43,167 nucleotides of DNA from Lysobacter antibioticus HS124. GTDB lineage: Bacteria; Pseudomonadota; Gammaproteobacteria; Xanthomonadales; Xanthomonadaceae. The stretch is from assembly GCF_000336385.2 (NCBI RefSeq), contig NZ_HG424615.1:1-43167 (forward strand), in the 5' to 3' direction. The first letter of the stretch is position 1; every line of letters starts with the position of its first letter. The position numbers and the translations under genes are program-made. Below are positions 1 to 43,167 of this stretch, one piece after another. The notes under the pieces are model-generated. The model saw nothing but the letters and a program-made list of their open reading frames with translations. It did not search any database and was not told the DNA's origin.

Positions 1-1
1 G

Positions 2-472
2 CGGGCCGCCGAGCCGGCACGGGCCGCCGAGCCCGAGCGGGCGCGGCCGGTCGCCGCGGAGGGGGCCGCGCGCGGCGGCAACGCGGGGCCGGACGGCGCG
101 TCGCGTTCGGGTGGCGGAGCAGCGGCCGGGGTTCAGTCCTCTTCGGTTGGCCTGATCCAGTCCGCCCCGGTACGCTCGGGGCAGCAGGTCTACGCCGACG
201 GCCGCGACCTGACCGTGCTGACCACGGTCGGCGCCGGCGCCGAGGTCATCGCCGACGGCTCGGTCCACATCTACGGCCCGCTGCGCGGACGCGCGCTGGC
301 GGGCGCCCAGGGCAACAACAAGGCGCGCATCTTCTGCCGCGAGTTCCATGCCGAACTCGTCGCGATCGCGGGCCATTACAAGGTGCTTGAAGACATCCCG
401 AAGGAGTTGCGCGGCAAGGCCGTGCAGGTCTGGCTGGAAGACGAGCAAATCAGAATTGCGGCGCTCGATTGA
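2..472 (+). CDS. minC: Septum site-determining protein MinC, C-terminal part (5' end outside window)
   Basis: MinC inhibits FtsZ polymerisation and is carried to the membrane by MinD, keeping division away from the poles. The reading frame is open from base 2, so the gene starts outside the window. The first ~45 codons are a low-complexity Ala/Arg/Gly/Pro linker between the two MinC domains. The rest is the C-terminal beta-helix domain: a stretch reading VRSGQQVYADGRDLTV, then GAEVIADGSVHIYGPLRGRALAG and a NNKARIFC segment, all typical of MinC. It ends 25 bases before minD. The long linker is usual in this bacterial group. The order minC-minD-minE supports the call. Confidence 0.95.
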   Translation, partial: RAAEPARAAEPERARPVAAEGAARGGNAGPDGASRSGGGAAAGVQSSSVGLIQSAPVRSGQQVYADGRDLTVLTTVGAGAEVIADGSVHIYGPLRGRALAGAQGNNKARIFCREFHAELVAIAGHYKVLEDIPKELRGKAVQVWLEDEQIRIAALD

Positions 473-484
473 CGCCGCACCATT

Positions 485-490
485 GGAGGA
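485..490 (+). promoter_or_regulatory. Shine-Dalgarno site that fixes the TTG start of minD
   Basis: GGAGGA lies 7 bases before a TTG codon at 498. No ATG or GTG in the minD frame gives a natural N-terminus: the TTG places the Walker lysine at residue 11, as in other MinD proteins. Confidence 0.75.
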
Positions 491-497
491 ACGTGTT

Positions 498-1307
498 TTG
501 ACCGAGATCATCGTAGTCACTTCGGGCAAGGGCGGCGTCGGCAAGACCACGACCAGCGCCAGCCTCTCCTGCGGGCTCGCCCGTCGCGGCCACAAGGTCG
601 CCGTGATCGACTTCGACGTCGGTTTGCGCAACCTCGATCTGATCATGGGCTGCGAGCGCCGGGTCGTGTACGACTTCGTCAACGTCGTCAACGGCGAAGC
701 CAGCCTCAAGCAGGCGCTGATCAAGGACAAACGCTTCGAGAACCTGTTCATCCTGGCCGCCTCGCAGACCCGCGACAAAGACGCGCTGACCAAGGAAGGC
801 GTGCAGAAAGTGCTCGACGACCTGGTCGCCGACGGCTTCGACTACATCATCTGCGACTCGCCGGCCGGCATCGAAAAAGGCGCGTTCCTGGCCATGTACT
901 TCGCCGACCAGGCGGTGGTCGTGGTCAATCCGGAGGTCTCCTCGGTGCGCGACTCCGACCGCATCCTCGGCCTGCTTTCGTCCAAGACCCGCCGCGCCGA
1001 GGCCGGCGAGCGGGTCAAGGAACACCTGCTGCTGACCCGCTACAGCCCGAAGCGGGTCGAATCGGGCGAAATGCTCAGCATCGGCGACGTCGAGGAAATC
1101 CTCGGCCTGAAGACCATCGGCGTGATCCCCGAATCCGGCGACGTGCTCAACGCCTCCAACAAAGGCGAGCCGGTGATCCTGGAGACCGAGTCCGACGCAG
1201 CCCAGGCCTACGACGACGCCGTCGCCCGCCTGCTCGGCGACTCGCGCCCGATGCGCTTCACCCAGGTGGAAAAGAAGGGCTTCTTCAGCAAGATCTTCGG
1301 AGGTTGA
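498..1307 (+). CDS. minD: Septum site-determining ATPase MinD
   Basis: Membrane-cycling ATPase that recruits MinC and oscillates under MinE control. The product is 269 residues if translation begins at TTG 498, matching the usual ~270. It has the deviant Walker [10 protein letters not shown] (residues 10-18, signature Lys11 and Lys16), the [11 protein letters not shown] switch region, the CDSPAGIE Walker B segment and a C-terminal amphipathic membrane-targeting tail ([13 protein letters not shown]). An in-frame ATG at 348 would add an Arg-rich extension overlapping minC and is rejected as a start. The TTG start may hold its level low. minE follows after 4 bases. Confidence 0.96.
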
Positions 1308-1311
1308 GCTC

Positions 1312-1590
1312 ATGGGTCTGTTCGACTTCCTGCTGGCCAAGAAGCAGACCGCCGCGGTCGCCAAGGATCGCCTGCGGATCATCGTCGCCCACGAACGCGC
1401 CGGTCGCGGCGGCCCGGGCGGTCCCGACTATCTGCCGATGCTGCAGCGCGAACTGCTCGAAGTGATCCGCAAGTACGTCAACGTCGATACCGAATCGGTC
1501 AAGGTCGACCTGATCGGCGAAGGCGACAACAAGGTCCTCGACATCTCGGTGGCCTTGCCGGAAAACCCGGGCACGCCGGCCCAGGCCTGA
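1312..1590 (+). CDS. minE: Cell division topological specificity factor MinE
   Basis: MinE stimulates MinD ATPase activity and drives Min oscillation. The 92-residue product has the N-terminal membrane-binding segment [11 protein letters not shown], the MinD-contact helix ([17 protein letters not shown]) and the C-terminal dimerisation domain ([12 protein letters not shown]...KVDL). The start is 4 bases after the minD stop, inside one transcription unit. A Gly/Pro-rich insertion (RGGPGGPDY) between the two domains is a small variation of the usual loop. Confidence 0.96.
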
Positions 1591-1608
1591 GCCCGCGCCA
1601 TCCGAGAA

Positions 1609-1638
1609 CGGAGGGGGCGAGCACGCTTGCCCCCTCCG
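1609..1638 (+). terminator. Hairpin after minE, possible terminator
   Basis: CGGAGGGGGC pairs perfectly with GCCCCCTCCG around a 10-base loop that can itself pair (AGC/GCT). It sits 18 bases after minE. No T-run follows, so it may instead be an mRNA-stabilising stem. Confidence 0.5.
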
Positions 1639-1703
1639 CCCTGGCTCGCCTGCCCGCCCTCTCCCCCGCTACCGCGGCGTCATCGCGCCGCCGCTCTCCG
1701 CTC

Positions 1704-2177
1704 ATGCTCACTCTCGCCGATGTGGCCTTCGACGATGTCGCCGCTTTGCTGGCGCGCTACGACCTGCGCCTGGAACGCGTCGCCGACGGCGAAACCATCC
1801 CCGGCAGCTACTGGGGCGACAGCGAGGCCGGCCTGATCGGCAGCACCGTGTACGCGCGCGGCGACACGCCCGTGCACTCGCTGCTGCACGAGGCCGGCCA
1901 TCTGATCGTGCTGCCGCCGGAGCGCCGCGCCGCGGTGCATACCGACGCCACCGATTCGGTCGCCGAAGAGGACGCGGTGTGCGTGCTGCAGACCCTGCTC
2001 GGCGACGCCATCCCGGGCGCCGGGCGCGAGCGCATCCTCGCCGACATGGACGCCTGGGGTTACAGCTTCCGGCTCGGCTCGGCGCGCGCCTATGTCGAAC
2101 AGGACGCGGAAAGCGCCTGGCAATGGCTGGCTGAGCACGGCCTGGTGCGGATGCCGGAGCGCACGTTGATCTTCTGA
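1704..2177 (+). CDS. Conserved small HExxH protein, putative zinc peptidase-like
   Basis: The 157-residue protein has no signal peptide or membrane segment. Residues 59-71 read HSLLHEAGHLIVL, with a HEAGH zinc-binding motif (62-66), and an acidic stretch AEEDAV at 87-92 could supply a third ligand. This is the layout of small gluzincin-like or IrrE/ImmA-like metallopeptidases, but I cannot assign a family. It follows minE by 113 bases beyond a hairpin and may have its own promoter. No clear ribosome site precedes ATG 1704; codon use is uniformly GC-ending, which supports coding. The substrate is unknown, and a non-catalytic zinc protein is possible. Confidence 0.7.
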   Translation: MLTLADVAFDDVAALLARYDLRLERVADGETIPGSYWGDSEAGLIGSTVYARGDTPVHSLLHEAGHLIVLPPERRAAVHTDATDSVAEEDAVCVLQTLLGDAIPGAGRERILADMDAWGYSFRLGSARAYVEQDAESAWQWLAEHGLVRMPERTLIF

Positions 2178-2442
2178 GCGGGGCCGCCGCGGCGGATCGT
2201 CCCGCGCGACCGGCCGGCCGCACGCCGCTGTTTCGCAAGTCGGGCGGAGCGGCGCAGAACCGTCAGGGAGCGGCCGTCGGACGATCCACGCCAGCGGTCA
2301 CCGACGCCCTCCGTGGCGTCGACGCCATTCGAACTGTGCGTACCCGGCTATCCCCATAACCGGCATCGCTTCTTGCTGCTTCCCTTCCCCTGACTGCGCC
2401 CCTCCGGGCGCTACCCCCACCGAGTTCCTGTCGCGGCCGCGC

Positions 2443-2751
2443 TCAGCGCGCGCCGCGGACCTTTACCGTCGCCGGTTCGGCATCGAGCACCGGCGCCGGC
2501 AGCGCGGACGAGGTCCGGCGCACCGGACCGGCATCGGCCGGACCGTTCATCATCACGATGCCCACCACGGCCAGGGCCAGCAAGGCGGTGAACAACACCC
2601 GTCCCAGATCGGCGGTACGGCGCGAAGACACCGCGACCGGTTCCTCCCGATGCCATTCCAGGTCCTGGCTGAACAGGCTTTCGCCGCCGTCGTGGCCGCG
2701 CACCCATGCGGTCGGGCGTCGCTCGCGCGCTGCCCCGGTCGTCTGATTCAT
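2443..2751 (-). CDS. Small single-helix membrane protein, function unknown
   Basis: A 102-residue reading frame starting at ATG 2751, convergent with the HExxH gene. It has a charged N-terminal half with many Arg and Glu, one hydrophobic segment at residues ~51-69 (VLFTALLALAVVGIVMM) and a short Pro/Ala tail, giving a likely N-in single-pass inner-membrane topology. The frame stays open upstream to 3003, but that part crosses the AT-rich intergenic region and looks non-coding. The ribosome site is weak (GGGAACGAC). I recognise no family. Confidence 0.5.
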   Translation of the reverse strand: MNQTTGAARERRPTAWVRGHDGGESLFSQDLEWHREEPVAVSSRRTADLGRVLFTALLALAVVGIVMMNGPADAGPVRRTSSALPAPVLDAEPATVKVRGAR

Positions 2752-3264
2752 GTCGTTCCCACGTTGAAGCTTGGTCGGCCGCCGGCCTTTCCCCGCCGGT
2801 GGCGCAGCTGCCGGGCAGCTGTCGCTGGACGTCACTTTTTCCAATTTCGCGTCATGGGTCAAATCGATTTGTGTGACAGCGTTCGATCCAGGAGCGCGAC
2901 CGGCGTTTCGAAAGCTGAACAACACTGCGACTTTGCCCACATCGTTGCAACACCGCCCATGAGTTTCCAAAAAATTAACGAAACAGAGCTTACAAATAAC
3001 CAAAAAATAACCTTTTCGCCGTCACCGCAAATTCGGCGACTCGCCCGAATCAGCCAACCATCATGGTTCGGCGCCTCACGAGTAAACGTTTCCAGTCGCC
3101 GATCCATGCCGACTTTGCGCGAAACCATCGGTCGCATCCGGCGCGGCGCAGCACCGACGGGAGCTGTCTCGCACACTCGCGCGACACGGCTTGCGTCCGG
3201 CCGAACCGGCCTCTAGCCTTCTGGCTCGCGCGAGCAGCGCGGCACATCCCCGGAGAGAGCACTC
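2752..3264. other. 513-base intergenic region with an AT-rich core
   Basis: Separates the minus-strand membrane protein from the M2 peptidase. The stretch ~2960-3015 is strikingly AT-rich for this genome, with A-runs such as CCAAAAAATTAACG and AATAACC, and probably holds promoters for both divergent genes. I could not place convincing -35/-10 pairs. No RNA gene was seen. Confidence 0.5.
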
Positions 3265-5274
3265 ATGAAACACGTTCGCGCCTTGCTGGCGCTTGGCATC
3301 GCGGCGGCCGTCCTCGGCCTGAGCGCCTGCAAGAAGGAACCCGTCCCCTCCTCCAGCGACGCCAAGCCCGCCGCCCCCGAAGGCGAGACCGCGGACCAGT
3401 TCATCGCCCGAGTCAACGACGAGTACAAGAAGATGTACCCGGAGATGACCGCGGCGCAGTGGTTGTCTTCCACCTACATCAACGACGACAGCCAGTTGCT
3501 CTCGGCCAAGGCCAACGAGCGTTATCTCAGCCAGCTCAACAGCTGGATCGAGCAATCCAAGAAGTTCGAAGGCCAGCCGATGTCGCCGGCCACCGCGCGC
3601 GCCATCCAGTTGCTGAAGATCGGCACCGCGATGCCGGCGCCGAAAGATCCGGCCAAGCTCGCCGAGCTGACCCAGATCGCCACCCGCATGGAAGGCATGT
3701 ACGGATCGGGCACTTATTGCACCGGCCCGAACGACAGCGAATGCCGCCAGTTGGGCGAACTCGAGGACGTGTTGCGCAGCACCACCCGCGATTACGACGC
3801 CCAGCTCGACGCCTGGAAGGGTTGGCACAGCATCTCCAAGCCGATGCGCAAGGACTACACGCGCTTCGTCGAACTGGTCAACGAGGGCGCGCACAACCTG
3901 GGCTACGCCGACACCGGCGAACTGTGGCGCTCCGGCTACGACATGAGCCCGACCGAACTGGCCGCCGAAACCGATCGCCTCTGGGGCCAGGTCAAGCCGC
4001 TGTACGAGCAACTGCACTGCTACACCCGCACCCGTCTGGAGACCAAGTACGGCGCCGACAAGGGCCAGGTCGCGGGCGGCCTGCTGCCGGCGCATCTGCT
4101 CGGCAACATGTGGCAGCAGGACTGGGGCAATCTGTGGGACATCCTCGCCCCTTACAGCGAACAGCAGGCCGGCAACCTCGACATCACCGGCGCGCTGGCG
4201 GTTCAGTACCAGAAGCACCTCGACGCCCAGCGCGCCAAGGCCGGCGATGAGCTGAGCCCGAGCGCCGAGGCGCAGGTCGACGTCGACGCCGCCCAGGCCA
4301 ACGCCAAGCAGATGACCGAGCGCGCGCAAGACTTCTACGTTTCACTCGGCATGCCCAAGCTGCCCGACAGCTACTGGACCAAGACCCAGTTCATCAAGCC
4401 GCGCGACCGCGACGTGGTCTGCCACGCCAGCGCCTGGGACATGAACATGTCCGGCGACGTGCGCACCAAGATGTGCATCAAGCCGAACGAGGAAGATTTC
4501 ACCACCATCTACCACGAGCTCGGCCACGTCTATTACTACCTGGCCTACAACAACCAGCCGCCGCTGTTCCAGACCGGCGCCCACGACGGCTTCCACGAAG
4601 CCATCGGCGACACCATCGTCCTGGCGATGACGCCGAAGTACTTGCAGTCGATCGGCCTGGTCGGCGCCCAGCAACAGAGTAACGAAGCCCTGATCAACGC
4701 GCAGATGCGCATGGCCCTGGCCAAGGTTTCGTTCCTGCCGTTCGGCCTGATGATCGACCGCTGGCGCTGGGGCGTGTTCGACGGCTCGATCAAGCCGGGC
4801 GAGTACAACAAGGCCTGGTGGGACCTGAAGGCCAAGTACCAGGGCGTGGCCCCGGTCGAGGCGCGCGGCGAAGAATTCTTCGACGCCGGCGCCAAGTACC
4901 ACGTACCGGGCAACACCCCGTACACGCGCTACTTCCTCTCGCACGTGCTGCAGTTCCAGTTCTACAAGTCGCTGTGCGACGCGGCCGGCTACAAGGGCCC
5001 GCTGTACGAATGCAGCTTCTACGGCAACAAGGCCGCCGGCGCGAAGTTCCAGGCGATGCTGAGCAAGGGCGCCAGCCAGCCCTGGCAGCAGACCATGAAG
5101 GAACTGACCGGCGGCGAAAAGATGGACGCCTCGGCGGTGCTGGAGTACTTCGCCCCGCTGCAGACCTGGCTCAAGCAGCAGAACGAAGGCAAGAGCTGCG
5201 GCTGGCAGGCCTCCGCGGCGGGCGCCGCGGCCCCGACCAAGCCGGTGGCGGCCGCCAAGCCGGCCCAGGGCTGA
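3265..5274 (+). CDS. M2 family peptidyl-dipeptidase (ACE-like), lipoprotein
   Basis: Zinc metallopeptidase of the angiotensin-converting-enzyme family, which removes dipeptides from peptide C-termini. The product is 669 residues. Its N-terminus is a lipoprotein signal with lipobox LSAC (Cys22), followed by a Ser/Pro/Ala linker, so it should be anchored facing the periplasm. The catalytic motif HELGH lies at 417-421 and the third zinc ligand is Glu445 in GFHEAIGD. Other M2 features are [13 protein letters not shown] and the [15 protein letters not shown] segment near the C-terminus. An Ala/Pro/Lys-rich tail ends the protein. It is monocistronic with its own terminator. Peptide nutrition is a likely role, by inference. 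Confidence 0.93.
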
Positions 5275-5311
5275 AACGACGCGGCTGCGGCCGCGCGATG
5301 CGGACAAAGAG

Positions 5312-5335
5312 AAACCGGCTTCGGCCGGTTTTTCT
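5312..5335 (+). terminator. Intrinsic terminator of the M2 peptidase gene
   Basis: AACCGGC and GCCGGTT form a 7-bp stem closed by a UUCG tetraloop, preceded by A residues and followed by TTTC, about 38 bases after the stop codon. Confidence 0.9.
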
Positions 5336-5342
5336 TTGGGGC

Positions 5343-5461
5343 GGGATTGGGATTTGGGATTTGGGATTTGGGATTTGGGATTTGGGATTTGGGATTGGGG
5401 ATTGGGGATTGGGGATTTGGGATTGGGGATTGGGGATTGGGGATTGGGGATTGGGGATTGG
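5343..5461. repeat. G-rich heptamer tandem repeat (GGGATTT/GGGATTG)
   Basis: About 17 units of 6-7 bases, all GGGATT followed by T or G, in an unbroken tract. Two unit types are arranged in blocks (mostly GGGATTT first, then mostly GGGATTG). Every unit contributes a run of 3-4 G on the plus strand, so G-quadruplex formation is feasible. It begins right after the M2 peptidase terminator and encodes nothing. Confidence 0.95.
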
Positions 5462-5485
5462 AACGCGCGACGCTCCGCCGCTCAG

Positions 5486-5618
5486 GGTAGGAGCGACGCA
5501 AGTCGCGACATCGAACCCGCATCCGGCCGCGCCGCGACCTGCAACCCCGCGGTCGCGGCTTGCGCCGCTCCTACCCCAAGCGAAGTCGGCCCTTGTAGGA
5601 GCGGCGTAAGCCGCGACC
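5486..5618. repeat. Cluster of three REP-like inverted elements
   Basis: Three copies of one ~25-base imperfect palindrome: 5486-5509 (GTAGGAGCGACGCAAGTCGC, forward), 5549-5577 (reverse orientation, ending GCTCCTACCCC) and 5594-5618 (GTAGGAGCGGCGTAAGCCGC, forward). Each can fold as GCGGC/GCCGC-type hairpins, and the alternating orientation resembles BIME arrays. Further copies occur at 20474 and 20559. No RAYT transposase gene is in the window. Confidence 0.85.
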
Positions 5619-5642
5619 AGAGCGCCAAAAAACCGACGCGGT

Positions 5643-6602
5643 TCAGGCGTCCATCGCGTCTTCGGCGAGCTCCCGTTCGCCCGCCGCCGGCACGCTCGCC
5701 TCCGATCGCCGCTGCGCGCGCAAGGCGCGGTACTGCGCGAGCAGATCGCTCAATCGCTGTTTCAGATGCGCCTCGAGCATGGCCGAATACGGCCGGTCGG
5801 GCGCGCACATCCCGCTGAGCAAGGCCATGGTCTCGTCGAAACGCCGCAGGCTTTCCTGCAACGCGTCGCCGCTCAGCACGCTCGCGACGGTCAGTGCGAA
5901 TTCGGCGTTGGCCAGCAGAACGCGCGCCGCGTCCAGATGCCGGGTGCGCGCTTCGACCAGGTCCTGTCGGTTCAAGCCGAGGATATCGATGGTGGCCCGG
6001 CCGTAAGGGTCGGGGTCGCGGCCTAGGAAGCGCGGCGTCACCAACGACAGCTTGTCCTGCGGCCAATCCAGATGCGCGGCGGGATCGCGCCGGGTCGGAT
6101 CGATCAGCAGCGGGTCCTCGGCCTCGCAGTCGCCGCGGGGACCGGTCGCGCGGCGGCCGCGGATCGGAAACAGATTGCCCTTGCCCACCGTCACCGGCTT
6201 CGACGCCGCCACGTCGGCGCCCGCCATGCCTGGCTGGGCGATGCGCAGGCCGTTGCGGCGATTGCACAGCGCGCAACTGGGCAGCAGGTTGCGCCAGTCG
6301 GCGGCCAACCACCAGTAACCGCGGTGGCCGGCTTCGCCCTCGACCCCGCCCTTGGGCCGGTAGTGCTCGACGTCGGTAGGCGAACTGGCGCTATGGAACG
6401 ACTCGCAGTACGCGCACTTGCCGCCGAACAAAGCCCGCATCGCCTCGGCCACGTCCGCGCCCTTGTAGGCGGCGAAGGCGAAGCCGGCGGCGTTCTTGTC
6501 GCGGTAATGGCCGCGTGCGCGCTTGAGCTCGCGCGGCCCGGCGCCATCGGCTGCGGTCAACGAAGCCGGCGGCGCCACCCGCTCGCGATCCACCCGCCTC
6601 AC
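5643..6602 (-). CDS. HNH endonuclease, PtuB-like, second gene of a Septu-like module
   Basis: Likely nuclease effector of a defence module. The GTG start at 6602 overlaps the stop of the upstream ATPase gene (GTGA), implying translational coupling; the product is 319 residues. The HNH core has CAYCE (Cys63, Cys66), DVEHYRPKG with the expected catalytic His80, and LPSCALCNRRNG (Cys110, Cys113), which is the PtuB/retron-associated HNH pattern. Downstream blocks LLIDPTRRDPAAHL and ATIDILGLNRQDLVEAR recur in the partner protein, so the two HNH regions are homologous over more than 150 residues. By analogy with Septu it would cleave nucleic acid under ATPase control. A role in phage defence is inference. 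Confidence 0.8.
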   Translation of the reverse strand: MRRVDRERVAPPASLTAADGAGPRELKRARGHYRDKNAAGFAFAAYKGADVAEAMRALFGGKCAYCESFHSASSPTDVEHYRPKGGVEGEAGHRGYWWLAADWRNLLPSCALCNRRNGLRIAQPGMAGADVAASKPVTVGKGNLFPIRGRRATGPRGDCEAEDPLLIDPTRRDPAAHLDWPQDKLSLVTPRFLGRDPDPYGRATIDILGLNRQDLVEARTRHLDAARVLLANAEFALTVASVLSGDALQESLRRFDETMALLSGMCAPDRPYSAMLEAHLKQRLSDLLAQYRALRAQRRSEASVPAAGERELAEDAMDA

Positions 6603-8794
6603 TCGCCCGCCTCCACGCCCAGCTGCCGTTCCAGGCGGCGCACGATCTCGTCCAACGCGTCTTCGCGCATCGCCTCGCGTTCGACCGCCGAACCGCGTCG
6701 ACGGCCTTCGATGTAGCGCTCGGTGGCTTCGCCGATCAGTTGCTCGGCCGGCGTGTCGCCGCGCGGCAAGGCCTGCAGCGCAGCCGCCAGCCGGTGGCGC
6801 TCCTGCGTCTCGGGCGGAAGCGGCTCGGGCAGGCCCAGCAGGTAGGCGTAGCGGTTCAATGCCGCTTCGGTCTCCGGCCGTGCGGTGCTGGCCAGGCCGA
6901 AGATGTCCGAGGTCAGCAACTGATCGGTGCGCAGCAGCTCGATGTTGGGCAGGTCCTCGCGCGCGCGGATGCTGTCGTCGCCGTCGCGGTACAGCACGTG
7001 CACTTCGCCGTCGCGCATGCCGCGCAAGCACAGCGCATCGTGCGCGCTGACCACGAACTGCACCCGCGGCATGGCTCGGCGCAGCGCCGACATGACTTCG
7101 ATCTTCCAGCGCGGGTGCAGGTGCACGTCGATCTCGTCGATCAGCACCGTGCCCTGCGCGTATTCCAGGTTGCCCCAGGCCTCGACCATGCGCCGCATGA
7201 TGTCCACCGCCATCGCGAACAAGGCGCGGTAGCCGTCGCTCATGCGCTCGATCGGCGTGACCCGGCCGTGCGCGCGCACCAGCACGTGGCCGCTGTGGTT
7301 GCGGAAAATGTCGTCGTCGCCGTGCAGGGCGAAGATTTCGCGCATGGCCCGGGCGACGGCGTCGAAGGCGGCGCGCGGCGCTTCGGTCAGCCAGTTCGAC
7401 GGGTCCTCCAGCACCGCGAACGGATCGAACAGGCTGCGGTGGAGGCCGTGGTGCGGGATGCGGCCGTGGGCCCGGAAGAACCGGCGCGCGCCATAGGCCA
7501 GCACCATCGTCGGCGGACCGCCCGCATGGGAACGAAACCGCCCCAGCGAATCGATCTCGACCCGCTTGCTCTCGCCGGAGGACAGCAATACCTCGACATA
7601 CGGCCGTTCGGTCGATACGTCCCAGGATGCACGCTGCCGCGGCAGGAATTCCAACCCCTGGGCGCGGCTGCCGTTGCGCTGTCGGTCGTCCATCAGGGCC
7701 AGCGCCAGCGCCTGCAACACGGTGCTTTTGCCCGCGGCGTTCTCGCCCAGCAACATCGCCCCGGGCGCGCCGCCGTCGCGCGCGGCGACGCTGCCCAAGC
7801 GCAGTTCGACCTGCTCGATGCCCTTGAAATGGAAGATCCGCACCCGCTCGACATAGGACGGGGCCCAGCGCGGCTCGTGCGCCTGCGCCGCGCGCGGCGA
7901 CGCCGGCGCTTCGGGGCCGGGCTCGTCCAGCCCCGCTTCCCAGCGATCGTCCAGGTAAGCCTGCGCGGCCCGTTCCCACTCGCGCTCGTGGCCGAGCAGG
8001 CGCGGCAGGTCGCGTGCCAGGCGGAAATCGCGTTCCGCGCGCAAGCCGACCCGGCGCGCGAACAGCAGATAGACCGAGAACAGGGCCTGGTCGACCGCTG
8101 CGGTATGGGCCCGGCGCCGCAGCGCGTCCAACTCGGACACCGCGAAGCCCTGGTCCAGGCGGTGCGGCTGGGCGACGATCGCTTCCAGCATCCGTTCCAC
8201 GGCCTCGCGCCGCGCCGCGATCAGGCCCGGGCGATTCAGCGCCAGCACTTCGATCGCGACCGTGCCGCGATCGCTCAGGGCCAGCAGCTCGCCGCGCGGA
8301 TGGAAGCCCAGATGCGGTTTCGGATCGTCCCGGCAAGGGTCGATCAGCATCGCGCCTTCGCTCGCCACCACCTGCCGCCAAGGCATCATCGGCAGGGCGC
8401 GCGGCGTGTCGACCGGAAAGCGGTTGCGCTTGGCCGCGCTGCATTCGCGACAGGCCAGCATCTGATTGCGCCATTCGAACGCGAGCCAGCCGTAATGGTC
8501 CGGACTCGCGCCGCCGTCGGCATCGGCCGCGGCGAACACCGGCCGGAACTGTTCGATCGCCGCCTCGGCCGACAGACGCGACTCGCAATACGCGCATTTG
8601 CCCTCGAACTGGGCCAGCAAGGCCTCGCGCACGTCCCCGGCCAGGAACAGCCGCGCATAGCGCTCGAACGGCACGCGCTGGCGCTGGCGCTCGTCGGCCG
8701 GCCGGCTGTAGAACTCGGTCAGCGCCTGCGCCCATTCCAGCAGCTCGGGCCGTCGCAGCGACGGCGGCGTGGCGATCCGTTTGACTTTCCTCAT
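6599..8794 (-). CDS. HNH-AAA ATPase fusion, PtuA-like with N-terminal PtuB-like domain
   Basis: A 731-residue protein from ATG 8794, with GGAGGG five bases upstream. Residues ~55-210 are a PtuB-type HNH region: CAYCE (Cys67, Cys70) and Cys115/Cys118 are kept, but the VEH-type motif reads IEQFRP, so Gln82 replaces the catalytic His. Residues ~310-640 are an ABC-like ATPase of the overcoming-lysogenisation/RecF type used by PtuA: Walker A GENAAGKS (350-357), a signature-like RMSDGYRAL (517-525), Walker B GTVLIDEIDVHLHP (548-561) and H-loop SAHD (His585). PtuA proteins normally lack a nuclease domain, so the fusion is unusual. I infer a sensor/scaffold ATPase with a degenerate HNH that pairs with the active one encoded next to it. 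Confidence 0.82.
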   Translation of the reverse strand: MRKVKRIATPPSLRRPELLEWAQALTEFYSRPADERQRQRVPFERYARLFLAGDVREALLAQFEGKCAYCESRLSAEAAIEQFRPVFAAADADGGASPDHYGWLAFEWRNQMLACRECSAAKRNRFPVDTPRALPMMPWRQVVASEGAMLIDPCRDDPKPHLGFHPRGELLALSDRGTVAIEVLALNRPGLIAARREAVERMLEAIVAQPHRLDQGFAVSELDALRRRAHTAAVDQALFSVYLLFARRVGLRAERDFRLARDLPRLLGHEREWERAAQAYLDDRWEAGLDEPGPEAPASPRAAQAHEPRWAPSYVERVRIFHFKGIEQVELRLGSVAARDGGAPGAMLLGENAAGKSTVLQALALALMDDRQRNGSRAQGLEFLPRQRASWDVSTERPYVEVLLSSGESKRVEIDSLGRFRSHAGGPPTMVLAYGARRFFRAHGRIPHHGLHRSLFDPFAVLEDPSNWLTEAPRAAFDAVARAMREIFALHGDDDIFRNHSGHVLVRAHGRVTPIERMSDGYRALFAMAVDIMRRMVEAWGNLEYAQGTVLIDEIDVHLHPRWKIEVMSALRRAMPRVQFVVSAHDALCLRGMRDGEVHVLYRDGDDSIRAREDLPNIELLRTDQLLTSDIFGLASTARPETEAALNRYAYLLGLPEPLPPETQERHRLAAALQALPRGDTPAEQLIGEATERYIEGRRRGSAVEREAMREDALDEIVRRLERQLGVEAGE

Positions 8795-8999
8795 TCCGCC
8801 CCTCCGCTGGGCGCCGGCGGCCGCGCCCGCCGCGGCGTGGACGGCATTATGAAGTGGCCGGGTCTGGCGGAATAAGACGGGGTTGGCGGTCGCGACGGAC
8901 CGCGGCGACGGGGCTGGGGCAGAATGGGTCCGCCCTGCCCTCGCCGTGCCGTCGTCCACGACCGTTGCGGCGGCGGCCACCGCATTCCGGAGTACGCGC

Positions 9000-10478
9000 A
9001 TGTTCCGACCGACCCGATTGCTCGTCGCCACGCTGGCCTGCGCCTTCGCTGCCGGGGCCGGCGCCGCCGAACCCGTCGATCTGCTGATCCGCCATGCCGC
9101 GGTGGTCGACGTGGTCGCCGGCAAGATCCGCCGCGACCGCGCCATCGCCGTGCGCGGCGACCGTATCGCGGGCATCGTCGACGATGCCCGCGCCGGCGAC
9201 TACGCGCCCGAGCGCAGCCTCGACGCGGGCGGCAAGTACGCGATCCCGGCGCTGTGGGACATGCACGTCCACTTCGGCGGCGGCGAAGCGCTGATCGAAG
9301 AAAACATGAACCTGCTGCCGCTGTATCTGGCCCACGGCATCGCCGCGGTACGCGACGCCGCCGGCGACCTCAGCCCGAGCGTGTTCGAGTGGCGCGACGC
9401 CGTCGCCGCCGGTCGGCTCGAAGGGCCGACCATCTTCACCTCCGGGCCGAAACTGGAAGGCTACGAGTCGATCTGGCCTGGCGACATCGAGGTCGGCAAC
9501 CCGGCGGAAATCTCCGCCGCACTCGACCGCCTGCAGGGGTGGAAGGTCGATTTCGTCAAGATCACCGACAACACGCTCAGCCCGGAGTTGTTCGTGGACG
9601 CGCTGCAACAAGCCCGTGCGCGCGGCCTGAAGGTGTCGGCGCACCTGCCGTTCGTGCTGAACGTCGACGAGGTCAGCGCCGCGGGGCTGAGCTCGATCGA
9701 GCACATCGAATACGCCTACAAGGCCGGCTCGACGAAGGAAGCCGAGATCGGGGCGATGGTCCGCCGCGGCGAGATCGACGCCAAGGAAGGCTGGAACCGG
9801 GTCCAGGCCAGTTTCGACCGCGATACCGCCCTCGCCGCCTACCGGCGCCTGGCCGCGCGCGGCACCGCAATCACCCCGACCCTCAACGGCAGCTACGTCA
9901 CCACCTACCTGGACCGCGACGACCACCGCGACGACGCCTATCTGCAATACATCGGCCCGGGGCTGGAGGCGACCTACGCCTGGCGGGTGGAGCGCGCGGC
10001 CAAGGACGACGCCGCGGCGATCGAGCGCCGCCACCAGCGCTACCGGCGCAACGCGGCGATCCTGCCGCTGCTGCAGCGCTCCGGCGTGCGCATCCTGGCC
10101 GGCACCGACGCCGGCTTCCTCAACTCCTTCAACTACCCCGGCATCGGCCTGCACGACGAAATGCAGCGCTTCGTCGAAAGCGGGCTGAGTCCGTTGCAGG
10201 CCCTGCAGGCGGCGACCATCAACGGCGCGCGCTTCCTCGGCCGCGACGACCGCTATGGCTCGCTCGATACCGGCAAGGCTGCCGACATCGTCCTGCTCGA
10301 CGCCGACCCGCTGCGCGACATCGCCGCCACCCGCCGCATCGACGCCTTCGTGCTGCGCGGCAAGGTCTACGATCGCGCGGCGCTGGACGCGCTGCTCGAC
10401 GCAGTCAGGCGCAAAGTCGCCGAGCAACGCGCGGCGGCGAAGGCGGCGCAGGCCGCGGCGAAGACGGACGAGCGTTGA
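9000..10478 (+). CDS. Secreted amidohydrolase family protein
   Basis: Metal-dependent hydrolase of the amidohydrolase superfamily, 492 residues. ATG 9000 has GGAG 7 bases upstream. The N-terminus is a signal peptide (RLLVATLACAFAAGAGA, cleavage near residue 23). The TIM-barrel metal motif is MHVHF (His89, His91), with further candidates in SAHLPF and SSIEHIEY and the catalytic Asp370 in GTDAGF. The C-terminal block LDTGKAADIVLLDADPL is the family's closing beta-sandwich. An Ala/Lys-rich tail follows. Imidazolonepropionase-like or dipeptidase-like enzymes are the nearest kin; the substrate cannot be read from sequence. It is divergent from the HNH-ATPase module and probably unrelated to it. 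Confidence 0.88.
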   Translation: MFRPTRLLVATLACAFAAGAGAAEPVDLLIRHAAVVDVVAGKIRRDRAIAVRGDRIAGIVDDARAGDYAPERSLDAGGKYAIPALWDMHVHFGGGEALIEENMNLLPLYLAHGIAAVRDAAGDLSPSVFEWRDAVAAGRLEGPTIFTSGPKLEGYESIWPGDIEVGNPAEISAALDRLQGWKVDFVKITDNTLSPELFVDALQQARARGLKVSAHLPFVLNVDEVSAAGLSSIEHIEYAYKAGSTKEAEIGAMVRRGEIDAKEGWNRVQASFDRDTALAAYRRLAARGTAITPTLNGSYVTTYLDRDDHRDDAYLQYIGPGLEATYAWRVERAAKDDAAAIERRHQRYRRNAAILPLLQRSGVRILAGTDAGFLNSFNYPGIGLHDEMQRFVESGLSPLQALQAATINGARFLGRDDRYGSLDTGKAADIVLLDADPLRDIAATRRIDAFVLRGKVYDRAALDALLDAVRRKVAEQRAAAKAAQAAAKTDER

Positions 10479-10564
10479 AGCCGGAGCCCATGCGAAGAAA
10501 CGACGAACGAGCGACAGCCGCCGCACTGCGCATTTGTCTTTCCCGCACTCGTTCCTGAAGCCCC

Positions 10565-11347
10565 CTACCGCCCCGCTCCCTGGCGGAACTTCAGCGGCGT
10601 GCTGCCGCTGAGTTCGTTGAACATGGCGATGAACGCCGAGGCGCTGGCATACCCCATGTCGGCCGCCACCTGCTGCACGCTGCGCCCCTGCTCCAGCAGC
10701 GGGATCGACTGCTGGAAACGCAGTCGCTGCCGCCATTGGCTGAACGACATGCCCAACTCGTCGCGACAGCGCCGGCTCAGCGTGCGCTCGGTGGTATGCA
10801 CGCGCTGCGCCCATTGCGCCAGGGTGGTGTTGTCGCCGGGGCGGTGCTGCAGCGCGTCCAGGATCGGCGCCAACAGGCGGTCCTCGCTCTGCGGCACGAA
10901 GCGCGCCAGCATCGGAGTGGCCAGCAACTTGTCGATCAGCACCCGCGCCAGGCGCCGGTCGGCCGGAGTATCGGGGATTTCCACCCCGCGCGCGAACAAG
11001 TCCTCAACCCCGGCTATGAACAAGGGATGCAGGCGGACGATGCCCGGCGCGGCCGGCAGCAGCGGCGTGTAGCGCTCGGCGATGTTGATCAGCCGGCAAT
11101 GCACCTCGCGCCGGTTGTGCGAGCTATGGTCCATGCGCGGCGGAATCCACACCGCATAGCCCGGCGGGGCGAAGAACGGCCGGCCTTCGACCAGGAAGGC
11201 CATGCTGCCGGACTCGACGAAGGCCAACTGCCCCCAGGGGTGCCGGTGCAACGCGCTTTCGGTGTCCACCGCCAGCGCCTCATAGCGCAGCAGCAGCGGG
11301 CCCGGCAGAGTCCGGTAGGGGTAATGGAAACGGTGCTTGCGCGGCAT
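10565..11347 (-). CDS. AraC-family transcriptional regulator
   Basis: 260 residues: an N-terminal cupin-like effector domain (HRHPWGQLAFVESG, PPGYAVWIPP) and a C-terminal double helix-turn-helix (LAQWAQRVHTTERTLSRRCRDE and VQQVAADMGYASASAFIAMF). This layout matches AraC regulators that govern a divergently transcribed exporter. The gene faces away from the EamA transporter at 11436, with a 13-bp-arm inverted repeat between them. The regulator probably controls the transporter and itself. The effector is unknown. Confidence 0.93.
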   Translation of the reverse strand: MPRKHRFHYPYRTLPGPLLLRYEALAVDTESALHRHPWGQLAFVESGSMAFLVEGRPFFAPPGYAVWIPPRMDHSSHNRREVHCRLINIAERYTPLLPAAPGIVRLHPLFIAGVEDLFARGVEIPDTPADRRLARVLIDKLLATPMLARFVPQSEDRLLAPILDALQHRPGDNTTLAQWAQRVHTTERTLSRRCRDELGMSFSQWRQRLRFQQSIPLLEQGRSVQQVAADMGYASASAFIAMFNELSGSTPLKFRQGAGR

Positions 11348-11367
11348 TGTCGGAAGCTCGCTATGCG

Positions 11368-11403
11368 ATGTCTGGTTATCTATATCTGTCGATTACCCGA
11401 CAT
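11368..11403. promoter_or_regulatory. Inverted repeat in the araC-type/eamA divergent promoter, candidate operator
   Basis: Left arm ATGTCTGGTTATC (11368-11380) and right arm GATTACCCGACAT (11391-11403) match at 11 of 13 positions as an inverted repeat around a 10-base spacer. The site lies 20 bases upstream of the regulator start and 32 upstream of the transporter start, where a dimeric regulator could act on both. Confidence 0.65.
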
Positions 11404-11435
11404 TCTAGAATGAGCCGCCCCACGTTGTCGTATGG

Positions 11436-12344
11436 ATGTACCCGATGCGCCTGTTACTGCCGATCCTGGCCACGCTGATCTGGGCCGGTAACACGATCGT
11501 CAGCAAGCTCTCCGCCGGCGCGATCGAGCCGGCCGCGATTTCCTTCTACCGCTGGCTGGTCGCGCTGCTGGCGCTGACGCCGTTCATGCTGCCGAAAGTC
11601 TGGAAGATGCGCGTCCAGGTCCGCCCCTACTGGCGCAAGCTGGTGGTGCTGGCGGCGCTGGGCATGGTCATGTACCAGTCGCTGGCCTACTTCGCCGCGC
11701 ACAGCGTCAGCGCCATGTCGATGGGCCTGATCATCGCCGCGATTCCGCCGATGACGATGGTGATCGGCATGATCGTACTGCGCACCCGCCCCTCGCCGGG
11801 CATGCTGATCGGCGCGCTGATTTCCTTCGTCGGCCTGAGCTGGCTGCTCAGCGCCGGCCATCCGGCGCAATTGCTGCAGCAGGGCCTGGGCCGCGGCGAA
11901 CTGATGATGCTGCTGGCCTCGACCTCCTACGCCGCCTACGGCGTGCTGGTGAAGCGCTGGGCCTTGCCGATCGGCAACGGCGAATCGCTGTACTTGCAGA
12001 TCTTGTGCGGCACGGTGTTGCTCCTGCCCGGCTTCCTGCTGGCGCCGTCGGTGGCGCTGACCGCGCACAACCTGCCGCTGGTGCTGTACGCCGGCCTGCT
12101 CGCCTCGACCGTCGCGCCGTGGTTCTGGATGCGCGGCCTGCTGCGCCTGGGTCCGGACAAGACCGCGGTGTTGATGAACCTCACCCCGGTGTTCACCGCC
12201 GCCTTCGCGGTGCTGTTCCTCGGCGAGCCCTTGCAGGCCTATCACTGGGTCGGCGGCGTGCTGACCCTGCTCGGGGTCGCAGTCGCGCAGATGCTGAAGC
12301 AACGTCCGGCTCCGCCGCTGGAAGCGCGCGAGTGCGCCGGCTGA
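11436..12344 (+). CDS. EamA/DMT-family transporter
   Basis: 302-residue inner-membrane protein with about ten hydrophobic helices in two repeated EamA halves (first from LLLPILATLIWAGNTIVSK, second from LMMLLASTSYAAYGVLVKRW). The Pro-Val-Phe segment LTPVFTAAFAVLFLGEPL near the C-terminus is typical of the family. DMT proteins export metabolites, amino acids or drugs; the substrate is unknown. Starts at 11436 or, four codons later, at 11445 are both possible, because neither has a strong ribosome site. Divergence from an AraC regulator suggests inducible expression. Confidence 0.92.
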   Translation: MYPMRLLLPILATLIWAGNTIVSKLSAGAIEPAAISFYRWLVALLALTPFMLPKVWKMRVQVRPYWRKLVVLAALGMVMYQSLAYFAAHSVSAMSMGLIIAAIPPMTMVIGMIVLRTRPSPGMLIGALISFVGLSWLLSAGHPAQLLQQGLGRGELMMLLASTSYAAYGVLVKRWALPIGNGESLYLQILCGTVLLLPGFLLAPSVALTAHNLPLVLYAGLLASTVAPWFWMRGLLRLGPDKTAVLMNLTPVFTAAFAVLFLGEPLQAYHWVGGVLTLLGVAVAQMLKQRPAPPLEARECAG

Positions 12345-12478
12345 GCCGGCCGCACTGAGCGGGGCGGACGCAGCGGCGCCGCAGCGCGCGAAAACGCTGC
12401 GACCGCAATCGCGCGCACTCCTCGCCATTGTGAGGCGCGTCAAGTTCGCCGCCGGAACCCGCTGCTAGGGTCGGCGGC

Positions 12479-13120
12479 ATGTCGTCGCCACCCGACATTC
12501 CCCGACCGGTTTCGCCGACCGGCCAGCGTTGGCTGTGGGCCGCGCTGGCTCTGGCCAGCGTTCTCGTCGTCGCCCTCGGCTGGCAGGTCGGGCGCATGCG
12601 CGAGGACCAGCGCTGGCTGGCCGACCGCGTCGTCGCGCCCTACGTCGGCATGTACGTGCCGCGGGTGGCCCTGCACGGCCTCGACGGCCGGGCGATCGAA
12701 CTCGGTCAGCCGCGCGGCGACAGTCAGGTGCTGTTCTTCTTCACCACCACCTGCCCCTACTGCCGCGCCTCGCTGCCGCAACTGAAACGGGTCGCGCGAC
12801 AGTTGCCGCAAGCCTCCGCCGGCGGCGCCGAACTGATCGGCGTCGCCCTGGCCTCGCCCGGGCAGGCGCGCGCCTACGCCCGCGAACACGCACTCGACTT
12901 CCCGCTGGTCGCTCACGACGACCGCCGCACCGCCGCGCTGTTCCGCGCACGCAACGTGCCGGCGCTGCTGGTGATCGGCCGCGACGGCCGGGTGCGCTAT
13001 CGCCATGTCGGGGCCCTGAACGACAAACGGACCTTGCGCGAGCTGCTGCTCGCGGTACGGCCCGCGCCGCCGCGCGCGGCGTCCTCCCCGGCCGTCGCCG
13101 CTGCGGCGGCGCGGCCATGA
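12479..13120 (+). CDS. Membrane-anchored thioredoxin-like (TlpA/redoxin) protein
   Basis: 213 residues with an N-terminal membrane anchor (residues ~18-36, WLWAALALASVLVVALGW) and a periplasmic thioredoxin fold: VLFFFTTTCPYCRASLPQLKRV with redox motif CPYC (Cys92, Cys95), and the cis-Pro region ARNVPALLVIGRDGRV. It should reduce or oxidise disulfides outside the cytoplasmic membrane. The CPYC dipeptide is glutaredoxin-like. The next gene, 161 bases on, encodes a secreted peptide with six cysteines, a plausible substrate. The stop codon overlaps an ATG (ATGA at 13117) that opens a frame running into that peptide gene. Confidence 0.85.
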   Translation: MSSPPDIPRPVSPTGQRWLWAALALASVLVVALGWQVGRMREDQRWLADRVVAPYVGMYVPRVALHGLDGRAIELGQPRGDSQVLFFFTTTCPYCRASLPQLKRVARQLPQASAGGAELIGVALASPGQARAYAREHALDFPLVAHDDRRTAALFRARNVPALLVIGRDGRVRYRHVGALNDKRTLRELLLAVRPAPPRAASSPAVAAAAARP

Positions 13121-13281
13121 CTGCGCCGTCGGCGGTTGCGACGGCTGCGCGGACGCAACCGCGTCCGCAGGCGGTGCGGTCGCGGCCGCACCGTTCCGGC
13201 CGGACCGGCATGTGCCGGGCTCCGGCGTTCCCTGCCGCCGGCCCCGACGGACCGGCGGCGTACCTCGACAGGAGCTCTGCA

Positions 13282-13503
13282 ATGAAGAAGCGTAACCGTG
13301 GCGTCCGCGTCGTCTTCGCGGCCCTGCTGTTCTCCGCTGCGATGGGATTCGGCGCCTTCCAGGTCGTCGCCGGCAACGGCGCCGAGCCGGCGCAATCGGA
13401 ATCCTGCAGCTCGTTCGCCTGCCGCAGCGAGTGTCCGGAATTCGGCGGCGATCTCGGCCCCGGCGGCCCCGGCCGTCCCCTGGTCTGCTATTGCTGCGGC
13501 TGA
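13282..13503 (+). CDS. Small secreted Cys-rich peptide
   Basis: 73 residues from ATG 13282, with AGGAG 7 bases before it. Residues 1-30 are a signal peptide (MKKRNRGVRVVFAALLFSAA, then GFGAFQVVA). The mature part is ~40 residues, Gly/Pro-rich, with six cysteines: CSSFACRSEC (42, 47, 51) and a C-terminal CYCCG (69, 71, 72). No family is recognised. It follows a CPYC thioredoxin-like protein and ends at a strong terminator, so the two probably form a unit. The frame is open back to the ATGA overlap at 13117, which would add 55 residues, but those codons lack coding bias and would bury the signal peptide. Confidence 0.7.
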   Translation: MKKRNRGVRVVFAALLFSAAMGFGAFQVVAGNGAEPAQSESCSSFACRSECPEFGGDLGPGGPGRPLVCYCCG

Positions 13504-13525
13504 TCCCCCTCGGCCGCCAGCGTCT

Positions 13526-13562
13526 GCCGGCTTCGGGGCGCCGCCCCGGGCCGGCTTTTTTT
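13526..13562 (+). terminator. Strong intrinsic terminator after the Cys-rich peptide gene
   Basis: Nested stems GCCGGC/GCCGGC and CGGGGCG/CGCCCCG form a long hairpin followed by seven T, 23 bases after the stop codon. The remaining sequence up to the STAND gene (13563-13848) holds a likely promoter but no readable gene. Confidence 0.92.
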
Positions 13563-13848
13563 ATCCCGCCGCGTCACTCGCGCTCGCGCGGCGCTCACGC
13601 AAACCGGACCCCATAGCGGCCACCGCCCGCGATTCCGGCGCAGCCGGCAAAGTCCGCTTGCGGACACACACGGGCAGCGACGGTTTTGCTAGTTTTAGCG
13701 CTCCACCGATTCCGCCGGCTTAGCGATGGGGCGCTGCGCCGCGGCCTCTCGCCTGCCGCACCGATGTCGGGTCGCGCGGACGACGGGGCGGGCATGCACC
13801 GGCATGCGCCCTCCCCTCGTCGACGACCAACCACGAGCGTGCGCTGCG

Positions 13849-16800
13849 ATGCCACAACGCATCGATCGGATCAAAAACCTCGCCGCGGTGTCGCAGTTCC
13901 GCATCGGCGCCCTGCTGGTCCAGCCCGACCGCCTGGCCATCGTCCGCGACGGCACGACCACCGCGCTGGAACCGCGCATGATGGAAGTGCTGGTCGCGCT
14001 GGCCGAGCGCGCCGGCGAAGTGGTGAGCGCCGAGCAGTTGCTGATCGAGATCTGGCGCGGCACCTTCTACGGCGACAATCCGGTCCACAAGACCATCGCC
14101 CAACTGCGGCGCCGGCTCGGCGACAGCAGCCGCGAACCCGAGTACATCGAGACCATCCGCAAGCGCGGCTATCGACTGGTCGCGCCGGTGGCCTTTCCCG
14201 ACGATTACCGCAGCGGGCTGCCGCGCGCTGCCGCCTGGACCGAGGGCAGCCCTTACGTCGGCCTGCGCTCGTTCGATGAAGCCCATGCCGGCGTGTTCTT
14301 CGGCCGTGCCCGCGCCACCGCCGACCTGCTCTCGACCCTGCGCGAACAGGTGCAGAACCAGCGCCGTTTCGTCCTGGTCTCCGGCGCCAGCGGCTGCGGC
14401 AAGACCTCGCTGCTGCGCGCCGGGGTGATGCCGCTGCTGCAACAGGCCGGCGGCTTCGACGGCCTGCACGCACTGTCGACGGTGTACTTCGATCTGGGCA
14501 TCTGCCGCGGCGGCGACGTGCTCGCGCGCTTGGCCCAGGCCTTGTGCGGCTGGAGCATCGGCGGCCGCCCGGTGTTCCTGGCCTTGGAGGCGCCAACGCT
14601 GGCGCTGCAGTTGCGCGATGCGCCGGACGCGGTGCAGGCGCGCATCGCCGACGCCTTCGTGCGCCTGAGCGGGCAACGCGCCGCCGATGCGCACCTGCTG
14701 CTGGTGATCGACCACGCCGAAGCGGCGGTGGCCGAGCCGGCGATCCTCGATCGCGATCGCGAGGAACTCGGCGCCGCGCTGCGCAACCTGTGCGGCTGCG
14801 CCGGCGTGGCCGCGATCGCGATCACCCGCAGCGACTTCTATCCGCGCCTGATCGAAGAGGTGCCCGGCGTCGCCGAGCTCAAGGCCGGCGACGGCCATAT
14901 CGACCTGCTGACCCCGCGCCTGGGCGAAATCGGCCAGATCATCCGCGCTCCGGCCGCATTGGCCGGCCTGAGTTTCGAAGAGGACCCCGACAGCTCGGTG
15001 CGCCTGGACGACCTGCTGCGCGACGCCGCCGCCCAGCACCCCGATTCGCTGCCGCTGCTGCAGCACACCCTGCAGGCGCTGTACGAACGCCAGGCCCCGG
15101 GCGGCGTGTTGAGCCTGGCCGCCTACCGCGAGATCGGCGGGCTGGAAGGCGCCCTCGCCCACCGCGCCGAACAGGTCTACAGCGAACTGCCCAGCGATGC
15201 CCAGGCCAGCCTGGAACAGGTGCTGGCGGCGCTGATCGTGATCCGCCCGGACAGCGATGCGGTCACCGCGCGCCGGGTATCGTGGTCGTCGCTGGCAGCG
15301 CCGGCGGCACGCGAATTGGCCGAGGCCTTCATCCGCGCGCGCCTGTTCGTCGGCGAACTCAGCGGCGGCGAGCCCGGCTTCGGCGTCGCCCACGAGGCCC
15401 TGCTGCGGCAATGGCCGCGCGCGCGCGAATGGGCGCACGACAACCGCCAGTTGCTGCAGGCGCGCGAACGCTTGCAGCGCGCGACCCGGCGCTGGGTCGA
15501 CGGCGGACGCCGTGCCGATCACCTGCTCAACCCGGGCCGCCCCTTGGCCGAAGCGCAGGAAGCCGCACGCCGGCTGCCGGCCGAACTCGGCCCCGGCGAA
15601 CGCGAGTTCCTGCGCGCCTGCGAACGCCAGCAACAGCGCAAACGCTGGCTGCGCACCGCCGCTCTCGGCGGCCTCGGCGCCCTGGCCTTGACCGCGACCG
15701 GGTTGGGCCTGCAGGCCTGGCAGGCGCGGCGCGAAGCCGAACGCCATCGCGACCAGGCCCAGCAATTGGTCGGCTTCATGCTCGGCGACCTGGCCGAGCA
15801 ACTGCGGCCGCTCGGCAATCTCAAGCTGCTCGACAGCGTCGGCAGCCAGGCCCTGCGCTATCTGGAGCGCATGCCGGACGCGCGGATGCAGCCGCGCGAA
15901 CTGCTCAGCCACGTGCGCGCCCTGCGCACGGTGGGCGAAGTGCTGATGAACCAGGGGCGTTTCGACGAGGCCCACCAGGCCTTCGAGCGCGCCGCGGCCG
16001 CCTTGCGCCAGGCTCGCCGAGCGACCCCGGACTCGTCGGAGATGCTGGCCGAATCGGGCACGGTCGCCTACTGGCAGGGCTATTACGACTTCCGGCAAAA
16101 GCGCCTCGACGCTGCGCAAGCCCACTGGCGCGAGTATCTGCGCGCCAGCGAGACGCTGGTCGCGCGCGCGCCGGCCGACCCGCGCTGGCAGTTGGAGTTG
16201 TCCTACGCGCTCAACAATCTCGGCACCCTCGCCCACACCCGCCAGCGCAGCGCCGAAGCCGCCGACCTGTTCGCGCGCTCGGTGGCGATCAAGCAGCGGT
16301 TGCTGGCGGACAAGCCCGACGACAAGCCGCTGCGCTTCGATCTGGTCGACAGCCTGTCCTGGCTCAGCAGTTCGCAGGAGGCGCGCGGACAACTGGACGA
16401 CGCCGCGCAAGGCTATTTACTGCAGAACCGGATGCTGCGCGAACTGGTCGCCAGCGAACCCGATGCCGACGCCTGGCGGCGCAAACTGGCGACATCGCTG
16501 CTGCGCACCTCGATCCTGTCCATCGACCGCGGCCATACCGAGCAGGCCGCGGCCGAAGTCGGCGAAACCCTGAGCCTGTTGCGCGCGCTGGTCCGCCAGC
16601 AACCCGACAACAGTACCTGGCGCCGCGATCTCGCCCACGCCTATGCGCATGCGGGCCGGATCGAGACCTTGCGCGGCGCGCGCCAACGCGCGGTCGCGCT
16701 GCTGCGCGAGGGGCGCGACAGTCTGGCGCCGCTGCTGACCGAGCAAGAGCCCTTGCCGGAGTGGCGTCGGGTCGGCGCGCTGCTGAACCTGCGCCTGGCC

Positions 16801-17172
16801 GAGGTCGACCCGCAGACAGCGACTCAGCCGGAACTGGTGGATCGCGCCGTCGCCGAACTCGCCGCGCTGCAGGCGCAGGCGCCGGGCGACGCCAAAAGCC
16901 TGGCCGCCTTGGCCTGGGCCCTGGCCTGGCGCGGCGAACGGCTCGCCGCGCGCGGCCAGACCGAACTCGCCCGCAACGACTGGACCCGGGTGCGCGATCT
17001 GGTCGCCGGACGCGTCGCCGATTCCAGCGACCGTTCCCTGCTGGATGCCTGGAGCCGCGCGCAAATCCATCTCGGCGCGCGCGACGCGGCGACGCGCCAG
17101 CTCGAATGGCTGCACAGCAGCGGCTATCGCCACCCCGACTTCATCGCCTTCTACGACGCATCCCCCCACTAG
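13849..17172 (+). CDS. Membrane STAND regulator: winged helix, nSTAND1 NTPase, TM, TPR region
   Basis: 1107 residues from ATG 13849; in-frame ATGs at 13804 and 13726 are alternatives but precede an Arg/Pro-rich stretch unlike protein. Residues ~15-105 are an OmpR/PhoB-type winged helix (MMEVLVALAERAGEVVSAEQLL, then VHKTIAQLRRRLGD and IRKRGYRLVAPV). Residues ~128-470 are an nSTAND1 NTPase, opening with SPYVGLRSFDEAHAGVFFGR; Walker A is GASGCGKTS (179-187) and the Walker B-like strand is LLLVIDHAEAA. One membrane helix lies at ~598-622 (RTAALGGLGALALTATGLGL). The rest, ~480 residues, is a helical TPR-like solenoid, probably periplasmic. The protein could thus sense outside and bind DNA inside, as CadC-type regulators do. 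DNA targets are discussed in the findings. Confidence 0.88.
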   Translation: MPQRIDRIKNLAAVSQFRIGALLVQPDRLAIVRDGTTTALEPRMMEVLVALAERAGEVVSAEQLLIEIWRGTFYGDNPVHKTIAQLRRRLGDSSREPEYIETIRKRGYRLVAPVAFPDDYRSGLPRAAAWTEGSPYVGLRSFDEAHAGVFFGRARATADLLSTLREQVQNQRRFVLVSGASGCGKTSLLRAGVMPLLQQAGGFDGLHALSTVYFDLGICRGGDVLARLAQALCGWSIGGRPVFLALEAPTLALQLRDAPDAVQARIADAFVRLSGQRAADAHLLLVIDHAEAAVAEPAILDRDREELGAALRNLCGCAGVAAIAITRSDFYPRLIEEVPGVAELKAGDGHIDLLTPRLGEIGQIIRAPAALAGLSFEEDPDSSVRLDDLLRDAAAQHPDSLPLLQHTLQALYERQAPGGVLSLAAYREIGGLEGALAHRAEQVYSELPSDAQASLEQVLAALIVIRPDSDAVTARRVSWSSLAAPAARELAEAFIRARLFVGELSGGEPGFGVAHEALLRQWPRAREWAHDNRQLLQARERLQRATRRWVDGGRRADHLLNPGRPLAEAQEAARRLPAELGPGEREFLRACERQQQRKRWLRTAALGGLGALALTATGLGLQAWQARREAERHRDQAQQLVGFMLGDLAEQLRPLGNLKLLDSVGSQALRYLERMPDARMQPRELLSHVRALRTVGEVLMNQGRFDEAHQAFERAAAALRQARRATPDSSEMLAESGTVAYWQGYYDFRQKRLDAAQAHWREYLRASETLVARAPADPRWQLELSYALNNLGTLAHTRQRSAEAADLFARSVAIKQRLLADKPDDKPLRFDLVDSLSWLSSSQEARGQLDDAAQGYLLQNRMLRELVASEPDADAWRRKLATSLLRTSILSIDRGHTEQAAAEVGETLSLLRALVRQQPDNSTWRRDLAHAYAHAGRIETLRGARQRAVALLREGRDSLAPLLTEQEPLPEWRRVGALLNLRLAEVDPQTATQPELVDRAVAELAALQAQAPGDAKSLAALAWALAWRGERLAARGQTELARNDWTRVRDLVAGRVADSSDRSLLDAWSRAQIHLGARDAATRQLEWLHSSGYRHPDFIAFYDASPH

Positions 17173-17199
17173 TTCATCCACCCGCTAGGAAGCTCCACC

Positions 17200-17634
17200 A
17201 TGCCCAAGGCCCAAGCCGCCTCCAAGACCCCCATCGTCATCGAATTCACCGTCGCCTACGTCGTGTTCGGCGGCAACGCCGGCCGCGGCGAATACTTCTA
17301 CAGCTTCTCGCCGGACGTGGTCATGGCTTACAAGGGCCAAAGCCCGGTGCAGATGGTCTACCAACTCGACGAAGGCGTCTCCAAGCATTTCGTGATCGAG
17401 AGCCTGCTCACTTCGGACGCCAAGAACCAGATCTACGACATCAAGATCGCCTCCGACGGCCGCAGCGTCAGCATGATGAACCGCAACGACACCCCCACCC
17501 TGATCTTCTTCTCCGTGCTGGTGCGCGACGGCAAGCGCGGCGTGCTGGTGGCCTGCGATCCGCAAGTCGGCAACGACCCGGAGATCACTCCGCAGGCGGG
17601 CCAGGTCAGGAAGGCCGGCAATAAAGCCAACTAG
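17200..17634 (+). CDS. Small DP-EP-like protein after the STAND regulator
   Basis: 144 residues, start 27 bases after the regulator's stop, with TAGGA 9 bases upstream. No signal peptide. The sequence looks all-beta (alternating stretches such as IVIEFTVAYVVFGG, VQMVYQLDEG, PTLIFFSVLVRDG). The C-terminal motif CDPQVGNDPEITP resembles the short DP...NDPE signature of the uncharacterised DP-EP family (former DUF1888); that assignment is from memory and moderate. Tight linkage implies a shared transcript with the STAND regulator, perhaps as partner or output. No function can be read. Confidence 0.75.
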   Translation: MPKAQAASKTPIVIEFTVAYVVFGGNAGRGEYFYSFSPDVVMAYKGQSPVQMVYQLDEGVSKHFVIESLLTSDAKNQIYDIKIASDGRSVSMMNRNDTPTLIFFSVLVRDGKRGVLVACDPQVGNDPEITPQAGQVRKAGNKAN

Positions 17635-17646
17635 TCGCCGTACGCG

Positions 17647-17676
17647 GCGTTCCGGGCACGGAAATGCCCGGAACGC
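17647..17676. terminator. Perfect 12-bp hairpin between convergent genes
   Basis: GCGTTCCGGGCA and TGCCCGGAACGC pair perfectly around CGGAAA. It lies 12 bases after one stop codon and 12 before the other, so it probably ends both transcripts although there is no T-run. Confidence 0.75.
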
Positions 17677-17688
17677 CCTTCGCCGCGC

Positions 17689-18225
17689 TCAGCCGCCGCT
17701 GCCGCGGATCAGGCGCTCGCATTGGAACGCCATCGTGTGGGCGTTGCTCAGCCCTTTCGTATTCGCGCGCCGCGCGGTTTCGATCTTGCCGGTCAGGATA
17801 TCGAGGGCGGCGCGCTCGTCCTCGGTCCAATCCTTGTACTTCGCCGACGCCTTGTAGCGGTCGATCGCGGCCAGCGTATCGCGGTAGTCGTCGACGATGA
17901 AGCCGCGCCGGTCCGCGCAATTCTTCCACGCCCGCAACAGGACCGGATTCAGCTTGGGCGTATCGCGCGAGCACGGCCTGGCGCCGCAGGCCTGCCCCCC
18001 GTCCAGCCCCAGGCTTTCCGTGACGCAGTTATCGCGCCGCGATGCATAGGGAACCAACTGGCAGCCCTCGAGCTTGGATCGCCGCTCCACGTCCTTCTTG
18101 TCCAGATCGTCGCTGTCTCCGGCCTGCGACGTCGTCTCGTACGCCTCGATTCGCGGCGACGCCGCAACCGGCGCCGTCGCCAACGCCATCAGCCACGGCA
18201 ACGCCAGCAATCGCAATGTTTTCAT
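17689..18225 (-). CDS. Small exported Cys-containing protein, function unknown
   Basis: 178 residues from ATG 18225 (ATG 18240, five codons earlier, lacks a ribosome site). Residues 1-22 are a signal peptide (MKTLRLLALPWLMALATAPVA). The mature protein is hydrophilic with about six cysteines (EGCQL, DNCVT, QACGARPC, KNCADRR, FQCER), suggesting disulfides, and a helical second half rich in Lys/Asp. No family recognised. It is transcribed divergently from the 461-residue protein, and the shared promoter carries two copies of the GTAAGG-type box, one facing each gene. It converges with the DP-EP-like gene. Confidence 0.72.
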   Translation of the reverse strand: MKTLRLLALPWLMALATAPVAASPRIEAYETTSQAGDSDDLDKKDVERRSKLEGCQLVPYASRRDNCVTESLGLDGGQACGARPCSRDTPKLNPVLLRAWKNCADRRGFIVDDYRDTLAAIDRYKASAKYKDWTEDERAALDILTGKIETARRANTKGLSNAHTMAFQCERLIRGSGG

Positions 18226-18254
18226 GGCGAGTTCTCTCATCGGCAAAAAATTTC

Positions 18255-18293
18255 GCGACGGCCAACACCGTCGCGTCGTACCGCCTGGCGGTA
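18255..18293. promoter_or_regulatory. Two adjacent perfect inverted repeats upstream of the exported-protein gene
   Basis: GCGACGG (18255-18261) pairs with CCGTCGC (18268-18274) and TACCGC (18279-18284) pairs with GCGGTA (18288-18293). They lie 30-70 bases upstream of the minus-strand start and could be operator or leader hairpins. They are not repeated in the second divergent unit. Confidence 0.4.
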
Positions 18294-18329
18294 TCGCAAG
18301 GCGACTTTGGCGACGCAGACCGCACCTCG

Positions 18330-18347
18330 CCTTACCGGCAACTGACG
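18330..18347 (-). promoter_or_regulatory. GTAAGG-type box, first unit, minus-facing
   Basis: Plus strand CCTTACCGGCAACTGACG; on the minus strand GTCAGTTGCCGGTAAGG, two half sites with an 11-bp period. It is flanked by GCACCTCGC, and the same arrangement recurs at 21241-21258. It lies 105 bases upstream of the minus-strand gene. Confidence 0.7.
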
Positions 18348-18453
18348 ATCGCTTCCGCAATGGCCGTTGCGCGAAATCACCGTTAATCACCGCTTCTTGC
18401 CGACACGCGCGGACATCGCCGCAAGCGCATGAAATCGCGGGCCGATTGGAACA

Positions 18454-18470
18454 GTAAGGTTGCCGTAAGG
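18454..18470 (+). promoter_or_regulatory. GTAAGG-type box, first unit, plus-facing
   Basis: GTAAGGTTGCCGTAAGG: two exact GTAAGG half sites 11 bp apart, 128 bases before the start of the 461-residue gene. The identical 17-mer occurs at 21329-21345. The period and direct orientation fit binding by an OmpR/PhoB-type winged helix. Confidence 0.75.
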
Positions 18471-18598
18471 CGCCGCGCGGCGCGACTGCGCACAGTCGGC
18501 GTCCTCGGACGGCGCCGTGCCGCATCCGGGACCGCGGCGCCGTCCGGCGCGCGGCATCCGCACGGACCCGCCAAGCGCGGGCTCAGGGAGTCAGGGCC

Positions 18599-19984
18599 AT
18601 GCTCAAGAACCAACCTCAGGACGCCAACAGCGCCCAACCGGGCGACAACGGCAACGACGAAATCGTCTCCGCGTTCCGCGATCAGGCTTACGAGCGTCGA
18701 GTGCAACAGCGCGCGCTCACCGGCGACGCCGCCGCCGCGGCCGACTACAACCAGAAGCCGTGGAGCTTGCTGTACAGCGCGCTGGTCAACTCGCTCGGCG
18801 TGACGCCGGAGACGTTCCAGCTGGTGTACCCGTTCACCAAGTGGAACTGGGAAACCGCCCAGTCCGGCTTCATCGGTTCGGCGCAATACGACTTCTGTTC
18901 GACCATGCCGCAATGGAGCGCGGTCGGCAATTACATTTCCAGCGGCGATCGCTTCAACGACGCCTACCAGCAGTTCCTCAACGTGATCGTCGCCGCGACC
19001 GACGATGCGAAGCTGCGCCAGAAGATCCGCGACGCGGACCAGCAGATGACCTCGGCGAGCAACAACTACGACAGCATCTATCGCCAAGCCGAAATCCGCT
19101 ACGGCGACCAGGTCAAGGACAACGACCCTTCGTTCTCGGACTGGCTCGGCTCGCTCGCCGGCAAGGGCTGGGCGACCAAGCTCGCCACCGCCGACACCAA
19201 GCTGACCCAGGCACAGACGACCTACAACGCCCTGGTCGCGGAAGCCAACACGCCCGGCCTGGCCGAAGCGCAGAAGCAGTACGCCAACCAGGATTTCTAT
19301 GCGCACCTGGAGTCCCCCGGGCTGCAGAACTACCCCATGGTTCCGTACTGGGCCGTGGCCCAGAACGCGGCCGATTGGGTCGATGCGGTGATGGCGAACG
19401 AAGGGCCGGCCGGGGCGACGATGGGCTTCACCTCGCGCGACTCGTCCTACGACTACAAGAAGACCTGGGCCGGCGGCTCGGCGGCGGTGCTGCAGTGGTT
19501 CTGGGAAGTGCAGGTCAACGGCAAGTGGGAACGCGTGACCCAGTTCGAGAGCGACAACGAGCTCGAAGTCTCGTTGGAGTTCCAGGCCATCGACCAGATC
19601 CAGATCCAGCCCGCGGACTGGTACAACGGCCCGGTGGTGCGCAGCCTGTCGGACGGTCCCTACACCCGCGGCTACAGCGAGTTCGGCGGCGACGGCAACA
19701 AGGCCGTGTTCGGCGAGAAGGGCTTCTTCACCCTGCTCAAGACCGGCATGATCGTCGGCTTCAAGCCGGCCTTCACGATCCGTACCAGCAAGTCGACCTT
19801 CGACTCGTTCCGGCAGAAGTTCAGTTCCGCGACCGGACTGCGCATCGGGCCGTTCGTGTTCGAAGCCGCCGGCGGCAGCGAACATGCCGGCTGGAACGCG
19901 AGCGCCTCCGGCCAGACCTTCAGCGGCACCACCAGCTCGAACCAGGCGCTGATCATCGGCGTGACGATCTCCAAGCTGCCCTGA
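18599..19984 (+). CDS. Unknown-family 461-residue protein, paralogue A
   Basis: Start ATG 18599 with GGGAG 8 bases upstream. No signal peptide; the first ~40 residues are polar (MLKNQPQDANSAQPGDNG). A helical N-terminal half (KPWSLLYSALVNSLGVTP, YDFCSTMPQWSAVGNYISSGD, a Gln/Asp-rich stretch at ~125-230) is followed by a beta-rich half with VFGEKGFFTLLK, ATGLRIGPFVFEAAGGS and an IIGVTISKLP terminus. It aligns along its full length with the protein at 21475 (about half the residues identical by eye), including KPWxLLY, QxxFIxxAQxDFC, PQWSA and TWAG. No enzyme motif is visible. The leader sequence is also conserved between the copies, so promoter and gene were duplicated together. Cytoplasmic location, or export by another route, is possible. 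Confidence 0.8.
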   Translation: MLKNQPQDANSAQPGDNGNDEIVSAFRDQAYERRVQQRALTGDAAAAADYNQKPWSLLYSALVNSLGVTPETFQLVYPFTKWNWETAQSGFIGSAQYDFCSTMPQWSAVGNYISSGDRFNDAYQQFLNVIVAATDDAKLRQKIRDADQQMTSASNNYDSIYRQAEIRYGDQVKDNDPSFSDWLGSLAGKGWATKLATADTKLTQAQTTYNALVAEANTPGLAEAQKQYANQDFYAHLESPGLQNYPMVPYWAVAQNAADWVDAVMANEGPAGATMGFTSRDSSYDYKKTWAGGSAAVLQWFWEVQVNGKWERVTQFESDNELEVSLEFQAIDQIQIQPADWYNGPVVRSLSDGPYTRGYSEFGGDGNKAVFGEKGFFTLLKTGMIVGFKPAFTIRTSKSTFDSFRQKFSSATGLRIGPFVFEAAGGSEHAGWNASASGQTFSGTTSSNQALIIGVTISKLP

Positions 19985-20135
19985 GCGCAAACCCGGCGCG
20001 ACCGCGCTGCGGAGAAACCGAAGCGACGCCGGCCGGGCCTCCCGGCCGGCGTCGCCGTTTGCGCAGGCGGTATCGCCATCCCCCCGGCGAATGCGTTCGG
20101 TCGTCCTCGTCGCGTCCTTCGCCGGATGCCAGGAC

Positions 20136-20165
20136 GTTGCTGTTGCTGTTGCTGTTGCTGTTGCC
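20136..20165. repeat. GTTGCT hexamer tandem repeat
   Basis: Four exact GTTGCT units and a fifth ending in C, in non-coding sequence. A slipped-strand hotspot in principle, but no gene start or promoter is visibly attached. Confidence 0.9.
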
Positions 20166-20325
20166 GTAAGAGCTTGGCGCCGCAGCGAACTTGCGAGAAC
20201 GCCCTGGAGCTCCGGAGGGCGGCCCGCAGGGAGGCGGGCCGTGCGCAGCCAGGCCAGGGAGGGCCTGTGCGGAGCAGCCCTGCGCAACCCCAGTCCCATA
20301 CCGAAACCGCCATGGCGTTTTCTTT

Positions 20326-20386
20326 GGTCACTTTTGACCGAAGGAAATCCAGCAGGACTTTGTCGCCTTGGACAAGGAAAGTGACC
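20326..20386. repeat. Inverted repeat GGTCACTTT...AAAGTGACC
   Basis: Nine-base perfect arms separated by 43 bases that include further pairing (TGTCG, CTTGGACAAGG). The pattern 'TTTCTTTGGTCACTTT ... AAAGTGACCCGG' resembles a dispersed intergenic repeat I recall from Xanthomonadaceae genomes, possibly a MITE. Family membership is from memory. Confidence 0.55.
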
Positions 20387-20473
20387 CGGCCGCTTGCGGA
20401 CGGAAGCTTGGCTTTGGAGCCTTATAGTTTTGAAGCTTCACAGACCTGCGAACGACAAACGCCGCGAGAACGA

Positions 20474-20500
20474 GGTCGCGGCTTGCGCCGCTCCTACCCC
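20474..20500. repeat. REP-like element, reverse orientation
   Basis: GTCGCGGCTTGCGCCGCTCC followed by TACCCC; the same sequence as the central copy at 5549-5577. Confidence 0.85.
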
Positions 20501-20558
20501 GCGATGGTTTCGGGCTTCGATCGATAGAGAAGGCGCTGGTTTATCTACGCGTCCCCGG

Positions 20559-20584
20559 GGGTGCGACTTGCCCGCTCCTACCCC
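20559..20584. repeat. REP-like element, diverged copy
   Basis: GGGTGCGACTTGCCCGCTCC followed by TACCCC; shares the GCTCCTACCCC end with the other copies but has a shortened stem. Confidence 0.65.
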
Positions 20585-20630
20585 GAACATTGGAAAGGCC
20601 CAGCGCGACCCACATCGGGCCAACGCGGGA

Positions 20631-20657
20631 AAGGCCCGGCGCGAGCCGCGCCGGGCC
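20631..20657 (-). terminator. Terminator of the decayed minus-strand gene
   Basis: Read on the minus strand, GGCCCGGCGCG, a 3-base loop and CGCGCCGGGCC form a perfect 11-bp stem followed by TTT, 27 bases beyond the stop codon at 20684. Confidence 0.75.
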
Positions 20658-20683
20658 CGGGTTGGGGCCGGTAGCCCGGTCGA

Positions 20684-21076
20684 TCATTGGATCTCGCAGA
20701 AGGTCCGGTAATGGTCGGGCGTGTAATAGCGCATCGCCACGACGTTCTTGCGCTCGCCCATGGTCACCAGATAGACCTGCCGCCGCGCGCCGGCAGCGCC
20801 GTCGTCCTTGCGGATCTTGCCCTCCCAATGCTGCTGGCCGCGCGCTGCAGCTTGGCCGGGTCGTTGTTGCAGACCTGCACGCACGTCCATGCCGGCGCGG
20901 GCGCACTCCGGGATCGGATTCGGATTGGCGATGCAGCACGACATGTTGCGCATGGCTTGCTTGATGTCCGGCGGCAGGCTGCGGCAGCCCGGCGGCTAGG
21001 CCGCATCGGCCTGGGCCAGGGCGGGCGCTGCGGCCAGTACGGCGAGCAGCACGGGGGTGGCGAGCTTGGCGTTCAT
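20684..21076 (-). pseudogene. Decayed gene for a small exported Cys-containing protein
   Basis: ATG 21076 follows a good ribosome site (AGGAG) and opens a signal peptide MNAKLATPVLLAVLAAAPAL, but an in-frame TAG at about 20998-21000 stops it after 26 residues. The same frame then continues PPGCRSLPPDIKQAM...SCCIANPNPIPECARAGMD to about 20882. Third-position GC bias then shifts to another frame that encodes CVQVCNNDPAKLQRAAS, and shifts back to WEGKIRKDDG and on to DHYRTFCEIQ at 20684. One stop plus two compensating indels is the mark of a pseudogene, although a sequencing fault is possible. It occupies the same place in the second divergent unit as the gene at 17689 does in the first. Confidence 0.72.
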
Positions 21077-21240
21077 GGCCGTTCTCCTGGAGGTCGCTGC
21101 AGCGGTCGGCAGCGCGCGACGACATACGGCACACGAGGACGGCCGCCTCCCTGCTGGGGTGCGAGCGGACCGGCCGCGCGGTCCGCGACGCCGGGGATCG
21201 GCGTCCGCAGATCGACCATGACGGCGCCGCGCACCTCGCG

Positions 21241-21258
21241 CCTTACCGACAACTTACG
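21241..21258 (-). promoter_or_regulatory. GTAAGG-type box, second unit, minus-facing
   Basis: Plus strand CCTTACCGACAACTTACG; minus strand GTAAGTTGTCGGTAAGG, with half sites 11 bp apart. Preceded by GCACCTCGCG, as at the first unit. Confidence 0.7.
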
Positions 21259-21328
21259 ATCGCCGGCACGCGGCGTCGCAGTCGCGCACGATCCCCTAAA
21301 GCATTGATCCATCTCAAAAAGAGCAACC

Positions 21329-21345
21329 GTAAGGTTGCCGTAAGG
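21329..21345 (+). promoter_or_regulatory. GTAAGG-type box, second unit, plus-facing
   Basis: GTAAGGTTGCCGTAAGG, identical to 18454-18470, 129 bases before the start of paralogue B. In the first unit the distance is 128 bases, so the position relative to the start codon is conserved. Confidence 0.75.
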
Positions 21346-21474
21346 TGGGACGTGTCCGGTTCAAGCAACGCTGAGACACCGGTCCGCCGCGTGCCGCCGC
21401 CGGGATCGCGCCGCCGTCCGGCGCGCGAGGCCGGGCACGGCCGCCGACCGCGCGGCAGCAGCAAGGAGCCGCTC

Positions 21475-22872
21475 ATGTCCCAGTCCGATTACCTGGCGCC
21501 CGACGCCGAAGAGGCCCTCGACGTGCAGGACGATCTCGGTCCGCTCTCGCAGTTCCGCCACGGCGCCCAGGACCGGCGTCTGCTCGAACTGGCCCGGCTC
21601 GACGCCGGCCTGGCCGCCAACGTCGACTTCGACGACAAGCCCTGGGGCCTGCTGTATCGCGCCCTGATCGATTCCTTGTACGCCTCGCCGGACGACTTCC
21701 AGCTGATCTACCCGGCCCAGCCCTGGGACTGGAAGCGCACCCAGGCCGGCTTCATTTCCGGCGCCCAGTTCGATTTCTGCGCCACCGTGCCGCAATGGAG
21801 CGCGATCGCCGCCTTCGTCTCCAGCGGCGACACGGTGCACCAGGCCTATCAGCAGTGCCTCAACGTGGCCCAGACGCAGACCGAATACCCGAGCCTGCGC
21901 CGGCACCTGATCGACGCCGAAGACGAACTGGTCGCTGCGACCAATCAGTACACCCTGGCCACGACCTCGGCCGCATCGGTGCACGCCACCCGCGGCGGCG
22001 AAGACGCGCCGAGCTTCAGTCAATGGCTGGGCAGCCGCGACGGCCGCCCGTACCAGAATCGCATCGTCGCCGCCGAAGTGCCGATGAACCAGGCACAGGC
22101 GCATTACGCCGCCCTGGTCGCGCAGTGCGACCATGCCGAACTCGGCGCCGCGCAGCGCCGCTGCTGCGACGAAGCCCATCGGGTGCGCCTGGCCGACCTG
22201 GACTTGCTGCGCATGCCGAAGGTGCCGGACTGGCGCATCGCCGAGCACGCCGAACGCTGGACCGAACGCGCCCGCCGCGGCGAGGCCCCGGCCGGCGTGA
22301 CCCTGGGCTTCAGCAACCGCGAAGCGCCCTACGACTTCAGCCAGACCTGGGCCGGCCGACAGAACAAGGTCCGCCGGCTGTTCTGGCAATTGCGCATCGA
22401 CGGCCGCTGGGAACGCATCGACGAGTTCGAATACGACCACCAGCTCGAACTGTCGTTGGACTTCCGCGCCATCGACCGCATCGCCATCGCACCCGGCGAC
22501 TGGTACGACGGCGACTTCGCCCGCAGCCTGATCGACGGCCCATTCGCGCACGGCTACAGCGCGTTCGGCGACGAGCGCAGCCAGGCGGTGTTCGGCGAGA
22601 AAGGCTTCTTCGGCCTAGTCAAACGCTCGATGTACGTCGGCTACAAGCCCAGCTTCGCCATCCGCACCACCACCTCGACCTTCCGCCGCTTCGGCTATCC
22701 CTTCCAGGCCGCGACCGGGCTGCGCATCGGGCCCTTCACCTTCGAAGCCGAAGGCGGCAGCCGGGCCGCCGGCTGGTGCGCCGATCCGGCCACCCGCACC
22801 TTTACCGGCACCACGACCTCGGAAGTGCCGATGATCATCGGCGTCGGAGTCGGCGAACTGCCGAACGCTTGA
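21475..22872 (+). CDS. Unknown-family 465-residue protein, paralogue B
   Basis: Start ATG 21475 with AAGGAG 6 bases upstream; the frame is open further 5' but that would translate the GTAAGG box and GC-rich leader. The protein is full-length homologous to paralogue A at 18599: KPWGLLYRALIDSLYASPDDFQLIYP, FDFCATVPQWSAIAAFVSSGD, DFSQTWAGRQNKV, VFGEKGFFGLVKRSMYVGYKP and ATGLRIGPFTFEAEGGS all recur. Conservation is strongest in the last 150 residues, with WERIDEFEYDHQLELSLDFRAIDRIAI as a linking segment. No signal peptide, membrane helix or catalytic motif is evident. Expression probably shares control with paralogue A through the conserved boxes. Confidence 0.82.
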   Translation: MSQSDYLAPDAEEALDVQDDLGPLSQFRHGAQDRRLLELARLDAGLAANVDFDDKPWGLLYRALIDSLYASPDDFQLIYPAQPWDWKRTQAGFISGAQFDFCATVPQWSAIAAFVSSGDTVHQAYQQCLNVAQTQTEYPSLRRHLIDAEDELVAATNQYTLATTSAASVHATRGGEDAPSFSQWLGSRDGRPYQNRIVAAEVPMNQAQAHYAALVAQCDHAELGAAQRRCCDEAHRVRLADLDLLRMPKVPDWRIAEHAERWTERARRGEAPAGVTLGFSNREAPYDFSQTWAGRQNKVRRLFWQLRIDGRWERIDEFEYDHQLELSLDFRAIDRIAIAPGDWYDGDFARSLIDGPFAHGYSAFGDERSQAVFGEKGFFGLVKRSMYVGYKPSFAIRTTTSTFRRFGYPFQAATGLRIGPFTFEAEGGSRAAGWCADPATRTFTGTTTSEVPMIIGVGVGELPNA

Positions 22873-22964
22873 GCCGGGAACGGGCGCGCGGCAACCCGGA
22901 ACGAGGCGCCGCCGCCGGCGCTGCATTCCCGGGAAGCGGCGCAGCCGCCGCGTCGCCCCCCCCT

Positions 22965-24560
22965 TCAGCCCCGCCCGTACACCCGCGGGCAGTTGCTGCC
23001 CTCGCACTCGTGATTGGCTTCGTGCAGCAGCACCGACTGGCCGAGATCGCCGCGCGGCGGTTCGACCCCGATCGGCACGAACAGGATCGCGCTGGTACTG
23101 CGGCCGAGCCCGGCCGGCAGTTCGAAGCCGCGCACCACGCGGAACCGCGGCACGCCGGCGAAGCGCTGGTCGAAGCGCTTGGCGGCTTCGCCGTAGCCGC
23201 GCCACTGGAACAGATCCTGGTCGCTGGCCACGACCAGCGCGCCGCGCTGCCAAGCTTCGGAGAAGCGCTCGACCACGTTCGGCCCGCCCTCGTCCGCAGC
23301 GCTCAGAAAATCGTCGAGCGCGCGGCTGAGGGCGTTGGTGTCCGGCTTGCCCGCGTCGCCTTCGCCGGCGATCGCGCGCGCCGCCGAAGGCGCCGCCGGC
23401 AACGGCCGGCGCGCCTGTTCGAGCAGGGCCGGCGACAACGAAGAGCGGCGTTGTTTCAGCGCCACGACCTCCGCCTGCGCCTGCAGGATCGCGAAATACG
23501 GCTGCGCCTCACGGCCGCCGGCGGCGTCGACGCGTTCGCGCAGCTTGCGCGACCCGCTGCCGCCGTTGCGCAATTCGGCGTCGATGACCAGGGCCCCCAG
23601 CGCCAACTCCGGCTGCCGGTAGAGCCAGGTCCAGGCCCAGCCTCGCCAAGCCCCATCGAAGTCCGGATCGACGCGCAACGCACGCTCGAACAGCGCCTGC
23701 GCCGCATCGCGCTCGCGCCGCAATCGCGCCGGTTTCAGCGAGCCGATGTCCCCGGCTTCGGACGGCGCGGACAGATCGTCCATGAAACGGCGCAAACGGC
23801 GGATGCCGAGTTCGCGCGCGGCCAGCGCGCGGCGCGGATCGGCGTCGACCGCGATCGCCAGTTGCCGCTCGATCGGCGCATCGCCTTGCGGATCGCGGCC
23901 GGGGCGACGTTCGTCTTCGGCGACCATGCGCTGGTAGGCCGCCATCGCCGCTTGATACTCCGCAGCATCGCCCGACTGCGGCCGGTCGCGGGCGAGCTGG
24001 CCGAGCAACGCCAGTTGCTGGCGATAGAACCCGTCGCCGCGCGCCGCGTTGCGCGCCGACTCGCGGATCAGGCGCGCGCTTTCGGCTTCGTAGTCGGCCT
24101 GGCTCAGGCCCGGCGGCGGGTCGATCTCGATCGCCGGCGTGACCCCGGCCTGTTGCATGCGCGCCGCGGTCAGGCGCGAGCGCGCCGCATCCTGCCCGGC
24201 CTCGCGCTCGCGCCGCACCGTCATATAGCCATGCCCGAGCAACAACGCGCCCAACACCGCGGCCGCGATCGCGGTGCGCGTGGCCAGTTCGCGGTCGCGG
24301 TCCTCGTAGGCGCGCCAAGCCACCGCCAGCAGACTCGGCACGCCCGCCAATACCAGACCGGCGCGGAACCAGCGTTCGCCGTTCGACGCTTGCGGCGGCG
24401 ACAACCATTGCCCGAACACGGTCATCGCCCACATCGGCAGCGACATCAGCCAACCGGTATACGGCGCCAACACCAGTACGACGAAGAACGCCAGCACGCC
24501 CAGTTTGAACCAGGACCACCACGACGGACGCAGACGCATCGGCAGGACGATGCGCATCAT
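22965..24560 (-). CDS. Membrane protein with C-terminal HEANH motif, fourth gene of the TerY-type operon
   Basis: 531 residues; ATG 24560 overlaps the kinase stop (ATGA). The N-terminal ~130 residues hold three hydrophobic helices (FKLGVLAFFVVLVLAPYTGWL, RAGLVLAGVPSLLAVAW, TAIAAAVLGALLLGHGY). A long helical region rich in Ala/Arg/Glu follows, with TPR-like pieces (AQALFERALRVDPDFDGAWRGWAW). The last 20 residues include LLHEANHECEGSNC (His513, Glu514, His517), an HExxH-like zinc site at an unusual, extreme C-terminal position. Linkage to a VWA-phosphatase-kinase triad suggests a membrane output or sensor of that pathway. I do not recognise the family. Confidence 0.75.
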   Translation of the reverse strand: MMRIVLPMRLRPSWWSWFKLGVLAFFVVLVLAPYTGWLMSLPMWAMTVFGQWLSPPQASNGERWFRAGLVLAGVPSLLAVAWRAYEDRDRELATRTAIAAAVLGALLLGHGYMTVRREREAGQDAARSRLTAARMQQAGVTPAIEIDPPPGLSQADYEAESARLIRESARNAARGDGFYRQQLALLGQLARDRPQSGDAAEYQAAMAAYQRMVAEDERRPGRDPQGDAPIERQLAIAVDADPRRALAARELGIRRLRRFMDDLSAPSEAGDIGSLKPARLRRERDAAQALFERALRVDPDFDGAWRGWAWTWLYRQPELALGALVIDAELRNGGSGSRKLRERVDAAGGREAQPYFAILQAQAEVVALKQRRSSLSPALLEQARRPLPAAPSAARAIAGEGDAGKPDTNALSRALDDFLSAADEGGPNVVERFSEAWQRGALVVASDQDLFQWRGYGEAAKRFDQRFAGVPRFRVVRGFELPAGLGRSTSAILFVPIGVEPPRGDLGQSVLLHEANHECEGSNCPRVYGRG

Positions 24561-25987
24561 CGGTTCTTCAGCATTCGCGGCAGGGTCACGGCGAATACCC
24601 AGCACAGCACCAGGAAGACCGCGCCCAATCCGGTCATCAGCATCGCGTCGACCCAGGCTTCCAGCGGCTTATTGGCCGGGTCCGGTTGCAAGGCCGCATA
24701 CAGACGGTGCAGACCCTGGGCGATGAAGGCGAACAGCACCGGAAAGGCAATCGCAAGCATGCCGCGCGATTGCGTGGCCAGGCGCAGATTGGTCAGCCAT
24801 GCCGGTTGCGGCAGGCGCGCCGGCGGCGGTGCCGGCGTCAGTCGCGGCGGCGGCGGCCGGCCCAAACGCGGCGCACGCAAGCGGGCGGCCGCGGCTTGCG
24901 GCGCCGCGCGCGGCGGTTCCACCACCGGCCGCGGCTTGGCCTTGCGCGCGGTCTTGGCCAACAAGTCCTGGCGCGCGCACGAGGCGCAGGCCTGGCCGGC
25001 GTAATGCTGATGCTCGCGCTCGCGTTTGCACACCACCAGTTTGCCGCTGGAGGGCTTGGCGTAATCGCGCAACGCCGCGCTCCAATCGGCCGCGCTGGGC
25101 CGCTCGCCGCCGTCGCCGAAGGCGCGGTCGAACAGTTCGCGCAGTTCGCGCGGCACGCTGCCGTGGGCGCTGACCGGGCTCGGTGCCATCAAACGGTGCG
25201 CGCGCAGACCGTAGGCGTAGTAGCGCTCGCGGATGCGGCTGGGGATGTCGGTAGGCACCCGATCGGCCGCGGGCTTGCCGGTATAGGGATGCAGGCCGAA
25301 ATTGAGCAGTTGGAAGATCACCACCGCCAAAGCGAAGCGATCCTGCGCCTCCTCGCCGAGCGGATCGGGCCCGCGTTGCTGGAACTCCGGCGCCAGGTAA
25401 TCCGGGGTGAACTGCGGCGCGGAGTAGCGCCGACCGCGGCCCTGGATGCTGAAACCGTCGCAATCGAGCAAGGCGATGTACAGCGAGGCGCGGTAGAAAC
25501 GCAGATTGACCGGCTTGAGATCGACCACGTAGTGGTGCTGCGCGTGCAAAGCCGCGAGCACCGCACTGAGGTTGGCCGCCAGGGTGATCTTCGGCCCCAG
25601 CCCGACCGGCAGGCCGGCGGCGCGCGCCTGCCGCTCCTGCAGCACCTGCTCCAGTTCGGAGGTCGACTGCACGTCCAGCGCCGGCATGGAAAACCCGACG
25701 AAGCGGCCGCGCTCGTCGCGCACGGTCGCGTCCGGCCAGGCGATCTGCACGTAGCGTTTGCCGCCCTCGAACTGGTCGGGCAGTTGCGGACGCAGCTCGA
25801 GCATGGCCTCGACGCGGTCGGTATAGCTCGGCGGGTCGACCCGCTCGTGATAGATCTTCGCCACCCGGTCGGGAAACTCGGGCAGCAGGTAGACGCTGCC
25901 CGCGCCGCCGCTCTTGATCAGCGCCCCCAGGCGGGTGCGCCCGTCGCCGATGCGGATGCCGCTGCCGCTGACCGGACTGGTCGTCAC
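24557..25987 (-). CDS. TerY-P-type protein kinase with zinc ribbon and membrane helices
   Basis: 476 residues from a GTG start at 25987, with GGAG 8 bases upstream. The kinase core spans residues ~20-300: Gly loop KSGGAGSVYLL, Lys in RVAKIYHE, catalytic loop YVVDLKPVNLRFY (Asp but no HRD) and metal motif LLDCDGFSI in place of DFG. APEFQQRG and DRFALAVVIFQLL are the activation segment and helix F. A zinc ribbon follows (CKREREHQHYAGQACASCARQ pattern: Cys, His, CxxC), then a Pro/Arg linker and two C-terminal hydrophobic helices. This is the kinase of the TerY-P phosphorylation triad described for tellurite/stress islands. It probably phosphorylates the VWA or fourth-gene product. Confidence 0.87.
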   Translation of the reverse strand: MTTSPVSGSGIRIGDGRTRLGALIKSGGAGSVYLLPEFPDRVAKIYHERVDPPSYTDRVEAMLELRPQLPDQFEGGKRYVQIAWPDATVRDERGRFVGFSMPALDVQSTSELEQVLQERQARAAGLPVGLGPKITLAANLSAVLAALHAQHHYVVDLKPVNLRFYRASLYIALLDCDGFSIQGRGRRYSAPQFTPDYLAPEFQQRGPDPLGEEAQDRFALAVVIFQLLNFGLHPYTGKPAADRVPTDIPSRIRERYYAYGLRAHRLMAPSPVSAHGSVPRELRELFDRAFGDGGERPSAADWSAALRDYAKPSSGKLVVCKREREHQHYAGQACASCARQDLLAKTARKAKPRPVVEPPRAAPQAAAARLRAPRLGRPPPPRLTPAPPPARLPQPAWLTNLRLATQSRGMLAIAFPVLFAFIAQGLHRLYAALQPDPANKPLEAWVDAMLMTGLGAVFLVLCWVFAVTLPRMLKNR

Positions 25988-25991
25988 CGGT

Positions 25992-26750
25992 TCAACTCCG
26001 CAGCGCGATCAGCAGGGTCTTGTCGTCGGACGTGATGCCGTGCGTGCGCGGATCGTCCAGCGTGCCGTGCAAGGCGCGGCTGCCTGCGGCTTCGTCGACC
26101 GTGCGCAGATAGCGCTCGACCGGGTCCATGAACGGACGATACAGACCGGCATTGCCCTTCTGCATCGCGAACGGCATCGCGCCGTCGGACATCAACGCCA
26201 CCCGCTCCACCGGCTCGCTCACCGCAAGCACTCGCAGGCAGCCGCGCCAGGCCTCGCCGGTGACGAAGTAGGTTTCGTTGGCGTATTCGCCGTTATGCGG
26301 CAACGAGATCCGCGCCGGCGCGTCGGACTGTGCCGGCTCGGCCACGCCGAGACCGTCGCCGACATGCACGAACCAGCCGCGCTGCGCGTCGCCGACATAG
26401 GCCACCAGAGTCGCGGCGTAGCTCGACAAGGCCGCGCCGTCGCGCCGCGCGCGCGCGACCAGGACCTCGCGGGCGAATGCGACGGCCTCGCCCGCGAACC
26501 CGGCGAAGCCGTCCTCGTCGGCCTGCAACCACTGCGGCTGCGCCGCCAACCGTTCGGCCAGCGCCGCGACCACCGCATCGGCGATCAACCGCGAACCGAT
26601 CTCGCTGTGCGCGGCCGAACCGGCGCCGTCGCATACCGCCGCGACCAGGCGTTCGCCGTCGACCCGGTACGCGAACGCGTCCTGGCACGGGATGCCTTTG
26701 TCGAGGTGGGATTTGCCGGTCGCCGATGCCGCATGTACCTGCCAGCCCAT
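25992..26750 (-). CDS. PP2C-family protein phosphatase of the TerY-type triad
   Basis: 252 residues. The metal-binding motifs of PP2C are present: CQDAFAYR near residue 22, VAAVCDGAGSAAHSEIGS (DGxGS) near 37-55, FVHVGDGLGV and, late in the protein, GITSDDKTLLIAL with the SDD aspartates. It should dephosphorylate Ser/Thr targets of the adjacent kinase. It lies 13 bases after the VWA gene and 4 before the kinase gene. Length is typical of the triad's compact PP2C. Confidence 0.9.
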   Translation of the reverse strand: MGWQVHAASATGKSHLDKGIPCQDAFAYRVDGERLVAAVCDGAGSAAHSEIGSRLIADAVVAALAERLAAQPQWLQADEDGFAGFAGEAVAFAREVLVARARRDGAALSSYAATLVAYVGDAQRGWFVHVGDGLGVAEPAQSDAPARISLPHNGEYANETYFVTGEAWRGCLRVLAVSEPVERVALMSDGAMPFAMQKGNAGLYRPFMDPVERYLRTVDEAAGSRALHGTLDDPRTHGITSDDKTLLIALRS

Positions 26751-26763
26751 GACCCGGCGCCGC

Positions 26764-27447
26764 TCAGGTCGGCACCGCGGACCAAGTGTCCGTGGAAGGC
26801 AATTGCGCCTGTCCGCCCGGCCGCGACTGCGACACCACCTGCATGCTCGCGCTGAGCCACAGGAACAGTTCGCGGAATTGCAGACCGTGCAGGCGCTTCA
26901 CTCCGGCCAGCCCCTTGCTGCTGAACTGGCCCATGGCCTGCTCCTGCGAGCCCTCGCCGACCGCGATCGGGAAAATCGCGACCTTGTTGGCCAATTCGGC
27001 TTCGCGCGCGCGCTTGGCCGCCGCTTCCCAGGCATCGGTCGGCGAACCGTCCGACATCAGGAACAACCACGGCCGGGTATAGGCGACGCCGGCCTGCTTG
27101 AAGCGCTGCTTCTCGTTCTCGATTTCGGTCAGGGCCAGTTCGACCGCGCGCCCGGTCGGCGTGGTGCCGTCGGCTTCCAGCGCCGGCGCGGCGAAATCCA
27201 TCGCATCGCACCAGTCGCCGACGACTTCGGCGTGATCGAAGCCGCCGTAGCGGATCACCAGCACGCGCACCCGCTTGGCCGCGATGACATCGTCCTTGAG
27301 TTCGCGCTCGAGCAGCTTCAGGCCCTCGTTCAACTGCTGCACCGGCTGGCCGTTCATGCTGCCGGAACAGTCGAGCACCAACACCAGCGGCGTGCGCTGT
27401 TCGGTGTTGTCGACCAGGGATACGTCGGGGATCGCCGTCTGCGTCAT
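26764..27447 (-). CDS. TerY-like VWA-domain protein, first gene of the triad operon
   Basis: 227 residues from ATG 27447, with AAGGA 7 bases upstream. A single von Willebrand A domain: metal-ion-dependent adhesion site DCSGSMNGQP (residues ~26-35), the conserved Thr in DGTTPTGRAVELA and the Asp in LFLMSDGSPTDAWE. C-terminal ~50 residues (LQFRELFLWLSASMQVVSQ) match the usual end of TerY. TerY proteins act with a PP2C phosphatase and a zinc-ribbon kinase; all three lie here in order. No TerB, TerC, TerD or TerZ homologue is within the window, so this is a stand-alone TerY-P triad. Confidence 0.9.
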   Translation of the reverse strand: MTQTAIPDVSLVDNTEQRTPLVLVLDCSGSMNGQPVQQLNEGLKLLERELKDDVIAAKRVRVLVIRYGGFDHAEVVGDWCDAMDFAAPALEADGTTPTGRAVELALTEIENEKQRFKQAGVAYTRPWLFLMSDGSPTDAWEAAAKRAREAELANKVAIFPIAVGEGSQEQAMGQFSSKGLAGVKRLHGLQFRELFLWLSASMQVVSQSRPGGQAQLPSTDTWSAVPT

Positions 27448-27591
27448 GGCATTCCTTTGCGATGGTGGAAAGCCCGAGTATAGCCGCGCCTCGGCCGGTC
27501 GGGGCCAGGGCCGGGCCCAGGCGCCCCCGCAAACGAGGAAACCCGGCCGGACCGCGGCGATTCTGCGATCCGCGTCGCGCCGCGCGCCGGC

Positions 27592-28878
27592 TTACAGCGA
27601 ATCCTGCGGCTCGATCACCGGCGCGTCCTCCGGCACCCGCGCGCAGCGGCCGCTGCGCGAGACCCAGGCTTCCCAGCACCAGAAGCCCCAGGCGGCCGCG
27701 GTCAACGCCGAGGACACGATCGCCAGGACGATGGCGCTGCCGCTGACCAGCGGCGAGATCACGCCGGCCAACACCGCGTTCACCACCAGGCCGCCGAAGG
27801 CCTGCAGCGACGAGGCCGAGCCGCGTTGGTGCGGGTACATGTCGAGGATCGACAAGGTCACGATCGGGAACACCAGGGCGATGCCGAACGCGAGGATGCA
27901 CATCGGCAGCACCGCCCACGGCACCTGCGGCGCCGGCGCCAGCAGGTTATAGCCCAGGTTCAGGGCGATGGCGAGTGCGCAGAAAGCAAAGCCGATGCCG
28001 ACCAGGCGGTCGCCGCCGATCTTGCCGGCGGCGCGGCCGGAGGCGAACGAGCCCAGCACCATGCCGCCGATGGTCGGCACGAAGAACCAGGCGAACTCGC
28101 GCTCGCTGAGCTTGAGGATGTCGAGCACGAACGCCGGCGCCGAACCGATGTACAGGAACAGCGCGCCGAAATTGAACGCGCCGACCGCGGTCAGGCGCTG
28201 GAACCGCGGATTGAGCCAGATCGCCACGTAGTCGCGCAGCAGCCGCTTGGGCTTGAGCGACAGCCGCGCCTGCGGCGGATGGGTCTCGGGCAGGCCGGCC
28301 GCGACCGCGATCCACAACAGCACCGAGAAACCGACCAGGAACCAGAAGATCGCCGGCCAATGCGCCCAGCCCAGAATCCAGCCGCCGATCACCGGCGCGA
28401 TCGCCGGGGCGATGCCGAAGATCATCATCACCTGGCTCATCAGCCGCTGCGCGTCGTCGCCGTGCAGCAGGTCGCGGATCACCGCGCGGCCGACGATCAG
28501 GCCGACGCCCGCCGAGAGCCCCTGGATCGCGCGAAAGAAAAGCAGCGTCGACAATTGCTCCGACAGCGCGCACGCCGCCGACGCCAGGGTGAACACCCCC
28601 AGCCCGCCGAGAATCACCTTGCGCCGGCCGATCGCGTCGGACAGCGGCCCGTGCACCACGCTCATCAGCGCGTAGGCGACCAGGTAGACGCTGATGGTCT
28701 GCTGCATCGCCAGCTTGTCGGCGCCGAGTTCGGCGCCCATCACCGGGAACGCGGGAAAGATCGTGTCGATCGAGAACGGGCCGAACATGGCCAGGCCGCC
28801 GAGCAGCAAGGCCAGGCGACGGAGCGACAGCGGCAAGGCCCGCGCGGGCGCCGTGGGGGATTCGGAAGGTGCGCTCAT
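27592..28878 (-). CDS. Bcr/CflA-type MFS drug efflux transporter
   Basis: 428 residues with about twelve membrane helices. MFS motif A is HGPLSDAIGRRKVILGG between helices 2 and 3. The opening helix (LLLGGLAMFGPFSIDTIFPAFPVM) and ARGRAVIRDL-type segment (LIVGRAVIRDLLHGDDAQRLMS) are characteristic of the Bcr/CflA family, which exports bicyclomycin, chloramphenicol or other drugs. The start ATG shares one base with the stop of the VOC gene (TGATG), so the two are translationally coupled. The substrate cannot be read from sequence. Confidence 0.92.
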   Translation of the reverse strand: MSAPSESPTAPARALPLSLRRLALLLGGLAMFGPFSIDTIFPAFPVMGAELGADKLAMQQTISVYLVAYALMSVVHGPLSDAIGRRKVILGGLGVFTLASAACALSEQLSTLLFFRAIQGLSAGVGLIVGRAVIRDLLHGDDAQRLMSQVMMIFGIAPAIAPVIGGWILGWAHWPAIFWFLVGFSVLLWIAVAAGLPETHPPQARLSLKPKRLLRDYVAIWLNPRFQRLTAVGAFNFGALFLYIGSAPAFVLDILKLSEREFAWFFVPTIGGMVLGSFASGRAAGKIGGDRLVGIGFAFCALAIALNLGYNLLAPAPQVPWAVLPMCILAFGIALVFPIVTLSILDMYPHQRGSASSLQAFGGLVVNAVLAGVISPLVSGSAIVLAIVSSALTAAAWGFWCWEAWVSRSGRCARVPEDAPVIEPQDSL

Positions 28879-29333
28879 CAGCTGGCGGCGTTGGATGCGT
28901 CGGTATCGATCGGAACCTCGTCGGGAGGGCCCTTGAGTTCGACCACGTTGCCCTCGGGGTCGTACAGGTACTGCGAGGGGCCCTCGCCTTCGGCGCCGTA
29001 ACGCGAACCGAAATCGCCGATGCGCGCGCCGTGGGCTTCCAGGTAAGCGACGATGGCGGCGCGGTCGAACGGCTCGGCGCGCAGGCACAGGTGATCCATG
29101 TTGCGGCCTTCGGCGCCGGCGGGCGCCCCGCCCATGCGGCCGAGCTTGCCCTCCACATCGACCAGGTCGATCAGCGACAGGCCGGCACGCAGCTGGACCA
29201 GGCCGATTTCGTCCTGGCGCCGCTCCAGGCGGCAGCCGAGCACGTCGCAGTAGAAGGCCACCATCGCCGGGGTATCGCGCACCCGCAACACCACATGGTC
29301 GAGCTGCAGCAAGCTGAACGGTCGCGCGGACAT
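28878..29333 (-). CDS. VOC-family (glyoxalase-like) protein
   Basis: 151 residues in the paired beta-alpha-beta-beta-beta layout of vicinal oxygen chelate proteins: LLQLDHVVLRVRDTPAMVAFYCDVLGC at the N-terminus, MDHLCLRAEPFD in the middle and YLYDPEGNVVELKGP near the end. His13 and the Glu in VVELKG are candidate metal ligands. It is coupled to the MFS exporter, so a role in resistance, either drug modification or sequestration, is plausible; glyoxalase activity is the alternative. Confidence 0.87.
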   Translation of the reverse strand: MSARPFSLLQLDHVVLRVRDTPAMVAFYCDVLGCRLERRQDEIGLVQLRAGLSLIDLVDVEGKLGRMGGAPAGAEGRNMDHLCLRAEPFDRAAIVAYLEAHGARIGDFGSRYGAEGEGPSQYLYDPEGNVVELKGPPDEVPIDTDASNAAS

Positions 29334-29580
29334 CGCCAGGCCTCATCGCATGAATGGGGGCCGTCAGCATACTCCCGCGTGGCCCGCCGCATGGCCGCCG
29401 AAGTTGTTTCGATCTGTCCGCAACCGCGTGCCCAGGCTCGCCGGTGCGGATTCGCCCGCAAGCCGCCCGTTCGAAGCCGGTGCGCCCCGGCGCGGGAGGC
29501 GGTGCGCACGGAGCCTTTCCCCGGCCCGCGGGACCTCGGGCGGCCGCACGGGAACCGTCCCCTCGCTGCCCGCCAGCGGC
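29334..29580. other. Divergent upstream region between the VOC gene and gcvP leader
   Basis: Non-coding, GC-rich. It should hold the promoter of the VOC-exporter unit, but no convincing -35/-10 pair could be placed. No REP-like copy here. Confidence 0.4.
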
Positions 29581-29586
29581 TATAAT
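29581..29586 (+). promoter_or_regulatory. -10 element of the gcvP leader
   Basis: A perfect TATAAT ahead of the riboswitch. The -35 region at 17-bp spacing (TCCCCT) is poor, so the exact transcription start is uncertain, but it would fall just upstream of the first aptamer. Confidence 0.7.
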
Positions 29587-29603
29587 CGTCGGCTTGAAAC
29601 CCG

Positions 29604-29856
29604 CGGTGGGAGAAGCGGCCGGCCCCCTGGCCCGTCGCTGCCGAAGGCGCAACGCCCGTAATCGCTCAGGCCCCATACCGCCGCCGGGTACAAAACTCTG
29701 GAGAGACCGACCGTCCCGCAACGCGACACGCGCGACGGAACCGGCGCCGAAGGTGCACGAAGCGAGCGCGGACAGGAGCGGCCACAGCGCCCCCCTCCCC
29801 CAAGCGGCCTGAGCCGCGGCACGCTTCCAAACTCTCAGGCAAAAGGACAGAGGGGC
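29604..29856 (+). promoter_or_regulatory. Tandem glycine riboswitch upstream of gcvP
   Basis: Two glycine aptamers in series. The first has GTGGGAGAAG (29606), GCCGAAGGCGCAA (29640-29652) and GCTCAGG; the linker is ACTCTGGAGAGACC (29695-29708). The second has GCGCCGAAGGTGCA (29744) and ends with the hallmark AACTCTCAGGCAAAAGGACAG (about 29830-29850). P1 of the second aptamer can form from CTCTG (29696-29700) and CAGAG (29848-29852). Glycine riboswitches activate glycine-cleavage genes when glycine is abundant. The second aptamer carries an enlarged peripheral stem. Confidence 0.95.
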
Positions 29857-29896
29857 GCCTCGCGTGCGGCACCGCACGCTGCCAACGGACGCCCCT
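29851..29896 (+). promoter_or_regulatory. Putative expression platform of the glycine riboswitch
   Basis: AGGGGCG (29851-29857) can pair with CGCCCCT (29890-29896), which ends 4 bases before the gcvP ATG, enclosing a perfect internal stem GCGTGCGG/CCGCACGC. The left arm shares two bases with P1 of aptamer 2, so the two helices compete. This would mask the translation start without glycine. The mechanism is inferred. Confidence 0.5.
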
Positions 29897-29900
29897 GCCC

Positions 29901-32771
<2,871 letters not shown>

Positions 32772-32798
32772 GCGTCGGCAGCCATCTCGCTCGAACCG

Positions 32799-32829
32799 AA
32801 GGCCCCGCTCGCGCGGGGCCTTTGTGTTT
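32799..32829 (+). terminator. Intrinsic terminator of gcvP
   Basis: AAGGCCCCGC and GCGGGGCCTT form a 10-bp stem with a TCGC loop, followed by TGTGTTT, 27 bases after the stop codon. Confidence 0.9.
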
Positions 32830-32909
32830 GCAATGCCTGATCAAGACCCGATCATCGTCATGTGGTGGCGACGGCCCCTATCGATCGTCCTCGCTCGCTG
32901 TCGCCTCAA

Positions 32910-33182
32910 TCAACTCCTGGTCGCCCAATCCCGGATGGTTTCCTCGATATGGGCGATCTGCACCTTCGAATACTCCGGATCCTTCAGACGAATATCGGCA
33001 TCTTCCAAGTAGTGCCATAGCGCATGCGGCACGTCCAACTCGCCGACATCAAGCTCCATCAAGGCCTTAGCCTCGCGAGCCTTCTCGTACCAGTCCTTCA
33101 TTTCCGCTTTCGAGGCAGGTTCGGTATCCAACAACTCCCGCACGATCGCGATGAGCTGCCGCTTGATTTCCTGAACAGTCAT
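32910..33182 (-). CDS. Probable immunity protein to the RHS toxin
   Basis: 90 residues, acidic and helical (MTVQEIKRQLIAIVRELLDT; KAEMKDWYEKAREAKALMEL), with no signal peptide, so cytosolic. Its ATG overlaps the stop codon of the RHS gene (ATGA) and a purine-rich ribosome site (GGGAAGG) lies within the RHS tail. Position, size and coupling are those of immunity genes that protect against the toxin encoded just upstream. GC content is lower than the chromosome around it, as for the toxin tip. No family recognised; the immunity role is inference from context. Confidence 0.7.
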   Translation of the reverse strand: MTVQEIKRQLIAIVRELLDTEPASKAEMKDWYEKAREAKALMELDVGELDVPHALWHYLEDADIRLKDPEYSKVQIAHIEETIRDWATRS

Positions 33183-36100
33183 TTTCCTTCCCTTCTAATC
33201 CAACGAGGATCGAACAGAATCAGGTGAGCCGCTTCGCCCCGCGACGGAGGACCAAAGTTGATATGCAGTATAGGAGTCTTGCCACTGTGCTTGAGCGGGT
33301 GCAGATCGAGACGCGCGCCCCATTGGCTTTGTTTCCAGCGAACGCCGAACAACCGGCCATTAGCATGCCAAGCGCCCGCCGACGGGCCATCAAACGATAG
33401 GTTCTTATAGAGACCTTTGGCGCTGGAAATCAGTCCGCTCGTCGCCGCGGCGGCGTAAGGGGCTCCGGCCTCCCACGCCATAGCCCCTGCGCCTAACGCT
33501 GCCGCCGCTGTAATGACCATGCCCGAGGAATCCAACTGTTCGGGAGTCCTCGACATGTCGTACTCGCCGGTCTTCCACCCAACAACGCCCGGCACCGGAA
33601 TCCTGCCGTCGGAAGTCGGTGCACCAGACGATGCCCTAGCGAGCGACGCGGCTTCGGTGCGTTGGTTGGCTGCCGAAGAACCGCCTTTTTGCGCCTCCCC
33701 TTCGCCCGCTGGATTAACCTGAGTAATCGAGAGCTTGCCCCAGCTCTCTCCCCCGCAAATATTGGATCCGGTTATCTTCTGACACTGACGTCCATCGGGA
33801 TCGACATACGAGTAGGGATTGCTTGCTGCGTATCTGTAACGATTGAACATTCCGACAGGATCGCTCAGAGCAGACACGGGATCTGCGCTGAGAAATATCC
33901 CGAGCTGCGGGTCGTAGTAGCGCTGCTGCATCTGGACCAGGCCCGTCAGCCCGTCCATCACGTGCCCCGCGTAACCGATGCCATCGTAGATCGTATCTCC
34001 GATTGTCTCACCGAGCGGCTCGTAGTCGGTGCGCTGAAGCACCTCTCCGGTCGCCGCAGTCACGGCCACAGGGCTGCCCAATGCGTCGTTATGGCTGTAC
34101 TTCGTACTTTCGACGCCCCCCGCCAGTTCGCGAGCAGCAAGTAGGCTACCGCCCAGGAAAATATTGACGCTGGTCGCGCCCGCGGCATTGTTCTCGATGT
34201 ACGCTGGCTGCCCTGAGGCATCGTAGATGAAGACCGCCCGCACGGCGCTCGCCATCGACAAACTGGCAACGCGGCGCCCGTTGGCGTCGTACCGGTATCC
34301 TTCCTTTCCGGCAACGACGCGCAGGCGATTGCCATAGTCAAAAGCATAGACCTGCCCGTTCTTGTTCTCCAAGTTACCTTGCGGGTCGTAGCCCAAGCCA
34401 ACGATTGATTCGCCTCGACTGTTGCGAACGTTCGTTAATCTCGAACGCTCGTCGTAGACGTAGGCGGAATAGTCCTTGCTCCCCGGCAACACCCAAGAAC
34501 GCAGATTATCCTGCGCATCGTAGGTAAATCGGTGCCAGCAATCGCCGCCGAAACTGCATGAGCCGGCCGACTTGAGCCGGTCGAGGCCATCGTACTCCAT
34601 CGTCCGGCTGTAGTTGTCCCCTCGTGCCCGGTCGTAAATGGCGCCGACATTACCGTTGGCGTCGTACACGGTTTCCAGGTCGATCACGCCGGCGTCGGTA
34701 CTGCGCTGCGGCAGCTGACGCAGGTTCTGCGACATGGTGTGCACCACGCCGTTGCCGTAGACGAAGCGTTGCATGCCTCCGTTCGGGTAGTAATCGATCT
34801 GCGACGCGTATACCGCACCAGGACTGCTGACTCGTTTGGGCTGCCCCAGCGCATCCGGCTCGAACGTCACCGCCAGACCGGTCGGGTAGACCTGGCTGGC
34901 CGGATTGCCGATTCGATCGTAGCCGTAGCCCAGGTCCCAACGATGCGAGCCCGGCTGCGCCACCGCCTCGCCGATCAGCAGGCGGCGCTTGTTGTAGCTG
35001 TAATGATTCTCGACCGGCGCACCGTTGTCCGGTTCGTTATAGGTCACGACCTTGCTCGCCAGGCCGTCGGGCGTGTATTCCCACCTCTGATTGCCGCGCC
35101 CGTCGGGGAAGGCCAGGTCCTTGAGCCGGTTGCGCGCGTCGTAGGTTCTCGAAACGACGCGGCCGGACGCCGCGGCTTCGCTGCGGTTGCAGCTGTCGGT
35201 GGCCGGCAGGTCAAGGCCGGAAGCCGACCATGCGACGTTGCCCTCGCCGTCGTAGTCCGTCACCGTCGCCCCGGTTTCCGGCTCGATGACCTTGCACAGG
35301 CGCTGTTGCGCGTCGTAGACGTAGCGGCGGGTGTTCGGCTGGGCTACCGGGACCTGCGGCGCCGGAACGCCGAAGCGGCCCGATGCGGCTACCGCCAGGT
35401 TCTCGCCGCCCACCGGCGATACGCCGTAGACGTAGACCAATCGGCCTGCGTATTGGCTGCGCAGCTCATTGCTGATCGGAATCGCGAAGCGATAGCTGCC
35501 GCCATCGACCTTGCACGCCGCGGCGACGCCCGCCTCGCTGGCCTGATTTGCGGGATAGGTGCCGATCAGTGCAGAGCCGGTCGCACCGGCGGGACCGCCG
35601 ACGTACATCTGCACGTTCACCGACGCCTGGTAGGTGGTCGCGCAGGCCCAACCGAGCAACGCGCTGCCGTCGGCGGTGAAGCCGTCGATATTGCCGGTGA
35701 TCACCGGTTGCGGGCGACGTGCGTAGACATCGATGGACGCGAGTACGCGGCCGTCGCCGCGCACCTCGAAGCGGCTGCCTGACTCGGTGATGTCGGCGAT
35801 CGACGTCTTGATCTCGCCGGTTCCAGGCTGAGCCAGAAGCCGTACCGCGCCATTGCCGTTGATGTCGCTGCGCCACAACTCCGGCAAGCCGGCCACGGCC
35901 TGCCAGCTCAAGGTGGTGCCGCAGCTGGTGGCGCCCTTGCCCAACTCGCAGGGATTGGGCTGCGCGCTCAACGAGCCGGTCGGAACCGGATTGACGTACA
36001 CATGCTGAGCGGTCGTCTGCTGACCGAACCACTCTACCCCGTCCTGGACCATCCGCCATTGCACGTAGTAGCCGACCATTCGGCTGCTGACCTGCGGAGC

Positions 36101-36841
36101 GGTCAAGGTCATGTTGAACGCGACGGTTTGGCCGGGTGCGACGTCGTGCGGAAGATACACCCGCCCCATGCCCCAGTTGCCGTTGTCGCGAGGGTTCTGC
36201 GAACCCAGCGCATACGCGCGCGACGGCGACCAGGTGGTCGTGCCCGTATTACGCATCTGCACGCTCAGGGTCCGGGTCTCGCCCGAGTACATCGTCGGCG
36301 AGGTGTCGGAGAAGGTCTGCGATACGAATTCGGCCTCGTTGTACAACGCAGGCGGCGGGTTGACCGTAATGGTGAAGGACTGGGTCGCCAGGTTACGGGT
36401 CCGATCCTCGCCCTGATAGATGCTCACGGCCTTGCCGGTCGCCCGATAGGTGTACGTGCCCGGCGCCAGCCCGGCTTCGACCAGGGTTCCGCCCCTGCGG
36501 TAGCTGGCTACCGGCTGGTCGTTGCGATAGATCGTGATGTTCTCGATCGATTCGACACTCGACCCGCTGGTTCCGTTGCCGGAGGAAGCCACGATCTCGT
36601 ACGACACCGGGACCGTATAGCTGCTTTGGACCGGCGGCGTGAGTTTGATCCATGCCGGCGCCGCGGTCGCCAAGGACGGCAACGCGGACAGCAGCGCCAA
36701 CAACCATGCCGACGCCAACGACCTGGCGTTGGTCGCCCACTCCAATACTCCTGCAGAATTCAACGCCTTGTTCTCCACTCGGACCAGGTCCCCACGCGCG
36801 GCGGCGGAGCGGTTTTTACTGTTCGCTCGGATGCTATCCAT
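33179..36841 (-). CDS. Secreted RHS-repeat protein with variable C-terminal toxin domain
   Basis: 1220 residues from ATG 36841, 9 bases after the upstream RHS gene. A signal peptide or anchor lies at ~40-60 (SLASAWLLALLSALPSLATAAPA). Residues ~165-280 resemble an NBR1-like Ig domain (SGETRTLSVQMRNTGTTTWSP...VAPGQTVAFNMTLTAP). YD/RHS repeats follow (YDAQQRLCKV, YDGLDRLKSAG, YDPQGNLENKNGQ), and the RHS core closes with RYRYAASNPYSYVDPDG near residue 1017. The remaining ~200 residues are unique, ending with GRLFGVRW, ARLDLHPL and PILHINFGPP, where the conserved His residues could be catalytic. GC and codon use fall in this tip, as is usual for exchanged toxin cassettes. Toxin activity is not identified. 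Confidence 0.88.
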   Translation of the reverse strand: MDSIRANSKNRSAAARGDLVRVENKALNSAGVLEWATNARSLASAWLLALLSALPSLATAAPAWIKLTPPVQSSYTVPVSYEIVASSGNGTSGSSVESIENITIYRNDQPVASYRRGGTLVEAGLAPGTYTYRATGKAVSIYQGEDRTRNLATQSFTITVNPPPALYNEAEFVSQTFSDTSPTMYSGETRTLSVQMRNTGTTTWSPSRAYALGSQNPRDNGNWGMGRVYLPHDVAPGQTVAFNMTLTAPQVSSRMVGYYVQWRMVQDGVEWFGQQTTAQHVYVNPVPTGSLSAQPNPCELGKGATSCGTTLSWQAVAGLPELWRSDINGNGAVRLLAQPGTGEIKTSIADITESGSRFEVRGDGRVLASIDVYARRPQPVITGNIDGFTADGSALLGWACATTYQASVNVQMYVGGPAGATGSALIGTYPANQASEAGVAAACKVDGGSYRFAIPISNELRSQYAGRLVYVYGVSPVGGENLAVAASGRFGVPAPQVPVAQPNTRRYVYDAQQRLCKVIEPETGATVTDYDGEGNVAWSASGLDLPATDSCNRSEAAASGRVVSRTYDARNRLKDLAFPDGRGNQRWEYTPDGLASKVVTYNEPDNGAPVENHYSYNKRRLLIGEAVAQPGSHRWDLGYGYDRIGNPASQVYPTGLAVTFEPDALGQPKRVSSPGAVYASQIDYYPNGGMQRFVYGNGVVHTMSQNLRQLPQRSTDAGVIDLETVYDANGNVGAIYDRARGDNYSRTMEYDGLDRLKSAGSCSFGGDCWHRFTYDAQDNLRSWVLPGSKDYSAYVYDERSRLTNVRNSRGESIVGLGYDPQGNLENKNGQVYAFDYGNRLRVVAGKEGYRYDANGRRVASLSMASAVRAVFIYDASGQPAYIENNAAGATSVNIFLGGSLLAARELAGGVESTKYSHNDALGSPVAVTAATGEVLQRTDYEPLGETIGDTIYDGIGYAGHVMDGLTGLVQMQQRYYDPQLGIFLSADPVSALSDPVGMFNRYRYAASNPYSYVDPDGRQCQKITGSNICGGESWGKLSITQVNPAGEGEAQKGGSSAANQRTEAASLARASSGAPTSDGRIPVPGVVGWKTGEYDMSRTPEQLDSSGMVITAAAALGAGAMAWEAGAPYAAAATSGLISSAKGLYKNLSFDGPSAGAWHANGRLFGVRWKQSQWGARLDLHPLKHSGKTPILHINFGPPSRGEAAHLILFDPRWIRREGK

Positions 36842-36850
36842 GGCGCGGCC

Positions 36851-39688
36851 TCACTGAGCCACCGACGTACGCTGGATTTCCAGCGGCTTGCCGTAGGCGT
36901 CGCGCATGATCAGGGTGCGCACGCTTTCAGGGGCGTCGATCACCGCCGGAGCGTCGTAGCCAGGCTCGCCGAAGACCTGGAAAGTCTCTACGCTCGCCAA
37001 GCCACGGGGGTTGGTGACCTTGCGCCGGAAGCCGGACAGGTACTCGGTGGAGGTGGTCAAAGGCCCCAACTCCGAGTCCTGGACGGCGGCGGTCTGGCGC
37101 CCCAGCGCGTCGTAGGCGTAGGACGTGCCTGGCATCGACTGGCGGAAGTCGCCGACGTGCCGGGTCGGCAAGGATTTGAACGCGACCCGCCCCATGTTGT
37201 CGTAACGCGTAAACACTTGCTTCTGGGTATTGCGGCTGGCATCGCCCAGATCGAACTCCATTTCCAGCACGGGCCGCAGGAACGCGTCGTAGTAAGTGTC
37301 GCTACGACGGTTTCCGGACACCGACACCCGGCGCCAATGATTGCTTTCCAGACCGTACTCCGAGGTCGCGACGCGCACGAACTCCTGCGTCATCGGGTGC
37401 CAGTCGACGGTGTCGCCCTGCGGATAGACCACGCCAGCCAGGCGCCCCATGCCGTCGTAGCTGTACTGGGTGGTGAATCCGTTTTCGTCAGTCGTAGACG
37501 TCGCCCAGCCGCGGTCGTCGATCACCGCGCTTTCAGTCGCGCCCGCCGGGCTCTCGGGGGTGGCCGGCCGGCGGATGCTCTGCGGCACGCCGCGTTTCCA
37601 GTCGGCATAGAAGGTGACATGGCCGTTACCGTCCTTGACCGACTCCAGGGTGCCGTCGGCGCGGTAGCCGAATGTTCTCTTCAGATTGCCGAAGGCGAAA
37701 GCGTGCATCGGCAACGCGGTGGCCGGATCGAATTCCGCACGCGCGGTCTCGACGCCGTTGACCGACGTGGCCGATACCTGACCGAGAATCCACTTGCCGG
37801 CATGGTCGTAGTATTCGGTTCCCTCGTTGCGGCTATAGCCGAGCGTGTTGTACCCAGTGGATCGCAGGACCCGGGCCAGGCCGTCGAAAATCTGGTTCTC
37901 GGTGACGAAGGTCACTCCATCCTGGACGATCTGGCGACTCTTGAGGGGCCGGTTGGCGAGATAGCCCTTGCTGCCCGAAATGGAATTCGATGCCGGAATG
38001 TTCGCGTTGGCCGCCGGGAAGGGTTGGCCCTCCGTGCTCTCCACATAGGCGTTCGTGACCGTGCGCAGTACCCTGCCACCGGCGTCCTTGATCGATGCTT
38101 CGATCAACTCGCCGACGTTGGACGTGTAGTCGTTGTTGAATTTGTAGGCGTTGATCGATCCGTCCGGGTTGACCACCGTGGTTTCGGACGGGACATAGCA
38201 GGTGCCCGGCACTTGGCAATCGGCCTGCCAACTCCAGGACGGCTTGTAGCGATAGTTCCAGCTCAGCGGCGCAATGCCGGGACCGGTCACGGTTTTCGAG
38301 TACAACGACTCCACGGTATAGGCCATCGGCGCCCCCACCAGGCGCACCGAAAGCCAACTGGCCTCCTGCCGGGTGATGCAACTGCCCACGGTACGGTTGG
38401 TGCCGTGCATGAGCTTGCGGAACTTGAACTCGCCGACCGCGCCGGAAGGGTGGCTGACGGTCAAGAAACTGGTCTCGGCCGGTCCCGGCTGCTTGTCCGA
38501 ACTCATCGTGCCTACGTTCGGCCAGCACTGCTGCCACACGTTCTTGACGTTGGCGTTGACGATCTCGAACTGATCGCTGTACTGGTAGCCCCAACGTCCT
38601 CCGTCGGGCAGCACCGCTGCGGCGAGTAGATAGTTGGCGTCCGGGTTGCTGCCGTACTTGCTGTACTCATAGGTCCAGGTCCGTCCTGCGCTGGAAATGG
38701 TCTCGATCTTTCCGGCGGCGTTGTAACCCAGCCTGGCCTCGACGCCGTCGTTGGAACGGATCGACAGCAGGCGGTGCGGGTTGGCCGGGTCGTACTCGTA
38801 GCTCAGCCAGTTGCCCAGGCCATCCTCGACCCGGGTCGCGTACAGGAAAATTTCGTCGCGGTCGATGCCGACCGATCCGGTCGTGTCGGTCGGGATACCG
38901 ATGATCCGCTTGCTCTTGCGCACCACCATCCAGTCGAACGCATACCGGTGGCCGTTAGGCAGCACGGCCAGGAATCCCTCGCCCGCGCCATTGCGGATGC
39001 TCGGCAGGCAGGAAACCTTCCAGTTCGACTTGGTGCCACCGTAGTAAGCCAGCCCATCGCTCGGTCGCAGGTGAGCGCCAGACAGGGTTTGCACGAGTTC
39101 CTCGCCCGCCCCGGGAATATTGATCGTGTTGCCGGCCCAGTAATCGGTCGGGCCGTAGGACGGCGTCTTGGTCGGACCGCTGGAAACATTGTCCGGCACG
39201 GTCGGGGGCGTGTAGTCGGTCACGCTGCAGCGCTGGGTCGAACCTCGCCAACTATCGGGAAAATCCGGTCCCTGGTATTCGCGATCGCGCACAACCCAAC
39301 CGGTGCGGCGGTCGAAAACCCCGTGGATATGGGGGATATCCAGCACCCAGTAGCGCCCGAACACCGCCTTGTCCGGATCGGTATTGGCCCAGGTATTGAG
39401 CGAAAGACCGGCGTTGCTGAGCTTGCGGCCGATACTCACGGTCAGCGCGCTGTTGGTCTTCAGCGCCACATCGGTCGCGGTAAACGTGGTCGCACCATCG
39501 AACAGGCTCGTGCTGTCGCCGAACATGCCGTCGGCGGTAAGCGCGGTCACGGCCACGCCTTTGGTCAGACCGTCGTAATCCTCGATCACGGTCGGACTGG
39601 ATATTTCGGCGCGGGCACCGCCGGCCCCGGCGAGTCCGAATGCGAGCGCGGCGGCGACCGCGGCGGACAGGCGAAGTGTGGAAGTCAC
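36851..39688 (-). CDS. Secreted RHS/YD-repeat protein, first gene of the toxin operon
   Basis: 945 residues from GTG 39688, with AAGGA 6 bases upstream. A clear signal peptide (RLSAAVAAALAFGLAGAGGARA) is followed by an N-terminal domain of ~250 residues with no recognised family, then RHS/YD repeats (YEYDPANPHRLLSI, GYNAAGKIETISS, YSYDGMGRLAGVVYP, YDNMGRVAFKSLPT, YDALGRQTAAVQD). It ends in mid-repeat fashion (DAYGKPLEIQRTS) without the DPxG core motif or a toxin tip, so it looks like the upstream half of a shell completed by the next gene. The pair recalls the B/C split of Tc toxins, but both proteins here have Sec signals. Confidence 0.87.
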   Translation of the reverse strand: MTSTLRLSAAVAAALAFGLAGAGGARAEISSPTVIEDYDGLTKGVAVTALTADGMFGDSTSLFDGATTFTATDVALKTNSALTVSIGRKLSNAGLSLNTWANTDPDKAVFGRYWVLDIPHIHGVFDRRTGWVVRDREYQGPDFPDSWRGSTQRCSVTDYTPPTVPDNVSSGPTKTPSYGPTDYWAGNTINIPGAGEELVQTLSGAHLRPSDGLAYYGGTKSNWKVSCLPSIRNGAGEGFLAVLPNGHRYAFDWMVVRKSKRIIGIPTDTTGSVGIDRDEIFLYATRVEDGLGNWLSYEYDPANPHRLLSIRSNDGVEARLGYNAAGKIETISSAGRTWTYEYSKYGSNPDANYLLAAAVLPDGGRWGYQYSDQFEIVNANVKNVWQQCWPNVGTMSSDKQPGPAETSFLTVSHPSGAVGEFKFRKLMHGTNRTVGSCITRQEASWLSVRLVGAPMAYTVESLYSKTVTGPGIAPLSWNYRYKPSWSWQADCQVPGTCYVPSETTVVNPDGSINAYKFNNDYTSNVGELIEASIKDAGGRVLRTVTNAYVESTEGQPFPAANANIPASNSISGSKGYLANRPLKSRQIVQDGVTFVTENQIFDGLARVLRSTGYNTLGYSRNEGTEYYDHAGKWILGQVSATSVNGVETARAEFDPATALPMHAFAFGNLKRTFGYRADGTLESVKDGNGHVTFYADWKRGVPQSIRRPATPESPAGATESAVIDDRGWATSTTDENGFTTQYSYDGMGRLAGVVYPQGDTVDWHPMTQEFVRVATSEYGLESNHWRRVSVSGNRRSDTYYDAFLRPVLEMEFDLGDASRNTQKQVFTRYDNMGRVAFKSLPTRHVGDFRQSMPGTSYAYDALGRQTAAVQDSELGPLTTSTEYLSGFRRKVTNPRGLASVETFQVFGEPGYDAPAVIDAPESVRTLIMRDAYGKPLEIQRTSVAQ

Positions 39689-40490
39689 GTGGAGTCCTTC
39701 ACTGAGCTATACGAAAACTCGGCCAGCGAAGCGGCGCCGGGCCGAGACGGATCGATCCACAGCCGCACGCGCGCCGCCGAGGCGCACAAACGCGCGGAGG
39801 CCAAACGACACGGCGGCCGAAGTCAGGTTTATCGATATGGGGCGGGCATGTCGCTGTGTCCTTGCGGTGCTTCTCCGGTTGCGGCGTGCGCCGCGCTGCC
39901 GCTGATCGCGGCGCGTATCGTTCAATCCACTTCGTCCAGGCCCGATCGGCACCGGCCAGGCGCACCGGCCTGATAGAAGACGGATGTCGGCCCCTTTTCC
40001 CTTGGCCAAGGTTCGCCGGTCCAGCGATGCTTTTGAAGACGCCCGCGGAATCCGGCCTGCTTTCGCCAAATTGAGCAAGATCGCAGGCGAGCTTTGCATC
40101 GCTGCGCCTTCGATACCGCCAGCAGCGCCCGTCGCTTACGGGCCGGCTGCGTGCATGGGAGCCTGCGCTTGAAGGTCGCGGGCGGCACGGCGCAGCCAGA
40201 TCCCGTGTGAACTCTGTCCGGCCGCCAAACGCGCCCCGGCAAGTCTCAGGTCGAGCACTCGGCGGCGACTCAACGCCACCACTCGCGCACCGCCCTTCCA
40301 TTCGGCGCCAGGAGACCGCCGTCCGTCGTCCCGGATAATGTGCTTTCTTGGCGCTGGTGCACCTTGAGCGTGCGACGGCGGCCGCAACCCCCTACCTGGA
40401 ACGCCGCAGCCCGAATGTGGCCCAGCGTCCGCGCCTCCGCTGCCGAGCCCGCGGTCTATACTGGGCCGTCGTCCGGGCAGCGTAGCGAAC
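39689..40490. other. 802-base non-coding region upstream of the RHS operon and diguanylate cyclase gene
   Basis: Open frames here lack codon bias and I accept none of them. It must hold the divergent promoters; TATACT at about 40457 could be a -10 for the cyclase gene. No RNA gene, terminator or repeat family was recognised. Confidence 0.5.
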
Positions 40491-41507
40491 ATGCAGGACC
40501 CGATCGTGCAAGACCCTTCCGAGCGCCTGCTCAAGGTCATCCAGACCCAGACCGACATCGCCCGACTCGGCCTGGATCTGGGCGGCGTGATGCAGTTGGT
40601 CGCGGTGCGCGTCCAGGCGCTGACCGGCGCGATCGGCGCCGTAGTCGAACTGGCCGAGGGCGAGGACATGGTCTATCGCGCCGCCGCCGGCATCGCCGAA
40701 TCCAGCCTGGGCATGCGCCTGCGGCGCAGCGCCAGCCTGTCCGGCCAGTGCGTCGCCGAAGGCCGGCCTCTGCGCTGCGACGATTCGGAAACCGATCCAC
40801 GGGTGGACCGCGCGGCCTGCCGTGCGGTCGGATTGCGCTCGATGATCGTGGTGCCGTTGAAGCATCACGAGTCGACGGTCGGCGTGCTCAAGGTCATGTC
40901 GGCGCACGTCGCCGGTTTCGACGATGCCGATCTGCATATCCTCGACCTGATGTCCGGGCTGATCGCCGCGGCCATGTACCACGCCGCCAAGTACGAAACC
41001 AACGAGTTGTTCCACCAGGCCACTCACGATGCCCTGACCGGTCTGCCCAACCGCGCCCTGTTCTACGACCGCCTGCGCCACAGCCTGGCCCTGGCCCAGC
41101 GCGACGCCTGCCGCATCGCCGTGCTTAATCTGGACATGGACGGACTCAAACCGGTCAACGACCGCCACGGCCATCGCGCCGGCGACGCCGCGATCCGCGA
41201 GTTCGCCCAGCGCATGAAACGCAGCTCGCGCGCCGGCGACACCGTCGCCCGGGTCGGCGGCGACGAGTTCGCGGTGATCCTGCCGCGCCTGGAGCGCGGC
41301 GACAGCGCCGAAACCCGCGCCCGCCGCTTCGCCGAGTCGCTGCAGCCGCCGTTCGAATTCGAGCACCGCCCAATCCCGCTGGACGCCAGCATCGGCTATG
41401 CGGTCTATCCCGACGACGGCGAGGAGCTGGGCGAACTGCTGGAGAAAGCCGACCAGGCGATGTACCGGGCCAAGCGCGGGAAAAAGGGCGCGCGCGAACC
41501 GGCCTGA
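40491..41507 (+). CDS. GAF-GGDEF diguanylate cyclase
   Basis: 338 residues. Residues ~20-165 form a GAF sensor domain (LGGVMQLVAVRVQALTGAIGAVVELAEG ... SMIVVPLKHHESTVGVLKVMS). The GGDEF domain follows from HDALTGLPNRALFYDRL; the active-site motif is intact at 256-260 and an I-site RAGD at 247-250 stands five residues before it, so product inhibition is expected. It should make cyclic di-GMP in the cytoplasm in response to a small ligand or redox signal. No membrane segment. Monocistronic with its own terminator. The ribosome site before ATG 40491 is weak. Confidence 0.93.
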   Translation: MQDPIVQDPSERLLKVIQTQTDIARLGLDLGGVMQLVAVRVQALTGAIGAVVELAEGEDMVYRAAAGIAESSLGMRLRRSASLSGQCVAEGRPLRCDDSETDPRVDRAACRAVGLRSMIVVPLKHHESTVGVLKVMSAHVAGFDDADLHILDLMSGLIAAAMYHAAKYETNELFHQATHDALTGLPNRALFYDRLRHSLALAQRDACRIAVLNLDMDGLKPVNDRHGHRAGDAAIREFAQRMKRSSRAGDTVARVGGDEFAVILPRLERGDSAETRARRFAESLQPPFEFEHRPIPLDASIGYAVYPDDGEELGELLEKADQAMYRAKRGKKGAREPA

Positions 41508-41539
41508 CGGCCGTCCCTGGCCGTCTCGCTGAGAAAACC

Positions 41540-41565
41540 AAACGCCCCGCCCAGGCGGGGCGTTT
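41540..41565. terminator. Bidirectional terminator
   Basis: AAACGCCCCGC and GCGGGGCGTTT form an 11-bp stem with a CCAG loop. A-rich on one side and T-rich on the other, it lies between the convergent cyclase and DUF2846 genes. Confidence 0.9.
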
Positions 41566-41592
41566 GCGTTTCCGGCCTTCCGTGGCTGCGGC

Positions 41593-42300
41593 TTACTGGG
41601 CGAGCTTGAGCTTGTCGGCCACCGCTTCGAACGCGGCGCGATCGGACGGCGACAAGTTGGGGCGGCCGACCAGCAGACCCATCGTGATCGAGCCCTGTAC
41701 GTAATAGGTTTCGCCGGCCTCGACCTCCAGGTTCAGCACGTCCTTGGCCTCCGAATGCACGACGTATTCGTGAGCGCCCGGCTCGACCGCCGCGACGAAG
41801 TATTTGCCGCTGCGCAGCTTCCCCAGCTCGGTCTTACCTTCGCGGACCTTGAAGCCGATCATGCCGCCGACGAAGTTCGACGGACGGAAGAAGACCACCT
41901 GGCCCTTGCCGGCCGGCGGCGGCGCGATCCGGCCGCTGGAGACGGTGGGAGCGGCGTAGGCGATCGGCGCAGGCGCGCTGGCCGCTGCGGGAGCGGCCGC
42001 CGGCGCCGACTCGCTCGCGGCCGGCTCGGCTTCGGTTTCGCCTTCGAGCGCGTACGTCTGCACTGCGTTGTCGGCGGTCGCCGCCGGCGCAGTCGTGGCC
42101 GCGCCGGGCGCCGGCGCGGCCATCGGCGCGGCAGCCCGCGCGGAATCGCCCTTCGACGCCACCGGCACCACCGGCGCGCTCTGCGCCTGCACCTGCTTGG
42201 CCGGGTCCACGGCCTTGTAGCTCCAACCTGCCGGAGTGGCCGCCGCAGACAGCGGCAGCAGTACGACGAACGGCAGGACGCGCAGCGACGACGACTTCAT
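41593..42300 (-). CDS. Exported DUF2846-domain protein
   Basis: 235 residues; ATG 42300 overlaps the stop of the upstream gene (ATGA). A signal peptide (LRVLPFVVLLPLSAAATPA) is followed by ~100 residues of Ala/Pro-rich linker, then the DUF2846 domain from GKGQVVFFRPSNFVGGMIGFKV to the C-terminus, including LRSGKYFVAAVEPGAHEYVV and AGETYYVQGS. The domain is a small beta-sandwich found in envelope proteins of unknown role. The long linker suggests it spans part of the periplasm or cell wall. Confidence 0.88.
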   Translation of the reverse strand: MKSSSLRVLPFVVLLPLSAAATPAGWSYKAVDPAKQVQAQSAPVVPVASKGDSARAAAPMAAPAPGAATTAPAATADNAVQTYALEGETEAEPAASESAPAAAPAAASAPAPIAYAAPTVSSGRIAPPPAGKGQVVFFRPSNFVGGMIGFKVREGKTELGKLRSGKYFVAAVEPGAHEYVVHSEAKDVLNLEVEAGETYYVQGSITMGLLVGRPNLSPSDRAAFEAVADKLKLAQ

Positions 42301-43049
42301 TGAACGACTTCCCCGGTAATGGATGATGCAGCGGACATGGAGGCCCCCGCAGTCGGCGCGGCCGTTGCGGGGATGATGGAATCTGAGGCGGCCGGCGCAG
42401 CGCTTCGCTCCGAGTCGACGGCTCGCGCCGTACGCGCACCGACCTGGGTACCGGCCGGAATCTCGATCTCGCCGCCGGTCACGAACAGGCCGGGGATACC
42501 CAGCGCGATGCCGACCGACACCGCCACGCCTTCGCGACTCTTGCCGATACCGCCCAGGCTGAAACCGCGCAAGGCCACGCGTCGGCCCTGATGCTCGAGA
42601 TAGCGCGCCGCCAGCAGCAACTCGCCCGGCTTGCCGCTGGCGCCGCGACGCGCGGCATGCACGACCTCGCCGATGCCGGGCGTGCCGGCCGGGAGCACCG
42701 TCGCTCCAGCCAGGACCAGCGGTTGCGCCAGGCGCAACGGAAACCTATCGCCGCGCCTGGCTTTCGCCGAACTCAATGCGGCCGCGATTTCCAGCGTGAC
42801 GGGGGTGTTGGCGGGAATGCCCGCAGCAGACAGGGAAGCAGGCGCAGCTGCAGACGCGGAAGAGACCGCCGTATCGACCGCCGCGTCAGCCGAGCCGGCC
42901 CGATCCGCGGGCGACAACGGCGCCTCGCCAAGAGCCGTAACACTGGCCGGACGCGACTCGCCGACGACGCCCGGCGCTGTACCACCGGCTACCGTCGATG
43001 CCCCCGCCATAGCCACCAGCGCGATCAACGCGCTTGAAATCGCAGTCAT
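42297..43049 (-). CDS. Exported protein of unknown function coupled to the DUF2846 gene
   Basis: 250 residues from ATG 43049. The N-terminus is weakly hydrophobic (ISSALIALVAMAGASTVAG) and probably a signal peptide, then a low-complexity Ala/Ser region. A conserved beta-rich core follows: NTPVTLEIAAALSSAKARRGDRFPLRLAQPL and GTPGIGEVVHAARRGASGKPGELLLAARYLEHQG, then a hydrophobic GVAVSVGIALGIPGLFVTGG. The last ~50 residues are again Ala/Ser-rich. The ribosome site is poor, so the start is uncertain. Tight overlap with the DUF2846 gene suggests a joint envelope role. Confidence 0.75.
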   Translation of the reverse strand: MTAISSALIALVAMAGASTVAGGTAPGVVGESRPASVTALGEAPLSPADRAGSADAAVDTAVSSASAAAPASLSAAGIPANTPVTLEIAAALSSAKARRGDRFPLRLAQPLVLAGATVLPAGTPGIGEVVHAARRGASGKPGELLLAARYLEHQGRRVALRGFSLGGIGKSREGVAVSVGIALGIPGLFVTGGEIEIPAGTQVGARTARAVDSERSAAPAASDSIIPATAAPTAGASMSAASSITGEVVQ

Positions 43050-43157
43050 CGAAAGGCGGCCCCCTACCGTCCTTGGCGGGCGCCAAACTATCCGAACGGC
43101 CGGGTTTTGCCAATATGGTCACAGTGGCCTTGGCTACACCCCTACGACCACAAACCG

Positions 43158-43167
43158 CCCCCCCCCC
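43158..43167. other. Poly-C run at the window edge
   Basis: Ten C in a row end the window. Such a run is a common place for assemblies to break, but it may be genuine. Confidence 0.4.

Follow-up and report, generated by a model that had tools for sequence, protein, structure and literature searches.

Two divergent gene units in a 43,167-nt stretch of Lysobacter antibioticus HS124 DNA (contig NZ_HG424615.1, positions 1 to 43,167; hereafter, the window) carry paired direct-repeat boxes between their genes, which raises the question of which protein reads them. An initial annotation inferred that a STAND regulator encoded upstream controls both units. Comparison between genomes lends this proposal strong but indirect support, as the box is rare and, among the family genomes sampled, occurs only in regulator-positive ones. 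We put at roughly 85% the probability that the four boxes are operators of this regulator, which would be released through its STAND part and would likely activate both units (Table 1).

Table 1 Features of the regulator locus in the window
Feature	Coordinates	Strand	Remarks
Regulator, winged helix-nSTAND1-TPR	13849..17172	+	start chosen to agree with relatives; open frame starts further upstream
DPQ protein, 144 aa	17200..17634	+	next gene after regulator; ends ..CDPQVGNDP..
Unit 1 minus-strand gene, 178 aa	17689..18225	-	signal-like N-terminus
Unit 1 minus-facing box	17-mer 18330-18346; 19-mer 18330..18348	-	GTCAGTTGCCGGTAAGG / TCGTCAGTTGCCGGTAAGG; 104 nt to ATG 18225
Unit 1 forward-facing box	17-mer 18454-18470; 19-mer 18452..18470	+	CAGTAAGGTTGCCGTAAGG; 128 nt to ATG 18599
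Unit 1 forward gene, 461 aa	18599..19984	+	
Unit 2 minus-strand gene, ribonuclease-like	20684..21076	-	family assigned via its L004 relative
Unit 2 minus-facing box	17-mer 21241-21257; 19-mer 21241..21259	-	GTAAGTTGTCGGTAAGG / TCGTAAGTTGTCGGTAAGG; 164 nt to ATG 21076
Unit 2 forward-facing box	17-mer 21329-21345; 19-mer 21327..21345	+	CCGTAAGGTTGCCGTAAGG; 129 nt to ATG 21475
Unit 2 forward gene, 465 aa	21475..22872	+	44% identical to unit 1 forward gene product

A rare direct repeat faces each gene of two paralogous units

All four sites listed in the initial annotation are present in the window, the two plus-facing 17-mers are identical, and their distances to the start codons (128 and 129 nt) are as it had reported. 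Its 11-bp repeat also stands; the half-site, given there as GTAAGK and departed from once by the minus site at 18330-18346, is better written as approximately YCGKMAGG, a consensus derived from 37 hand-picked 19-mers that represent the stronger sites and omit the weaker. In the window and at the sites listed for relatives (14 loci and 18 chosen sites among them, a subset of all loci), each box is oriented toward its gene and most lie 40-165 nt from the start codon. Upstream of the regulator gene itself, no box was found within the window.

Allowing up to two mismatches, the window contained six matches against 1.5 expected, a number attained in none of 100 shuffles; the two beyond the four boxes, at 4139 and 41022, have two mismatches each. 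In the 5.14-Mb genome, the 17-mer had two matches with at most two mismatches (reversed control, 0), and the exact pattern GTMAGN6GTAAGG had four, which are the four boxes. The genome-wide search proposed in the initial annotation thus revealed no scatter of sites. One mismatch in the pattern brought 27 more genome matches, which we regard as noise because at this level the reversed control (26+29) was commoner than the pattern (17+14).

The two units are paralogous, with related forward proteins and alignable intergenic DNA, and the identity of the boxes between them is therefore little proof in itself; it is comparison with other genomes that points to constraint. The minus-strand gene of unit 2 is interrupted by an in-frame stop in the window copy and is intact in near relatives.

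The regulator joins an OmpR-type winged helix to STAND and TPR modules

The winged helix noted initially in the regulator (approximately residues 17-110 from the chosen start) is of the OmpR type, matching Pfam Trans_reg_C at 64.2 bits over residues 77-151 of the longest frame. A full nSTAND1 domain (285.3 bits, E = 1.4e-84, domain positions 1-378 of 379) starts at residue 176 of that frame, and Pfam TPR_2 scores 34.1 bits. No BTA-type activation domain was matched in Pfam at E ≤ 0.1, and none of the 16 Pfam families listed is a receiver domain.

PhoB and WalR boxes have an 11-bp direct-repeat geometry, and the window regulator resembles these proteins in this respect and in its winged helix; it differs in having no receiver domain among its Pfam matches, another half-site, and sites limited to one locus. 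The earlier description "PhoB-like" is consequently apt for the geometry and not otherwise, the nearest solved chain to the winged helix being CadC (E = 2.3e-18). The CadC NCBIfam score of the regulator is 71.2 against a cut-off of 400. Hydropathy alone suggests a membrane segment at about residue 600 in 11 of 12 relatives, with the window's own regulator below the cut-off used, which may be a further likeness to CadC and ToxR; unlike those one-component regulators, the window protein carries a STAND ATPase and TPR.

AfsR of Streptomyces is the closest working and solved analogue. AfsR and other large SARPs are STAND proteins that begin with an OmpR-type winged helix, followed by a BTA activation domain, and end in TPR; their operator comprises two direct repeats at 11 bp, the 3' repeat lying 8 bp from the -10 element (PMC10936776). 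The window regulator shares the winged helix, STAND and TPR order of parts and the 11-bp direct-repeat sites. It differs from AfsR in its nSTAND1-type ATPase without a detectable BTA domain, its half-site and its Gram-negative host; inspection by eye picked out no -10 at 8 bp from the 3' repeat.

Such inspection likewise picked out no conserved -10 around the boxes in general, and an AT-rich conserved sequence (CATTGA, CACTTG) lies directly upstream of many of them, so a box could overlap or follow its promoter. Such an arrangement would suit a regulator that binds the boxes and represses, a signal then lifting repression of both units; the observations fit either sign of control. Against this, CadC and ToxR activate transcription. 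AfsR, too, is an activator (PMC10936776). We consider repression unlikely and infer that control is probably by activation.

Box and regulator co-occur across the family

Of 395 family genomes, 40 carry the sequence GTAAGGTTGCCGKMAGG; each of these is among the 68 that encode a winged-helix-nSTAND1-TPR regulator, and none of the 327 without a regulator match has it (reversed control 0 in each row). These counts come from sampled genomes that are not independent, the regulator searches scored no more than a few top candidates in each genome, and the co-occurrence is inflated because box and regulator are usually linked and gained or lost jointly. The 17-mer in strains lacking the regulator, named at the outset as the observation that would speak against control by it, is thus absent from this sample.

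When own-genus genomes were chosen for having the forward gene, irrespective of the box, the exact box was present in 15 of 15, and five of five sampled genomes without the forward gene had neither a regulator match nor a box. Across 17 plus-facing sites from 15 genomes, box columns had a mean identity of 1.00 (16 of 17 invariant), compared with 0.58 in the flanks. In all 42 fetched loci the regulator was accompanied by the DPQ gene and one or more boxes, and near-variant boxes were found in all four of the g17 genomes that have a full regulator and lack the exact pattern; the matrices used on both sets include sites from the loci of the first, and box conservation in g17 is partly built in, since most g17 loci were selected by the box pattern. 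In three genomes (G092, G231 and G392) the box is retained and the regulator frame is broken; in G067 the regulator is present with no local box, the sole exact-class site lying on another contig.

Two half-sites at an 11-bp period are common to OmpR/PhoB-type sites, and the genome encodes at least eight further OmpR-type domains, so the box might belong to PhoB or another response regulator, with the STAND gene a bystander. The same geometry is shared by SARP sites (PMC10936776). What makes this reading very improbable is, first, that the only four exact genome sites all lie at this locus. PhoB-type regulators would be expected even in family genomes that lack a match to the STAND regulator, and the box is missing from every such genome sampled. 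Moreover, none of the genome's eight other OmpR-type domains has the recognition-helix signature GDNPVHK that most box-linked domains share.

Box and DNA-binding domain often stay paired in distant genomes

In 28 of 28 g17 and 3 of 3 g7 loci, scores from a matrix built on own-genus and near sites exceeded the 99th percentile of the null given by permuting its columns; its Lysobacter row, which includes L089 from another genus, is circular because those sites trained the matrix. Among distant loci, 9 of 14 were above the null and 5 were not (five of 19 distant regulator genomes, G089, G094, G144, G204 and G216, were left out); neither of 2 fragment-only loci was above it.

In another family, f12, this winged helix adjoins the box in nine of nine box genomes and is 50-65% identical over about 100 residues; genes beside the box there often have only the DNA-binding domain in common with the regulator. 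The exact box occurred in 14 of 32 genomes scoring at least 150 bits for the domain against 0 of 267 (six of the nine f12 box genomes contributed rows to profile A6). With a matrix trained on sites from elsewhere, 14 of 15 further domain-bearing loci had a box above the permuted-matrix null. Among distant loci, L152 and L229 have the regulator and no local box and L157 has only a weak local box; L226 is marginal. Of the two regulators in L153, one has two sites beside it, and no site near the other scores more than 11 bits.

Box and DNA-binding domain thus stay paired where the regulators are otherwise different and the targets have changed, and their co-occurrence spans five families of the order. 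Because the box is confined, in the related genomes sampled, to those that encode the regulator or at least its DNA-binding domain, the boxes are very probably the switch of the STAND regulator.

The DPQ protein and other candidate explanations

A fold test assigned the DPQ protein an all-beta, SO1698-like fold resembling a peptidase-type beta sandwich, and D-P-Q is invariant in six of six aligned DPQ proteins. Self-cleavage at Asp-Pro is known for SO1698-like proteins. Identity to the Shewanella oneidensis protein SO1698 (PDB 3n55 and its mutants) is 16%, the sequence profile match by itself is not significant (E = 0.12), and the DPQ gene, unlike SO1698, adjoins a STAND regulator gene.

The constant adjacency of this gene to the regulator in the fetched loci, and the placement of boxes facing their genes at the distances given above, would fit a box read by the DPQ protein or acting as an RNA-level leader element. 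We find this hardly credible: seven of the nine f12 box loci yield no DPQ match (2 of 9 do; tblastn, 1e-5), against a winged helix in all nine, and the fold is that of a peptidase-type sandwich. That the boxes are functionless remnants of a tandem duplication, as paralogous units with aligning intergenic DNA might suggest, is almost certainly wrong given the box-to-flank contrast in genomes found by gene and the box preceding unrelated genes in other genera.

Proposed mechanism and implications

On the reading we prefer, control by the STAND regulator, two copies of the winged helix would bind head to tail on half-sites one helical turn (11 bp) apart; both the dimer and physical binding are inferred. 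The STAND/TPR part presumably holds the regulator inactive until it is released by a signal, for which the adjacent SO1698-like DPQ protein is perhaps the relay. The released regulator would then most likely switch on both divergent units, that is, the 461- and 465-aa forward genes together with the small opposite-strand genes.

More speculatively, these proteins may form a family of NLR-like transcription factors, perhaps membrane-anchored, for which a DPQ protein that cleaves itself would serve as the sensor or the trigger, with, in many cases, their own 11-bp direct-repeat operator alongside. In Lysobacter and Xanthomonas they might turn on a small set of secreted weapons, including a ribonuclease, and large helical-plus-beta, possibly membrane-attacking proteins; in other genera the same operator might feed an XRE or response-regulator relay. 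The whole would then serve for attack or defence, as an inducible circuit in which a STAND protein acts as the transcriptional switch.

In the literature searched, we found no description of the signals or targets of winged-helix STAND (NLR-like) regulators in these bacteria. The pairing described here would be a clean case of an NLR-type switch wired to transcription without a SARP activation domain, and the module points to a possible self-cleaving partner in the DPQ protein. As the short operator predicts regulator-target pairs in several families and would give a direct readout of when the STAND regulator is on, a box-reporter assay could reveal the inducer.

Boxes in the window and in the whole genome

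The initial annotation had placed four direct repeats of GTAAGK type, each with a period of 11 bp, in two intergenic regions flanked by divergent genes; all four sites were found. In the whole genome (5,144,029 bases in 183 contigs, the window being C176), the plus-facing 17-mer, allowing up to two mismatches, occurred twice (control 0), and the pattern GTMAGN6GTAAGG had four exact matches, identical with the four window sites. At one mismatch the other 27 matches were listed, and the reversed control was commoner (26 and 29 vs 17 and 14). The plus boxes lie 128 and 129 nt from their start codons, the first minus box 104 nt and the second minus box 164 nt (ATG at 21076). Between the units, a GTTGCT repeat run precedes an apparently non-coding repeat-like sequence, and this stretch contains a lone half-site-like CCGTAAGA.

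Features of the locus, with window coordinates
Feature	Position	Strand	Description
Peptide gene	13282-13503		73 aa, cysteine-rich, hydrophobic start; upstream of regulator
Regulator	13849-17172	+	OmpR-type winged helix, full nSTAND1 domain and TPR repeats
DPQ gene	17200-17634	+	directly after regulator; small protein, C-terminal end CDPQVGNDP
Unit 1 minus gene	17689-18225	-	signal-like N-terminus
Unit 1 boxes	18330; 18454	-; +	
Unit 1 forward gene	18599-19984	+	
Repeat stretch	20128-20380		between units
Unit 2 minus gene	20684-21076	-	ribonuclease-like, in-frame stop in this genome
Unit 2 boxes	21241; 21329	-; +	
Unit 2 forward gene	21475-22872	+	
Downstream genes	22965-27447	-	kinase-like gene, PP2C phosphatase, VWA protein; right after unit 2

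Co-occurrence of box and regulator

Comparative sequence evidence strongly supports the earlier proposal that both divergent units are under the control of the STAND regulator encoded 1.4 kb upstream, which would act through the boxes. A scan of named genomes yielded five loci (Xanthomonas nasturtii, X. melonis, Xanthomonas sp. AmX2, Lysobacter enzymogenes and Lysobacter sp. yr284), in all of which the regulator is followed by the DPQ gene, then by the minus-strand small gene(s) and then by the forward gene. Four carry the box at no more than one mismatch; the fifth has variant boxes, scored with a matrix partly trained on them. Among 395 sampled family genomes, GTAAGGTTGCCGKMAGG was present in 40 (reversed control 0 in every row) and a regulator alignment (E up to 1e-100) in 68. 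All 40 fell within the 68, and the expectation that the box would be absent where the regulator is absent was borne out in the remaining genomes (0/327). Of the 68, 28 lacked the exact pattern: seven had near-variant boxes (G186, G202, G271, G388, G372, G118 and G064), two had regulator fragments only and no convincing box (G175 and G192, loci L143 and L144), and 19 had distant regulators, 14 of which were fetched.

Of 20 genomes sampled from the genus of the window, 15 had forward gene, regulator match and box, and five had none of the three. All 42 fetched loci, 39 of them picked by box and three by forward gene, combined the regulator and the DPQ gene with one box or more. Three genomes of genus g17 (G092, G231 and G392; loci L070, L072 and L084) have a broken regulator frame beside an intact box. 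Twenty-two of the 42 loci, all from g17, had no forward-gene match and one strong box. A signal-like reading frame starts 88-89 nt from the strong box in 10 of the 14 g17 loci listed, and is less certain as a gene because its length varies (83-152 aa).

Constraint on the box and its probable recognition

Across 17 plus sites from 15 genomes found by gene rather than by box, box columns had a mean identity of 1.00 (16/17 invariant), and the flanks 0.58 upstream and 0.58-0.60 downstream. In 28 g17 minus sites, most from loci chosen through the box pattern, box identity was 0.99 vs 0.68 upstream and 0.70-0.84 downstream. Judged from these alignments, box conservation reflects constraint rather than recent duplication. 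Many boxes are preceded by a second conserved element (plus sites of L095-L108; L090-L094; L145-L158): CATTGA at a distance of about 22-27 nt in own-genus loci and CACTTG at about 6 nt in others.

The proposed GTAAGK half-site kept its 11-bp repeat and was itself redefined, from 37 distinct stronger 19-mers, as roughly YCGKMAGg-TTN-YSGDMAGG; the PhoB-like label holds for geometry and not for the rest of the PhoB comparison. Most box-linked domains share GDNPVHKxIAxLR in what we take, from the known fold, to be the recognition-helix region. This motif was not found in eight other OmpR-type domains of the genome.

Distant regulators and other families

At the 14 distant loci, whose regulators are 36-55% identical to the window's, 12 had box-like sites of at least 15 bits no further than about 2.1 kb from a regulator gene; L152 had no box-like site locally and L157 a weak one (11.6 bits). 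Four of five two-regulator loci (L145, L146, L151 and L154) had one box-like site per regulator, the second in L145 scoring only 13.8 bits. The fifth, L153, had two sites beside one regulator; the other, whose recognition-helix region is the most clearly divergent of the set, had no site above 11 bits. The gene faced by the box is in most distant loci a small one of XRE type, assigned by similarity, with Pfam run on two. A matrix built from own-genus and near sites scored above the 99th percentile of its column-permuted versions in 28/28 g17, 3/3 g7, 9/14 distant and 0/2 fragment-only loci. In the genome of L152 (G067), a single exact-class site was located on a different contig, with a 404-aa frame that gave no Pfam match 111 nt further on; this site is possibly a trans target.

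In the wider order, CCGTAAGGTTNCCGNMAGG occurred in 14/299 genomes (control 0), nine of them in family f12. In 9/9 of these the box adjoins a gene that encodes the regulator's type of winged helix, at 50-65% identity over about 100 residues; only 2/9 have both a DPQ-gene match and a full-length regulator, and several frames around the domain span only 200-367 aa. In eight g91 genomes the box, by eye, faces a response-regulator-like gene; in L181-L188 it lies between this gene and the winged-helix gene, whose product is often short and without STAND and TPR. Profile A6, built from the winged-helix domain only and with six of the nine f12 box genomes contributing rows, reached at least 150 bits in 32/299 genomes, including all 14 with the exact box; 0/267 others have it. 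Fifteen new loci from f3, f9, f11 and f12 (A6 at least 148 bits, without the exact pattern) were scored with a matrix whose training sites came from elsewhere, in part from loci of the same genus. Scores passed the 99th percentile of the respective null in 14, marginally so in L226 (17.5 vs 16.9), and L229 gave no box-like site in the matrix scan. Most of these sites are no more than 2.1 kb from the regulator; in L231 the distance is about 3.4 kb.

Genes of the locus

The forward genes of the two units are paralogues (44% identical), and no family was recognised for either. Intact copies of the unit 2 ribonuclease-like gene occur in the same-species genome G205 and the near relative G252. Its relative in locus L004 matched a Pfam ribonuclease family (5.3e-7) and solved bacterial ribonucleases (4.3e-4). 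L004 carries a tandem pair of related small secreted genes, 9048-9431 (-) and 8542-8925 (-), with a Pfam ribonuclease match for the second only; by eye, the gene adjoining the box presumably lacks the catalytic residues present in the second.

The invariant CDPQVGNDP tail of the DPQ protein accompanies a fold like that of SO1698, which is deposited as an aspartic peptidase, and small genes with such tails also follow distant regulators. The kinase-like gene after unit 2 matched Pkinase at 2.1e-5, below the cut-off; in L004 and L005, too, the forward gene has kinase and phosphatase genes beside it. The cysteine-rich peptide had no Pfam match.

Proposed mechanism

The solved analogue is AfsR, which is of the STAND-TPR type. 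Its OmpR-type domains occupy two 11-bp repeats next to each other, and its C-terminal domains hold it in check (PMC10936776). We infer that the regulator acts in the same way. AfsR has a BTA activation domain, whereas none was found among the regulator's Pfam matches; its polymerase contact would therefore have to differ from that of AfsR, and for the same reason we do not class it as a SARP but treat it as AfsR-like in its working. A hydrophobic segment near residue 600 in 11/12 regulators tested, the window's own falling below the cut-off, hints at membrane anchoring. In the proposed sequence of events, a signal would relieve the STAND switch of the regulator, two winged-helix domains would occupy the two half-sites of a box, and polymerase would be recruited at each promoter.
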